From the NCBI GenBank assembly GCA_023105745.1, contig JALGQZ010000002.1:74565285-74629284 (forward strand): a DNA stretch of 64,000 nucleotides. Direction: 5' to 3'. The notes beneath the pieces were generated by a model. That model was not told the DNA's origin and searched no databases. It saw only the letters and a program-made list of their open reading frames with translations. The position numbers were made by a program, and so were the translations under genes. The stretch is from Austropuccinia psidii (Eukaryota; Basidiomycota; Pucciniomycetes; Pucciniales; Sphaerophragmiaceae). The first letter of the stretch is position 1; each line of letters starts with the position of its first letter. Positions 1-64,000 of this stretch are shown in pieces.

Positions 1-622
1 TACAGAAACGGACTGATATCTATATGAAGAATTTTCAAAAACTAACATTTTTTTTGTGGCTCATACCATTTTTTGACTTAATTTTGTTTCATGAGTGTTA
101 CTATTTATATGGGGAAAAGATAATTATGGTTTTTATATTAGTTTTATTTAGTTGAGTTCTTTTGCTATAAGAGATGTGATTTATTTAGGTTAGGAAAAAT
201 GAGAATATCACATTTTTTTGAACAGAGACTTTACTTAAATCAACCTTTCCATAATATTTGATTAATTTTCTGAAATAAAAAACTAATAGCTTAACATGAA
301 GGAGAAGGAAAACACCTTGGAGCAGTTAAGCAAAGGCATGAAGTAGCTAATTTCATTGTAATATTTCCAACTGGTTTCCCTTTCTTTTGATTTCCAATGA
401 GAAATGTTTGCATAATCATTTGAAATAAGATAATCACTGTTTTTGTTCCATTGAACAGTCAGCTGGAGGAGAGAAAAGATTCCCTAACACTTTCTCAGAA
501 GGGGGGAAACTAGGTATTTTTGAGTTTTTCTTCATATTTCTGAGCACAATCAATAGTTGTGAACCATAGGTAAGTAAAATTGAAAGAATTTTAGAGGTGA
601 TGATGAATAAATATTGTATATT
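1..622. other. Unassigned AT-rich sequence at left edge
   Basis: No open reading frame of note and no match to the four LTR families in the rest of the window. It ends where the minus-strand A-type LTR begins (TGTAGGAT at 623). It may be the sequence into which the oldest element inserted, or part of a further repeat that runs off the left edge. No function can be assigned. Confidence 0.5.
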
Positions 623-1218
623 TGTAGGATTTGTCTATGAAACTCTGGAGATTACTATAAATCAAGAGTATTATTACTGTTCTTATGAAATACAACAAAT
701 AAATTTATTATAACCACAAATAAATAATTAAGTTCTTAATTATTTCTTTTACTTGTCATACAATACCAGTGATGTTAACAGTAAGCAGTGATTGTCTACT
801 AGAATAAACTACAAGAAGTATTATTAATAAAACTTATTAAAATAATATGAAATTATTGAGATTGAAAATTACTTTTAACAAGAATAATTGCTTTTAATTC
901 TTGAAGAAAAATACAAACTTAAAGAAGAAACTTTGGGAATTAATCAAACACTAACTAATACTCCAACAATACCTTGAAAAGAATTAGCAGAGTGATTTGA
1001 CAGATTATTTGTGGATTTAAAATATCAAAATTTATTTATAACAGTAATACAACAATATAAAAGCTAAAAGCTATTGGATATAGTTTATTTCTTTGATTTA
1101 ATTTCTTTCTGATCAATTTGGAAATATTTTAAACACTTGAGAAATGATTTAACTAATACTTACTTGATGGTACTAATGATAAGATTAAATAATAAAATGA
1201 TGATTTTGAAAAACCAGC
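623..1218 (-). repeat. A-family LTR (copy A3), first of three fragments
   Basis: Corresponds to the start (as read on the plus strand) of the A1 LTRs at 43410 and 51766, beginning TGTAGGATTTGTC. It is cut at 1218 by the B1 5' LTR. The rest of the same LTR resumes at 29705 and again at 31405. The three pieces sum to about 1.92 kb, the length of the intact A LTRs, which supports the reconstruction. Confidence 0.85.
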
Positions 1219-1968
1219 TGTAACAACCACTCACCAAGGGTAAGGGTATTCATTCATACACCCACTCAAACACCTCAAACCAGCAGATCCACTATTTGCA
1301 TCAGCATTCAGTTTCAGCAATCTTCCTTGCTGAAACATGCATACAGCTTGGTACTTCAATACAGCCTGTCAACATCTGTACAGGTTGGATTCACCCAATA
1401 CAGTTTGGATACACCATCATGAAACTGTATGATCACTCAACTCCACCACATCTCTTGTACAGGTTTTGTACAACTGTACAGGACCTGTATTGGCCAGACT
1501 CAATTCAATTATTCAATCCTCTCATGAAAATTCTCTCTCTGGATCAGGGCTGGTGATTCTCACATATACCAGCCCCTCTTTCTGCCCCAGTTAATTAATT
1601 TAGTTTATTTATTATTTAATGAATATTATTATTCTTATTTTGGGTATTATATTTATTTAATATGAAGTTAGTCTTTGCATTTTCTTTCTTTTCCTGTACA
1701 ATGTGAGCTGGGTGGCCATATCCTTATTAACCCTTCTCTTTCCATTCTGACAGGTTGAAACAGTGGACTTGGACTTGTTTGTGGTTGGCTCTTTTATTTC
1801 TTACTCTTATTCTTTTGTTTCTGCTTTTCTTATATTTCTTTAATTAGTAATTCATCAGATCTTAACACTATTAAACGTATTCCTCCTTACCATATCTTGA
1901 GCCCTCCATAAGTGCATCCCAGTTTACTGAGTGCCAGGCCCTCTTCACTTAGAAGAGCCCCTGTGACA
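1219..1968 (+). repeat. B1 5' LTR
   Basis: Starts TGTAACAACC and ends CTGTGACA, with TG..CA termini. It is about 750 bp and aligns along its length with the LTRs at 20468 and 28959. The body contains repeated TACAG/CTGTA motifs. It is the most diverged of the three, in keeping with B1 being older than B2. The hairpin before the self-primer segment (1589-1602) is missing here. Confidence 0.9.
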
Positions 1969-1983
1969 TTAAATTGATTAACT
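1589..1983 (+). promoter_or_regulatory. B1 self-primer (1589-1602) and its primer site (1970-1983)
   Basis: AGTTAATTAATTTA in the LTR is complementary to 14 nt starting two bases after the LTR end, with a single G-U pair. No tRNA-type TGG primer site follows the LTR. The arrangement resembles the self-priming known from Tf1/sushi elements. Function is inferred. Confidence 0.55.
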
Positions 1984-2439
1984 CATATTTGATTCTTTCT
2001 TTTCATTCATTTATATTCATTTCTCTCATTCATCAATTATGACTCTTTAATGATCTTATGATTTTTCATGATTATGATTTTTCTCTCATCAATTTTCATC
2101 TCATTCAATTCATTCATATGAAAATTGACTCTTTCTATTTTTTCTTAATCATTGCCAACCATCTCATTCCACTTCATTTTATTTCAATCAAAATTCTCTT
2201 TGTTTGTTTATTCAGGTGTTATCAGGAGTTATTGATTGGTTATTGATTGGTTGATTGATTGGGATTCATTTGGGTTATTGATTCAGCAATTCAGGATTTT
2301 ATTTGGATTGATTTGATTGATTTTGAATTCCTCAAGATAACTGATTTATCCTCAAGAATTGATTATTGATTATTGATTGATTTTGATTCCTGAAGATATT
2401 GATTGACTGATTGATTCCTCAAGACCTTGAATTGACCTT
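1969..2439 (+). repeat. B1 untranslated leader, left part
   Basis: AT-rich leader with many degenerate TTGATT and CCTCAAGA repeats, matching the leaders of B2 and B3. It is interrupted after 2439 by D1. The last five bases (acctt, 2435-2439) are the D1 target-site duplication. The leader resumes at 13438 and runs to the gag ATG at 13653. Confidence 0.8.
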
Positions 2440-4626
2440 TGTGAGCCTGTGAGGTATGTATAACATACCCATAAGGCCACAAATGATTCTAAAGACAGTT
2501 AATTTTGTCTTAAACAGACTTTTTAGTTGAATTTAAAATAAAAAATAACAAAAAATAAGTATAACTTTTTTTTGGATAAACAAAGTTATAATTATTATGT
2601 CATTTTTGGATTCTACACCAAAAATAACCTAGGGTACACCCATAGGGTGTTATACCCAAAAACACTTATTTCTTGTGTTATTGGAAGATTTAAGAATCTC
2701 ACAGTACTAATGTAGCTTTTTTTAACATTTTTTAAAATTGTTAAATTTAAGCTTAATTAAGCTTAAATTTAAAGTTACATAAGGTTTATGCAACTTTACC
2801 AAAATTTTAGTTAAAATTGGGGTGTTGTGTGTATTTACTGAATTGGCTAAGGATTTGCCATACAGAATGTAAATCCTGCGTGAGCTCAATTTAAAAGGGT
2901 TTAAAGCCATGGTATGGCTTTAAATAAATAAAAGGGCAAAATCCACGCAAAAAGGTGGGACAAAGGAAAAAGACCAAATAGAGCTGGGGTACCCAACTTT
3001 TTGGATCTGCAATGATTCAATTAAGGTTGTCAACCTGTATTGGAGGATTTTCAACCTTATTTAAGCTTTAAGATTAGACTTTGATCCAACCTTAAGGTTT
3101 AAACTGGTTTTATCCCAATTTGGACAGGAATTTCAAGCTGTCAAAGGGTAAATCCCAATATGCAAGCTTGAAATCAAGGTTTAAGAACTGTCAAAGCTTA
3201 ATTAAGCTTGAAAACCTTAAATAAGCTTAAAACTTTAAAGTTTCAAGCATTAAAACCTTATCAAAACTTAAGGTTTGGTGTGTATTGCTACTTTACGTGG
3301 AAAAATAGCAATAACTTCAAAAATTCATTAAAAATCCAATTCTCAATGGATTTGCTTGAAAATTTCACACAACTTAGAATTTAATATTATCAATATATAG
3401 ATTAAATTTTAAGTATCTTTTATAAATAAACTTCCTGGGTAATTAGCCTGGAAATTTACTCTTTTGATTAAGCTTAAAGAAAATTATGATTTCTTTAAAA
3501 ATTAATTAAAAATTGAGTTTAAAAGATTTCTGCTTGAAACTCTAATTTTAAGTTGTTCATGTGATGAAATTTAATATAAATAAACTTATTTTATATTAAA
3601 ACTTAAAATAATTAAACTAAATGAGGATTAAAGTTACTTGGAGTTAAGAATAACACTGGTAACTTTAAATTGGAAGTAAAAATAAGTTGCCTTAAGTTAA
3701 GAACTCTATTTTTAAGCATGGTTTTTCAGTTTTGACCTGAGCACGCCCTCTACATTCATTATGAATCATTAGAGCTGCCCTGAAGACATAAAAAGAGTCT
3801 TTTCATCACTGTTTTTGTCCATCATTCATTATCAATCCAATCATATTAGAAATTTAAACAGGTAAAGTTTTATTAAATATAAAATCTTATTATTAAAAGT
3901 AATTCTTAAGTTATTTTGATTCTTTATTTATTGAAATTAAAGAATTGAAGTCATAGAATTTAGATTATTGTTGTAATCACCAATAATATATTTTATTATA
4001 TAAAATTATCATTTTAAATATCTTTTAAAATCCACAAATTCCTCTCAAAAACTCTTAAATCATAATTTATATTATTAAAAGTTGTTTTATCTTTAAATTT
4101 ATTGATTTTTGACGTGTTTTTAACTTATAATTATTATTTAATATTGTAACTGTTGTATTTTGACTTATTGTATTAAATAAATCTTATAAGTAAGTTTTCT
4201 CTAGAATTCTATATTTTTTTATCTATTATTAGTTTTTTTTATATAGAATTTTTATTCTAAAAGAATTATTTCTGCACAGTGTGTGTTTAATTCTTTTTAT
4301 AAATAATATTTATATTATTTATAAGTGGTTAATATTCATATTTTCCACGTGTAATTGTCTCATTAAGAGCTTTACACTTCTTATTGTTATAACTGTCAGT
4401 GACTATAACAATAATAGAATAATTATGATTTATTATAATTATTTTTTTTTTATTATTATATTATTTTAATAATAATTAAATTTATTTTTTTTATATAATT
4501 ATTTTTGATAATTATATTTAAATTTGTGGTTATAATATTTTATTATATTATATTTTTCTACTGAGGACAGTCATAGTACTCTTGATATTGCTACTATTAT
4601 CAAGAGTTTCATAGACAAACCTTACA
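2440..4626 (+). repeat. D1 5' LTR
   Basis: TGTGAGCC..CCTTACA, 2187 bp, unusually long. It contains a perfect 32-bp AT palindrome (2741-2772), an interior rich in AAGCTTAA, and a consensus-like splice donor GTAAGT preceded by A at 4190. That donor is also conserved in the 3' LTR. No coding capacity. Confidence 0.93.
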
Positions 4627-4644
4627 TTTGGGGGCCTGGCCGTG
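4627..4644 (+). promoter_or_regulatory. D1 primer-binding-site candidate
   Basis: TTTGGGGGCCTGGCCGTG follows the LTR directly. A near-identical 18-mer follows the 5' LTRs of A1, A2, C1 and C2. Its position and the internal TGG fit a tRNA primer site offset by two bases, but I could not name the tRNA. Confidence 0.6.
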
Positions 4645-5177
4645 ATTTTAAACCAATTCTTGGGACATAAATCATATTCTAGACCTCATTTTACTAATTT
4701 TTGACGTAAAATTGCCATATTTGTCTTAATATTGGCTTTTTTGGGACTTATCCCTTGTAAATAATCTTTATAATATTAATAAAGTTATTTTTTCTTAAGA
4801 ATATTCTTTGAAACAATATACTATTGAGTGATTTGGAATAAATTTCTTTTGTCTAACTAGTGGCTTTTTCACATCACAGACTTGAAATTTATTCTTTGAG
4901 TTATTCTAGTATAAAGTGAATAATAATATAATTTTGATTAATTAACTTTTTAATTGCATAATTATTATTTCTTTAAAGAAAATAATAAATCAAATAAAAA
5001 ATCTTTAAAAATAAAAATCTTTACTAAAAACATTTTTTCTTTTTATCTTAGACATTTTTCTTTATTTTTGACATAATTTGCCATAAATTACATAAAAACA
5101 ACTTTATTCAATAAGTTGAGTTTATAAGTTATTTTTATTATTTGATAAAATAACTTATATTTTTAATTTCTCTCTAG
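4645..5177 (+). other. D1 leader, probable intron sequence
   Basis: AT-rich and without an ORF. It shares the motif GTGGCTTTTTCACATC with the A leaders and ends in a pyrimidine run and TCTCTCTAG at 5177. That end looks like a 3' splice site and is conserved in A1 and A2. It may be the downstream part of an intron whose donor is GTAAGT in the LTR (4190). Confidence 0.45.
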
Positions 5178-6124
5178 TGTCTTCCATCACAGAAAGTTCT
5201 TCAGACTCTGAAGCCTCAGAGTCCAGTATTGAAATTAAAACCAGCCCAGCACCAAGGGGTTTAATAACCAAAGAACCCTTTAAAGGTCCTGCAGGTGAAT
5301 TCAATTCAATTTTTACTCTATTTTTTATTAAAATTGACGTGAAATGACTCCTACTAGAAGTGGAAGCAACTACTCCATCCAATCAAATGGATCTGGACCA
5401 GGACATTCCAGCCACAAATCCAAAAGGCAAGAATGTCCTCCCAGAGGAGAGGCACAAATGGAGGATGCCAGAACTTCCACCAGTTCCCAAAGGTTAGCCA
5501 GCACCTTTGAACCTCTTCTTGAGAGTCCAGAAGCTGACATAACTGCTATTGCTGTTAGACCTGAACCATTTTCAACAGGCAGCTGTGGAAATTTATCAAT
5601 CCCAATGGAAAGACTGGTTCCTGGCGTCAAAACAACAAGAGTGGGAACTCCTTCCAAGTCTTTGGATAGGCACCATGAACTGTTATCTTCAAGTGAAGAA
5701 GTTCATGGGGCCAGAAAAGACAGAAGATCTTCTACTGGGTTGGACACCAATGTCTGTCAAAGGACAAGTCCAACAGATAAAAGCTTGGTTGAAAAACCAA
5801 AGCATGTTGTCAGAAGATCAGAAGAAGAAATTGGCTCAAGGCAAGGACAACAGCCCAGTGGAAGCTCCTCAAGCATCCACCAGCAAAAATCCGCCTCAAC
5901 CAGTGCCAAACAAGCCCAAGCAAGCCCCAAAAACCAACCAAAAGGGCAAGCAGAAGGCAAAGGGAAAGGCACAGGCCACGTGGAACAAGCCTTACCCGCA
6001 GAATTACAGAATTCCAAAGAAAGAGAAAACAGCCATGGACAATGTGTTCAATATGGCAAGAACTTTGATGGAATTCAAAAACAAGGAGGAGGAAAGATTG
6101 AACCAATCCTTTCCAAAGAAGTAG
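5178..6124 (+). CDS. D1 putative spliced accessory protein overlapping gag
   Basis: Proposed exons are 5178-5294, 5358-5492 and 5559-6124, with GT..AG introns of 63 and 66 nt. Phases agree at both junctions. If the upstream exon ends in A, the first codon is a split A|TG and the product is 272 residues. In order: an acidic Ser/Glu-rich start, an exon 2 segment with SNQMD and WRMPELPP, a Trp-rich helical core (EIYQSQWKDWF, GWTP, WLKNQS), a Lys/Pro/Gln-rich basic linker, and a tail with NMARTLMEF. The same motifs occur in the same frame in A1 and A2, whereas the gag frame over the same bases diverges. The gag ATG (5344) falls in intron 1. Splicing and function are inferred; I recognise no domain. 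It could also be an alternative N-terminal form of Gag. Confidence 0.6.
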
Positions 6125-6855
6125 ACCTTGTAAAGCTTGTAACTTACTTTGAATCTTGTAATAAAGAAATTATGGCAGAATTTAAAGCATTTGATCATGT
6201 CCAACAGAAGTTGGGTAATGAAATATTACAAGTAAAAGACCAACAAAAGACCATAATTGGCCTTGAAAATGTTAATAAGGCAAATATTTTGTCTTTGACG
6301 CAAATTTGTGAAAGACTTGAGTTTAAAGTTACCTTACTCAATCAACCAGATGAGCATTCAATTTCTTTTATAACTGGACAGTTGAAAGAATTGAAAATAC
6401 AAGTGCAAAACTTGGAAAATTCAACTGGTCACAATGCAGCTCTTTTTCAAGAACAATTGGAAAAAAGTGATAAAGCAAGACTTGAATTGAAAGAAGATAT
6501 TCAATCAAGTATTAATAATATATCACTGAAAAATGAATTGCCAAGGCAATCCACACCATTTCTTGACAGGAATGTTCTTAACTTTAATAATGATTTACAT
6601 CATACGATTTCAAGTAATAATGTGGAAACTGCTTGCAATTTTAAAGACATTCCAAGATTAGAGGAATGGCCAACCTTCAGTGGTGAAGGAGAATATAATC
6701 ATATGGAATTTATGAAAACAATTGATATGTTCAAAGAAGACTTTAACATACCAGATGAATACATAAGTGCCAGATTACACTCATTATTTACCAAATCAGC
6801 AAAGAAATGGTATTATAAGATGAGACAAGACCATGGTAAACATTCTTGGCCTTGA
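5344..6855 (+). CDS. D1 Gag part of Gag-Pol (ends at premature TGA)
   Basis: Structural protein that forms the particle. From the ATG at 5344, about 260 residues are low-complexity and overlap the accessory frame. They are followed by a coiled-coil-like stretch (about residues 260-400) and the start of a capsid domain (EEWPTFSGEGEY, KWYYKM). The frame stops at TGA 6853-6855, where A1 reads TGG (Trp). This is a nonsense change, since the frame continues without a break into 6856-10422. It is closely related to A1 Gag. The start is inside a predicted intron, so only unspliced RNA would give this protein. Confidence 0.8.
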   Translation: MTPTRSGSNYSIQSNGSGPGHSSHKSKRQECPPRGEAQMEDARTSTSSQRLASTFEPLLESPEADITAIAVRPEPFSTGSCGNLSIPMERLVPGVKTTRVGTPSKSLDRHHELLSSSEEVHGARKDRRSSTGLDTNVCQRTSPTDKSLVEKPKHVVRRSEEEIGSRQGQQPSGSSSSIHQQKSASTSAKQAQASPKNQPKGQAEGKGKGTGHVEQALPAELQNSKERENSHGQCVQYGKNFDGIQKQGGGKIEPILSKEVDLVKLVTYFESCNKEIMAEFKAFDHVQQKLGNEILQVKDQQKTIIGLENVNKANILSLTQICERLEFKVTLLNQPDEHSISFITGQLKELKIQVQNLENSTGHNAALFQEQLEKSDKARLELKEDIQSSINNISLKNELPRQSTPFLDRNVLNFNNDLHHTISSNNVETACNFKDIPRLEEWPTFSGEGEYNHMEFMKTIDMFKEDFNIPDEYISARLHSLFTKSAKKWYYKMRQDHGKHSWP

Positions 6856-9800
6856 TGGAAAGAACAAGTTATTTCCAAATGGGCAAATGATTCCTGGAGA
6901 TTTAGAATGGAAAATTCTTTTGAAGAAGCCATTTTTAATATTGAGAGGGACAGGCCCATGTCTTGGTTTCTTAAACAGAAGGACAGATTAACTGCCCTTC
7001 ATCCTGATATGTCTGAAACAATGGTACATAAAAGGATATTAAGAAAATGTGGTGGTGACCTTGAGCATGCTATAAGAAGCAGATGTATTGAGCCTTGCTC
7101 TACAGAGGATTATATCAATGCTATGGAGGATATCACTACTAGAACAAAAATTGGAAGAAATTGGTATAAACCCCCAATAGACAACAAGACTAGTGGGAAA
7201 CCAATTTCAAAACCAAATAAACCACATGACAGACCTCCTTTGAAATGTCATAAATGTGGAAGTACAACTCATTTGGCAAACACTTGTCCCAAAAAGAAAA
7301 GAGTCAATGAGATAAATATTGAAAAAGTGGAAGACACAAAAGAAACTGATGTATCTTTACATGAAAGTGATTCTGAACCTTCAGAAGAAGAAGTATTAGA
7401 AGAACTTAGTATAGAAAATATTAATGTTTCTTTTGAAGTCACTGAGGTACATACTCACTTACCACAGTACAGTGATGAATGCATGGATCTCATACATGTG
7501 CAAGATGCCAAAATGCAAAAAACCAAACCTGCCAGAGGTAAAGGTTATACAGCTGGGTCATCTTGTATCACTAATATTGTGAGAAATAACATAGAAGCCA
7601 AGATACATCTTGACTCAGGTGCTTTTTGCACTTGTGTTGGAAAAGATTATCTTGACAAGATTTATACCAATTGGCAAGACAAGTTGATGCCAATTGAAGG
7701 TATAAGATTCAGCAGTGCTAGCCAAAACATGCACCCTTTGGGTATATTTGAAGCAGCAATAATATTTCCTCATCCTGCAGGAAGTGTAAGATTGAAAGCT
7801 GAATTTGTTGTTATGAATAATTGTACTTCACAACACTTTATACTTGGAAATGATTATCTCAATATCTATGGTATTGATATTAATAATCATAAAGACAGAT
7901 ATTTCACTATAGGGGAAAATAAAAGGCAAAAATTTGCTTTTTCTCCAGAAAGAAGAGAAATCACTGTCATTAAACAAGTGAAAAATGTTAACAAGGACAA
8001 ATTTGTGTCAGATCAGCTAAGTGAAGCACAAATTAGTCCTGAATTAACACCAGAAATGAAGGAAGAACTTATTGAAATTTTATTTCAATATAGAGAAGCC
8101 TTTGCTTCTGATAATGAACCACTTGGGGCTATAAAAGGCCATGAGGTGGACATTATGCTTAATGTGGAAAGACCTTATCCACCACTATTAAGGAGACCAG
8201 CTTACCCAGCTAGCCCTAGAGCTAGAGAAGCATTAGAAAATCATATTAATGAACTAATGAAACTGGGAGTTCTTAGAAAAGTTGGGCACAATGAGGAAGT
8301 TGAAGTCACAACTCCAGTGATCATTACTTGGCATAATGACAAGTCAAGAATGGTTGGTGATTTTAGAGCACTGAATACCTACACTATTCCAGACAGGTAT
8401 CCAATCCCTAGAATTCATGAGACTTTGACTCAATTATCCAAAGCAAGATTTATTACTTCTATGGATGCTCTTAAAGGCTTCCATCAGAATGTTTTAACAG
8501 CTCATGCTAGGAAATTATTGAGAATAATTGCTCATTGTGGTATTTATGAATATTTGAGGATGCCTTTTGGTATTAAAAATGCACCCTCTCATTATCAGAG
8601 AATGATGAATACCATCTTCCCACATGAATTATCAGAGGGATGGTTAATCATTTATATTGATGAAATTATCATTTGTTCAGAAACCTGGCAATTACATTTA
8701 GAGAGACTTTCATTAGTACTTAAGAAAATCTTACAAGTGAACATGAAAATTTCTCTTAAAAAGTGTAATTTTGGATTTCATGAGTTAAAAGCTCTAGGAC
8801 ATGTAGTCTCAGGACTGAGCCTTGGTGTTGATAAAAACAAAGTGGCTGCAGTTTTACTGAAACAAATGCCCCAGAACAAAAAAGAAATGATGTCTTTCTT
8901 AGGGTTTGCCAGTTATTACAGGCAACACCTTAAAGATTTTCCAATCCATGCCAGATCATTATACAGAATTTGTGATCAACAAACTGTTTTTGAAATGACA
9001 CAGGAGAGAATTCAAGCATATGATAAAATCAAGTATGCCTTGACCAATGCACCATTATTATTGATGCCAGATTGGAAACTTCCTTTCAAGCTGTATATTG
9101 ATGCATGTGGTGATGGTTTAGGAGCTGCTCTTCATCAAGTTCAAATTGTCAATGACAAGCCTTATGAGGGTCCAATTTGTTTTATTTCAAGACAAATTAA
9201 ACCTACTGAGGCCAGATATGGAGCTAGCCAAATGGAGTGCCTTTGCCTTGTTTGGGCTCTGGAAAAACTTCATTACTATCTTGATGGTAGTGTGTTTGAA
9301 GTAATTACTGATTGTAATGCAGTAAAATCACTTCTTAACATGAAAACTCCAAACAGACACATGTTAAGATGGCAGATTGCTATACAGGAGTATAGAGGAA
9401 ATATGACCATAGTACATAAAGCTGGAAATATTCACAAGAATGCTGATGGCTTGAGTAGATGGGAATTACCCAATACACCTGACAATCCTGCCTATGTTCC
9501 TACAAGTGCAGAACCTCAAATTCCAATTGAAGGAATTAATATCACAGATGTTGGAACAGAATTCTTTGATGAAGTTAGAGAAAGCTATAAGCAAGATAAA
9601 AATTGCCATATACTTACTTCTCTACTTGACAAAGATTGCAAAGATGCAGCATTGGCTAATTCTCTGGATGATATTTGGAAAACATCTTATGACAACGGAA
9701 GATTCCATTTATTTGATGTTATATTATACCATAGGTCTAAACACACATGTGTCATGGTCCTATGTAGTAGAATGTTGATTAACACAATACTACTAGAATG

Positions 9801-10422
9801 CCATGATAACATTTATTCTGGACATCTGTCTGAAGACAGAACAATGGAAAGAATTAAGACATGTGCCTGGTGGCCATCTTGGAGAAAAGATGTCATTGAG
9901 TACTGTCACAGTTGTGATAGATGCCAGAAAGCCAATAAAGCTACTGGTAAAAGATTTGGTTTAATGATCCATATTCAAGAACCAAGTACCCCATGGGAAG
10001 TGGTTCACATGGATTGGGTAACTGCCTTACCACCTGGAGGTGATAAGAGTTACAATGCATGTCTTGTTATTGTAGACAGATCTAGCAAAACACCAATCTT
10101 TTTACCATGTCATAAGGATGACACAGCTATGGATACAGCTCTTTTAATTTGGAACAGAGTCATATCCCATACTGGTCTCTTTAAAAACATTATTAGTGAT
10201 AGAGACCCAAAATTCACATCAGCCTTATGGACTAATTTACATAAGCTTTTGGGTACAAAACTATCATTCTCAACAGCATACCATCCACAAACAGATGGGT
10301 TAGCAGAAAGAATGATTCAAACCCTTGAGGACATGATCAGAAGATTTTGTGCTTATGGCCTGGAGTTTAAAGATTCTGACGGCTTTACCCATGATTGGTT
10401 TACTCTTATACCAGCATTGTAA
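6856..10422 (+). pseudogene. D1 Pol: capsid end, zinc knuckle, protease, RT, RNase H, integrase
   Basis: Numbered from Met at 6907 (1171 residues). The C-terminal capsid is followed by a zinc knuckle [14 protein letters not shown] (114-127), aspartic protease LDSGA (235-239), RT with MPFGIKNAP, RNase H (IDACGDGLG), an integrase HHCC finger and a DDE triad: D1036, D1098 and E1134, with 35 residues between the last two. The RT motif is YIDE (Tyr583-Glu586, 8653-8664) where A1 and D2 have YIDD, so a catalytic Asp is replaced. The frame ends at TAA 10420-10422, where D2 has Glu. The product acts in reverse transcription and integration; this copy looks inactive. Confidence 0.92.
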
Positions 10423-11109
10423 TTAGCCTATAAGACCTCCATCCATGCTTCCACAGGCAAGACTCCTGCAATGTTGGAAAAAGGATGGAACCCCAAACTT
10501 CCAGTTGATACTTTGAAGAAAGATCTAGTTGATATTCATCCAACTGCTTCAAGCTTTAAATTGTTTCTTGATAAAGTGAGGCACCATGCAAATCAAAGCA
10601 TGAATGATGCCTTTGAATATGCTAAACAGAAATGGGATAAAAGTCATAAAACCCCAGAATTCAAAGTAGGGGACTTAATACTAGTTTCAACCTTGAACTT
10701 TAGTAATATTAAAGGTCCAAATAAATTGAAAGATTCCTTTGCAGGACCATTTATTATCAAAGCCCTTCATGGGACAAATGCAGTACAAGTGGAACTGTCA
10801 GGAGAGTTAGGAAATAAACATCCAACTTTTCCTGTCAGTCTTGTGAAGCATTACACTTCAAGTGATAAGGAATTATTTCCTTTAAGAAATGAAACACCCT
10901 TAGAGGTACCCCCACTTGAACCAAGTGAGGAAAAGAAAGTACTGAAAGTCTTAAAAGAAAGAAGACTTAGGGGCAAAAATGAAAGAGAATACTTAGTCAG
11001 GTACAGAAATCCACAACATGAAGATGAGTGGATTGAAGAAAGTAAAATACCTGATTCCCAAAAGTTTCTCAGAAGATTCAGACATGAGAGAAGAGCAATT
11101 CCTCAGTAA
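10423..11109 (+). pseudogene. D1 Pol end: integrase C-terminus and chromodomain
   Basis: In the same frame as the upstream pol ORF and separated from it by one TAA. It encodes the integrase C-terminal part (KVGDLILVSTLNF) and a chromodomain-like end (REYLVRYRNPQHEDEW), which in chromoviruses directs integration to chromatin marks. The true end is TAA at 11107-11109. It aligns with A1 (45471-45977) and D2 (59952-60923). Confidence 0.88.
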
Positions 11110-11244
11110 AAAGTTTGAATTGTGTGCTTTACATACTTGAAAAGTATAAGTGAAGAGGTTGGACAGTGGATTATACCCCCCCAATAACTTGGGGGTATAC
11201 TACAAAGAAAAATTGTGGTACAATTCTTTTTTGGTGGTAGGGAA
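11110..11244 (+). promoter_or_regulatory. D1 3' region: hairpin and polypurine tract
   Basis: A 9-bp inverted repeat (TATACCCCC at 11172-11180, GGGGGTATA at 11191-11199) lies 33 bp before a purine tract (GGTGGTAGGGAA, 11233-11244) that abuts the 3' LTR. The tract is the expected plus-strand primer site. D2 has the same C-run/G-run arrangement at about 59723-59751. Confidence 0.7.
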
Positions 11245-13432
11245 TGTGAGCCTGTGAGGTATGTATAACATACCCATAGGGCCACAAATGATTTTATAGA
11301 CAGTTAGTTTTGTCTTAAACAGACTTTTTAATTGAATTTAAAATAAAAAATAACAAAAAATAAGTATAAATTTTTTTTGGATAAACAAAGTTATAACTAT
11401 TATGTCATTTTTGGATTCTACACCAAAAATAACCTAGGGTACACCCATAGGGTGTTATACCCAAAAACACTTATTTCTTGTGTTATTGGAAGATTTAAGA
11501 ATCTCACAGTACTAATGTGGCTTTTTTTAACATTTTTTAAAATTGTTAAATTTAAGCTTAATTAAGCTTAAATTTAAAGTTACATAAGGTTTATGCAACT
11601 TTACCAAAATTTTAGTTAAAATTGAGGTGTTGTGTATATTTACTGAATTGGCTAAGGATTTGCCATACAGAATGTAAATCCTGCATGAGCTCAATTTAAA
11701 AGGGTTTAAAGCCATGGTATGGCTTTAAATAAATAAAAGGGCAAAATCCACGCAAAAAGGTGGGACAAAGGAAAAAGACCAAATAGAGCTGGGGTACCCA
11801 ACTTTTTGGATCTGCAATGATTCAATTAAGGTTGTCCACCTGTATTGGAGGATTTTAAACCTTATTTAAACTTTAAGATTAGACTTTGATCCAACCTTAA
11901 GGTTTAAACTGGTTTTATCCCAATTTGGACAGGAATTTCAAGCTGCCAAAGGGTAAATCCCAATATGCAAGCTTGAAATCAAGGTTTTAAGAACTGTCAA
12001 AGCTTAATTAAGCTTAAAAACCTTAAATAAGCTTAAGACTTTAAAGTTTCAAGCATTAAAACCTTATCAAAACTTAAGGTTTGGTGTGTATTGCTATTTT
12101 ACGTGGAAAAATAGCAATAACTTCAAAAATTCATTAAAAATCCAATTCTCAATGGATATGCTTGAAAATTTCACACAACTTAGAATTTAATATTATCAAT
12201 ATATAGATTAAATTTTAAGTATCTTTTATAAATAAATTTCCTGGGTAATTAGCCTGGAAATTTACTCTTTTGATTAAGCTTAAAGAAAATTATGATTTCT
12301 TTAAAAATTAATTAAAAATTGAGTTTAAAAGATTTCTGCTTGAAACTCTAATTTTAAGTTGTTCATGTGATGAACTTTAATATAAATAAACTTATTTTAT
12401 ATTAAAACTTAAAATAATTAAACTAAATGAGGATTAAAGTTACTTGGAGTTAAGAATAACACTGGTAACTTTAAATTGGAAGTAAAAATAAGTTGCCTTA
12501 AGTTAAGAACTCTATTTTTAAGCATGGTTTTTCAGTTTTGACCTGAGCACGCCCTTTACATTCATTATGAATCATTAGAGCAGCCCTGAAGACATAAAAA
12601 GAGTCTTTTCATCACTGTTTTTGTCCATCATTCATTATCAATCCAATCATATTAGAAATTTAAACAGGTAAAGTTTTATTAAATATAAAATCTTATTATT
12701 AAAAGTAATTCTTAAGTTATTTTGATTCTTTATTTATTGAAATTAAAGAATTGAAGTCATAGAATTTAGATTATTGTTGTAATCACCAATAATATATTTT
12801 ATTATATAAAATTATCATTTTAAATATCTTTTAAAATCCACAAATTCCTCTCAAAAACTCTTAAATCATAATTTATATTATTAAAAGTTGTTTTATCTTT
12901 AAATTTATTGATTTTTGACGTGTTTTTAACTTATAATTATTCTTTAATATTATAACTGTTGTATTTTGACTTATTGTATTAAATAAATCTTATAAGTAAG
13001 TTTTCTCTAGAATTCTATATTTTTTATCTAGTATTAGTTTTTTTTATATAGAATTTTTATTCTAAAAGAATTATTTCTGCACAGTGTGTGTTTAATTATT
13101 TTTATAAATAATATTTATATTATTTATAAGTGGTTAATATTCATATTTTCCACGTGTAATTGTCTCATTAAGAGCTTTACACTTCTTATTGTTATAACTG
13201 TCAGTGACTATAACAATAATAGAATAATTATAATTTATTATAATTATTATTATTTTTTATTATTATATTATTATAATAATAATTAAATTTATTTTTTTAT
13301 ATAATTATTTTTAATAATTATATTTAAATTTGTGGTTATAATATTTTATTATATTATATTTTTCTACTGAGGACAGTCATAGTACTCTTGATATTGCTAC
13401 TATTATCAAGAGTTTCATAGACAAACCTTACA
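11245..13432 (+). repeat. D1 3' LTR
   Basis: 2188 bp, nearly identical to the 5' LTR. The 32-bp palindrome is retained at 11546-11577. It is followed by the TSD acctt (13433-13437), then by the interrupted B1 leader. Confidence 0.93.
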
Positions 13433-13652
13433 ACCTTGAAGACATTAATTGATTGCCTGACTGATTTTTTATTGAATTCTTCAAGATTATTGATATTTAA
13501 TTGAATTAATTGTTGATTATTGATTGAATTTGACTTCACCTCAAGATTTCAATTGATTCCTCAAGACTCATCAAGACCTTTCTTGTGATTGATTTGGCCA
13601 AGATTTGATCTCTATTTTTCATACCATCAATTTATTATTCTAATTCTTCATA

Positions 13653-15014
13653 ATGCCAGTTCAGAATAGCCCACCATCCAAGAACACTAAATCACAAAGA
13701 AATCCAGCTGTTCTCACTCCTACAGCAAGGGTTCCTCTTTAACGCACACCATCAGTTCATCAACTGAGTGCAAACTTGGAAAAAGGACCACCAGTAGAAG
13801 GAGCAGCACCCTCAAGAAGAGGTGGAATGAAATCTAGAAGATCAAGATCCTTCTCTGGACTTTTGGGTGGCTACCCTGGCATGTCTGAAGGTGCAAGAGC
13901 AAGATTAGGGGAAGTTGAAGATGAAGAGGGGGAAGAGTCTGTGGAAGAGGAAGATTTTTGGGAGAATTAAGTGGCAGATGCTTGGGCAAATGCTCCAGAG
14001 GTGCCTCAGGGTTCTAATCTAGTCCTTTCTAGTCAACCTCTTGTCCCTCAAACTGAACCAAGTCTCCTCAAGATGATGAAGCAAATTACTCAATTCATGG
14101 GGCAACTCACTCAAGCAGTTAACCACAGGGACAATTCCAAAGCCCCTTCTTTCAAGACTCCATCCATGAAGGCACCTGATTCTTTTGATGGTACTCAAGC
14201 TCATAAATTGAGAGGATTTATCCAATCCTGTCAATTAATCTTCCATAATGATCTGGCAAATTTCTTCCCTGAAAGGAAGAAAGTTCTCTACTCGGCATCT
14301 TTTCTCACTTGTAGAGCTGGAAGGTGGATTGAACCCTATCTCTCAAATATTTCCAATGAAGACCCTTCTTATCTCCTCAATAATTGGCCATTATTTGAAT
14401 CTCAAATGTTCACTCTGTTTTGTGATCCCAATGAAGTCAGGAAAGCTGAAAAAGAGTTGGAAAATTTGAGGATGGAGGAAAGTGGTCATGTATCCTTGTA
14501 CATTGCTGATTTCAGAAGCTTAATGTCAAGAATTGGATATTGGGGGGAAAGAGCTTATATCCATTTTTATGGAAGAGGATTGGAAGAAAGATTATTAGAC
14601 CAATTGGCTTCTCACCCTGGATCTTTTGATACTCTTCAAGAACTTATGGATGTCACCTTAGAATTAGACATCAGATATCATGAGAGGCAAAAAGAAAAGG
14701 GTGGAAATCAAGAGAAGAAGCCTCCTGCTACTGGGTACAATCAATCTAGGCCTCCTCAGAACGCATCTTCAAAGAGGCCTCACCAGAAGAAGAATAAGAA
14801 GGGCAAGCAATTTAAATCTTCAAAGGACAAGCCCAATGCTGATCTCCTCAATAAGGACAATAAGCTAATCGGTTCTGAAAAGGGGAGGAGGATTAAAGAA
14901 GGGTTGTGCACTTATTGTGGTGGAAAGCACCCAATTGAAAAATGCTTCAAGAGACCTCAGAACAAGCCTGGGTCATCATCAAGAGGCTTCCCTAGCAAGC
15001 AGGGAAAAGCCTGA
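13653..15014 (+). pseudogene. B1 Gag
   Basis: ATG at 13653 (MPVQNSPPSKN). A basic, Arg-rich N-terminus (PSRRGGMKSRRSRS) is followed by an acidic stretch, the Retrotrans_gag-type capsid (SFDGTQAHKLRGF, SNISNEDPSYLL) and a CX2CX3HX4C zinc knuckle (CTYCGGKHPIEKC). In-frame stops occur at about 13740 (TAA) and 13968 (GAA to TAA compared with B2). The natural end is TGA at 15012-15014, preceded by the slippery site. It is homologous to B2 and B3 Gag and unrelated in detail to the A/C/D Gag. Confidence 0.88.
15002..15014 (+). promoter_or_regulatory. B1 -1 frameshift site before the gag stop
   Basis: G GGA AAA (15002-15008) in the gag frame, then GCC TGA. A -1 slip enters the pol frame, which is open from here. 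The heptamer is identical in B2 (23331-23337) and B3 (54637-54643). Confidence 0.6.
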
Positions 15015-18000
15015 GTGGGGATCATGATGTGTTCAATGGTTCTCACTTATTTCCTTCAAGAGCACAATTGTGCACTCTGAATACTAGTGTCAAGAAATCC
15101 TCAAAGTTTCTTATTTTCTCTTCTGCCTCTGATGTTTTTTATAGTATTCTCATTGATTCTGGTGCTACAAACTCTTTGATTGCAAAGAATTCTGTTCTCA
15201 AGTACTCATTGACTATGTCAGAGCTCCCTGAAAAGATTCCTCTTTTCATTCTGTATTCTAATGAATCCACTGCCTTTTGCATCACCCATTATACCAAGTG
15301 GGTAGTTGAGTTTCCTTGCTTCCCAAGCTTTGAATGGGACTTCTTTATCATAGATTCACCCAAGGGAGAAGACCTGATATTGGGCTATGATTTCCTTTAC
15401 CATTTGAATCCCATTATTGATTGGAAAAATGGATTTATCACCTATGATTCTAGTGGTATTATTCCTTCTACTAGTAATGACTTTGCCACTGCTGTAAATA
15501 GTGTTGCTCTGGTTGGTGAACTTAAGACACCTTCCCCACCTTCTTCTGTCCATATCCCTTCCATCATTCCCTCTCAGTCAGTACTTCCATTAAGAGATGA
15601 AGTCCTCAAAGAGATAAAAGATAAAAGATGTGGGAGAAGAAGTTGCTGTATCTTCACTTCATCTCTTTCAAGGGGATATGGACATTCCTCTCTTATCCTT
15701 TCATGCATCACTGGAGTAGCAGTGGGAAGAGGAGGAAGAGCCAGAAGAAATTGAAACCATGTTGAAGGTAGTCCCTCCTGCTGATCACCAATACTTGGAT
15801 GTATTCTCTGAGGTGAAAGCAGAGAAACTTCCTCCACACCACACCTGTAATCATCATATCAAATTGGAGGGTCTTCTACCTCCAGTTGGTGTTATCTACT
15901 CTTTATCAAAGAATGAGTCAGAAACACTACAGGCCTAAATTTCAGAGAATGTAGAGAAGGGTTTCATCAGGCCAAGCTCTTCTTCAACAGGAGCACCTGT
16001 CCTTTTTGTTAAGAAAAAGGATGGTGGTCTCCATTTGTGTGTTGACTACCGCAAGCTTAATACTTTCACTAGGAAGAACAGGTATCCTGCTCCTTACCAT
16101 CTTTAATGGTTCTACTGTCTTTTACAAGATAGATCTGCGTGGTGCATATAATCTCCTGAGAATCAAAGAGGGTGATGAGCACTTAACTGCCTTTAGAACC
16201 AAATATGGTAGTTGTGAGTATTTAGTTATGCCATTTGGCCTTACCAATGCTCCAACCCCTTTCCAGAATCTTGTGAATTATATATTTTCAGATTTCTTGG
16301 ATGTTTTTGTTGTAGTTTATTTAGATGATATTATGGTCTTTTCCAGTTCTGAGGAGGAACATGTCAAACATGTGGCCTCTGTCCTCCAAAGACTGAGGGA
16401 CAATAATTTGTTTGCCAAAGCCTCCAAGTGCGTATTCCATTCCTCAAGTGTGTAATATTTGGGCTATGTTGTTTCAAGTGATGGCCTCAAGATGGATTCT
16501 TCCAAGGGTCAGCAAATCCTCAATTGGCCTCAACCAAAGAACATCAAGGCTCTTTAATCCTTTCTTGGCTTTGCTAATTTATATTGTCATTTCATTCAAA
16601 AGTACTCTAAAAAAATCACCACTCTCACTTCCCTTCTCAAAAAAGACTCTCCCTTTATCTTCAATGAGGAAGCTCTTAGCCAGTTTCAAATACTCAAAGA
16701 AGCATTAACCACTGCTCCTATCCTTTCTCATTTCAATCCTTCCCTACCAACTATTGTAGAAAATTATGCTTATGATTATGCCTTGGGTGCTGTACTGAGT
16801 CAGGTGAATGACTCAGGAAAGCACCCCATTGAATTTGATCGTTGCAAGCTTCTCCCAGTTGAGCTCAACTATGAAATTCAAAACAAGGAACTCCTTGTCA
16901 TAGTTTGGGCTCTCAAGCGCTGGAGAGCCTTTCTTCTTTCTCTTTCCAATCCTTTTGAAGTCTTGACAGACCACTCTTCTCTTCAGTATTTCATGTCTTC
17001 TAAAGTTCTTACTTGTTGTCAGGCCCGTTAGGCTGAATTTCTTTCTGAGTTTCATTTCACTATCACTTACCGCCCAGGCAGACTGGCCACTTTACCAGAT
17101 GCTTTGTCACATTGGGACAACATGTACCCAGAGAGGGGGGTGGACTTCATCAGCAAGAATCCTCAAAAGTTTCATCAAGTAATCAAGCAAGATGGAATTC
17201 AAGAGTCAAGATTCTTCTCAATCAAAGTTGAAATATTCTCAGATTTAGTTGACAAAATTCAAAAAGAAGTATGGCAAGACAATGAGTATAAATAAATACT
17301 CAAGCAACTAGCAAGAGGTGAATCAGTTCCAGATTATTCTCTTGCACCTCAAGCCAAGTTGTTATTATTCAAAGATACAGTGGTAATCCCAAGCAATGAA
17401 GAACTTCAACTCAACATTCTTCAAAAGTGTCATGAATTACCATTAGCTGGCCATCCTGGCCCGGAGAAGACCCTCAAACTCATCAAGAGGGATTCTTATT
17501 GGGATGGCATGGATCAATTCATCAAGGACTATGTGTCCTCATGTCAGAAATGTTCAAGAAACAAGAGCATTTATCACAAGAAGTTTGGATTACTCAAGCC
17601 TCTTTCAATTCCATCTGGTGCTTGGAATTCATTATCAATGGACTTTATCACTCAATTGCCACTGTCAAACAACTTTTATTCAATTTTAGTAGTTGTGGAC
17701 AGATTCTCGAAAATGGCAATCTTCATTTCAGCTTATGGAACAATCACCGCCCTGGACTTAGCTCAAATCTTCATTAGTCATGTATTTTACAAGAATGGCC
17801 TTCCAGTCATCATTATTAGTGATAGAGGATCTTTATTTGTTTCATCATTTTGGACTCAATTGTGTCAGCAGCTCAAGATATCAAGAGATCTTTCAACTTC
17901 TTTTCATCCTGAAACATATGGACAGACAGAGAGGGTAGATCATATTTTAGAAGAGTATCTTTGGATGTATGTCAGTTACCATCAAGATTACTGGCACACC

Positions 18001-18413
18001 TGGCTCCCTCTGGTTGAATTTGCCTATAATAATGCAGAACATTCATCATCAAAGCAATCACCTTTTTTCACCATTTATGGAAGAAATCCTAGCTTTGACT
18101 CAATCCATGTTTCTCAAGACTCACCTTCTGGAAAGCTATCAACAAAACTCCAATCAGTACAGAAAGTGGTCAAAGGAGAATCAGAGTCAGAAATAAGGAG
18201 ATTCAAGAGGTATGCAGATAGAAAGAGGTCAATTCCACCTGATTTCCAACCTGGGGACAAAGTATGGCTAGCTTCCAAGAACATCAAGACAACAAGACCC
18301 ACCAAGAAATGATCAGAAAGATGGTTGGGACCTTTTAAAGCTCTGAAGAAGATTGGCAGCCATGCATATCACCTCAAGTTGCCTCAAAAATGGAAATCAG
18401 TTCACCCTGTATT
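15009..18413 (+). pseudogene. B1 Pol, degraded and truncated by C1
   Basis: Protease (LIDSGATNS), RT ([23 protein letters not shown]), RNase H and integrase (GHPGPEKTLKLIKRDSYW, SDRGSLF) are all recognisable. There is a frameshift near 15620, a deletion in RT near 16090, and stops at 16453, 17032, 17293 and 18310. The integrase motif preceding the catalytic Glu reads TYGQTE where B2 has TDGQTE. The frame is cut at 18413 by the C1 LTR, so the chromodomain is absent. It is more decayed than B2. Confidence 0.88.
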
Positions 18414-19853
18414 TGTCAGCCTGTGACTCAAAACTAGAGCCCAAGAATGACCACCAAAATACCATAAACCAATGGTATAGCCAAGATACCACCAAAACAT
18501 GGAGCTGAGCCAAATCAGCTCAAAAGGTATTAAAAGAAAGAGGAAACTCACCTCTTTCTGAAAATATAAGTCCCATCACCATAGGACAAGAAATAACAAA
18601 GTTATTCCTGCTCAAAGTTATTGCTGAGCATAAACCTTGATTTTCACCTCTCATCCAAAATCTAGAAGGAGAGGCTTAACCCCATCAAATGCGTACTAAA
18701 AATTAAGCTCTAAGCCAGGGCTATCCAATGGTACCAGCAAAAATGAGCTAGCACCAATATTACTGGAGTTATGGTCAATTTCAGGCCAAATAATGGTGAA
18801 CAAAATATTCACCTCTCATCTAACTTCTACAGTTTTAGTGTGGGATACTTGAAGTGGGGTCTTTTTGGAAAGAGAACAAACAGGGATATATGATAGTGAA
18901 ATCTACTTCTTCATATCTCAACTATAGCAGAAGTTATGAGGAAAACAAGCTCAATAGAGCTTTTTGCCCAAACCACACCTATGTACAAAAAACCTTGTAC
19001 ATTGGATAACTTTGTCATATTTAATGATAACCATACCAAATTGGGAATAATTGTGTAGAGCCCATACAGGGCTATCCAATGAACCAATTCTGAGCATGAT
19101 ATCTCAAAAACTGACCGAGGTATGGGCATTTGAAAGTTATAATCCCACAATATGACCAATACAGCTGTATTATGACAGGATACAGTTGTACTCTGATTAT
19201 GAGGTGTCAAACAGACAAAGAAGCATGTTAAAACTTCAATACCTCATAAGTCAGTCAATACTGGGGTCCCATACAGTTTCTGTACAGCATTCTATGCGTC
19301 ATACACATCAGAATCAGGCTGTGAGGTCCCCAGATGAAAGTTTTCACCCTGTATTGGTGGAAACTGCCCAGATGTGGTTTCAAAACCACATCTGGGCCCA
19401 TTACAGGCTATACAGGCTGTTTGAAAACCACAAGCCAGTCCTAGAGAGTGAAAAATCTTCACTTCCTCTATGTGGAAAGGTCTAGCACCCTTTCCACCCC
19501 ATTTCAGGATAAAAAGGAGGCTTTTTCACAGCCAGAATTGTCTCCTCATCCTGCTCTTGAATACCCTGCATAGTAAAATGTCAAAAACAGTTTTACTCTT
19601 GGGTAATAACCAGGTATAATCTTAATTTAAAGTATTGTAGTGTTTATTATTGTAACCCAACAGGTAAGCCTGCACCCAGGGCTTTCAACAGTGCTCACCA
19701 CCACTATATTCCTTATAGTAAAGCCCTCTTATTATTAAATTAAACCATCTTTAACTCTTGTAAAAAGCTTTTAAATCTTTATTTACCGTGTCACAGTCAT
19801 ATTTAAGAGTTGTAAATACTTTTTAATACTCTCATCATAGACTCAGCCTGACA
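18414..19853 (+). repeat. C1 5' LTR
   Basis: TGTCAGCCTGTG..AGCCTGACA, 1440 bp, aligning with the C2 LTR (37207-38629) and the solo LTR (29993-31404). It is inserted in B1 pol. Bases before it are gtatt; the matching right flank is lost. It contains many ATACAG/CTGTA motifs, as the B LTRs do. Confidence 0.9.
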
Positions 19854-20467
19854 TTTTGGGGGCCTGGCCGTGTTTTAAAACCTTTTTTGGACCTTTACAA
19901 GTAAGTTTTTTCTCTTTTATCATTTATTGACACTTGTTTTATCTTTTTTAGGCGTCATTTTCTTTAAAAATATATATTTTTATATATTTTTCTTTATTTT
20001 TTAAAATACTCATATTTTAAGGAGTATCTGTCACGTGGCTAATAACCACAAGACCAGTATTTTTGGCGTGTTTTGTATATAAAAACACTTGTAAGCCACT
20101 AATAAAGTCTTAATTCTCAATTGAATCAAGACAGATCATACTGATAAACCAACAGTTGCGGCGTGTTTGGGCACGTTGTTAACTCAATTTCCCTGTAATA
20201 CACCACCTTTGACAGATTATACTTTCTAACTACAAGTATTCTGTAAGATATTGGTATACAAACAGTCTGCCACATATCAATAAGCTGTATTTTTGACGTG
20301 GAATTGTTAATTCAATTACACTGTCATCATACAAGGGCATATTGTAACAATATACAAGCCCAGGGGCCATTCTTAGACGTGCAAAACCAGCCTTTTAAGA
20401 AGTCTTAACTGACATAAGCCCTCTTTTCCTGTTTGATTCAGTGGAAGAAAATTTTGTACCACTTGAG
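19854..20467 (+). mobile_element. C1 leader fragment with intron-like segment, cut by B2
   Basis: Begins with the shared primer-site candidate (19854-19872). A segment with strong splice signals follows: donor GTAAGT at 19901 preceded by A, a TTAACTGAC branch-like motif at about 20406, a pyrimidine run, and acceptor ATTCAG ending at 20441. The next exon starts TGGAAG, so A|TG would create a start codon in the frame used by the C2 accessory ORF. It is interrupted at 20468 by B2, and the rest of C1 is missing. Confidence 0.65.
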
Positions 20468-21209
20468 TGTAACAACCATCCATCAGGGGTAAGGGTATTC
20501 ATTCATACACCCACTCAAACAACCGAATCAGAAAATCCAGTATCTGCATCAGCATTCAGTTTCAGCAATCTTCATTCTGAAACATGCATACAGCTTGGTA
20601 CATCAATACAGCCTGTCAACACCTGTACAGGTTGGATTCACCCAATACAGTTTCAATACACCAGTATGGAACTGTATGATCACTCAAATACACCACACCT
20701 CTTGTACAGGACCTGTATTGGCCAGACTCAATTCAATCATCAATTATTCTCATGAAAATTCTTCCTCTGGATCAGGGCTGGTGATTCTCACATATACCAG
20801 CCCCTCTTTCTCCCCCCTGGGGACTTTTCCCCAGTTAATTAATTTAGTTTATTTATTATTTTATAATTATTCTTATCGTTATAATTCGGTATTATAATTA
20901 TTTAATTTTAAGTTGGTCTTTGCCTTTTCTCTCTTTGCCTGTACAGTATGAGTTGGGTGGCCATATCCTTATTAACCCTTCTCTTTCCATTCTGACAGGT
21001 TGAAACAGTGGACTTGGACTTGTTTGTGGTTGGCTCTTCTATTTCTTACTCTTATTTCTTGTTGCTGCTTTTCTTATATTTATTCATTTAGCAATTTATC
21101 TTTAACACTCTTCAGTGTATTCCTTCTTAGCATATCTTTGAGCCCTCCATAAGTGAGTCCCAGTTTATCGAGTGCCAGGCCCTCTTCACTTCAAAGAGCC
21201 CCTGTGACA
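20468..21209 (+). repeat. B2 5' LTR
   Basis: TGTAACAACC..CTGTGACA, 742 bp, inserted in the C1 leader. It contains the self-primer 20833-20846 and, just before it, a 7-bp hairpin CTGGGGA/TCCCCAG (20817-20834). Confidence 0.92.
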
Positions 21210-21224
21210 TTAAATTAATTAACT
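20833..21224 (+). promoter_or_regulatory. B2 self-primer (20833-20846) and primer site (21211-21224)
   Basis: AGTTAATTAATTTA in the LTR is perfectly complementary to TAAATTAATTAACT, which begins two bases after the LTR. As in Tf1-type self-priming, the transcript would start at or near 20833 and its 5' end would anneal to the site. B3 carries compensating changes. Confidence 0.65.
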
Positions 21225-21998
21225 CATATTTGATTCTTTCTTTCATTCATTTTATTCATTTCTGTCATTATTCAATTATGAACTTTTCATGATTTCATGA
21301 TTTTTATGATTTTTTATGATTTTTTCTCTCTCATCAAGTTTCATCTCATTCATTTCATTCAAAATGAAAATTGAGTCTTCTTCTTATTCCAAAAATTCTG
21401 CTGACCATTTCATTTTATTCTTTATCATTCTCATTTCTCTTTTTGTCTGAATTCAGGTTTTTATCAGGTTATTTGAGGGAATTATTTGGGTTAATTGATT
21501 CATCATTCAGGGATTTTTATTGATTTGGGGTATTCAGTGATTTTGGTTTTGAAATTTCTCAAATTTATTGATTGATTCCTCAAGAAATTGATTTCACCTC
21601 AAGACTTTGATTTGACTTTGATTGATTTGATTGATTGACTTGATTTGATTCCTCAAGATAGCTGATTTATCCTCAAGATTTGATTTGATTTGATTTATTG
21701 ATTTGAATTTGATTCCTCAAGAGAATTGAATTGATTTTTGAAGATATTGATTGAATTCCTCAAGGCTTAATTGATTTGATTTTGAATTGACTTGATTTAC
21801 TTGATTTGACTTATTGATTGAAATTGATTATTCATAAGAATTTGACTTTGACATTTTCACTCTTCAAGATTTATTCATATTGATTCACTTCAAGACTATT
21901 GATTGATTTCTCAAGTTCATCAAGTTTCTCATTTGATTGTTTTGGTCAAGCCTTATTTTATTCAAAGTATCATCAAGTTTTATTTCATTTTATTCAAA
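21225..21998 (+). repeat. B2 untranslated leader with CCTCAAGA/TTGATTGA repeats
   Basis: No ORF up to the gag ATG. The second half is a degenerate array of TTGATTCCTCAAGA-like units interspersed with GATTTGATTGA. The same array is present in B1 and B3. It may include the RNA packaging signal, but this is only a guess from its position. Confidence 0.7.
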
Positions 21999-23343
21999 AT
22001 GCCAGTTCAGCATACTCCCCCAGCCAAAAATTCTAGATCCCAAAGAACTCAACCTGGTCTCACTCCTACAGCAAGGGCTCCTCTTGACCGCACACCATCA
22101 GTTCATCAACTGAGTGCAAATTTGGACAGAGGACCACCAATGGAAGGAGCAGCACCCTCAAGAAGAGGTGGAATGAAATCTAGAAGATCAAGATCTTTCT
22201 CTGGACCTTTGGGTGGCTACCCTGGCATGTCTGAAGGTGCAAGAGCAAGACAAGGGGAAGTTGAAGATGAAGAGGGGGAAGAGTCTGTGGAAGAGGAAGA
22301 TTCTGGGGAAACTGAAGTGGCAGATGCCTTGGCAAATGCTCCAGAGGTACCTCAGGGTTTTAATCTAGCCCTTTCTAGTCAACCTCTTGTCTCTCAAACT
22401 GATCCAAGTCTCCTCAAGATGATGGAGCAGATGACTCAATTGATGGGGCAACTCACTCAAGCAGTTGCTCCCAGAGACAATTCCAAAGCCCCGGCTTTCA
22501 AGACTCCATCCATGAAGGCACCTGATTCTTTTGATGGTACTCAAGCTCATAAATTGAGAGGATTTATCCAATCCTGTCAGTTAATCTTCCATAATGATCC
22601 AGCAAATTTCTTCTCTGACAGGAAGAAAGTTCTTTACTCAACTTCTTTTCTCACTGATAGAGCTGGAAAGTGGATTGAACCCTATCTCTCAAATATTTCC
22701 AATGAAGACCCTTCCTACCTCCTCAATAATTGGCCATTATTTGAATCTCAATTATTCACTCTGTTTGGTGACCCCAATGAAGTCAGGAAAGCTGAACAAG
22801 AATTGGAAAATTTGAGGATGAAGGAAAGTGGTCATGTTTCCTTGTACATTGCAGATTTCAGGAGCTTAATGTCAAGAATTGGAGATTGGGGAGAAAGAGC
22901 TTATATCCATGTTTACAGAAGAGGATTGGCATCAAGATTATTGGATCAGTTGGCTTCTCACCCTGGAACTTTTGATACTCTTCAAGAACTTATGGATGTC
23001 ACCTTAGAATTAGACACAAGATATCATGAGAGGCAATCAAGAGAAGAAGCCTCCAGTCATTAGATCCAATCAATCTAGGCCTCCTCAAAACTAATCTTCA
23101 AAGAGGTCTCACCAGAAGAAGAACAAGAAGGGCAAGCAATTTCAAGCTTCAAAGGACAAGCCCCATGCTGCTCTCCTCAATAAGGACAATAAATTAATCG
23201 GTTCTGAAAAGGAGAGGAGGATTAAAGAGGGGTTGTGTACTTATTGTGGTGGAAAGCACCCAATTGAAAAATGCTTCAAGAGACCTCAGAACAAGCCTGG
23301 GTCATAATCAAGAGGCTTCCATAGCAAGCAGGGAAAAGCCTGA
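21999..23343 (+). pseudogene. B2 Gag
   Basis: ATG at 21999 (MPVQHTPPAKN). The basic N-terminus, acidic segment and capsid are intact to about residue 345. A 17-base deletion near 23036 compared with B1 then shifts the frame, and the ORF ends at 23063. The zinc-knuckle part (CTYCGGKHPIEKC) persists in the next frame with extra stops, up to TGA 23341-23343 and the slippery site 23331-23337. It is the least damaged B capsid in the window. Confidence 0.9.
23331..23343 (+). promoter_or_regulatory. B2 -1 frameshift site
   Basis: GGGAAAA at 23331-23337, then GCC TGA, as in B1 and B3. The pol frame lies at -1 to the terminal gag frame. Confidence 0.6.
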
Positions 23344-26300
23344 GTTGGAATCATGATGTGTTCAATGGTTCTCACTTATTTCCTTCAAGAGCACAATTGT
23401 GCACTCTGAATACTAGTGTCAAGAAATCTTTAAAATTTCGTATTTTCTCTTCTGTCTCTGATATTCTTTATAGTATTCTCATTGATTCTGGTGCTACAAA
23501 CTCTTTTATTTCAAAGAATTTTGTTCTCAAGTACTCATTGACTCTGTCAGAGCTCCCTGAAAAGATTCCTCTTTTAATTTTGGATTCTAATTAATCCCCT
23601 GCCTTGTTCATCACCCATTATACCAAGTGGGTAGTTGACTTGCCTTCCTCCCCAAGCTTTGAATGGGACTTCTTTATCATAGATTCACCCAAGGGAGAAG
23701 ACCTGATATTGGGCTATGATTTCCTTTACCATTTCAATCCCATTATTGATTGGAAAAATGGATTGATCACCTATGATTCTAGTCATAAGGACTCTAGTGG
23801 TATTATTCCTTCTACTAGTAATGACTTAGCCACTGCTTTCAACAGTGTTGCTCTGGTCGGTGAACTTAAGACACCTTCCCTTCCTTCTTCTGTCCATATC
23901 CCTTCCATTATTCCCTCTCAGTCATTACTTCCATCAAGAGATGAAGTCTTTAAAGAGATAAAGGATGTTGGAGAAGATGTTGCCATATCTTCACTTCATC
24001 TCTTTCAAGGGGATATGCACCTTCCTCCCTTATCTTTTCATGCATCCCTGGAGGAGCAGTGGGATGAGGAGGAAGAGCCAGAAGAAATTGAAACTGTGTT
24101 GAAGGTTGTTCCTCCTGCTTATCACCAATATTTGGATGTATTCTCCAAGGTGAAAGCAGAGAAACTTCCTCCACACCGCGCCTGTGATCACCATATTGAA
24201 TTGGAGGGTCTTCTACCTCCAATTGGTGTTATCTACTCATTATCAAATCAAGAGTTCAAAACACTGCGGGCCTACATTTCAGAGAATGTAGAGAAAGGTT
24301 TCATTAGACCAAGATCCTCTTCAACAGGAGCACCTGTCCTTTTTGTCAAGAAAAAGGATGGAGGTCTCCGTTTGTGTGTTGACTACCGCAAACTCAATGC
24401 TGTCACTAGGAAGAACAGATACCCTGTTCCTCCTATGAACCAGCTCCTTACCGTATCCAACAGTTCCACTATCCTCTCCAAGATAGATTTGCGTGGTGCA
24501 TATAACCTTCCGAGAATCAAAGAGGGGGATGAGCACTTAACTGCCTTTAGAACCAAATATGGTAGTTATGAGTATTTGGTCATGCCATTTGGTTTGAGCA
24601 ATGCTCCTGCTTCTTTCCAAAATCTAGTAAATGATATCTTTGCAGATTTTTTGGATGTGTTTGTTGTGGTTTATTTAGATGATATTATGGTCTTTTCCAG
24701 TTCTTGGGAGGAACATGTCAAACATGTGGCCTCTGTCCTCCGAAGACTGAGGGACAAGAATCTGTTTGCCAAAGCCTCCAAGTGTGTATTCCATGCCTCA
24801 AGTGTGGAATATGTGGGCTATGTTGTTTCAAGTGATGGCCTCAAGATGGATTCTTCAAAAGTCCAGCAAATCCTCAATTGGCCTCAGCCCAAAAACATCA
24901 AGGCTCTTCAATCCTTTCTTGGCTTTGCCAATTTTTATCGTCGTTTCATTAAAGATTATTCCAAAAAAATCCCTTCTATCACTTCCCTTCTCAATAAAGA
25001 TTGTCCTTTCATCTTCAATGAGCAAGCTCTTAGTCAGTTTCAAGAACTCAAAGAAGCTTTCACCTCTGCTCCTATCTTATCCCATTTCAATCCATCTCTA
25101 CCTACTATTGTAGAGACTGATGCTTCTGATTAAGCGTTGGGCGCCATACTGAGTCAGGTGAATGACTCTGGAAAGCATCCCATTGCATTTGATGGTCGCA
25201 AGCTCTTACCAGCTGAACTCAACTATGAAATTCATGACAAGGAACTCCTTGGAATATTTTGGGCTCTCAAGCACTGGAGGGCATTTCTCCTTTCTCTTTC
25301 CAATCCTTTTGAGGTCTTCACAGACCACTCTTCCTTGCAGTATTTCATGTCTTCCAAAGTTCTTACTTGTCGTCAGGCCCGTTGGGCTGAATTTCTCTCA
25401 GAATTTCATTTCACTATCACTTACCGCCCAGGCAGGCTGGCCACTTTACCAGATGCCTTGTCACGTCGGGACAACGTGTACCCAGAGAGGGGGGTGGACT
25501 TCATCAGCAAGAATCCTCAAAATTTTCATCAAGTACTTAAGCAAGATGGAATTCAAGAGTCAAGATTCTTCTCAATCAAAGTGGAAATTTTCTCAGATTT
25601 AGTGGACAAGATTAAAAAAGAAGTATGGCAAGACAAAGACTACAAAGAAATACTCAAGCAACTAGCAAGAGGTGAATGAGTTCCAGATTATTCTCTTGAA
25701 CCTCAAGCCAAGTTATTATTATTCAAATATAGAGTGGTAATCCCAAGCAATGAAGAACTTCAACTCAATATTCTTCAAAAGCGTCATGACTCACCATTGG
25801 CTGGCCATCCTGGCCAGGAGAAGACCCTCAAGCTCATCAAGAGGGATTTTTATTCGGCTGGCATGAATCAATTCATCAAGGACTATGTGTCCTCATGTCA
25901 GCAATGTTCAAGACACAAGAGCATTCATCACAAGAAGTTTGGATTACTCAAGCCTCTTTCAATTCCGTCTGGTCCTTGGAATTCATTATCAATGGACTTC
26001 ATCACTCAATTGCCACTGTCAAACAACTTTGATTCAATTTTAGTAGTTGTGGACAGATTCTCAAAAATGGCAATCTTCATTCCAACTTATGGCACAATCA
26101 CTGCTCTGGATTTAGCTAAAATCTTCATTAGTCATGTATTTTCCAAGCATGGACTTCCAGTCAGTATTGTCAGTGATAGAGGATCCCTATTTGTTTCATC
26201 ATTTTGGACTCAATTGTGTCAGCAGCTCAAGATATCAAGAGATCTTTCAACTGCCTTTCACCCTGAAACAGATGGACAGACAGAGAGGGTAAATCAGATA

Positions 26301-27059
26301 CTAGAACAGTACCTTTGGATGTATGTCAGCTATCATCAAGATGACTGGTACACCTGGCTCCCTCTGGCTGAATTTGCCTATAATAATGCAGAACATTCAT
26401 CAACCAAGAAATCACCTTTTTTCACCATTTATGGAAGAAATCCCAACTTTGACTCAATCCATATTTCTCAAGACTCACCTGCTGGAAAGTTATCAACAAA
26501 ACTCCAATCAGTACAGCAAGTTGTCAAAGAATAATTAGATTCAGCAATAAGGAGATTCAAGAAGTATGCAGATAGAAATAGAGCAATTCCACCTGATTTC
26601 CAACCTGGGGACAAACTATGGCTAGCTTCCAAGAACATGAAGACAACAAGACCCACCAAAAAATTATCAGAAAGATGGTTGGGACCTTTTGAAGTTCTGA
26701 AGAAGATTGGAAGCCATGCATATCACCTCAAGTTGCCTCAGCAATGGAAGACAGTTCACCCTGTATTCCATGTGTCTTTATTAGAACCAGTCAAGCATTC
26801 AACTATCCCAAATCGCCATCAATTGCCGCCACCACCAGTTTTAGTGGAGGCGCAAGAAGAATGGGAAGTGGCTCAGGTTCTGGACTCAAAACTCAAAAGA
26901 GGTAAATTATGGTATCTTGCAGAGTGGAAAGGATTCAGTGAAGACCCAGAAAGGACCACTTGGGAACCAGCTCCAAACCTTACCAGCTCACCAGATCTTG
27001 TCAAGGACTTCCATTCATTGTATACAGACAAGCCTGGTCCAAATACCTCAAGAGTTTGA
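23338..27059 (+). pseudogene. B2 Pol: protease, RT, RNase H, integrase, chromodomain
   Basis: All in one frame. Aspartic protease LIDSGATNS (about 23480), RT with [26 protein letters not shown] and YLDD (about 24671), RNase H (about 25075-25480), integrase HHCC (GHPGQEKT to CQQCSRHK) and DDE core (SMDFITQL, VSDRGSLF, QTERVNQILE), and a chromodomain (KLWYLAEWKGF, ERTTWEPAPNL) ending at 27059. In-frame stops are at 23592 (GAA to TAA), 25131 (TAA in the RNase H start), 25677 (TGA) and 26532 (TAA). No frameshift separates these parts, so decay is by point mutation. This is the only B copy here that keeps the chromodomain. Confidence 0.92.
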
Positions 27060-27060
27060 T

Positions 27061-27538
27061 TTATGGTGCTTGGTGGGGAGAAGAAGTTATGAAAGTAAGT
27101 TCCTCTCCTGGCATGCACCTTTAAGGGGGTATTCTACCCATATGTTGTTGTAAGCATCACCTTGGCCACTTTGTGAGCACTTGTCAATTCTTTGGACAGG
27201 TTCAGGAAGCATACAACACCAATACCCCCCCGATTTGGACTTATCAAGGTATGGCCAAATATTCCTTTCTTTGTTTTTCTTTTCTTTCTTCTTATTTATC
27301 ATTTCAATTTATGCCAATCATCATAATTCAAGACATTCATTACTTCAAGTCATTTACGGCAATTCCTTTCAGAAGCCATTTATGGCAATTCATCTCAGAA
27401 GTCATGTATGGCAATCTTTTTCAATTTTATGGTGCTTGGTGGGGAGTGGAAGTTATGAAAGTAGGTTCCATCTCCTGGTATGCATCCCTGAGGGTTCTAC
27501 TTCTTGTAAAACATCACCTTGGCCACTCTGTGAGCATC
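27061..27538 (+). repeat. Direct repeats in B2 3' region
   Basis: The unit begins TTATGGTGCTTGGTGGGGAG and runs through TCACCTTGGCCACT to TGTGAGCA. The two copies start 366 bp apart and have diverged. Between them, three 27-bp-like units of CAGAAG..CAT..TATGGCAAT occur at about 27350-27416. Confidence 0.75.
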
Positions 27539-28196
27539 AAATGCTTGGTTTTCATTTTTCAGACACTTTTTGGCCAGAATCAAGCAACTCACTACAAGAA
27601 GGACCAACCATCAGGATTTCTCTTTATTTCTTTCTTTACTCTCATTTTCTCTTATTCTTTTATTTTTCTTTCTTTATTTAATTTTATAATTCCTTTTCCT
27701 TTCTTTATTTCTTTTAGAGCAGCAACATCCACCTCCAAATCACGTATTGGGAGATTCCTTTATTTTTTATTTTTTATTTTTATTTAATTTTATTTTACTT
27801 TTACATATTTTATTTCATTTATTAGTATTTATAAGAGTATGAATAGAAGCCAAACCAAACAACTGTTCTAACACCACCCAAATCGTCAAAGTTCGAGGGA
27901 ATTCAGTCATCAACTCATGAAGAATACCCAAGCAGAAGGGTCAGGATGTCAAGTCAGGCCACTTCAAATTCAGAGAAAACCCTCAAGGAAGTGGGCCATA
28001 ACTCAATTATGGCCCCCCCCACTCAAGCCCTCCTTGGGCTGGATTCATCACCCAGGGCCTCCCCTGCAACCTTGGGGAGGCCATGGTCTTGGTGGTCCTG
28101 GACCCCCCAATGGGTCCAGGCCATGTAGGTGAAGTTATGGGTCAAAGGGCCAATCTATGGTCCCCAGCAAATTTGGGCCCAGGGGGCCTCCAATAG

Positions 28197-28275
28197 CCCC
28201 CACGGACCGCGGACCGCGGCGTAAGGTCCACGGCGCACGGCCCACGGACCGCGGCATACGGTCCGTGGACCGTAG
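28197..28275. repeat. CpG-rich inverted/tandem GGACCGCGG cluster
   Basis: Repeats of CACGGACCGCGG and related words. They include a perfect 9-bp inverted repeat, CCACGGACC (28242-28250) and GGTCCGTGG (28260-28268), around a 9-nt loop. The composition contrasts strongly with the AT-rich, CpG-poor surroundings. Confidence 0.75.
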
Positions 28276-28958
28276 GACCCCAAAGAAGTAAAATGGCCAA
28301 TAATGGCCAAAAATCGAAAAATGGCCTAATAGGCCCAGGAATCCAATAATACCCTAAATGGCCATAGATGGCCATAGGTCAAGAAATCAACCATAATCAC
28401 CCAGAACCTCAAAATAGCCAGAAATTGCCATATGTTCTAATATTACCAAAGATCACCAAGAAGACCAAATAGGCCAAAAGGGCCATAAGGGAATGATCCA
28501 TCCAGACCTACCATAGCAAGGGCCACAGCCCAAGATTGTTATGGGGGGCCGTTGATGCAGCTTTTTGAATCCAATGGGGACAAGAACCCTGAACTCACTT
28601 TTTATAAATACTTCTGATTAAGTCTGGCCAGATGGGTACACTTCATATACTCATCTGGCCCCATTTTTGAGCACAGGAGCTCAGGGGCCATCCATTTGGG
28701 ATACAACCCAAGGCCAGGCCCCAAGGACAAGTAAACTCACTGAATCAGAAGAAAAGTTTAGTCCGAAGTGGGGTACTTACTCAAAGTTAAAAGAAGGAGG
28801 GAAAATAAATTTAATTGACAGAGAAGAGTTGAAGAAGGATTTCAAGATAATGGTCAAAAGAAGAATTTCTGAAGGAGTGTGTGGGGTATTGAGATGCCAC
28901 TCAATAATGGCAGGGTATTATGGTGTTCAGGAGCCCACCAGTTTCAAGAGGGGGATAC

Positions 28959-29704
28959 TGTAACAACCATCCATCAGGGGTAAGGGTATTCATTCATACA
29001 CCCACTCAAACACCCCAAATAAGCAAATCCAGTATCTGCATCAGCATTCAGTTTCAGCAATCTTCATTCTGAAACATGCATACAGCTTGGTACAGCAATA
29101 CAGCCTGTCAACACCTGTACAGGTTGGATTCACCCAATACAGTTTAAATACACCAGTATGGAGCTGTATGATCACTCAAATACACCACACCTCTTGTACA
29201 GGACCTGTATTGGCCAGACTCAATTCAATCATCAATTATTCTCATGAAAATTCTTCCTCTGGATCAGGGCTGGTGATTCTCACATATACCAGCCCCTCTT
29301 TCTCCCCCTGGGGACTTTTCCCCAGTTAATTAATTTAGTTTATTTATTATTTTATAATTATTCTTATCCTTATAATTGGGTATTATAATTATTTAATTTT
29401 AAGTTAGTCTTTGCCTTTTCTCTCTTCACCTGTACAGTATGAGTTGGGTGGCCATATCCTTATTAACCCTTCTCTTTCCATTCTGACAGGTTGAAACAGT
29501 GGACTTGGACTTGTTTGTGGTTGGCTCTTCTATTTCTTACTCTTATTATTTTGTTGCTGCTTTTCTTATATCTCTTTTATTACTAATTCATCATCTCTTA
29601 ACACTCTTAAGTGTATTCCTTCTTGCCATATCCTGAGCCCTCCATAAGTGCATCCCAGTTTACTGAGTGCCAGGCGCTCTTCACTTAGAAGAGGCCCTGG
29701 GACA
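28959..29704 (+). repeat. Chimeric B LTR (B2-like start, B1-like end)
   Basis: 746 bp. The first three quarters follow the B2 5' LTR (for example AATCTTCATTCTGAAAC and the CTGGGGA hairpin). The last 130 bp follow the B1 5' LTR (CTAATTCATCA, GTGCATCCCAGTTTACTGAG, CTTAGAAGAG). The switch lies between about 29540 and 29600. The right flank is ccaga, matching ccagc left of B1. Confidence 0.75.
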
Positions 29705-29992
29705 CCAGAAAGAGTAGCCCTCTTTTAAGCCTACAACAGCTCACATAGGCAGGCCATGGAGCAAATAAAAAAAAATATTTAGTGATAAACCTTTTACCTT
29801 AATTGGTTTAAGGATTAAATAATTGGTAGTCATGTGAAATTATCATAATTACTTAAATAACTCAGTTTACTTAACTACAAACTCATTTAGGGCTAACAAA
29901 TAAAGGATTAAAAACTGTAAATCTTTTATTCAAAGATAAACATCAATTTCCCAAAGTTATTAATGTTATTGAAAATCTAATCACAGGTTGTA
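29705..29992 (-). repeat. A3 LTR, second fragment
   Basis: Continues the LTR that stops at 1218. It aligns with A1 LTR sequence from about 43985 (CTTTTAAG, ACAACAGCTCACA, GCCATGGAGCAAA). It is cut at 29992 by a solo C LTR. The last five bases, ttgta, are that LTR's target duplication. Confidence 0.85.
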
Positions 29993-31404
29993 CGTCAGGC
30001 TGAGTCTATGATGAAGTAGTAATAATAGTATTTACAACTCTGAATATGACTGTGACACAGATAATTATGATTAAAAAAGGTTTTAAATGATAATATAAGG
30101 GCTTTACTATTGTGCAATAGTGGCAGTGAGCGCTGTTGAAAGCCCTAGGTGCAGTCTTACTAGTTGGGTTACTATAATAAGAGCTACAATACATTAAGAT
30201 TTAAGGTATACCTGATTATTTTCCAAAATTATAGCTGTTTTTGACAGTTTTACTACATTGGAATTCAAGAGCAGGATGTGGATTACTTTTCTGGAAGGGA
30301 AAAGGCCTCCTTTTGTGCTGAAATGGGGTGGAAAGGTCCTCTGGACCATCCACATAGAGGAAGTGGAGATTTTTCACTTCTGAATGCTGGCTTGTAGGCT
30401 GAAAAAGGCCTGTATACTATGTCTTGGGCTCAGATGTGGTTTTGAAACCACATCTGGGCAGTTTCCCCCAATACAGGGTGAATATTTTCATCTGGGGACC
30501 ACACAGCCCTCTTCTGACATGTATGATGCATAGAAGGCTGTACAGAACCTGTGAGAGACACCAGTATTGAGTAAATTATGAGTTATTAAAGTATAAAAAA
30601 GCTTATTTTTATATTTGACACCTCATAAACATAGGTGTAGGATGGTATCCCACATTAAAGGTGTATTGGCCAATCTGTGGAATTTTAACCTTAAAGCTGC
30701 TATAGATTTGTCAGTTTTTAATATTCCAAGCTCAAATTTGGTTCATTTTGTAGCCCTAGATGAGATCTACATGATGATTCTCATTTGGTATGGTTAAAAT
30801 TAAATATGGAAAAGGTATGCCATGTTCAATTTCTGTTATCCAGATATATGATTTTCTCAAAATCTGTATGGAACTTGTTTTCCCCATAACTTTTGTTCTA
30901 GATGAGATATTGCAAAATGGATGGAGCTATCAGATATCCCTGATTGTTCTCTTTCCAAAATGAAACCACTTTAGGTATCTCACTAAGACTGTAGAAGTTA
31001 GATGAGAAGTGAATATTTTATGCACCCTTATTTGACCTTATTTTGGCCATAAATTCTGTAGTTTTGGTACTAGCTCAATTTGGATAGTATCATTGGATAT
31101 CCCTAACTTAGAGCTTAAATTTGAATACCCATTTTCTGGCGTTAATTCTCTTTCTCTGGATTTCAAATGAGAGGTGAAAATCAAGGTTTATGCTCAGCAA
31201 CAACTTTGAGCAGAAATAACTTTGTTATTCTTTTTCCTGTGATGATGGGACTTGTATTTTTGGAAGCAGGTGCATTCCTCTTCCTTTTGATACCTTTTGC
31301 AGTTGTTTTGCTCAGCTCCATTTTTTGGTGATATTTTTCCCTACCATTGGTTTGTTGTATTTGGCTGTCATGCTTGTGCTCTGGTTTTGATTCAAAGGCT
31401 GACA
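29993..31404 (-). repeat. Solo C-family LTR with TSD ttgta
   Basis: Reverse complement of the C LTR: starts CGTCAGGCTGAG and ends AAGGCTGACA, 1412 bp. It is flanked by ttgta on both sides (29988-29992 and 31405-31409). It presumably remained after LTR-LTR recombination removed the body of a C element. The terminal T is mutated to C at 29993. Confidence 0.9.
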
Positions 31405-32448
31405 TTGTATTTTATGTGAATCTTTGAAGATTTGATGTTTCATGTGAAATAATAAAAAATGGACTGTAAGTAGAAATTTTAATTTTAATAATAAGGTCGT
31501 GATTATTTTTTGTTTTAGAATGGTTTTTCCTTTCTCCATTGGTCCTGAAAGGTTCAAAAGGATGCATCAAGAATTGTATTTTTAATGAATTTTTGAATTT
31601 TTACCTCATTTCTATGTAGCAAAGCAAAGAATAAAGTTACAGCTAGTTTCCATGGGATAAATTCATTGACACTAGTCCAAAAAGGGCTTTGATTACTCCT
31701 CTTGGGCTTATCCATGGAAATGATTAATAATGGACATGGTTACATGAGTCAGAGTTTCTCATTACCTCCTTGTCATGTCAAAATATCAGCTCATTTTCTA
31801 TTTCATCATGATTTAATGATATTTTCACTTGGTAACCAGGTTTGAAAAAGGTTTTAGTAGAATAATTGGGCAATTATTGGCCATTACTCCAATATTTAGA
31901 TCCAGAAATGTCTCAGAGGCCTCAGAAATTGGGTACCCTGGCTCTCTTTGACATCTTTTGTCCCCCTTAAATATTTTTATGTAAAAAGTAGTAATTCAGT
32001 CTTAAACACTGATATCTACTCTGGTTATATCAAAGTTGTATGTAAGAATACATTAATTCTAATTTTCAAAAACATTCATAACACTATTCTTAGCATATAC
32101 ACAACATGGGATTTCTCATATCCTCATTATTTTGATGTGGAATTGAGCAAAAAAAATGTTCACAATTATTTTATGTGTTGTTGAAGTATTCTCCATATTA
32201 TCACCTCATAGAGTTAATTTAAGCTTATTCGCCCTATGGAGCTACCTGTTGTGTATTTTTGTGTAGAATACAAATCTGGCCTTAAATCCATGGAATTACT
32301 TGCAAACAAAAAAGACATTCATGTCTTCTTAAATAAAAAAAATGAATTTTGGATATATGCATGACTTATGGGTTATGAATAGTTGAAAATTTCTTTTCAG
32401 ATAAATTGTGGCCTATTTGGGTATGTAAAATATACCTTAAGGCTCACA
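31405..32448 (-). repeat. A3 LTR, third fragment
   Basis: Resumes exactly after the solo LTR's duplicated ttgta and ends GGCTCACA at 32448, the complement of the TGTGAGCC start of A LTRs. It is followed by TTCCCTCCCACC, the complement of the A polypurine tract. Confidence 0.85.
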
Positions 32449-33221
32449 TTCCCTCCCACCAAAGAATAAAATGGTACTACAATTTTATTAGTGAGTGTAA
32501 AAGTCAAAAGATCCAAAGGGGGATTAATGTCCATTGGCCAACCTCGTTATATTACTCAGATCAAGTAATTAAAACAAATTTTTAGGCATAGAAAGTATTG
32601 TGGCCTTCTTTCATGCCTAAATTGTCTCAAAGATTTATCTGAGTCAGATATATCTGCTTCTTCCAGCCATTCATGTTCATGTACTGGGTTTATACCTCAA
32701 AGCCTCCCTCCTTTAATTAACTTCTTCATATGTTTGTCTTTATTCTGTTCCACTGGTGGTATAGTTAAAGAAGTTGGGTTCTTTGAAGGAAACAATTCTT
32801 TACCAGCTGGTTAATAGGGTTTAATTGGGCTTAGTGGAAAGGTGGGTTTTTTGTTTTCAAATTCACTACGTAATTCCACTTTAACTACATGGGGTCCATG
32901 TAAGGCAACAATAACAAAAGGTCCTAAATAAGAATCTCAAAGTTCTTTTGGGTCTTTAATAATATAAAAATTGAAGGTTGAAACTAGAACTAAGTACCCT
33001 ACTTTGAAGTCCAGTACTTTATGACACTTGTCCCATCTCTGTATTGCATATTCATAGGAGTAATGAATTCCTGTTCTTGCATGATTTTTCACATAATTCA
33101 GTATTAACTTGAAGCTGAAAGCTATAGGATAAATGTCAACCAAGTATTTCCTCAGCGTATCTTCTGGGAGTCTTGTATTCCATCCTTTCTCTAATATAGA
33201 AAGACTTTGACCTGTGGAAGA
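32449..33221 (-). pseudogene. A3 Pol remnant: integrase end and chromodomain
   Basis: Purine tract complement at 32449-32460, then decayed minus-strand coding sequence matching A1 45331-46130. One stretch reads as an ORF (33143-32937, with DKCHKVLDFKVGYLVLVST). The chromodomain part lies at about 32580-32750. Stops and substitutions are frequent. The coding sequence ends abruptly at 33221, where an A-type LTR follows in place of the rest of integrase. Confidence 0.8.
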
Positions 33222-33969
33222 ATTAAAGATGTTTCTATGAAACTGTTGATAATATTACTATTACTCAACAGTAATATCACTATTCATATGAAATATAATA
33301 GATAAATTTATTATAACAACAATTAAATAATTAATTGCTTAATTACTTCTTTCACATGTTATACACTACTAGTGATTATGACAGTAAGCAGTAATTGTCT
33401 ACAAGAATAAATTACAAGTATTTAATGATAAGACTTCTTTATTAAAATGATAAAATAGTTTTAATATTTAATTATGCTTTGAAAGAGCAATTATAAAGAT
33501 AATTCTTGAAGATAACTCTTAATAGAGAAAAACTTTAACAATTAAGGTATATAACTCTCTAATACTCCAATAATACCTTGATAAGAATTGGTAGAGAGAT
33601 TTGACAGATAAATTGTGTATTGAAAGGATTGGAATTGACTTATAAAATTAATACAACAATATAATAGTTAAATAATATTGAAAATAGTATACTTCTATGA
33701 TTTAATGTCTTTCTGATTGATTTGAAAAGATTGAAAACACTTAAGAAAAAGAATTAACTAATAATTACTTGTTGGTACTAATGGTATGATTGAATAATAA
33801 GATGATTTGGAAAAAACAGGAAGAGGGGGCCTCTTTTAAGTCAAAACCACCTCACACAGGTATGCCATGGAGAAAACTGAAAAGCCAGTGAGTGAGAAAA
33901 CAATTATTCTCTTTGGATTATTGATTGCATCATCTGTTGTCACATAATATTATGACAATTACTTAATTA
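33222..33969 (-). repeat. A-family LTR (A4), partial, cut by A2
   Basis: Minus-strand LTR beginning AATTAAAGATGT. Its first bases are altered compared with TGTAAGATGT. It aligns with the first 750 bp of the A1 LTR as read on the plus strand, up to CATAATTACTTAATT, and is interrupted by A2. It could be the 5' LTR of A3 after an internal deletion, or a separate insertion into A3. The remaining 1.17 kb should lie beyond A2, outside the window. Confidence 0.75.
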
Positions 33970-35826
33970 TGTGAGCCTTGAGGTATATTTCACATACCCA
34001 AATAGGCCACAATTATCTTAAAATTAAATTCTGAACTATGCATAACCCATAAGTCGTGCATATATTCAAAATTCATCATTTTTCATTTCAGAAAAGATGA
34101 ATAAGTTTTTATTGAGTAAGTAAATCCATGAATTTAAGGCCAGATTTGAATTCTACACAAAGATTCACCTAGGGTAGCTCCATAGAGTGAATAAGGTAAA
34201 ATCAACTCTTTGAAGTGGAAATATGGAAAATAATTCAATACCACATAAAAGATCTGTGAAAATTTTTGTTTTTTTCTATTTCACGCCAAAACAATGGGAA
34301 TGTGAGGAATCCCATGTTACATACACACTAAGAATAGTGTTATGCATGTTTTGAGCACTTAATATTATGGTATTCTTACATGAACTTTTGGTTGACCCAT
34401 AGTTGATATCTCACTTGAAGCTTAAAATTCTATTTTGATGTAAAAAATAGGCAAGGGGGACAAAAGACATCAAAGGGAGCCAGGGTACCCAACTTCTGAG
34501 GCCTCTGAGAGGTGTATAGCTCCAAAGCTTGGATCCATGGCTTATCTTGGCCCAATTAGTAAACTAAAACCTTTTGGGAACTTGGTTACCATGTTACAAA
34601 TACAGTAAATTATACAAAAATAGCAAATAACCTGCTATTTTGATGTGCCAAGGAGGTAAAGAACAACTCAGACTCCTGTAATAATGTCAATTCTTAATGA
34701 CTTACTGTGGATAAACCCCAAAAGAGTAATTAAAACCCCTTTTTGACTAGTATCAATTGATTTACCTCATAGCAACCAGCCATATACTGCTATTTGCAAT
34801 TCTACGTAGAAATGAGGTAAAAATTTAAAAATTCATTAAACATACAATTATCAATGATTCTTTAAGAAACTTTGAGGACCAATTGAGAAATATATAATTC
34901 ATATAAAAACCAAAATGAATTATAAATTGATGTATAAAATTAAAAGTTTTACTTACAGTCCATTTTTGATGATTCCATGTGAAACACAGAATCTTTAAAA
35001 TTTTACAGAAAATACATTCAGTGATAACATTGATAACTTTGAGAAATAAATGATTATTTTGGAATAAAAGAATATTTACAGTTGTTACTGCTTTTATTCT
35101 TAACAATAAATGGGTTGGTAGTCATGTAAAAGTCTCAATTAAGTAATTATGACAATCTTACGTGAAAACAAATGATGCAATCAATAATCTAAAAAGGTTT
35201 ATTGTTTTCTCACTCACTTGTTTTTTCAGTTTGCTCCATGGCACACCTCTGTGAGATGTCTCAGACTTAAAAGAGGCCTCCTCTTGCTGTTTTTTCCACA
35301 TCATCACATTATTATACCTTTATTCCTAAAAAGGAAGTATTAGTTGAGACTATTTCTTAAGTGTTTTATTCTTTCAGAAATCAATAAGAAAGATTTGAAA
35401 TCATAAAAATTAACTATAATTTTTTTTAATACTGTTATGGATCAATTTTGATGCATTAAATTCACAATTCCATGTCAAATTTCTGTACTGTTATCATCTA
35501 TCACGTTCATTGGATTCATAGTGAGTAATTTATCTCAATTCTTAAAGTTTTTCTCTAGTAATAGTAAAAGATAGTTATATATTAAAATAGTTTTATTATT
35601 TTAATAAAAGAGGTTTTTATTATTAAATTCTTCTTGTAATTGAGTCTTGTAGACAATTACTGCTTACTGTTATATTGACTAGAAGTGTATAACATGTAAA
35701 AGAAATAATTCTTTAATTATTTAATTGTGGTTATAATAACCTTTATATTATTATATTTCATAAGAACAGTCATAGTACTGTTAATTAATAGTAATATTAT
35801 CAACAGTTTCATAGACACATCTTACA
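33970..35826 (+). repeat. A2 5' LTR
   Basis: TGTGAGCCTTGAGG..CATCTTACA, 1857 bp, plus strand. Internal indels make it shorter than the A1 LTRs. Inserted in A4. Confidence 0.9.
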
Positions 35827-36207
35827 TTTGGGGGCCTGGCTGTGTTTTTTGAACCTTGTACCCTTGATCAATATATTTTCAAGTTCTAAAATATATTAAT
35901 TTAGTAATTTTTTTCTTTCAATTTAAATTTAAATTTATTTTTATTTTTGAAATTGTCTTAAAATCTTTTGATTGAGGAATTTGGTTTAATTTTATACTGT
36001 TGTTACACGTGGCTTTTTCACATCCAAAAACTTATAAAATTATTCTTTGACTTACTCTGAATTAATTTTGATTCAAAATGTTGCATTTTAATCTCTTTTC
36101 CTTTGAAAAGAATAATTTTCAATATTAATAAATCAAAATTTATAAAAAAATTTAAAATTATCTTAAAAGCATAAAAAATAATTTTCTTTTATCAATTCTT
36201 TCTCTAG
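35827..36207 (+). other. A2 primer-site candidate and leader
   Basis: TTTGGGGGCCTGGCTGTG at 35827-35844 is the shared primer-site candidate. The AT-rich leader contains GTGGCTTTTTCACATC and ends in a pyrimidine run and TCTCTAG at 36207, the conserved acceptor-like end. No ORF. Confidence 0.6.
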
Positions 36208-37163
36208 TGTCTTTAATCAAATACTGTACAGCTGGCAACAGACTCAGTAAAGGATACATTAATAGTCCAGAATCTTCATAAGCAGAATCTGAAGACAGTA
36301 TTGAAGTGCAAATTGCTAAAAGAGGCACTTTATTCAAAACAGAACAATGCAAAAAACCACCCACAGGTGTTTTTTTCCATTTCTTATTTTATCTTGAATT
36401 GACATGAAAATGGTGCATACCAGAAATGGAAGAAACTATTCAGTCCAACCAGATGGACATGGACAAGGAAGAGGCAAGACCAAATCCAGAAGTGTCAAAT
36501 CTTCCTCAAGAAAGACACATATGGAGGATGCCAGAGTTGCCCCCCATTCCCCAAGGTCTGTACCCACAAATTTTGATGTGAATTCTAAATCTGGACTGAC
36601 TCATGATAATAATTCAAGGGCTGAACCACTTTTAAGTGGCAGAAATAGAAATTTATCAATGCCAATACAAAAATTGGTTCAGAGCAGCCAAAGAAGGGGA
36701 GTGGGAAATATGCTCAAGCCTTTGGCAGGGGGCCATGAACTCCTACTTACACATTAAGAGCTTTCTGGCTCAGGAGAAGACCATAGAGCTCTTAAGAGGT
36801 TGGAGCCCATTTTCTTGCAAAGACAAGTTAAAAAGGATAAAGAATTGGTTGAAGAACCAAAGTCTTTTATCCATAGACCAGAAGAAGGAGTTGGAAATGA
36901 CTCCAGCTTTGGATACAGAAGTCCCAGTGCCTCCTACCAGCTCCAAACCAGCTCCAGAAGTGTCCAAGGACAAGCCCAAAGGACCTAAGAAGAAGCAGAA
37001 AGGTCCCAAGAACCATCAAAGAAAGGGCAAAGGCAAAGCCAATTGGCACAGAAATTACCCACAAGGGTCCAGGATTCCCAAATTGGAGCCTTCAGCAGTT
37101 GACAGTGCCTTCAATATGGCCAGAGCTCTTATGGAATCACAGCCAAAGAGCAGAAAAGGATGA
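36208..37163 (+). pseudogene. A2 spliced accessory ORF overlapping gag
   Basis: Exons by homology to D1: 36208-36366, 36424-36555 and 36619-37163. The introns are 57 and 63 nt, GT..AG, and the phases agree. Exon 2 reads MEETIQSNQMD and WRMPELPP. Exon 3 contains EIYQCQYKNWF, GWSP, WLKNQSLLS, YPQGSRIP and NMARALME. There is a TAA in exon 1 (SPESS then stop) and another at the start of exon 3 (CAA to TAA in LNHFQ), so this copy is broken. The gag ATGs (36404, 36410) lie inside intron 1. Confidence 0.55.
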
Positions 37164-37206
37164 ACAGGAATTTTCCATGCAAATAATAGATGAAATACAC
37201 TTTGTT
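36404..37206 (+). pseudogene. A2 Gag N-terminal part, truncated by C2
   Basis: Frame with MVHTRNGRNYSVQ from ATG 36410 (an additional ATG in frame at 36404). A stop TAA at 36755-36757 breaks it, the same frame continues (36758-36988), and a further shift follows. It is cut at 37206 by the C2 LTR before the coiled coil and capsid. It is closely similar to A1 Gag. Confidence 0.75.
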
Positions 37207-38629
37207 TGTCAGCCTGTGACTCAAAACCAGAGCACAAGCATGACAGCCAAAATACCATAAACCAATGGTATAGCCAAGATACCAGCAAAACATGGATCTG
37301 AGCCAAATTATCTCAAAAGGTATCAAAGGAAAGTAGAAACTCACCCCTTTCTAAATATACAAGTCTCATCATCACAGGACAAAGAATAACAAAGTTATTC
37401 ATCCTCAAAGTTATTGGTGAGCATAAACCTTAATTTTCACCTCTCATCTGAAATACAGAGTAAGAGGATTAAACCCAAAAAATGGGTATGAAAAAAGAAG
37501 CTCTAAGTCAGGGCTATCCAATGGTACCAGCCAAACTGAGCTAGCGCCAGTATTACAGAAGTTATGGTTGAATTCAGGCCAAATAAGGGTCAACAAAACA
37601 TTCACCTCTCATCTAACCTCTACAGTTTTAGTGTGAGATACCTAAAGTGGGGTCCTTTTGGAAAGAGAACAATAAGCGCTATCTGATGGTGTCATATATT
37701 TCCTCATATCTCAATTATAGCAGAAGTTAGGGGCAAACAAGCCTAATACAGCTTTTTGGCTAAACCACGCATGTGTATAAAAATCTTGTACATGGCATAA
37801 CTTTGCCATATCTAGTGATAACCATATCAAATAAGGTACCATTGTGTAGAGCCCATACAGGGCTACACACTGGTTTAGTTTTGAGGTTGACATCTCAAGA
37901 ACCAACAAAGATAGAGTTGCTTTAAGGTCACAATCCCACATTTTGACCAATACAGCCTTACCATGGGATAATATCCCATAACCATGATTATGAGGTGTCA
38001 AAATGACAAAAATGCTTTTTTATACTTCAATACCTCATACGTCAGTCAATACTGGGGTCCCATACAGTTTCTGTACAGCATTCTTTGCGTCATACACGTC
38101 AGAATCAAGCTGTGTGGTCCCCAGATGAAAATTTTCACCCTGTATTGGTGAAACCTTCCCAGATGTGGTTTCAAAACCACATCTGAGCCCAATAAAAACT
38201 ATACAGGTCCTTGCAAACCACAAGCCTGTCTCAGAGAGTGAAAAAATCTTCACTTCCTCTACATGGAAAGGTCTAACAGCCCATCAACCCCATTTCAGGA
38301 TAAAAAGGAGGCTTTTCTCAGCCAGAAATGCTTTCTTCATCCTGCTCTTGAATACCCTATGTAGTAAACTGTCAAAAACAGCTTTACTCTTGGGTAATAA
38401 AAACGTATAGCTATAATTTTGATTTTTGTAACCCAACAGGTAAAACTGCACCCAGGGCTTTCAACAGCGCTCACCATTACTATATTCAATATAGTAAAGC
38501 CCTTTTATTCTTAAATAAAAAATTTTTATAGCACTTTATAATATTTTAGAACCTTTGTTTCCATGTCACAGTCATAGTTAAAAGCTGTAAATACCCTTAT
38601 ATACCTTTTATCATAGACTCAGCCCAGCA
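37207..38629 (+). repeat. C2 5' LTR
   Basis: TGTCAGCCTGTG..AGCCCAGCA, 1423 bp. It aligns with C1 and with the solo LTR. Inserted into A2 gag; left flank ttgtt. Confidence 0.9.
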
Positions 38630-39213
38630 TTTTGGGGGCCTGGGCATGTTTTAACTTATTGGGACCATTACAAGTTAATTTTTTTCTTTTATATTTCTTA
38701 TTTCTGACAATTTCTTTATCATTTTTAGGCATATTTTTTGCTTAAAAATATATAACATATATATATATTTATTCAATTGGTCTATGTACCACTCTTTACT
38801 CATATTTTAAGAGTATCTGTCATGTGGTCAATACCCACAAGACCTTTATTTTTGGTGTTTTTTACATATAAAAACACATAAGCCATCAATAAGTCCTGTA
38901 TTTTGATTAAATAAGGACACCTCTGACTGTAAAACCAAGATTTGAGGCGTGGTTAAGTGTATTGTTGACTCAATTACACTCATACAGATCATACCTGAAA
39001 ACCACAAGTGAATCTGTGGGATACTAGTACACAAACAGTGTAACAGGGTACCAAAAGCTGTCATTCTGACGTGGCCTTGTTAATTCAATTACACTGTCAT
39101 TATACAGGGAATATTGTAGTAATATACAAGCCCAGAGGCCATTCTTAGATGTGCAAAGAGCATTTTGAGAAGTCTTAACTGACATAAGCCCTCTTTTTCC
39201 TACTTTGATTCAC
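38630..39213 (+). other. C2 primer-site candidate and leader intron-like segment
   Basis: A degenerate copy of the shared primer-site motif lies at 38630-38648. The C1 donor GTAAGT is GTTAAT here (38674), and the C1 acceptor ATTCAG is ATTCAC here (39213), so the signals seen in C1 are damaged. The branch-like TTAACTGAC is retained at about 39175. Confidence 0.55.
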
Positions 39214-40276
39214 TGGAAGAGAATTATATCCCACTTGAGACCCAGTCACAGGCCAACACACCAGTGACACCCTCAGAACCACAGGGCAGCAAGGGAAAAG
39301 GAAAGAGGCACAGTGAAGGCCTGATTTCAGCAAAGAAGTGGACACCAATAGCCACCCAGAGAAGTAGAAAACCACAAAACTCTGCATCAATACAAGGTAA
39401 ACCAACCTTAACAACTTGTACAGGGAAGATTACTATAATTAACCCAGTTGTAACCTCTAAAGGTAAATTGCCCAAATCAGCAGACAACAAATTTGTACAA
39501 GGCACAGTCAAAGGCAAATACCCTAAGAACATAAAGTTTTTGACTGCTTGCAAACACTGATATGTCACCTGTATACCTCAGAGACCTTGGCTTCCAAAGG
39601 AACCAGACAGAGGACAGAGAAGGCCTGTCTAGAACCAGAAGACCTGGAAGAGGACACCTTGGACACAGTGGTGGATGGCAAAACTATGAGGGAGATAATA
39701 TCAACATTGCCATTCACACTCCAATTCAACAGGAACCTCAAACTAGAGGACTGGAAGGAGATGGATCAAGTTCTTCAGCTCCACCAACTCCTCAAAGATT
39801 TATTTCAATGGAGAATGGACAAGAGGTTCAACCTGGCATCTCACTGGGAAGAACTTGGAGCAGGTTGCCAGAAGATCTGTCTCAAAGAGATAGACTTCAA
39901 AGACCTTATGGTAATCACCAAAGGTTGGAATCCTACCAGGAAGTTCAGACTCCTGGAGGCAAGGGCACAGAGGATAAGGGAGAATCAAGCCACTATCCAA
40001 GCTATAGAAGAACAGTTAACCCAGACAGGGCCTACTAAGATTCCTTCAGGCTCACAAGGAGCAGGCCAAATAAGCTCTCCAGTGGCTTCACACCATTCAG
40101 ACACCAACAAATCAATTACCAGGAGTCACCACTCTTCACAATTCCAGGAGGTTTCCAGGAGAAGAAAAGGATACAAGGGGAAAAACAAGACCTCTTTCAG
40201 CCAAAGGCAGAGAGAGTCAGACCCCATGATCCAGAAGTTGTATTTGGTGAAAGAAGTGCACAAGAGCCGGAAGTAG
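39214..40276 (+). CDS. C2 putative spliced accessory protein overlapping gag
   Basis: Exon 1 starts at 39214 in the frame reading EENYIPLETQSQ. It ends at donor GTAAAC (39397) or GTAAAT (39463). The acceptor CCTCAG ends at 39581, and exon 2 runs 39582-40276 in the frame reading ETLASKGTRQ. Both donors keep the phase. Exon 2 has a Trp-containing, mixed helical segment (EDWKEMDQVL, FQWRMDKRF, KGWNPTRKF) that resembles the A/D core, including a GW-P motif, then a Ser/Lys-rich tail. The gag-frame ATG (39562) is within the proposed intron, as in A and D. No known domain recognised; splicing inferred. The damaged upstream signals suggest this copy may no longer use it. Confidence 0.5.
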
Positions 40277-41643
40277 TTGTAAACCACTCTAGAATCAGTA
40301 GTCCCAGTAATAGAAACATTACCCCCACTCAAATTGAACAAAATATTGTCACACCTGAAAGTAACTTAAACAGTGATGCACTGTGGTTCAAAATGTCCCA
40401 ACATGCTGAGAAAACTCAAAAACAGTTTGCAGAACTTGAAGCAAGCCATGAGAGGATGAAGAAATTAACAGCCTCCATGGATAAAATTGTCAAAACTCTT
40501 CAAGAAGGACATGCTCAATTGAGCAAAGCCTCTGAAGAGACCAACAAAAGACTGAATCTAGTCTTTGAAGAAAAACACCACAGCAAAAGGGACAGGGACT
40601 GTCTGGACCAAGACATAAACAAATTTTTTAATGTCTACCATAACTTGAAGCCCCAACCACAAGGCCACGTTATGGAAAATCCATATCAACCAGATGACAT
40701 CAAACCAGATGCCATGTTGATGAATAAGGAAAGATCTCCATCACAATACCAGAATGGAGATGGCATGTCTTATTCAGAGAAGGAAGCCTTGAAACAGCTT
40801 CCTGAGGCCTCAAGATGGCCCAAATTCTGTGGAACAGGAGAATATGATCATATGAAACTCATAGATTATATTGATGGACTCTTCATTGATGTACCAAGCA
40901 TACCACATTACTGGGTTACTGCTAGACTAAATACAGAATTTGAAGGTCATGCTAGTATATGGTACACAGAAATGAAAGAAATCCATGGCAGAAGAAACTG
41001 GCAATGGTGGAAGAGTCAAATCATCCAAAAGTACAGTAATGGAACTTGGATATGGCAGAAGACCATGTCATTTGACAGTGACAAATACTCTGTGGACAAA
41101 GATCCATATGAGTGGTGTCTTAGACAGCCTAAAAGACTTAAAGCCATTTATACTCCGATGAACATCCAAATGAGGAATCACAAACTTCTGACACAACTTC
41201 CAGGAGAACTGGAGCATGCAGAAAAATGCAGATGCAACCAAAATTGCACTCTACATGACATTGCTAATACCTTACAAGACATAAGGAAAAGAACTAATAT
41301 AGGGAACTTCAGCCTATATAGGAGCAGTAGTTCCAAAGAGAAACAACCTCCCAGGGTGGAGTTTAAAGACAAACCCAGAAAAGGGGTGGCAGAAGTGGCA
41401 AAGAAGAAGAATACTTGTCACAATTGTGGTTTAACAGACCACTATACCAACAACTTTCCAAAGGAAAAGAACAAAGTCTATGCCATTGAGGAAGTCCCAG
41501 AGGAGGAATCCCCAACAGAGGATTCTGAATCAGTGTCACAGCAATGGAGACAGGCAGGGCATTACCTTTCATTACTAATGGAAAATCTTCCAACACCTAA
41601 TCAGCAAGGGGTTTCATGGAAGATTCACCAAAAACAGTTTTAA
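39562..41643 (+). pseudogene. C2 Gag, fused at its end to B3 LTR sequence
   Basis: ATG 39562. One stop (TAA 40036-40038) interrupts an otherwise open frame. A coiled-coil-like stretch at about 40390-40640 is followed by a capsid homologous to A/D (SRWPKFCGTGEYDHM, IWYTEMKEIHGRRNW) and a zinc knuckle in which the last Cys is Phe (CHNCGLTDHYTNNF). From 41534 the frame reads into the B3 LTR, so the last 36 codons to TAA 41641 are not C sequence. Pol is not present in the window. Confidence 0.82.
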
Positions 41644-42241
41644 ACCTCAATACAGCTCAATACAGGATTCACCAAATACAGGCCTGCCTTCAATACAGGT
41701 GCAAATACATGTATTGATTCAAATAACTGTATTGGAAACACCAATACAGTTTCACATCTCAAATACAGGCTCCTCAATCATACAATCATGGTTTCTCAAC
41801 ACTCAAACACCAGGCTGGCACTTTTTCACATATACGAGCCCCCTTCCACCCACCTGGGGGTTTTTCCCCCAGTTAATTAAAATATTGGATTTATTATTTA
41901 ATATTATTTTATTTCTCATTAAGAAATATTATTTTATGAAGTATTAAGTTAGTCTTTGCCTTCCCTCACCTGTTCACTAGAGTCCTGGTGGCCATATCCT
42001 TTATTAATCCTTTTCTCTTTTGTGAACAGGTTGAAACAGTGGTACAGGATTATTTGTGGTTGGCTCTTTATTATTGCTTTTGTTTTTCTCTCATATCTTT
42101 TAAGTTTTATTATTTTATGACTAGGAATTTATCCTCTTATTTCATTACCCTTATCAATTGAGTATTTTATTCTGAGCCATCCATAAGTAAGTCTGTTCAC
42201 TGAGTGTCAGGCCCTCTTCATGTTGAAGAGCCCCTGTGACA
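41534..42241 (+). repeat. B3 5' LTR (diverged subfamily)
   Basis: TGTCACAGC..CCCTGTGACA, 708 bp. The second half aligns with B1/B2 (GTGGCCATATCC, CAGGTTGAAACAGTGG, CCATAAGT, GAGCCCCTGTGACA). The first half has diverged but keeps many AATACAG motifs. It contains hairpin CTGGGGG/CCCCCAG (41854-41872). Confidence 0.8.
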
Positions 42242-42256
42242 TTATTTTAATTAGCT
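41871..42256 (+). promoter_or_regulatory. B3 self-primer (41871-41884) and primer site (42243-42256)
   Basis: AGTTAATTAAAATA pairs with TATTTTAATTAGCT with one G-U pair. Compared with B2, positions 11-12 of the primer change TT to AA and the site changes AA to TT at the matching positions. These are compensating changes. Confidence 0.65.
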
Positions 42257-43023
42257 CATAATTGCTTCTTTTTCTTTCATTCATTCTTATTCATTTATCT
42301 CATTCTCAGTTATGACTGTTTCATGATTTTATGATTTTTATGATTTCATTATCTCTCATCAATTTTCATCTCATTAATTTCATTAAAATGAAAATTGATT
42401 CTCTTTCTCATTCCAAACATTTTGCTGACCATTTCATTTTCTTCTTAATTCTCAACCAAATTTCATTTTCATTTTCTGTCTGAATTCAGGTTCTTTTATC
42501 AGGTTTAATTGATTCATTGTTTCAGGAGTTTATTGAATTGGGGTTATCATTGTTGATTTGAAATTCTCAAGAATTATTGATTGATTTATCTGATTATTCA
42601 AGAAATTGACTTTACCTCAAGACTCTGATTTGATTTAATTGATTGATCTGATTTGATTCCTCAAGATAGCTGCTTTATCCTCAAGATTTGATTTAACTGA
42701 TTGCTTTGAATTTGATTCCTCAAGAAAATTGAATTGATTTTTGAAGATATTGATTGAATTCCTCAAGACACAATTGATTTGATTTTGAATTGACTGGATT
42801 TATGTGATTTGATTGATTGATTGACTTGATTTGACTTATTGATTGAAATTGATTATTCATAAGAATTTGAATTTGTCATATTCACTCTTCAAGATTTATT
42901 CATATTGATTCACTGCAAGACTACTGATTGATTTCTCAAGTTAATCAAGATTCTCATTTAATTGTTTTGGTCAAGCCTTGTTTATTCTCAAGTATCATCA
43001 AGTTTTATTTTATTTCTCCAATA
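42257..43023 (+). repeat. B3 untranslated leader
   Basis: Same repeat-rich leader as B2, with CCTCAAGA and GATTTGATTGA units, ending at the gag ATG at 43024. No ORF that I would call. Confidence 0.75.
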
Positions 43024-43409
43024 ATGCCAGTTCAACATAGCCCCCCAGCCAAGAATACAAGATCTCAAAGACATCAAGCTGTTCTCACTCCTACAGCAAG
43101 GGCTCCTCTTTACCGGACACCAACAGTTCATCAACTGAGTGAAAGCGTGAACAGAGGACCACCAATGGAAGAAGCAGCACCCTCCAGAAGAGGAGGTGTG
43201 AAGTCAAGAAGGTCAAGATCATTCTCCAGCTTGTTGGGTGGATATCGAAGCATTCCTCAAGAGCCTAGAAGCAGATTAGGGGAAGCTGAAGATGAAGAGG
43301 GGGAGGAGAAGTAAGAAGAAACTGAAGTAGAAGCTGCCTTGGCAGGTGCTCCTGAGGCTTCTGAAGCTTCAAATCTAGCCCTTTCTAATCAAACTCTCGT
43401 CTCTCAAGC
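43024..43409 (+). pseudogene. B3 Gag, N-terminal part before A1
   Basis: MPVQHSPPAKNTRSQR and the Arg-rich SRRGGVKSRRSRS segment, then an acidic run. Stop TAA at 43312-43314, after which the same frame continues (EETEVEAALAG) to the A1 insertion at 43410. It resumes at 53692 in register once A1 and its 5-bp duplication are removed. Confidence 0.85.
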
Positions 43410-45330
43410 TATAAGATGTGACTATGAAACTGATGATAATATTACTATTAATCAACAGTACTATGTCTGTTCTTATGAAATATAATAATAAAAATTATTA
43501 TAACCACAATTAAATAATTATAAAATTATTTCTTTCACGTGTTATACACTACTAGTGATTATAACAGTGAGCAGTAATTGTCTACAAGAATCAATTACAA
43601 GAAGAATTTAATAATAAAAACTTCTTTTATTAAAATAATAAAATTATTTTAATATATAATTATCTTTTACAAGAATAATTATAAAGATAATTCTTGAAGA
43701 AAACTATTACTAGACAAAAACTTTAAGAATTAAAGATAAATGACTCACTAATACTCCAAAGAACTTATTGATAGATATAAGTAGAGAAATTTGACGTAGA
43801 ATTGTGGATTTAAGGGATCAAAAGGATTTATAACAGTATTACAACAATATATAGTTGGATTCTATGATTTCACGTATTTCTGATTGATTCTGAAAGATTT
43901 AAAATACTTAAGAATAGCTGTAACTAATACTTACTCGTTGGTAATAATGATTTAATAAATTGATAAGATGATAATACGGAAAAAACAGCAAGAAAAGGCT
44001 TCTTTTAAGTCAACAACAGCTCACAGAGGTGTGCCATGGAGCAAACTGGAAAATTAGTGAGTGAGAAAAAAATAAACCTTTTTGGATTATTGATTGCATC
44101 ATCTGTTGTCACGTAAGATTATCATAATTACTTAATTGATGCTTTTACATGATTACCAACCCCAATATGGTTAAGAATAAAAGGAGTAACATCTGTAAAT
44201 CTTCTTTCATTCTAAAATAATCATTGATTCCTCAAAGTTATCAATGTTATTGCCAATTTCATCACAGGTTGTAATTACTGTGAATTTTTGAAGATTCAGT
44301 GTTTCACATAGAATGGTCAAAAATGGACTGTAAGTAGAACTTTTAATTTTACTAGTAAAACCATAATTCTTTTTGGTTGTACCATAGATAATACAGTTTT
44401 TCATTGGTCCTGAACGTTTCAGGAAGATTCATTAAGAATTGTATTTTTAATGAATTTTTGAAGTTTTTACCTCATTTCTACGTAGAATTGCAAATAGCAG
44501 TATTTTGCTGGTTGCTATGAGGTAAATCAATGAATATGGATCCCAAAAGGGTTTAATTACTCTTTTAGGGTCTAGTCATGGAAAGTCATCAAGAATTGAC
44601 GTGGTTACAGGAGTCTAAGTAGCTCATTACCTCCTTGGCATGTCAAAATAGCAGGTTATTTGCTACTTTTCTTATGATTACAGTAGGTGTAACTTGGTAA
44701 CCAAGTTCCCAAAGAGTTTTAGTTTACCAATTGGGCCAAGATGAGCCATGGATCCATGCTCTGGAGCTATCCACGCCTCTGAGGCCTCAGAAGTTGGGTA
44801 CCCTGGCTCTCTTTGATGTCTTTTGTCCCCCTTGCCTAATTTTTACGTCAAAATAGTAATTTAAGCTTAAAGTGAGATATCCACTATGGGTGTATCAAAA
44901 GTCCATGTAAGAATACTATGATATTAAGTGCTCAAAACATGCATAACACTATTATTAGTGTATATGTAACACGGGATTTCTCACTTTCCCATTATTTTGG
45001 CTAAAAATCAAGAAAAACAAAAATTTTCAGTGATCTTTTATGCGGTATTAATGATGTGGTATTGAAGTATTTTCCATTTTACCACCTCAAATACTTAATT
45101 TGAGCTTATTCACTCTATGGAGCTACCCTAGGTGAATTTTTGTGTAGAATTCAAATCTGGTCTTAAATCCATGGATTTACTTACTCAATAAAAAGTTATT
45201 CATCTTTTCTGAAATTGAAAATGATGAATTTTGGATATATGCATGACTTATGAGTTTTGCATAATTCAAAATTTCTTTTTAAGATAATTGTGGCCTATTT
45301 GGGTATGTAAAATATACCTCAAGGCTCACA
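43410..45330 (-). repeat. A1 3' LTR
   Basis: 1921 bp. On the plus strand it reads TATAAGATGTG..GGCTCACA, so one terminal base (G to A) is changed. It contains several TGACGT motifs (for example 43792 and 44598). Confidence 0.93.
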
Positions 45331-45470
45331 TTCCCTCCCACCAAAAAATAAAATTGTACTACAATTTTATTAGTGATAAAAGAATAAGGCCCCAAAGGGG
45401 GTTAATGTCCACTGTCCAACCTCTTCACATTACTCAGATAAAGTAATTTAAAGCACATTTATAGACATAT
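45331..45470 (-). promoter_or_regulatory. A1 polypurine tract and 3' region
   Basis: The complement of TTCCCTCCCACC (45331-45342) is GGTGGGAGGGAA next to the 3' LTR, the expected plus-strand primer. The rest is noncoding. Confidence 0.7.
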
Positions 45471-46250
45471 TCAGGCTTGTGGCCTTCTTTCATGTCTAAA
45501 TCTTCTTAAGAGTTTATCTGAGTCAGGTATTTCTGATTCTGCCATCCATTCATCTTCATGTACTGGATTTCTATATCTGACAAGATATTCTCTTTGATTT
45601 TTACCCCTAAGTCTCCTTTCTTTAATGACTTTCTTTATCTTTCTGTCTTCATTCTGTTCCACAGGGGGCAAAGCTAAAGGAGTTGGGTTTCTTAAAGGAA
45701 ACAATTCTTTGTCAGCTGGTTGATAAGGCTTTATCAAGCTGACTGGAAATGTGGGGTGTTTATTTTCCAATTCACCACTCAATTCCACTTGAACTGCATT
45801 GGTTCCATGTAAAGCAACAATAACAAAAGGTCCTACATAAGAATCTTTAAGTTTCTTTGGGCCTTTGATATTATTAAAATTCAAGGTTGAAACTAGAACT
45901 AAGTCCCCTACTTTGAAGTCTGGTACTTTATGACTCTTGTCCCACTTCTGTTTTGCATAATCAAAAGCATCATTCATACTTTGTTTTTAATGATGTTTTA
46001 CTTTATCAAGCATTAATTTGAAGCTGGAAGCTGTAGGATGAATGTCAATCAAGTCTTTCCTCAGTGTGTCTGCTGGGAGTCTTGGATTCCATCCTTTTTC
46101 TAACATAGCAGAAGTTTGTCCTGTGGAAGAATGGACTGATGTCTTATATGCCAATTCTAGTGCAGGTATCAGAGTGCACCAATCATGGGTAAAGCCATCT
46201 GAGTCTTTAAATTCTAATCCATAAGCACAAAATCTCCTGATAATGTCTTC
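45471..46250 (-). pseudogene. A1 Pol end: integrase C-terminus and chromodomain
   Basis: In frame with the main pol ORF. After TGA 46251-46253 the frame continues, is broken again by TAA at 45987-45989, and then reads MNDAFDYAKQKW to the end at 45471. It contains KVGDLVLVSTLNF and a chromodomain-like REYLVRYRNPVHEDEW. It parallels D1 10423-11109. Confidence 0.87.
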
Positions 46251-49200
46251 TCAAGTTTGAATCATCCTCTCTGCTAGCCCATCTGTTTGAGGGTGATACG
46301 CTGTAGAGAATGATAACTTAGTCCCAAACAATCTATGAAGATTGGTCCAAAGTGCAGATGTGAACTTGGGATCTCTGTCACTTATGATATTCTTAAATAA
46401 TCTTGTATGAGAAATAACTCTACTCCATAGAAGAAGAGCTGTATCCTTAGCAGTGTCATCTTTATGACATGGTAAGAATATGGGAGTTTTGCTATATCTG
46501 TCTACAATGACTAAACAAGCGTTATAACTTTTGTCACCACTTGGAGGAAGTGCTGTGACCCAATCCATGTGAACAACTTCCCAAAGGAATTTTGGTTCTT
46601 GAATATGGATCATCAATCCAAATTTCTTGCCTGTACTCCTATTTGCTTTTTGGCAGCTATCACAGGTATGGAAATACTCAATGGTTTCTTTTCTCCAAGA
46701 TGGCCACCATGCACAGTTCTTCACTTTTTCAAGTGTTCTGTCTTCTGATAGGTGTCCAGAGTAAATGCTATCATGGCATTCATGAAGAATGGTATTGATA
46801 AGCAATCTACTACACAGTGTCATCACACAAGAATGTTTTGTTCTATGGTAAATAATCCCATCAAACAAGTGAAATCTTCCTTCAGAATAGGAATTTTTCC
46901 AAACTTCATCTAGTGCATTAACCAAAGATGTGTCTTTGCAGTCTTTATCCAATAAAGAAGTCAAGATATGGCAATTCTTGTCTTGTTTATAAGACTCTCT
47001 GACCTCTTCAAAGAATTCAGTCCCAATATCAGTTATGTTAATTCCTTCAATTGGAATCTGTGGTTCAGCTTCCAAAGGTACATAAGCTGGGTTATCAGGA
47101 GTGTTGGCTATAGCCCATCTACTAAGTCCATCAGCATTTTTGTGAATGTTTCCTGCTTTATGAACTATAGTCATGTTTCCTCTATATTCTTGAATGGCTA
47201 TTTGCCATCTCAACATATGTCTGTTGGGAGTTTTCATGTTAAGAAGTGATTTTACAGCATTACAGTCAGTTATCACTTCAAAAACACTGCCATCAAGGTA
47301 ATAGTGTAATTTCTCAAGTGCCCATACCAAACATAAGCACTCCATTTGGCTTGCACCATATCTGGCTTCTGTTGGTTTGATTTGTCTTGAGATATAACAA
47401 ACTGGTCCTTCTGTAGGTTTGTCATCAATAATTTGGACTTGGTGTAGGGCTGCCCCTAATCCATCTCCACATGCATCAATGTACAATTTAAAAGGAATAT
47501 TCCAGTCAGGCATGAGGAGTAAAGGTGCTTCTGTAAGGGCTTTCTTTATCTTCTCATAAGCTTTAATTCTTTCCTGTGTCATCTCAAATACAGTCTGTTG
47601 ATCACAGATTCTATAGAGTGACTTGGCTAGAATTGCAAAATCTTTCAAGTGTTGCCTATAGTAACTAGAAAATCCAAGAAAAGACATCATTTCTTTTTTA
47701 TTCTGGGGTATTGGCTTAAGTAACACTGCTGCTACTTTATTCTTGTCAATACCCAAGCTCAAACCAGAAACAACATGTCCTAATGCTTTGAGTTCTTCAA
47801 AACCAAAATTGCATTTCTTAAGTGAAATTTTCATGTTCACTTCTGCAACTTTATGAAGTACCCTTGCAAGTCTTTCAAGGTGCAAAGACCATGAGTCAGA
47901 ACATATAATAATATCATCAATATAAGTGATAAGCCATCCTTCAGACAATTCTGTGGGGAAGATGGTATTCATCATTCTTTGATAATGAGATGGAGCATTT
48001 TTAATGCCAAATGGCATTCTAAGATACTCATAAATACCACAGTGAGTGATAATTCTAAGTAATTTCCTAGCTTTAGGCGTCAAAACATTTTGATGGAAGC
48101 CTTTTAATGCATCCATTGATGTTATATACTTGGCTTTAGACAATTGAGTCAAGGTTTCTTGGATTCTAGGGATTGGATACCTATCTGGAACTGTGTAGGT
48201 ATTCAAAGCTCTAAAATCTTCAACCATTCTTGACTTATCATTATGCCATGCAATAATAACAGGTGTTGTCACTTCAACTTCCTCATTATGGCCTACTTTC
48301 CTTATCACACCAAGTTGGATCAACTCTTGGATATGTTTTTCCAAGGCCTCTCTAGCTCTGGGACTGGCTGGATAAGCTGGTCTTCTAAGTACTGGAGGAT
48401 ATGGTCTATCAATATTAAGAGTAATATCAATTTCATGTCCTCTTATAGCACCTAATGGTTCATTATCAGATGCAAATGCATTATTGTATGTATATAATAC
48501 ATCAATAAGTTCATTCCTCATCTTTGGTGACAATGATGGATTAATTTGTGCTTCAACAAGTTGTTTAGACACAAATTCATCTTTGTAAGTATCTTTGACA
48601 GAAGATACTACAGATATCTGTTTTGGCATATTGGAGAAAGCAAATTTTTGCCTTTTGTTATCTCCAATTGTGAAATATCTGTCTTTATGGTTATTTATAT
48701 CAATACCATAAATATTCAAGTAATCATTTCCAAGAATGATGTGCTGAGATGTAAAATTATCCATTACTACAATCTCAGTTTTCATTCTTACACTTCCTGC
48801 TGGATGTGGGAATACAATATTAGTGTCCAATATGCCCAAGGGGTACATATTGTTACTGGCACTACTGAATTGTACACCTTCTATTGGTAACAGATGGTTC
48901 TTCCATCCAGGAAGTATAATTTGGAGATAATATTTGCCCACAAAAGTGCAAAATGCCCCTGTATCCAAATTTACTTTGCCTTCAATATCACTCATCAGAA
49001 CTGATGTGATGCAGGATGCTCCAGCAGTATAACCCTTTCCTCTAGCAGGTTTTGTTTTACACATTCTGGCATCTTGGATATTGATCAGGTTGCAGCAATC
49101 CTCACTGTACTGTGGCAAGTGGGTATGGACTTCTGTGACCTCAAAGAAAGTTGAAATGTTTTCAATGGGATAGTCCTCTACTGGTATATCTTCAGAGACT

Positions 49201-49604
49201 GCAGAATCTTGATCAGACTCTTCTTTCTCTTCAGTACACTGAATTTCTTCAATGATTTGAACTTCATTGATCTTTGTCTTCTTAGGGCAAGTGTTGGCTA
49301 AATTTGAAGTACTTCCACATTTATGACACTTCAAGACAGGTCTTTCTGGTCTTCTTTCCTCTCTAGGAATCTTTGAGACTATTTTGGACTCTATTGGGTT
49401 TCTAACCCAAGTTTTACCAATTCTTGTTCTGGTAATGATATCTTCCATAGCATTAATGTAGTCCTCTGTTGAACAGGGTTCCACACATCTGCTTTTGACA
49501 GCATGTTCCAGTTCTCCTCCACACTTTCTTAATATTTTCATATTAATCATAGTGTCAGACATATCTGGGTGTAAAGCAGATAATCTGTCTTTTTGTTTGA
49601 AGAA
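46251..49604 (-). pseudogene. A1 Pol: zinc knuckle, protease, RT, RNase H, integrase
   Basis: The main ORF is 49562-46251 (1103 residues from the first Met). The zinc knuckle has Asn in place of His (C79, C82, N87, C92). The protease motif LDTGA is at 199-203. RT has MPFGIKNAP and an intact YIDD. RNase H (IDACGDGLG), the integrase HHCC finger and the core ([25 protein letters not shown]) are present. The ORF ends at TGA 46251-46253, where D1 has Leu. It is closely similar to D1 across its whole length. Confidence 0.92.
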
Positions 49605-51173
49605 TCAAGTAAGTGGTTTGTCTTTTTCTGAGTTAAAAATGGCATTTTCAAAAGCATTCTCCATTTTAAACCTCCAAGAATTATTGGCCCATTTGGTAAT
49701 CACTTCAGATTTCCACCAAGACCAGTCATGTCTTTCATGATCTATTCTCATCTTGTAATACCATTTCTTTGCAGTCTTGGTAAACAAACAATGTAATTTT
49801 CCTACTATGATTTCATCAGGTATATTAAAGTCTTCTTGCAACATATCAATAGTCCTGATGAATTCAATATGGCTGTATTCTCCTTCACCAGAGAATGCTG
49901 GCCATTCTTCTAATTTGGGAATATCCTTTGCAGAAATAACATTTTCTCCTAAGAATGGAGTAAAACTTTCTTTTACAGAAAGTTTTTCTTCAGTCAAAGG
50001 TGTAGAATGTCTTGGCATATGTGGTTCATGATTCTTATGAATTTTCTCCACACTTGCAATTATTTCATTCTTCAATTTCTGCCTCTCACTGTCACTTTTT
50101 GCTAAATGTATAGCAAATTGATTGGTGCTCTTAACTATTTGTAAGACATGGTCTTCAATAGTTTTAAGTCTATCATTTACTTTAAAAATGGAAGGATCCT
50201 CTGTGTCACTATTTTGACATTGGTTCTCAATTCTTTCACAAGCATTGCTAATTGACTCAAGGGTGACAGTTGTCAATTGATGCCATTCAGAATGTTGCTT
50301 GTCACTTTTCTTTAAATCATTGATGTCTAATGTAATTTGCTTTAACTTTGACTCAAGTTTGCCAATTTCTACACTAATACTTCTATGTACATCATTTATT
50401 TGCGTGGAAAGGTCCTGTTCATCCTTTCCTGCTCCTTGGCTGTGAATTCCATAAGAGTTCTGGCCATATTGAAGACACTGTCCACGGCTGAAGGCTCCAA
50501 TCTGGGGATCCTGTACCCTTGTGGGTAAGGTCTGTGCCAATTGGCTTTGCCTTCGCCCTTGCCTTGATGGTTCTTGGGACCTCTCTGTTTCTTTTGAGGT
50601 CCTTTGGGCTTGTCCTTGGATGCTTCTGGAGCTGGTTTGGAGCTGGTAGATGCCACTGGTGCCTCTGTCTCCAAAGTTGGAGTCATTTCCAACTCTTTCT
50701 TCTGGTCTATGGATAAAAGACTCTGGTTCTTCAACCAATTCTTTATCTTTTTGACCTTGTCTTTGCAAGACAGGGGGCTCCATCCTCCTAAGAGTTCTAT
50801 GGTCTTCTCCTGACCCAGAAAGCTCTTGATGTTTAAGTAGGAGTTCATGGCCCCCTGCCAAAGGCTTGGGCAGATTTCCCACTCCTCTTCTTTGGCTGCT
50901 CTGAACCAATTTTTGTACTGGCTCTGATATATTTCTATTGCTGCCACTTGAAAATGGTTCAGCCCTGGAAATATTATCATAAATTAGTTCAGGCTCAGAA
51001 TATACGTCAAAATCTGTTGGTACAGACCTTGGGGAATGGGGGGCAACTCTGGCATCCTCCAGATGTGTCTTTCTTGTGGAAGATTTGGCACTTCTGGATT
51101 TGGTCTTGCCTCTTCCTTGTCCACATCCATCTGGTTGGACTGAATAGTTGCTTCCATTTCTGGTATGCACCAT
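49605..51173 (-). CDS. A1 Gag part of Gag-Pol (ends at premature TGA)
   Basis: ATG at 51173 (MVHTRNGSNYSVQ). The GTG two codons upstream is not needed as a start. The low-complexity half overlaps the accessory ORF. A coiled coil (about 50390-50060) and the capsid (LEEWPAFSGEGEYSH, WYYKMRIDHERHDW) follow. The TGA at 49605-49607 is where D1 has Trp (LTW), and the frame continues into pol. The ATG lies in the intron-like segment 51224-51160. Confidence 0.82.
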   Translation of the reverse strand: MVHTRNGSNYSVQPDGCGQGRGKTKSRSAKSSTRKTHLEDARVAPHSPRSVPTDFDVYSEPELIYDNISRAEPFSSGSNRNISEPVQKLVQSSQRRGVGNLPKPLAGGHELLLKHQELSGSGEDHRTLRRMEPPVLQRQGQKDKELVEEPESFIHRPEERVGNDSNFGDRGTSGIYQLQTSSRSIQGQAQRTSKETERSQEPSRQGRRQSQLAQTLPTRVQDPQIGAFSRGQCLQYGQNSYGIHSQGAGKDEQDLSTQINDVHRSISVEIGKLESKLKQITLDINDLKKSDKQHSEWHQLTTVTLESISNACERIENQCQNSDTEDPSIFKVNDRLKTIEDHVLQIVKSTNQFAIHLAKSDSERQKLKNEIIASVEKIHKNHEPHMPRHSTPLTEEKLSVKESFTPFLGENVISAKDIPKLEEWPAFSGEGEYSHIEFIRTIDMLQEDFNIPDEIIVGKLHCLFTKTAKKWYYKMRIDHERHDWSWWKSEVITKWANNSWRFKMENAFENAIFNSEKDKPLT

Positions 51174-51375
51174 TTTCACGTCAATTTAAAGATAAAAGGT
51201 GAAAATATAAGATAAAATACACACCTTTTTTTAGCTTTTTCTGAGTTGAATAAGGTGCCTCTTTTAGCAATCTGCACCTCAATACTGTCTTCAGATTCTG
51301 CTTCTGAAGATTCTGGACTAGTGATATATCTTTTACTGAGTCTGTTGCCAGCTGCACAGTATTTGATTAAAGACA
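50396..51375 (-). pseudogene. A1 spliced accessory ORF overlapping gag
   Basis: Exons by homology: 51375-51225, 51159-51028 and 50964-50396. Introns are 65 and 63 nt. Exons 2 and 3 join in phase and read MEATIQSNQMD, RHIWRMPELPPIPQ, GLNHFQVAAIEIYQSQ, KNWF, GGWSPLS, WLKNQSLLS and NMARTLMEF. A short indel near the exon 1 donor, compared with A2, puts exon 1 out of phase with exon 2 as read here. The conservation with D1 in this frame is higher than in the gag frame. Confidence 0.55.
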
Positions 51376-51765
51376 CTAAAAAGAAATTATAAAAGAGAAA
51401 AAATTATTTTTTATACTTTTTAAAATATTTTTAAAGATTTTTTATAAGCTTTATATTTTTTAATATTAAAAAAATTATTCTTTTTAAAGAAAAAAAAATT
51501 AAAATTTAAGATTTTGAGTGAAAATTAATTCAGAGTAACTCAAAGAATAATTTTATAAGTTTTTGGATGTGAAAAAGCCACATGTAAAAACAATATAAAA
51601 TTAAACCAAATTCCTCAATGAAAAAGATTTTAAAACAATTTCAAAAATAAAAATATTTTAACTTCAAATTGAAAGAAAAAAAATTAATCAAATTAATATA
51701 TTTTAGAGCTTAAAAATATATTAATTAAGGGTACAAGGTTCAAAAAACACGGCTAGGCCCCCAAA
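51376..51765 (-). other. A1 leader and primer-site candidate
   Basis: The primer-site candidate 51748-51765 reads TTTGGGGGCCTAGCCGTG on the minus strand. The AT-rich leader has GTGGCTTTTTCACATC and ends in CTTTTTAG before exon 1 of the accessory ORF. No ORF. Confidence 0.6.
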
Positions 51766-53686
51766 TGTAAGATGTGACTATGAAACTGATGATAATATTA
51801 CTATTAATCAACAGTACTATGTCTGTTCTTATGAAATATAATAATAAAAATTATTATAACTACAATTAAATAATTATAAAATTATTTCTTTCACGTGTTA
51901 TACACTACTAGTGATTATAACAGTGAGCAGTAATTGTCTACAAGAATCAATTACAAGAAGAATTTAATATTAAAAACTTCTTTTATTAAAATAATAAAAT
52001 TATTTTAATATATAATTATCTTTTACAAGAATAATTATAAAGATAATTCTTGAAGAAAACTATTACTAGAGAAAAACTTTAAGAATTAAAGATAAATGAC
52101 TCACTAATACTCCAAAGAACTTATTGATAGATATAAGTAGAGAAATTTGACGTAGAATTGTGGATTTAAGGGATCAAAAGGATTTATAACAGTATTACAA
52201 CAATATATAGTTGGATTCTATGATTTCACGTATTTCTGATTGATTCTGAAAGATTTAAAATACTTAAGAATAGCTGTAACTAATACTTACTTGTTGGTAA
52301 TAATGATTTAATAAATTGATAAGATGATAATACGGAAAAAACAGAAAGAAAAGGCTTCTTTTAAGTCAACAACAGCTCACAGAGGCGTGCCATGGAGCAA
52401 ACTGAAAACCAGTGAGTGAGAAAACAATAAACCTTTTTGGATTATTGATTGCATCATCTGTTGTCACGTAATATTATCATAATTACTTAATTGATGCTTT
52501 TACATGATTACCAACCCCAATATGGTTAAGAATAAAAGGAGTAACATCTGTAAATCTTCTTTTATCCCAAAATAATCATTGATTTCTCAAAGGTATCAAT
52601 GGTATTGCCAATTTCATCACAGGTTGTAATTACTGTGAATTTTTGAAGATTCAGTGTTTCACTTAGAATGGTCAAAAATGGACTGTAAGTAAAACTTTTA
52701 ATTTTACTAGTAAAACCATAATTCTTTTTGGTTGTACCATATATAATACAGTTCTTCATTGGTCCTGAACGTTTCAGGAAGATTCATTAAGAATTGTATT
52801 TTTAATGAATTTTTGAGGTTTTTACCTCATTTCTACGTAGAATTGCAAATAGCAGTATTTTGCTGGTTGCTATGAGGTAAATCAATGAATATGGGTCCCA
52901 AAAGGGTTTTAATTACTCTTTTAGGGTCTACTCATGGAAAGTCATCAAGAATTGACGTGGTTACAGGAGTCTAAGTAGCTCATTACCTCCTTGGCACGTC
53001 AAAATAGCAGGTTATTTGCTACTTTTCTTATGATTACAGTAGGTGTAACTTGGTAACCAAGTTCCCAAAGAGTTTTAGTTTACCAATTGGGCCAAGATGA
53101 GCCATGGATCCATGCTCTGGAGCTATCCACGCCTCTGAGGCCTCAGAAGTTGGGTACCCTGGCTCTCTTTGATGTCTTTTGTCCCCCTTGCCTAATTTTT
53201 ACGTCAAAATAGTAATTTAAGCTTAAAGTGAGATATCCACTATGGGTGTATCAAAAGTCCATGTAAGAATACTATGATATTAAGTGCTCAAAACATGCAT
53301 AACACTATTCTTAGTGTATATGTAACATGGGATTTCTCACTTTCCCATTATTTTGGCTAAAAATCAAGAAAAACAAAAATTTTCAGGGATCTTTTATGTG
53401 GTATTAATGATGTGGTATTGAAGTATTTTCCATTTTACCACCTCAAATACTTAATTTGAGCTTATTCACTCTATGGAGCTACCCTAGGTGAATTTTTGTG
53501 TAGAATCCAAATCTGGTCTTAAATCCATGGATTTACTTACTCAATAAAAAGTTATTCATCTTTTCTGAAATTGAAAATGATGAATTTTGGATATATGCAT
53601 GACTTATGAGTTTTTCATAATTCAAAATTTCTTTTTAAGATAATTGTGGCCTATTTGGGTATGTAAAATATACCTCAAGGCTCACA
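51766..53686 (-). repeat. A1 5' LTR
   Basis: 1921 bp, TGTAAGATG..GGCTCACA on the plus strand, nearly identical to 43410-45330. Followed by the TSD caagc and then B3 gag. Confidence 0.94.
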
Positions 53687-53691
53687 CAAGC

Positions 53692-54649
53692 TGAACCAAA
53701 TTTTCTCAAAATGATGGAGCAGATGACTCAATTCATGGGCGAACTCACTCAAGCAGTTGCACCAAGGGACACATCAAAAGTCCCTGCATTCAAGACTCCA
53801 TCAATGAAGGCATCTGATTCTTTTGATGGTACTAACGGTTATAAATTGAGAGGATTTATTCAATCTTGTCAGTTAATTTTCCATAATAACCCAGCAAACT
53901 TCTTCTCTTACAGGAAGAAGGTCTTATACTCAACTTCATTTCTTACTGGTAGAGCTGGCAAATGGATTGAACCTTACCTCTCAAATATCTCCAATGAAGA
54001 CCCTTCTTATCTCCTCAATACCTGGAAGTTGTTTGAAACCCAGTTATTCACTCTATTTGGTGATCCTAATGAAGTCAGGAAAGCTGAACAAGAGTTAGAA
54101 AATCTCAGGATGAAAGAAAGTGGTCAAGTTTCCTTGTAAATAGCAAATTTCAGAATCCTAATGTCAAGAATTGGAGACTGGGGGGAAAGGGCCTATATTC
54201 ATGTGTATAGGAGAGGCTTGGCATCAAGATTGTTGGACCAATCGGCTTCTCACCCTGAAAGCTTTGATAGCTTTCAAGAGCTCATGGACATCACTTTGGA
54301 ATTAGATACCAGATACCATGAGAGGGAGAAGGAAAAGGGTAGTCATCAAGAGAAGAAGCCTCCAATCAGTGGATCCAACTCCTCCAAGCCCCCTCAAACT
54401 TCATCATCAAACAAGCCTTACCACAAGAAGAATAAGAAGGGGAAGAATTTTCAAGTTTCCAAAGACAAGCCTCATGCTGCTCTCCTCAATAATGACAACA
54501 AATTAATTGGTTCTGAAAAGGAGAGGAGGATTAAAGAAGGCTTTTGCAATTATTGTGGTGGAAAGCACCCATTTGAAAAATGCTTCAAGAGGCCTGAGAA
54601 TAGGCAAGGGTCATCAAAAGTCTTCCCTAGCAAGCAGGGAAAAGCCTGA
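53692..54649 (+). pseudogene. B3 Gag, capsid and zinc knuckle after A1
   Basis: Resumes at TEPNFLKMMEQMTQF in the frame left at 43409. The capsid motifs match B2. A TAA at 54137-54139 lies where B1/B2 have Tyr (SLYIADF). The zinc knuckle is CNYCGGKHPFEKC. It ends at TGA 54647-54649, preceded by GGGAAAA. Confidence 0.88.
54637..54649 (+). promoter_or_regulatory. B3 -1 frameshift site
   Basis: GGGAAAA at 54637-54643, then GCC TGA. The pol frame lies at -1 and is open across this point. Confidence 0.6.
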
Positions 54650-57484
54650 GTGGGAATCATGATGTGTTCAATGGTTATCACTTATTTCCTTCAAGAGCAC
54701 AGTTGTGCACTCTGAATACTAGTGTCAAGAAATCTTTAAGATTTCTTATTTTCTCTTCTCTCTCTGATATGCCTTATATTATTCTCATTGATTCTGGTGC
54801 TAAAAACTCTTTTATTGCAAAGAATTTTGCTCTCAAGTACTCATTGACCATGTCAGTGCTCCCTGAAAATATTCCTAATTTCATTTTGGATTCCAATGAA
54901 TCCACTTCCCTGTTCATCACCCATTATACCAAGTAGGTTGTTTACTTGCCTTCATCCCCAAGCTTTGAATGGGATTTCTTTATCATAGATTCATCCAAGG
55001 GAGAAGACCTCATATTGGGCTATGATTTCCTTTACCATCTCAATCCCATTATTGATTGGAAAAATGGATTGATCACCTATGATTCTAATCATAAGGATTC
55101 TAGTGGTATTTTTTCTTCTACTAGTAATGACTTTCCCACTGCTTTCAACAGTGTTGCTCTGGTTGGTGAATTTAAGACACCTTCCCTTCCTCCTTCTGTC
55201 CATATCCCTTCCATCATTACCTCTCAGTCATTACTTCCATTAAGAGATGAAGTCTTGAAAGAGATAAAAGATGTTGGAGAAGATGTGGCTATATCTTCAC
55301 TTCATCTCTTTCAAGGGGATATGGACCTTCCTCCTTTATCTTTTCATGCCTCTCTGGAGGAGCAGTGGGATGAGGAGGAAGAGCCAGAAGAGATTGAAAC
55401 TGTTCTGAAGGTAGTCCTTCCTGTTTATCACAAATATTTGGATGTATTCTCCAAGCTGAAAGCAGAGAAACGTCCTCCACACCACGCCTGTGATCATCAT
55501 ATTGAACTGGAGGGTCTTCTACCTCCAGTTGGTGTTATCTACTCTTTATCAAAGAATGAGTCAGAAACACTGCAGGCCTACATTTCAGAGAATGTAGAGA
55601 AAGGTTTCATCAGGCCAAGCTCCTCTTCAACAGGAGCACCTGTCCTTTTCGTTAAGAAAAATGATGGTGGCCTTCATTTGTGTGTTGACTACTGCAAACT
55701 TAATGCTGTCACTAGGAAGAAGAGGTATGCTGTTCCTCCAATGAATCAGCTTCTTACCGTCTTTAATGGTGCTACTATCTTCTCCATGATAGATTTGCGT
55801 GGTGCTTATAACCTTTTGAGAATCAAAGAGGGGGATGAGCACTTAACTGCCTTTAGAACTAAATATGGCAGTTATGAATATTTGGTTATGCCATTTGGCT
55901 TGACCAATGCTCCTGCTTCATTCCAGAATCTTGTGAATGATATGTTTTCAGATTTCTTGGATATTTTTGTTGTAGTATACCTAGATGATATTATGGTCTT
56001 CTCTAGTTCTCAGGGGGAACATCTCAAACATGTGGCCTCTGTTCTCGGAAGACTGAGGGACAATAATTTGTTTGCCAAAGCGTCAAAGTGTGTATTCCAT
56101 GCCTCAAGTGTGTAATATTTGGGCTATGTTGTTTCAAGTGATGGCCTCAAGATGGATTCTTCCAAGGTTCAGCAAAGCCTCAATTGGCCTCAGCCAAAGA
56201 ACATCAAAGCACTCCAATCTTTCTGTGGCTTTGCCAACTTTTATCATTGTTTCATTAATAATTATTCCAAAACAATCTCTGCTCTCACTTCCCTCCTTAA
56301 AAATAATTCTCCTTTCATCTTCAATGAGGAAGGTCTTAGTCAGTTTCAAATATTCAAAGAAGCTCTCACCACTGATCCTATCCTATCCCATTTCAATCCT
56401 TCTCTAACAACTATTGTAGAGACTGATGATTCTGATTATTCCTTGGGTTCCATACTGAGTCAGGTTAATGACTCAGGAAAGCATCCCATTGCATTTGATA
56501 GTTGCAAGCTCCTCCCAGCTGAGCTCAACTATGAAATTCATGACAAGGAACTCCTTGGCATAGTTTGGGGTCTCAAGCGCTGGAGAGCCTTTCTTCTTTC
56601 TCTTTCTGATTCCTGTTAAGTCTTGACAGACCACTCTTCCCTTGAATATTTTATGTCCTCCAATGTCCTTACTCGCCATCAAGCCCGTTGGGCTGCGTTT
56701 CTCTCTGAATTTCATTTCTCTATCACTTACTGCCCTGGCAGACTGGCCACTTTACCAGATGCCTTGTCACGTTGGGACGACGTTTACCCAGAGAGGGGGG
56801 TGGACTTCATCAGCAAGAACCCTCAAAACTTTCATCAAGTTCTCAAGCAAAATGAAATTAAAGAGTCAAGACTTTTCTCAATAAAAGTTGAAATTTTCTC
56901 AGATTTAGTTGATCAAATTCAGAAGGCAGTATGGCAAGACAAAGATTATAAGGAAATTCTCAAGCAATTAGCAAGAGGTTAATCAATATCAGATTATACT
57001 CTTGAACCTCAAGCCAAATTTTTATTTTTCAAAGATAGAGTAGTCATCCCAAGAAATCATGAACTTCAATTGGATATCCTTCAAAAGCCTCATGACTCAC
57101 TGTTGGCTGTCCCCCTGGCCAGGAGAAGACCCTCAAGCTCATCAAGAGAGGTTTTTACTGGGCTGGCATGAATCCAATTATCAAGGACTATTTCTCCTCA
57201 TGTCAGCAATGTTCAAGAAAGAAGAAAATTCACCATAAGAAGTTTGGATTACTCAAGCCTCTTCAAATTCCATCTGGTCCTCGGAATTCACTATCAATGG
57301 ACTTTATAGCTCAATTGCCCTTGTCAAGAAGCTTTGATTCAATCACAGTAGTTGTAGACAGATTTTCAGGAATGGAAATATTTATTCCAACTTATTCAAC
57401 AATCACTGCTTTGGACTTAGCTCAAATCTTTATTAGTCATGTCTTTTCCAAACATGGTCTTCAAATCAGTATTTTTAGTGATAG
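54644..57484 (+). pseudogene. B3 Pol, truncated in the integrase core by D2
   Basis: Protease (LIDSGAKNS), RT ([28 protein letters not shown]), RNase H and integrase finger are recognisable. Stops at 54934 (TGG to TAG), 56113, 56617 and 56980 (TAA). A one-base deletion near 57105 in the integrase finger shifts the frame. Coding ends at HGLQISIFSDS, just after the second catalytic Asp region, where D2 begins. Confidence 0.88.
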
Positions 57485-59676
57485 TGTAAGGTTTGTCTAT
57501 GAAACTCTTGATAATAGTAGCAAAATCAAGAGTACTATGACTGTCCTCAATAGAAATATATAATATAATAAAATATTGTAACCACAAATTTAAATATAAT
57601 TATTAAAAATAATTATATATAAAAAAATAAATTTAATTACTATTATAAAAATATAATAATAAAAAAAATATAATAATTATAATAAAATTATAATTATTCT
57701 ATTGTTGTTATAGTCACTGACAGTTATAACAATAAGAACTGTAAAGCTCTTAATGAGACAATTACACGTGGAAATATAAATATTAACCACTTATAAATAA
57801 TATAAATATTATTTATAAAAGAATTATAACACACACTGTGCAGAAATAATCCTTATAGAATAAAATTCTATATAAAAAAACTAATACTAGATAAAAAAAA
57901 TATAGAACTTTAGAGAAAAACTTATTTATAATATTTATTTAATACAACAAGTTAAACAACAAGACTTATTATATTAAATAATGACTATAAGTTAAAAACA
58001 CGTCTGGAATCAATAATTATAAGGATAAAACAACTTTTTATGATAAAATTTAAGATTAAAGAGTTTTTAAGAGGAATTCGTGGATTTTAAAAGATATTTA
58101 AGATTAAAATTTTATAATATAAAATATATTATTGATGATTACAACAATAATCTGAATTCTATGACTTCAATTCTTTAATTTACAATTAATAAAGAATAAA
58201 ATAACTTAAGAATTACTTTAATAATAAGATTTTATGAATAATATAGCTTTACCTGTATATATTTCTAATATGATTGGATTGATAATTGAATGATTGACAA
58301 AAACAGTGATGAAAAGACTCTTTTTATGTCTTCAGAGCAGTTCTCATGATTCATAATGAATATAGAGGGCGTGCTCAGGTCAAAACTGAAAAACCATACT
58401 TAAAAACAAAGTTCTTAACTTAAGGCAACTTGTTTTTAATTCCAATTTAAAGTTACCAGTGTTATTCTTAACTCCATGTAGCTTTAATCCTGATTAGAAC
58501 TAGTTATATAAAGTTTTTAATATAAATAAACTTATTTATATTAAAGTTCATCACATGAACAACTTGAAAATAGAGTTTCAAGCAGAAATCTCTTAAACTC
58601 AATTTTTAATTAATTTTTAAAGAAATCATAGTTTTCTTTGAGCTTAATTAAAAGAGTAAATTTCCAGGCTAATTACCCAGAAATTCTATTTGTAAAAGAT
58701 ACTTAGAATTTAATTTAAATATAGATAATATTAAATTCTAAGCTGTGTGAAATTTTCAAGCAAATCCATTAAGATTTGGATTTTTAATGAATTTTTGAAG
58801 TTATTACTATTTTTCCACGTAAAATAGCAATACACACCAAACCTTAGCTTTTGATAAGGTTTTGATGCTTGTAACTTTGAAGTTTTAAGCTTATTTAAGG
58901 TTTTTAAGCCTGATTAAGCTTTGACAGTTCTTAAAACCTTGATTTCAAGCCTGCATATTGGGATTTACCCTTTGGCAGCTTGAAATCCCTGTCCAAATTG
59001 GGATAAAACCAGTTTAAACCTTAAGGTTGGATCAAAGTCTAATGTTAAAGTTTAAATAAGGTTGAAAATCCTCCAATACAGGTGGACAACCTTAATTGAA
59101 TCATTGCAGATCCAAAAAGTTGGGTACCCCAGCTCTATTTGGTCTTTTTCCTTTGTCCCACCTTTTTGCATGGATTTTGCCCTTTTATTTATTTAAAGCC
59201 ATACCATGGCTTTAAACCCTTTTAAATTGAGCTCACACAGGATTTACATTCTGTATGGCAAATCCTTAGCCAATTCAGTAAATATACACCACACCTCAAT
59301 TTTAACTAAAATTTTGGTAAGTTTGCATTAACCTTATGCAACTTTAAATTTAAGCTTATTTAAGCTTGAATTTAACAATTTTAAAAAAATGTTAAAAAAG
59401 TTACATCAGTACTGTGAGATTCTTAAATCTTTTAATAACACAAGAAATAAGTGTTTTTGGGTATAACACCTTATGGATGTACCCTAGGTTATTTTTGGTG
59501 TAGAATCCAAAAATGACATAATATTTATAACTTTGTTTATCCAAAATGAAGTTATACTTATTTTTTGTTATTTTTTATTTTAATTTCAACTAAAAAGTCT
59601 GTTTAAGACAAAATTAGCTGTTTATAAAATCATTTGTGGCCTTATGGGTATGTTATACGTACCTCACAGGTTCACA
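57485..59676 (-). repeat. D2 3' LTR
   Basis: TGTAAGGTTTGTC..GGTTCACA on the plus strand, 2192 bp, aligning with the D1 LTRs but more diverged from them than they are from each other. The palindrome seen in D1 is degraded here (about 59350-59385). Confidence 0.92.
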
Positions 59677-59819
59677 TTCCCTACCACCAAAAAAACATTG
59701 TACCACAATTTTTCTTTTGTAGTTTACCCCCAAGTTATTTGGGGGGGGTATAATCCACTGTCCAACCTCTCTACTTTTACTTTTAAGTATGTAAAGCACA
59801 CAATTCAAACTTTTTATTG
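59677..59819 (-). promoter_or_regulatory. D2 polypurine tract, hairpin and 3' region
   Basis: The complement of TTCCCTACCACC next to the LTR is the purine tract. A C-run and G-run inverted repeat lies at about 59723-59751, as in D1. Noncoding. Confidence 0.65.
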
Positions 59820-62800
59820 AGCAATTGGTCTTCTCTCATGTCTGAATCTTCTAAGAAACTTTTGGGAATCAGGTATTTTGCTTTCTACAATCCACTCATC
59901 TTCATGGTGTGGATTTTTATACCTGACTAAGTATTCTCTTTCATTTTTCCCCTAAGTCTTCTTTCTTTCAAGACTTTTAGTACCTTTTTTTTCCTCACTT
60001 AGTTCTAATGGGGGTACTTCAAAGGGTGTTTCATTTCTTAAAGGAAATAATTCCTTGTCACTTGAAGTGTAATGCTTCACTAGACTGACAGGGAATTTTG
60101 GATGTTTATTTTCCAGTTCTCCTGACAGTTCTACTTGTACTGCATTTGTCCCATGAAGGGCTTTAATAATAAATGGTCCTGCAAAGGAATCTTTCAATTT
60201 CTTTGGGCCTTTAATATTATTAAACTTCAAGGTTGAAACTAGTATTAATTCCCCTACTTTGAATTCTGGGGTTTTATGACTTTTATCCCATTTCTGCTTA
60301 GCATATTCAAAGGCATAATTCATGCTTTGGTTTGCATGGTGCCTCACTTTATCAAGCAATAGCTTAAAGCTTGAAGCAGTTGGATGAATGTCAACCAGAT
60401 CTTTCTTCAAAGTATCAATTGGAAATTTGGGGTTCCATCCTTTTTCCAACATTGCAGGGGTTTTTCCTGTTGAAGCATGGATGGAGGTCTTATAGGCTAA
60501 TTCCAATGCTGGTATAAGAGTACACCAATCATAGGTAAAGCCATCAGAATCTTTAAACTCCCGGCCATAAGCAAAAAATCTTCTGATCATGTCCTCAAGG
60601 GTTTGAATAATTCTTTCTGCTAACCCATCTTCTTGTAGATGGTATGCTGTTGAGAATGATAATTTTGTACCCAAAAGCTTATGTAAATTAGTCCATAATG
60701 CTGATGTAAATTTTGGGTCTCTGTCACTAATGATATTTTTAAAGAGACCAGTATGGGATATTACTCTATTCCAGATCAAAAGAGCTGTATCCATAGCTGT
60801 GTCATCTTTATGACATGGTAAAAAGATTGGTGTTTTGCTATATCTGTCTACAATAACAAGACATGCATTGTAACTTTTATCACCTCCAGGTGGTAATGCG
60901 GTTACCCAATCCATGTGAGCCACTTCCTATGGGGTACTTGGTTCTTGGATATGGATCATCAGACAAAATCTTTTCCCAGTAGCTTTATTGGCTTTCTGGC
61001 ATCTATCACAACCATGACAGTACTCAATGACATCTTTTCTCCAAGATGGCCACCAGGCACATGTCTTGATTCTTTCCATTGTTCTGTTGTAAGACAGATG
61101 TCCAGAATAAATGTTATCATGGCATTCTAGTAGTATTGTGTTAATCAACATTCTACTACATAGGACCATGACACATGTGTGTTTAGATCTATGATATAGT
61201 ATACCATCAAAGAAATGGAATCTTCCATCATTATAAGATGTTTTCCAAATATCGTCCAGAGAATTAGCCAATGCTGCATCTTTGCAATCTTTGTCAAGTA
61301 GAGCAGTAAGTATATGGCAATTTCTTTCTTGCTTATAGCTTTCTCTAACTTCCTCAAAGAATTCTGTTCCCACATCTGTGATGTTAATTCCTTCAATTGG
61401 AATTTGAGGTTCTGAACTTGTAGGAACATGGGCAGGATTTTCAGGTGTATTGGGTAATGCCCATCTACTTAAGCCATCAGCATTTCTGTGAATATTTCCA
61501 GCTTTATTTACTATGGTCATATTGCCTCTATACTTCTGTATAGCAATCTGCCATCTTAACATGTGTCTGTTTGGAGTTTTCATGTTAAGAAGTGACTTTA
61601 CTGCATTACAATCAGTAATCACTTCAAACACACTGCCATCAAGATAGTAATGAAGTTTTTCCAGAGCCCAAACAAGGCAAAGGCACTCCATTTGGCTAGC
61701 TCCATATCTGGCCTCAGTAGGTTTAATTTGTCTTGAAATAAAACAAATTGGACCTTCATAAGGCTTGTCATTGACAATTTGAACTTGATGAAGAGCAGCT
61801 CCTAGACCTTCACCACATGAATCAATATACAGCTTGAAAGGAAGTTTCCAGTCTGGCATCAGTAATAATGGTGCATTGGTTAAGGCATACTTGATTCTAT
61901 CATATGCTTGAATTCTCTCCTGTGTCATTTCAAAAACAGTTTGTTGATCACAAATTATGTATAATGATCTGGCATGGATTGCAAAATCTTTAAGGTGTTG
62001 CCTGTAATAACTGGCAAAACCTAAGAAAGACATCTTTTCTTTTTTGTTCTGGGGCATCTGTTTCAGTAAAACTGCAGCCACTTTGTTCTTATCAACACCA
62101 AGGCGTAGTCCTGAGACCACATGTCCTAGAGCTTTTAACTCATGAAACCCAAAATTACACTTTTTAAGAGAAATTTTCATGTTCACTTGTAGAATTTTCT
62201 TAAGTACTAATGAAAGTCTCTTTAAATGTAATTGCCAGGTTTCTGAACAAATGATAATGTCATCAATATAAATTATTAACCATCCCTCTTATAGCTCATG
62301 TGGGAAGATAGTATTCATCATTCTTTGGTAATGAGAGGGTGCATTTTTAATACCAAAAGGCATCCTCAAATATTCATAAATACCACAATGAGCAATTATT
62401 CTCAATAATTTCCTAGCATGAGGTGTCAAAACATTCTGGTGAAAGCCTTTTAGAGCATCCATAGAAGTGATGAATCTTGCTTTGGATAATTGAGTCAAAG
62501 TCTCATGAATTCTAGGGATTGGATACCTGTCTGGGATAGTGTAGGTATTCAGTGCTCTAAAATCACCAACCATCCTTGATTTATCATTATGCCAAGTAAT
62601 GATTACTGGGGTTGTGACTTCCACTTCCTCATTGTGTCCAACTTTTCTAAGAACTCCCAATTTCATCAGTTCATTAATATGATTTTCTAAAGCTTCTCTA
62701 GCCCTAGGGCTAGCTGGGTAAGCTGGTCTTCTTAATAGTAGCAGATAAGGCCTTTCCACATTAAGCATAATGTCCACCTCATGGCGTTTTATAGCCCCAA

Positions 62801-64000
62801 GTGGTTCATTATCTGAAGCAAAGGCATCCCTGTATTGAAATAAAATTTCAATAAGCTCTCCCTTCATTTCCAGTGTTAACTTAGGACTAATTCATGCTTC
62901 AATTAATTGATTTAATACAAATTTTTCTTTATTAACATTTTTTACTTGTTTAATGACAGTGATTTCTCTTTTTTCTAGAGGAAAAGCAAATTTTTGTCTT
63001 TTATTTTCCCCTATAGTGAAATACCTGTCTTTATGATTTCTAATATCAATACCATAAATATTGAGATAATCATTCCCAAGTATAAAGTGTTGTGAAGTAC
63101 AATTACTCATAACAACAATTTCAACTTTCAGTCTTATACTTCCTTCAGGATGAGGAAATATGATTGATGCTTCAAATATACCCAATGGGTGCATATTTTG
63201 GCTAGCACTGCTGAATGTTATACCTTCAATTGGCATTAATTTGTCTTGCCAATTGGTATAAATTTTGTCAAGATAATTTTTTCCAACACAAGTGCAAAAA
63301 GCACCTGAGTCAAGATGTATCTTGGCTTCTATGTTATTTATCACAATATTAGTGATACAAGATGACCCAGCTGTATAACCTTTACCTCTGGCAGGTTTGG
63401 TTTTTTGCATCCTGGCATCTTGCACATGTATGAGATCCATACATTCATCACTATACTGTGGTAAGTGAGTATGTACCTCAGTGACCTCAAAAGAGACATT
63501 AATGTTCTCTATACCCATTTCTTCTGATATTTCTTCTTCTTCTGAAGGTTCAGAATCACTGTCATGTAAAGATACATCAGTTTCTTTTGTGTCTTCCAGT
63601 TTTTCAACATTTATCTCATTTACTCTTGTCTTTTTTGGACAAGTGTTTGCCAAATGAGATGTACTTCCACATTTATGACATTTCAAAGGAGGTCTGTCAT
63701 GTGGTTTGTTTGGTCTTGAAATTGGTTTCCCACTAGTCTTATTGTCTATTGGGGTTTTGGACCAATTTCTTCCAATTTTTGTTCTAGTAGTGATGTCCTC
63801 CATAGCATTGACATAATCTTCTGTAGAGCAAGGATCAATACATCTGCTTCTTATAGCATGCTCAAGGTCACCACCACATTTTCTTAATATCCTTTTATGT
63901 ACCATTGTTTCAGACATATCAGGATGAAGGGTAGTTAACCTGTCCTTCTGCTTAAGAAACCAAGTCATGGGCCTGTCCTTCTCAATATTAAAAATGGCTT
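59820..64000 (-). pseudogene. D2 Pol (partial, 5' end outside the window)
   Basis: One frame from the right edge to about 59952, with TGA at 62892, TAA at 62289 and TAG at 60927 (TGG to TAG). An extra A in an A-run near 59990 shifts the chromodomain out of frame. Domains from right to left: capsid end, zinc knuckle [14 protein letters not shown], protease LDSGA, RT with MPFGIKNAP and YIDD ([10 protein letters not shown]), RNase H, integrase ([17 protein letters not shown]), chromodomain. It keeps the YIDD that D1 has lost. The primer-site region is not visible. Confidence 0.9.

What the first reader, a model, noticed from the sequence alone, without database searches (positions are those of the whole stretch)
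5178..6124. Gag start codon sits in an intron; splicing would open a conserved overlapping protein (D1)
Seen: two GT..AG segments (5295-5357, 5493-5558) of typical fungal intron length. Removing both joins three open segments in phase into a 272-codon frame offset from gag. The gag ATG (5344) is inside the first segment. Compared with A1/A2 the offset frame is the better conserved one: SNQMD, WRMPELPP, EIYQSQ.K.WF, GW.P, WLKNQS and NMARTLMEF are all shared, while gag over the same bases is mostly low-complexity and divergent. Inferred: unspliced RNA encodes Gag-Pol and is copied, while spliced RNA encodes an accessory protein, a retrovirus-like switch not known to me for fungal Ty3/gypsy elements.
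Basis: partly seen in the sequence, partly recalled or inferred. Interest (0 to 1): 0.9.

Follow-up and report, generated by a model that had tools for sequence, protein, structure and literature searches.

The report
Retrotransposon splices out its gag start
In the myrtle-rust fungus, Ty3-type jumping elements carry a second protein hidden in another reading frame under the start of their capsid gene, and genome copies of related elements that have lost the introns exactly show that splicing removes the capsid start codon and joins the second protein's reading frame.

Summary
The host is inferred to be Austropuccinia psidii. Two rows of evidence carry it.

(1) Both frames are constrained. Between window copies A and B, changes in the overlap pile up at the offset frame's third codon positions. 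The gag frame is kept open by synonymous choice: 0 of 35 stop-making T endings, against 29 of 76 elsewhere.

(2) The genome holds copies whose introns are missing, i.e. reverse-transcribed spliced RNA. 12 in relative B lack intron 2 (7 of them also intron 1); 18 in a distant family, D, lack the intron that holds the gag ATG. Eight of the 18 also lack a leader intron, which joins A|TG into the missing start codon; two of these eight read 311 codons without a stop. Reversed-pattern controls gave 0.

In the finding's own family one copy (L063) lacks intron 1, but a microhomology deletion is also possible there.

Not shown: RNA reads, translation, function, intron 2 removal in family A, the leader donor in A and B. 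A Rev/CERV-like export role is a guess.

The parts
2440..4626 (+). 5' LTR of the element (TG..CA ends; ACCTT repeated outside both LTRs)
   Evidence: 98.4% identical to 11245-13432; ends read
4627..5177 (+). leader: GC-rich stretch just after the LTR (PBS position), then AT-rich sequence ending in a pyrimidine-rich stretch and TAG; probably the 3' part of a leader intron (inferred)
   Evidence: a leader intron with a comparable acceptor is missing in 8 of 18 D-family spliced copies
5178..5294 (+). exon 1 of the offset protein; begins with TG, the 2nd and 3rd bases of the presumed start codon
   Evidence: length 117 in 30 of 30 A copies
5295..5357 (+). intron 1 (GTGAAT..TTGAC..CTAG); contains the gag ATG
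   Evidence: homologous intron missing in 7 B-family copies; missing in A-family copy L063, where a microhomology deletion is an alternative; length 60-64 in 30 A copies while the exons stay constant
5344..6855 (+). gag reading frame, 503 codons here; ends at an in-frame stop in the capsid-like region of this copy
5358..5492 (+). exon 2 of the offset protein, overlapping gag
5493..5558 (+). intron 2 (GTTAGC..CTGAC..GTTAG), read as coding in gag; 66 nt, a multiple of 3
   Evidence: homologous intron missing in 12 B-family copies; not found missing in family A
5559..6124 (+). exon 3 of the offset protein, overlapping gag
6907..10422 (+). pol: RT, RNase H, integrase, weak zinc knuckle
   Evidence: Pfam; zf-CCHC 15.2 bits is below its cut-off of 20.8
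10471..11109 (+). Tf2-1-like SH3 plus weak chromo domain at the end of pol
   Evidence: Pfam; Chromo at 20.9 bits is below its cut-off of 25.1
11245..13432 (+). 3' LTR
49605..51179 (-). relative B: gag frame with the same overlapping arrangement (LTRs 51768-53686 and 43412-45330, 98.3% identical)
50399..51160 (-). relative B: offset exons 2 and 3 with intron 2 (63 nt) between them
36261..37157 (+). relative C: offset exons 1-3 with both introns
38674..39213 (+). relative D: leader intron (donor and acceptor both decayed in this copy: GTTAAT and AC)
   Evidence: missing in 8 of 18 D-family spliced copies
39214..39513 (+). relative D: exon 1 of the offset protein
39397..39462 (+). relative D: optional 66-nt in-frame intron inside exon 1
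   Evidence: missing in 10 of 18 spliced copies
39514..39581 (+). relative D: intron holding the gag ATG at 39562 (GT decayed to GC here)
   Evidence: missing in 18 genome copies
39582..40276 (+). relative D: exon 2 of the offset protein, overlapping the gag frame (39562-40038, 40393-41643)

Best explanation
These Ty3/gypsy elements use splicing as a start-codon and frame switch. Unspliced RNA is read from the gag ATG, which lies inside an intron just before its 3' splice site, and gives Gag-Pol. When the gag-ATG intron is removed (with intron 2 in families A/B and a leader intron), the gag start is lost, the offset exons are joined, and a start codon is formed by joining A|TG across the leader intron. 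The spliced RNA then encodes a separate basic, probably helical protein of about 270-310 residues whose exons overlap the 5' part of gag in another frame. Supported here: the spliced RNAs existed in families B and D (reverse-transcribed copies), and both frames are under constraint. Inferred: translation of the spliced RNA, the A|TG start in families A and B, and removal of both introns in family A itself (one ambiguous copy). Guess (about 0.3): the protein helps intron-keeping genomic RNA leave the nucleus, as Rev or Cer1 CERV do; other roles (particle assembly, dosage control, silencing suppression) remain open.
For: Intron-less copies. Family B junction pattern: 13 hits, control 0; 12 of 13 truly lack intron 2, and 7 of these 12 also lack intron 1 although intron 1 was not in the search pattern (6 exact, L038 one base short). 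None of 33 copies not chosen by a splice junction, or whose junction match proved false, lacks intron 1 (29 A loci, window A, B and C, L041; Fisher P = 1.7e-5; 30 of the 33 are family A, so the groups differ in family too). Family D: 18 hits, control 0; 10 of 18 also lack the 66-nt intron and 8 of 18 the leader intron, creating ATG GAA, though neither was in the search pattern. Family A: 1 hit with 3 mismatches, L063, control 0. Independent events: B copy L034 is 97.7% identical to the unspliced window B but at most 95.4% to any other member of the B set; fully spliced D copies interleave with copies that keep the leader intron, e.g. L050's nearest neighbour is L051. Uninterrupted reading: 285 codons in 3 of 7 two-intron-less B copies (L032, L034, L039); 311 codons from the spliced ATG in 2 of 8 fully spliced D copies (L050, L057).

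Selection. Positions: A vs B; 11 B copies chosen by junction plus window B, variants shared by at least 2: overlap 15/14/45 at offset positions 1/2/3, gag-only 41/42/84 at gag positions 1/2/3, density 0.131 against 0.228. Synonymous choice: gag-frame stops 0 observed against 8.0 expected in A exon 3, 0 against 7.5 in B, 1 against 7.7 in D, 3 against 11.4 in C; the same frame relation in A's gag-only sequence shows no depletion, 35 against 34.3. The offset frame is likewise kept open given gag (0 against 3.0, P = 0.013). In 30 A copies exon 1 (117), exon 2 (135) and intron 2 (66) never vary in length, while intron 1 varies from 60 to 64.
Against: No RNA-seq, Ribo-seq or peptides. No intron-2-less copy of family A within 3 mismatches. 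L063's junction reads CCTACAG|AAG: one substitution from the spliced form, but also one base from a deletion between TCCT repeats, and CCTACAG is in none of 30 unspliced A copies. No leader-spliced copy of family B recognised: 25 pattern hits, 24 with the pyrimidine-rich upstream bases of unspliced copies and 1 unclear, judged from the 12 upstream bases listed. Leader donor not identified in A or B. Exon 1 shows no codon periodicity between A and B (21/20/17 differences). A exon 2 alone: shuffle test not significant (0 against 1.3, P = 0.15; Fisher P = 0.015). Of 29 A loci, 7 have a stop in the gag frame before the end of the stretch and 2 have lost the gag ATG, against 1 early stop in the offset frame, but they were chosen by offset similarity. 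Profile comparison finds no homology between the A/B and D offset proteins (probability 0.4%), so the two could have separate origins. AlphaFold models are poor (pTM 0.22 and 0.20).
Confidence: 0.91

Rival explanations
1. Only the offset frame is a real protein here; the gag frame over these bases is open by accident and Gag starts further downstream.
For: Gag amino acids are weakly conserved in the overlap and gag position 3 is the least variable there.
Against: Synonymous codons of the offset frame avoid making gag stops in A, B and D (0/35, 0/39 and 1/44 T endings before AA/AG/GA) with no depletion in the same frame relation in A's gag-only sequence. Intron 2 keeps a length divisible by 3 (66 in A, 63 in B and C) although it is non-coding for the offset protein.
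Confidence: 0.06
2. The intron-less copies come from DNA deletions or from one intron-lacking master lineage, so they say nothing about splicing.
For: Some intron-less copies are close to each other (L046, L048 and L049 at 96.5-97.4%; L056 and L061 at 97.8%), so part of them may be propagated copies. For L063 a deletion between TCCT repeats with one lost base fits as well as splicing.
Against: In B and D the ends coincide with the predicted splice sites, with 6 zero-mismatch junctions in each. Different introns are missing in different combinations; fully spliced copies sit next to copies that still keep the leader intron; B copy L034 is nearest to the unspliced window copy.
Confidence: 0.04
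3. The offset frame is a chance open frame and the annotated introns are gene-finder artefacts.
For: The MF-1 protein models are predictions of unknown support.
Against: Codon-position pattern in the between-family comparison and in the junction-chosen B copies, about 53-55% identity kept in most B-type relatives listed, and intron-less copies.
Confidence: 0.01
4. Splicing is real, but the product acts as an inhibitor or particle component (compare Ty1 p22) rather than in RNA export.
For: The exons overlap gag, and the protein is basic with a lysine-rich stretch; predicted helices are low-confidence.
Against: It lies in another frame, so it is not a truncated Gag. No direct evidence either way.
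Confidence: 0.35

Closest known systems
Cer1 of C. elegans and its CERV protein (PMC10309623; abstract and passages seen)
   Same: LTR retrotransposon whose spliced mRNA encodes a lineage-specific accessory protein; splice sites lie within gag; unspliced RNA gives Gag-Pol.
   Different: CERV exons 1-3 and 5 share the frame of the polyprotein and only exon 4 is in another frame; its C-terminal half lies in the env position; its function is shown experimentally. Here all exons use another frame, lie at the 5' end, and the gag start codon itself is intronic.
BARE1 (PMC3735527; abstract and outline seen) and Arabidopsis EVADE (described in PMC12786077; passages seen)
   Same: LTR retrotransposons with functional introns that separate RNA roles.
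   Different: The spliced RNA there makes Gag itself; here splicing abolishes the gag start and makes another protein.
Retroviral Rev/Rex/Tax style regulators (recalled; Rev also mentioned in passages)
   Same: Spliced RNA, basic protein, overlapping frames, intron-keeping genomic RNA.
   Different: No sequence relation was tested or claimed; export function unknown; host is a fungus.
Ty1 p22 (search listing and start of abstract only, PMC8458377; that it is an N-truncated Gag is recalled)
   Same: A second protein from a fungal LTR element's gag region.
   Different: p22 is an in-frame product of a transcript that starts inside gag, not a spliced overlapping frame.

Membership tests
Ty3/gypsy (chromovirus-type) LTR retrotransposon | RT, RNase H and integrase in pol, integrase after RT-RNase H | tested here: met
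   RVT_1 478-633, RNase H 722-829, H2C2 957-1011, rve 1029-1127 (32.5 bits, just under its cut-off of 32.6)
Ty3/gypsy (chromovirus-type) LTR retrotransposon | two LTRs with TG..CA and short target repeat | tested here: met
   2440-4626 / 11245-13432, 98.4%; ACCTT on both sides
Ty3/gypsy (chromovirus-type) LTR retrotransposon | chromodomain at the end of integrase | tested here: inconclusive
   Chromo E = 3e-4, 20.9 bits, below the cut-off of 25.1
Spliced accessory-protein LTR element (Cer1-like) | accessory frame joined only in spliced RNA | tested here: met
   segments separated by in-frame stops in A and B and intron-less copies in B and D
Spliced accessory-protein LTR element (Cer1-like) | accessory protein is made | not testable with these tools
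   no RNA-seq, Ribo-seq or peptide data at hand
Rev/CERV-type genomic RNA export factor | needed for nuclear export of unspliced RNA | not testable with these tools
   no expression or function data
Rev/CERV-type genomic RNA export factor | sequence or fold relation to a known export factor | tested here: inconclusive
   0 Pfam hits for exon 3 at E <= 0.1 and 0 solved-structure hits at E <= 1; models too poor to compare
Gag-only spliced RNA (BARE1/EVADE shGAG type) | spliced RNA keeps the gag start and makes Gag | tested here: not met
   the gag ATG lies in the intron in A, B, C and D

The most novel reading that the evidence does not exclude
A self-encoded regulator of genomic RNA (Rev/CERV-like), overprinted on gag and released only by splicing away the gag start codon, is a shared and ancient feature of the Ty3 elements that inflated this gigabase fungal genome, and spliced copies inserted across the genome are a fossil record of its regulation.
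Probability: 0.35. Interest if true: 0.92.

Novelty: new variant of a known kind. Interest (0 to 1): 0.82.

Why it matters
Eight searches of the held paper library listed no title or abstract start that describes splicing between Gag-Pol and an overlapping-frame protein in a fungal LTR element; I saw listings, and abstracts or passages of five papers only, and subscription journals are largely missing, so this is weak evidence of absence. If it holds, it gives a natural system for how an element keeps intron-bearing genomic RNA from being fully spliced, and a clear overlapping-gene pair under selection. Because the genome preserves reverse-transcribed splice products, splicing history can be read from DNA alone, which could be applied to other TE-rich genomes.

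Tried and rejected
Protein structure: two AlphaFold jobs gave low-confidence helical models (pTM 0.22, 0.20), so no fold search was run. Pfam (exon 3) and solved-structure searches of the offset protein found nothing. Profile comparison of A/B with D offset proteins: no homology; my earlier impression of a shared motif was dropped. Viral contigs: 4 stretches matched a pattern, none a relative. Exon-3 counts were set aside, because those loci had been chosen by similarity to exon 3. Leader-spliced B copies: 25 hits, none convincing from the 12 upstream bases listed; their loci were not read. L041 matched the junction pattern by chance and was dropped from the spliced count; L041 and L042 were left out of the codon counts, which therefore rest on 11 loci plus window B (the script's heading says 12). 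L042 matches B only up to exon 2 by BLAST. In D, L053, L055 and L059 diverge downstream (nearest identities 52-75%) and inflate the gag-only variation. A-C and B-C comparisons beyond the overlap rest on 64 poorly aligned sites and were not used. The confidence was lowered from 0.92 to 0.91 for that reason. Taxonomic spread beyond A. psidii was not settled: the two protein searches list 120 of 422 and 120 of 1049 rows, all named A. psidii except P0079. The number of unspliced copies could not be obtained.

Full report
Setting. The window lies at G000:C2:74565285-74629284 of a 1.015-Gb genome. 119 of the 120 listed protein matches to the offset frame are named Austropuccinia psidii MF-1, so the host is inferred to be that rust. 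The finding sits in an LTR element with LTRs 2440-4626 and 11245-13432 (98.4% identical), TG..CA ends and ACCTT repeats; pol carries RT, RNase H and integrase, with a weak zinc knuckle and a weak chromodomain. This copy is not intact: gag ends at a stop at 6853-6855, in the capsid-like region.

Observation. Both GT..AG segments and the 272-codon joined frame are as described. The gag ATG (5344) is inside the first segment, between a TTGAC branch-point-like motif and the 3' splice site; the motif was recognised by eye and from general knowledge of introns. Two further window copies, B (minus, 49605-51179) and C (36261-37157), have the same arrangement. A fourth, much more distant element, D (38674-41643), has it too: exon 1 in one frame, an intron holding the gag ATG (39562), and an exon 2 overlapping gag in the same relative frame as in A. 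The A/B and D offset proteins show no detectable homology.

Which frame is constrained. A versus B: exon 3 differs at 89/185, 54/185 and 44/187 of offset positions 3, 1 and 2; exon 2 at 17/44, 13/44 and 7/44; gag-only sequence at 107/222, 73/220 and 70/222 of gag positions 3, 1 and 2; introns 1 and 2 differ at 45% and 52% of sites. Exon 1 shows no clear pattern (21, 20 and 17 differences). In B copies chosen only by a 28-base junction (11 loci, leaving out L041 and L042, plus window B), variants shared by at least two copies fall 15/14/45 on offset positions 1/2/3 in the overlap and 41/42/84 on gag positions 1/2/3 beyond it, and the overlap holds about half the shared variation per site (0.131 against 0.228). 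In D (18 loci plus window D) the overlap gives 45/44/68 and 0.227 against 0.450; the gag-only pattern there is weak (124/106/135 on gag positions 1/2/3) and partly disturbed by three loci that diverge downstream.

Is gag also read. In the offset frame of A exon 3, codons that could end in T never do so when that would make a gag stop (0 of 35), but do in 29 of 76 other places (P = 2e-6); B gives 0 of 39 against 26 of 84, D 1 of 44 against 30 of 103, C 3 of 43 against 28 of 72. Shuffling synonymous codons predicts 8.0, 7.5, 7.7 and 11.4 gag stops in A, B, D and C; observed 0, 0, 1 and 3. A exon 2 alone is weak (0 against 1.3, P = 0.15; Fisher P = 0.015). In A's gag-only sequence the same frame relation shows no depletion (35 observed, 34.3 expected), and the offset frame is kept open beyond what gag coding predicts (0 against 3.0, P = 0.013). 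Intron 2, which gag must read through, is 66 nt in A and 63 in B and C. Intron 1, mostly upstream of the gag ATG, varies from 60 to 64 among 30 A copies (29 loci plus the window) while exons 1 and 2 and intron 2 keep their lengths in all 30. Among those 29 loci, 7 have a gag-frame stop before the end of the stretch, 2 have lost the gag ATG, 1 has changed the leader acceptor AG and 1 the intron-2 donor GT; they were chosen by similarity to offset exon 3, so such counts are biased.

Spliced copies in the genome. If spliced RNA was made, some of it should have been reverse transcribed. The B junction of exons 2 and 3 (28 bases, up to 3 mismatches) was found 13 times, the reversed pattern 0 times. 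Reading the loci: 12 of 13 lack intron 2 (L041 does not), 7 of the 12 also lack intron 1 (6 exactly, L038 one base short), 4 keep it and L043 is rearranged there. For D the junction that removes the gag-ATG intron was found 18 times, control 0; 10 of 18 also lack a 66-nt in-frame intron, and 8 of 18 lack the leader intron. Where the leader is kept, its donor just after the PBS position was readable in 9 of 10 copies: GTAAGT in 5, GTGAGT or GTGAGC in 4. In the eight without it, the junction reads ...A|TGGAAG and makes the start codon ATG. Two of the eight (L050, L057) then read 311 codons without a stop; the other six stop after 291, 256, 167, 76, 45 and 34 codons. In B, three of the seven two-intron-less copies read 285 codons through; the other four stop after 131, 97, 15 and 4.

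The finding's own family. One copy, L063, 94-96% identical to the window, lacks intron 1 and keeps intron 2. Its junction, CCTACAG|AAGTGG, is one substitution from the spliced form CCTGCAG|AAGTGG. On checking, it is also one base from the product of a deletion between TCCT repeats, and CCTACAG was in none of 30 unspliced copies, 28 of which read CCTGCAG. So L063 fits splicing but does not prove it. No family-A copy without intron 2 was found. The case for family A therefore rests mainly on its homology with B, which has introns at the same places.

Independence. L034 is 97.7% identical to the unspliced window B but at most 95.4% to any other member of the set. Among D copies, fully spliced L050 is nearest to L051, which keeps the leader intron, and L045 is nearest to the unspliced window copy. 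Some groups (L046, L048 and L049; L056 and L061) may be propagated copies, so 30 copies in B and D do not mean 30 events.

Mechanism. Supported: RNAs with these introns removed existed and were copied in B and D, and two frames are maintained. Inferred: the spliced RNA is translated from A|TG; this start is directly visible in D and assumed for A and B, whose acceptor is a pyrimidine-rich stretch followed by TAG|TG, but whose donor I could not find and for which no leader-spliced copy was recognised. The function is unknown; the protein is basic (pI 9.4) and predicted helical with low confidence. The need to keep genomic RNA unspliced makes an export or retention-control role attractive, as for Cer1 CERV, but nothing here tests it.

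Known relatives. Cer1 makes an accessory protein from spliced RNA partly in another frame (PMC10309623, abstract and passages). BARE1 (PMC3735527, abstract) and EVADE (PMC12786077, passages) splice to make Gag. In these fungal elements splicing removes the gag start instead. Papers on the A. psidii genome (passages found by search terms in PMC8063080 and PMC12774611) describe Ty3/gypsy expansion but, in the passages I saw, no such arrangement. I judge it a new variant of a known kind: retrovirus-like splicing of an LTR element, with an unusual layout.

Noticed in passing
window 39397-39462 and loci L044-L061: Family D has an optional 66-nt intron inside exon 1 that keeps the frame; 10 of 18 spliced copies lack it and 8 keep it, so two forms of the protein may exist.
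   Followed up: partly
window 4860-4875: A block GTGGCTTTTTCACATC is identical in A, B and C inside an otherwise diverged leader; it could be a packaging, transcription or splicing signal.
   Followed up: no
window about 51237-51161 (B) and 39514-39515, 39212-39213 (D): Splice sites are damaged in individual window copies: B lacks bases before its intron-1 donor that its relatives have, D has GC for GT at the gag-ATG intron and AC for AG at the leader acceptor.
   Followed up: partly
L041: This copy keeps intron 2, but the end of the intron has taken on exon-2-like sequence (CATTCCCCAAG), perhaps by template switching or conversion with a spliced copy.
   Followed up: no
window 6853-6855: The gag-pol frame of this young copy (LTRs 98.4% identical) is interrupted by a stop in the capsid-like region.
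   Followed up: no
leader of families A and B (window 4627-5177): No convincing donor for the leader intron; it may lie in the LTR, in which case spliced RNA would lack the primer-binding site and leave no genomic copies. Unexplained.
   Followed up: partly
   Followed up: no
window 27173-27787 and 27181-27681: Two overlapping open frames in T-rich sequence; probably chance.
   Followed up: no
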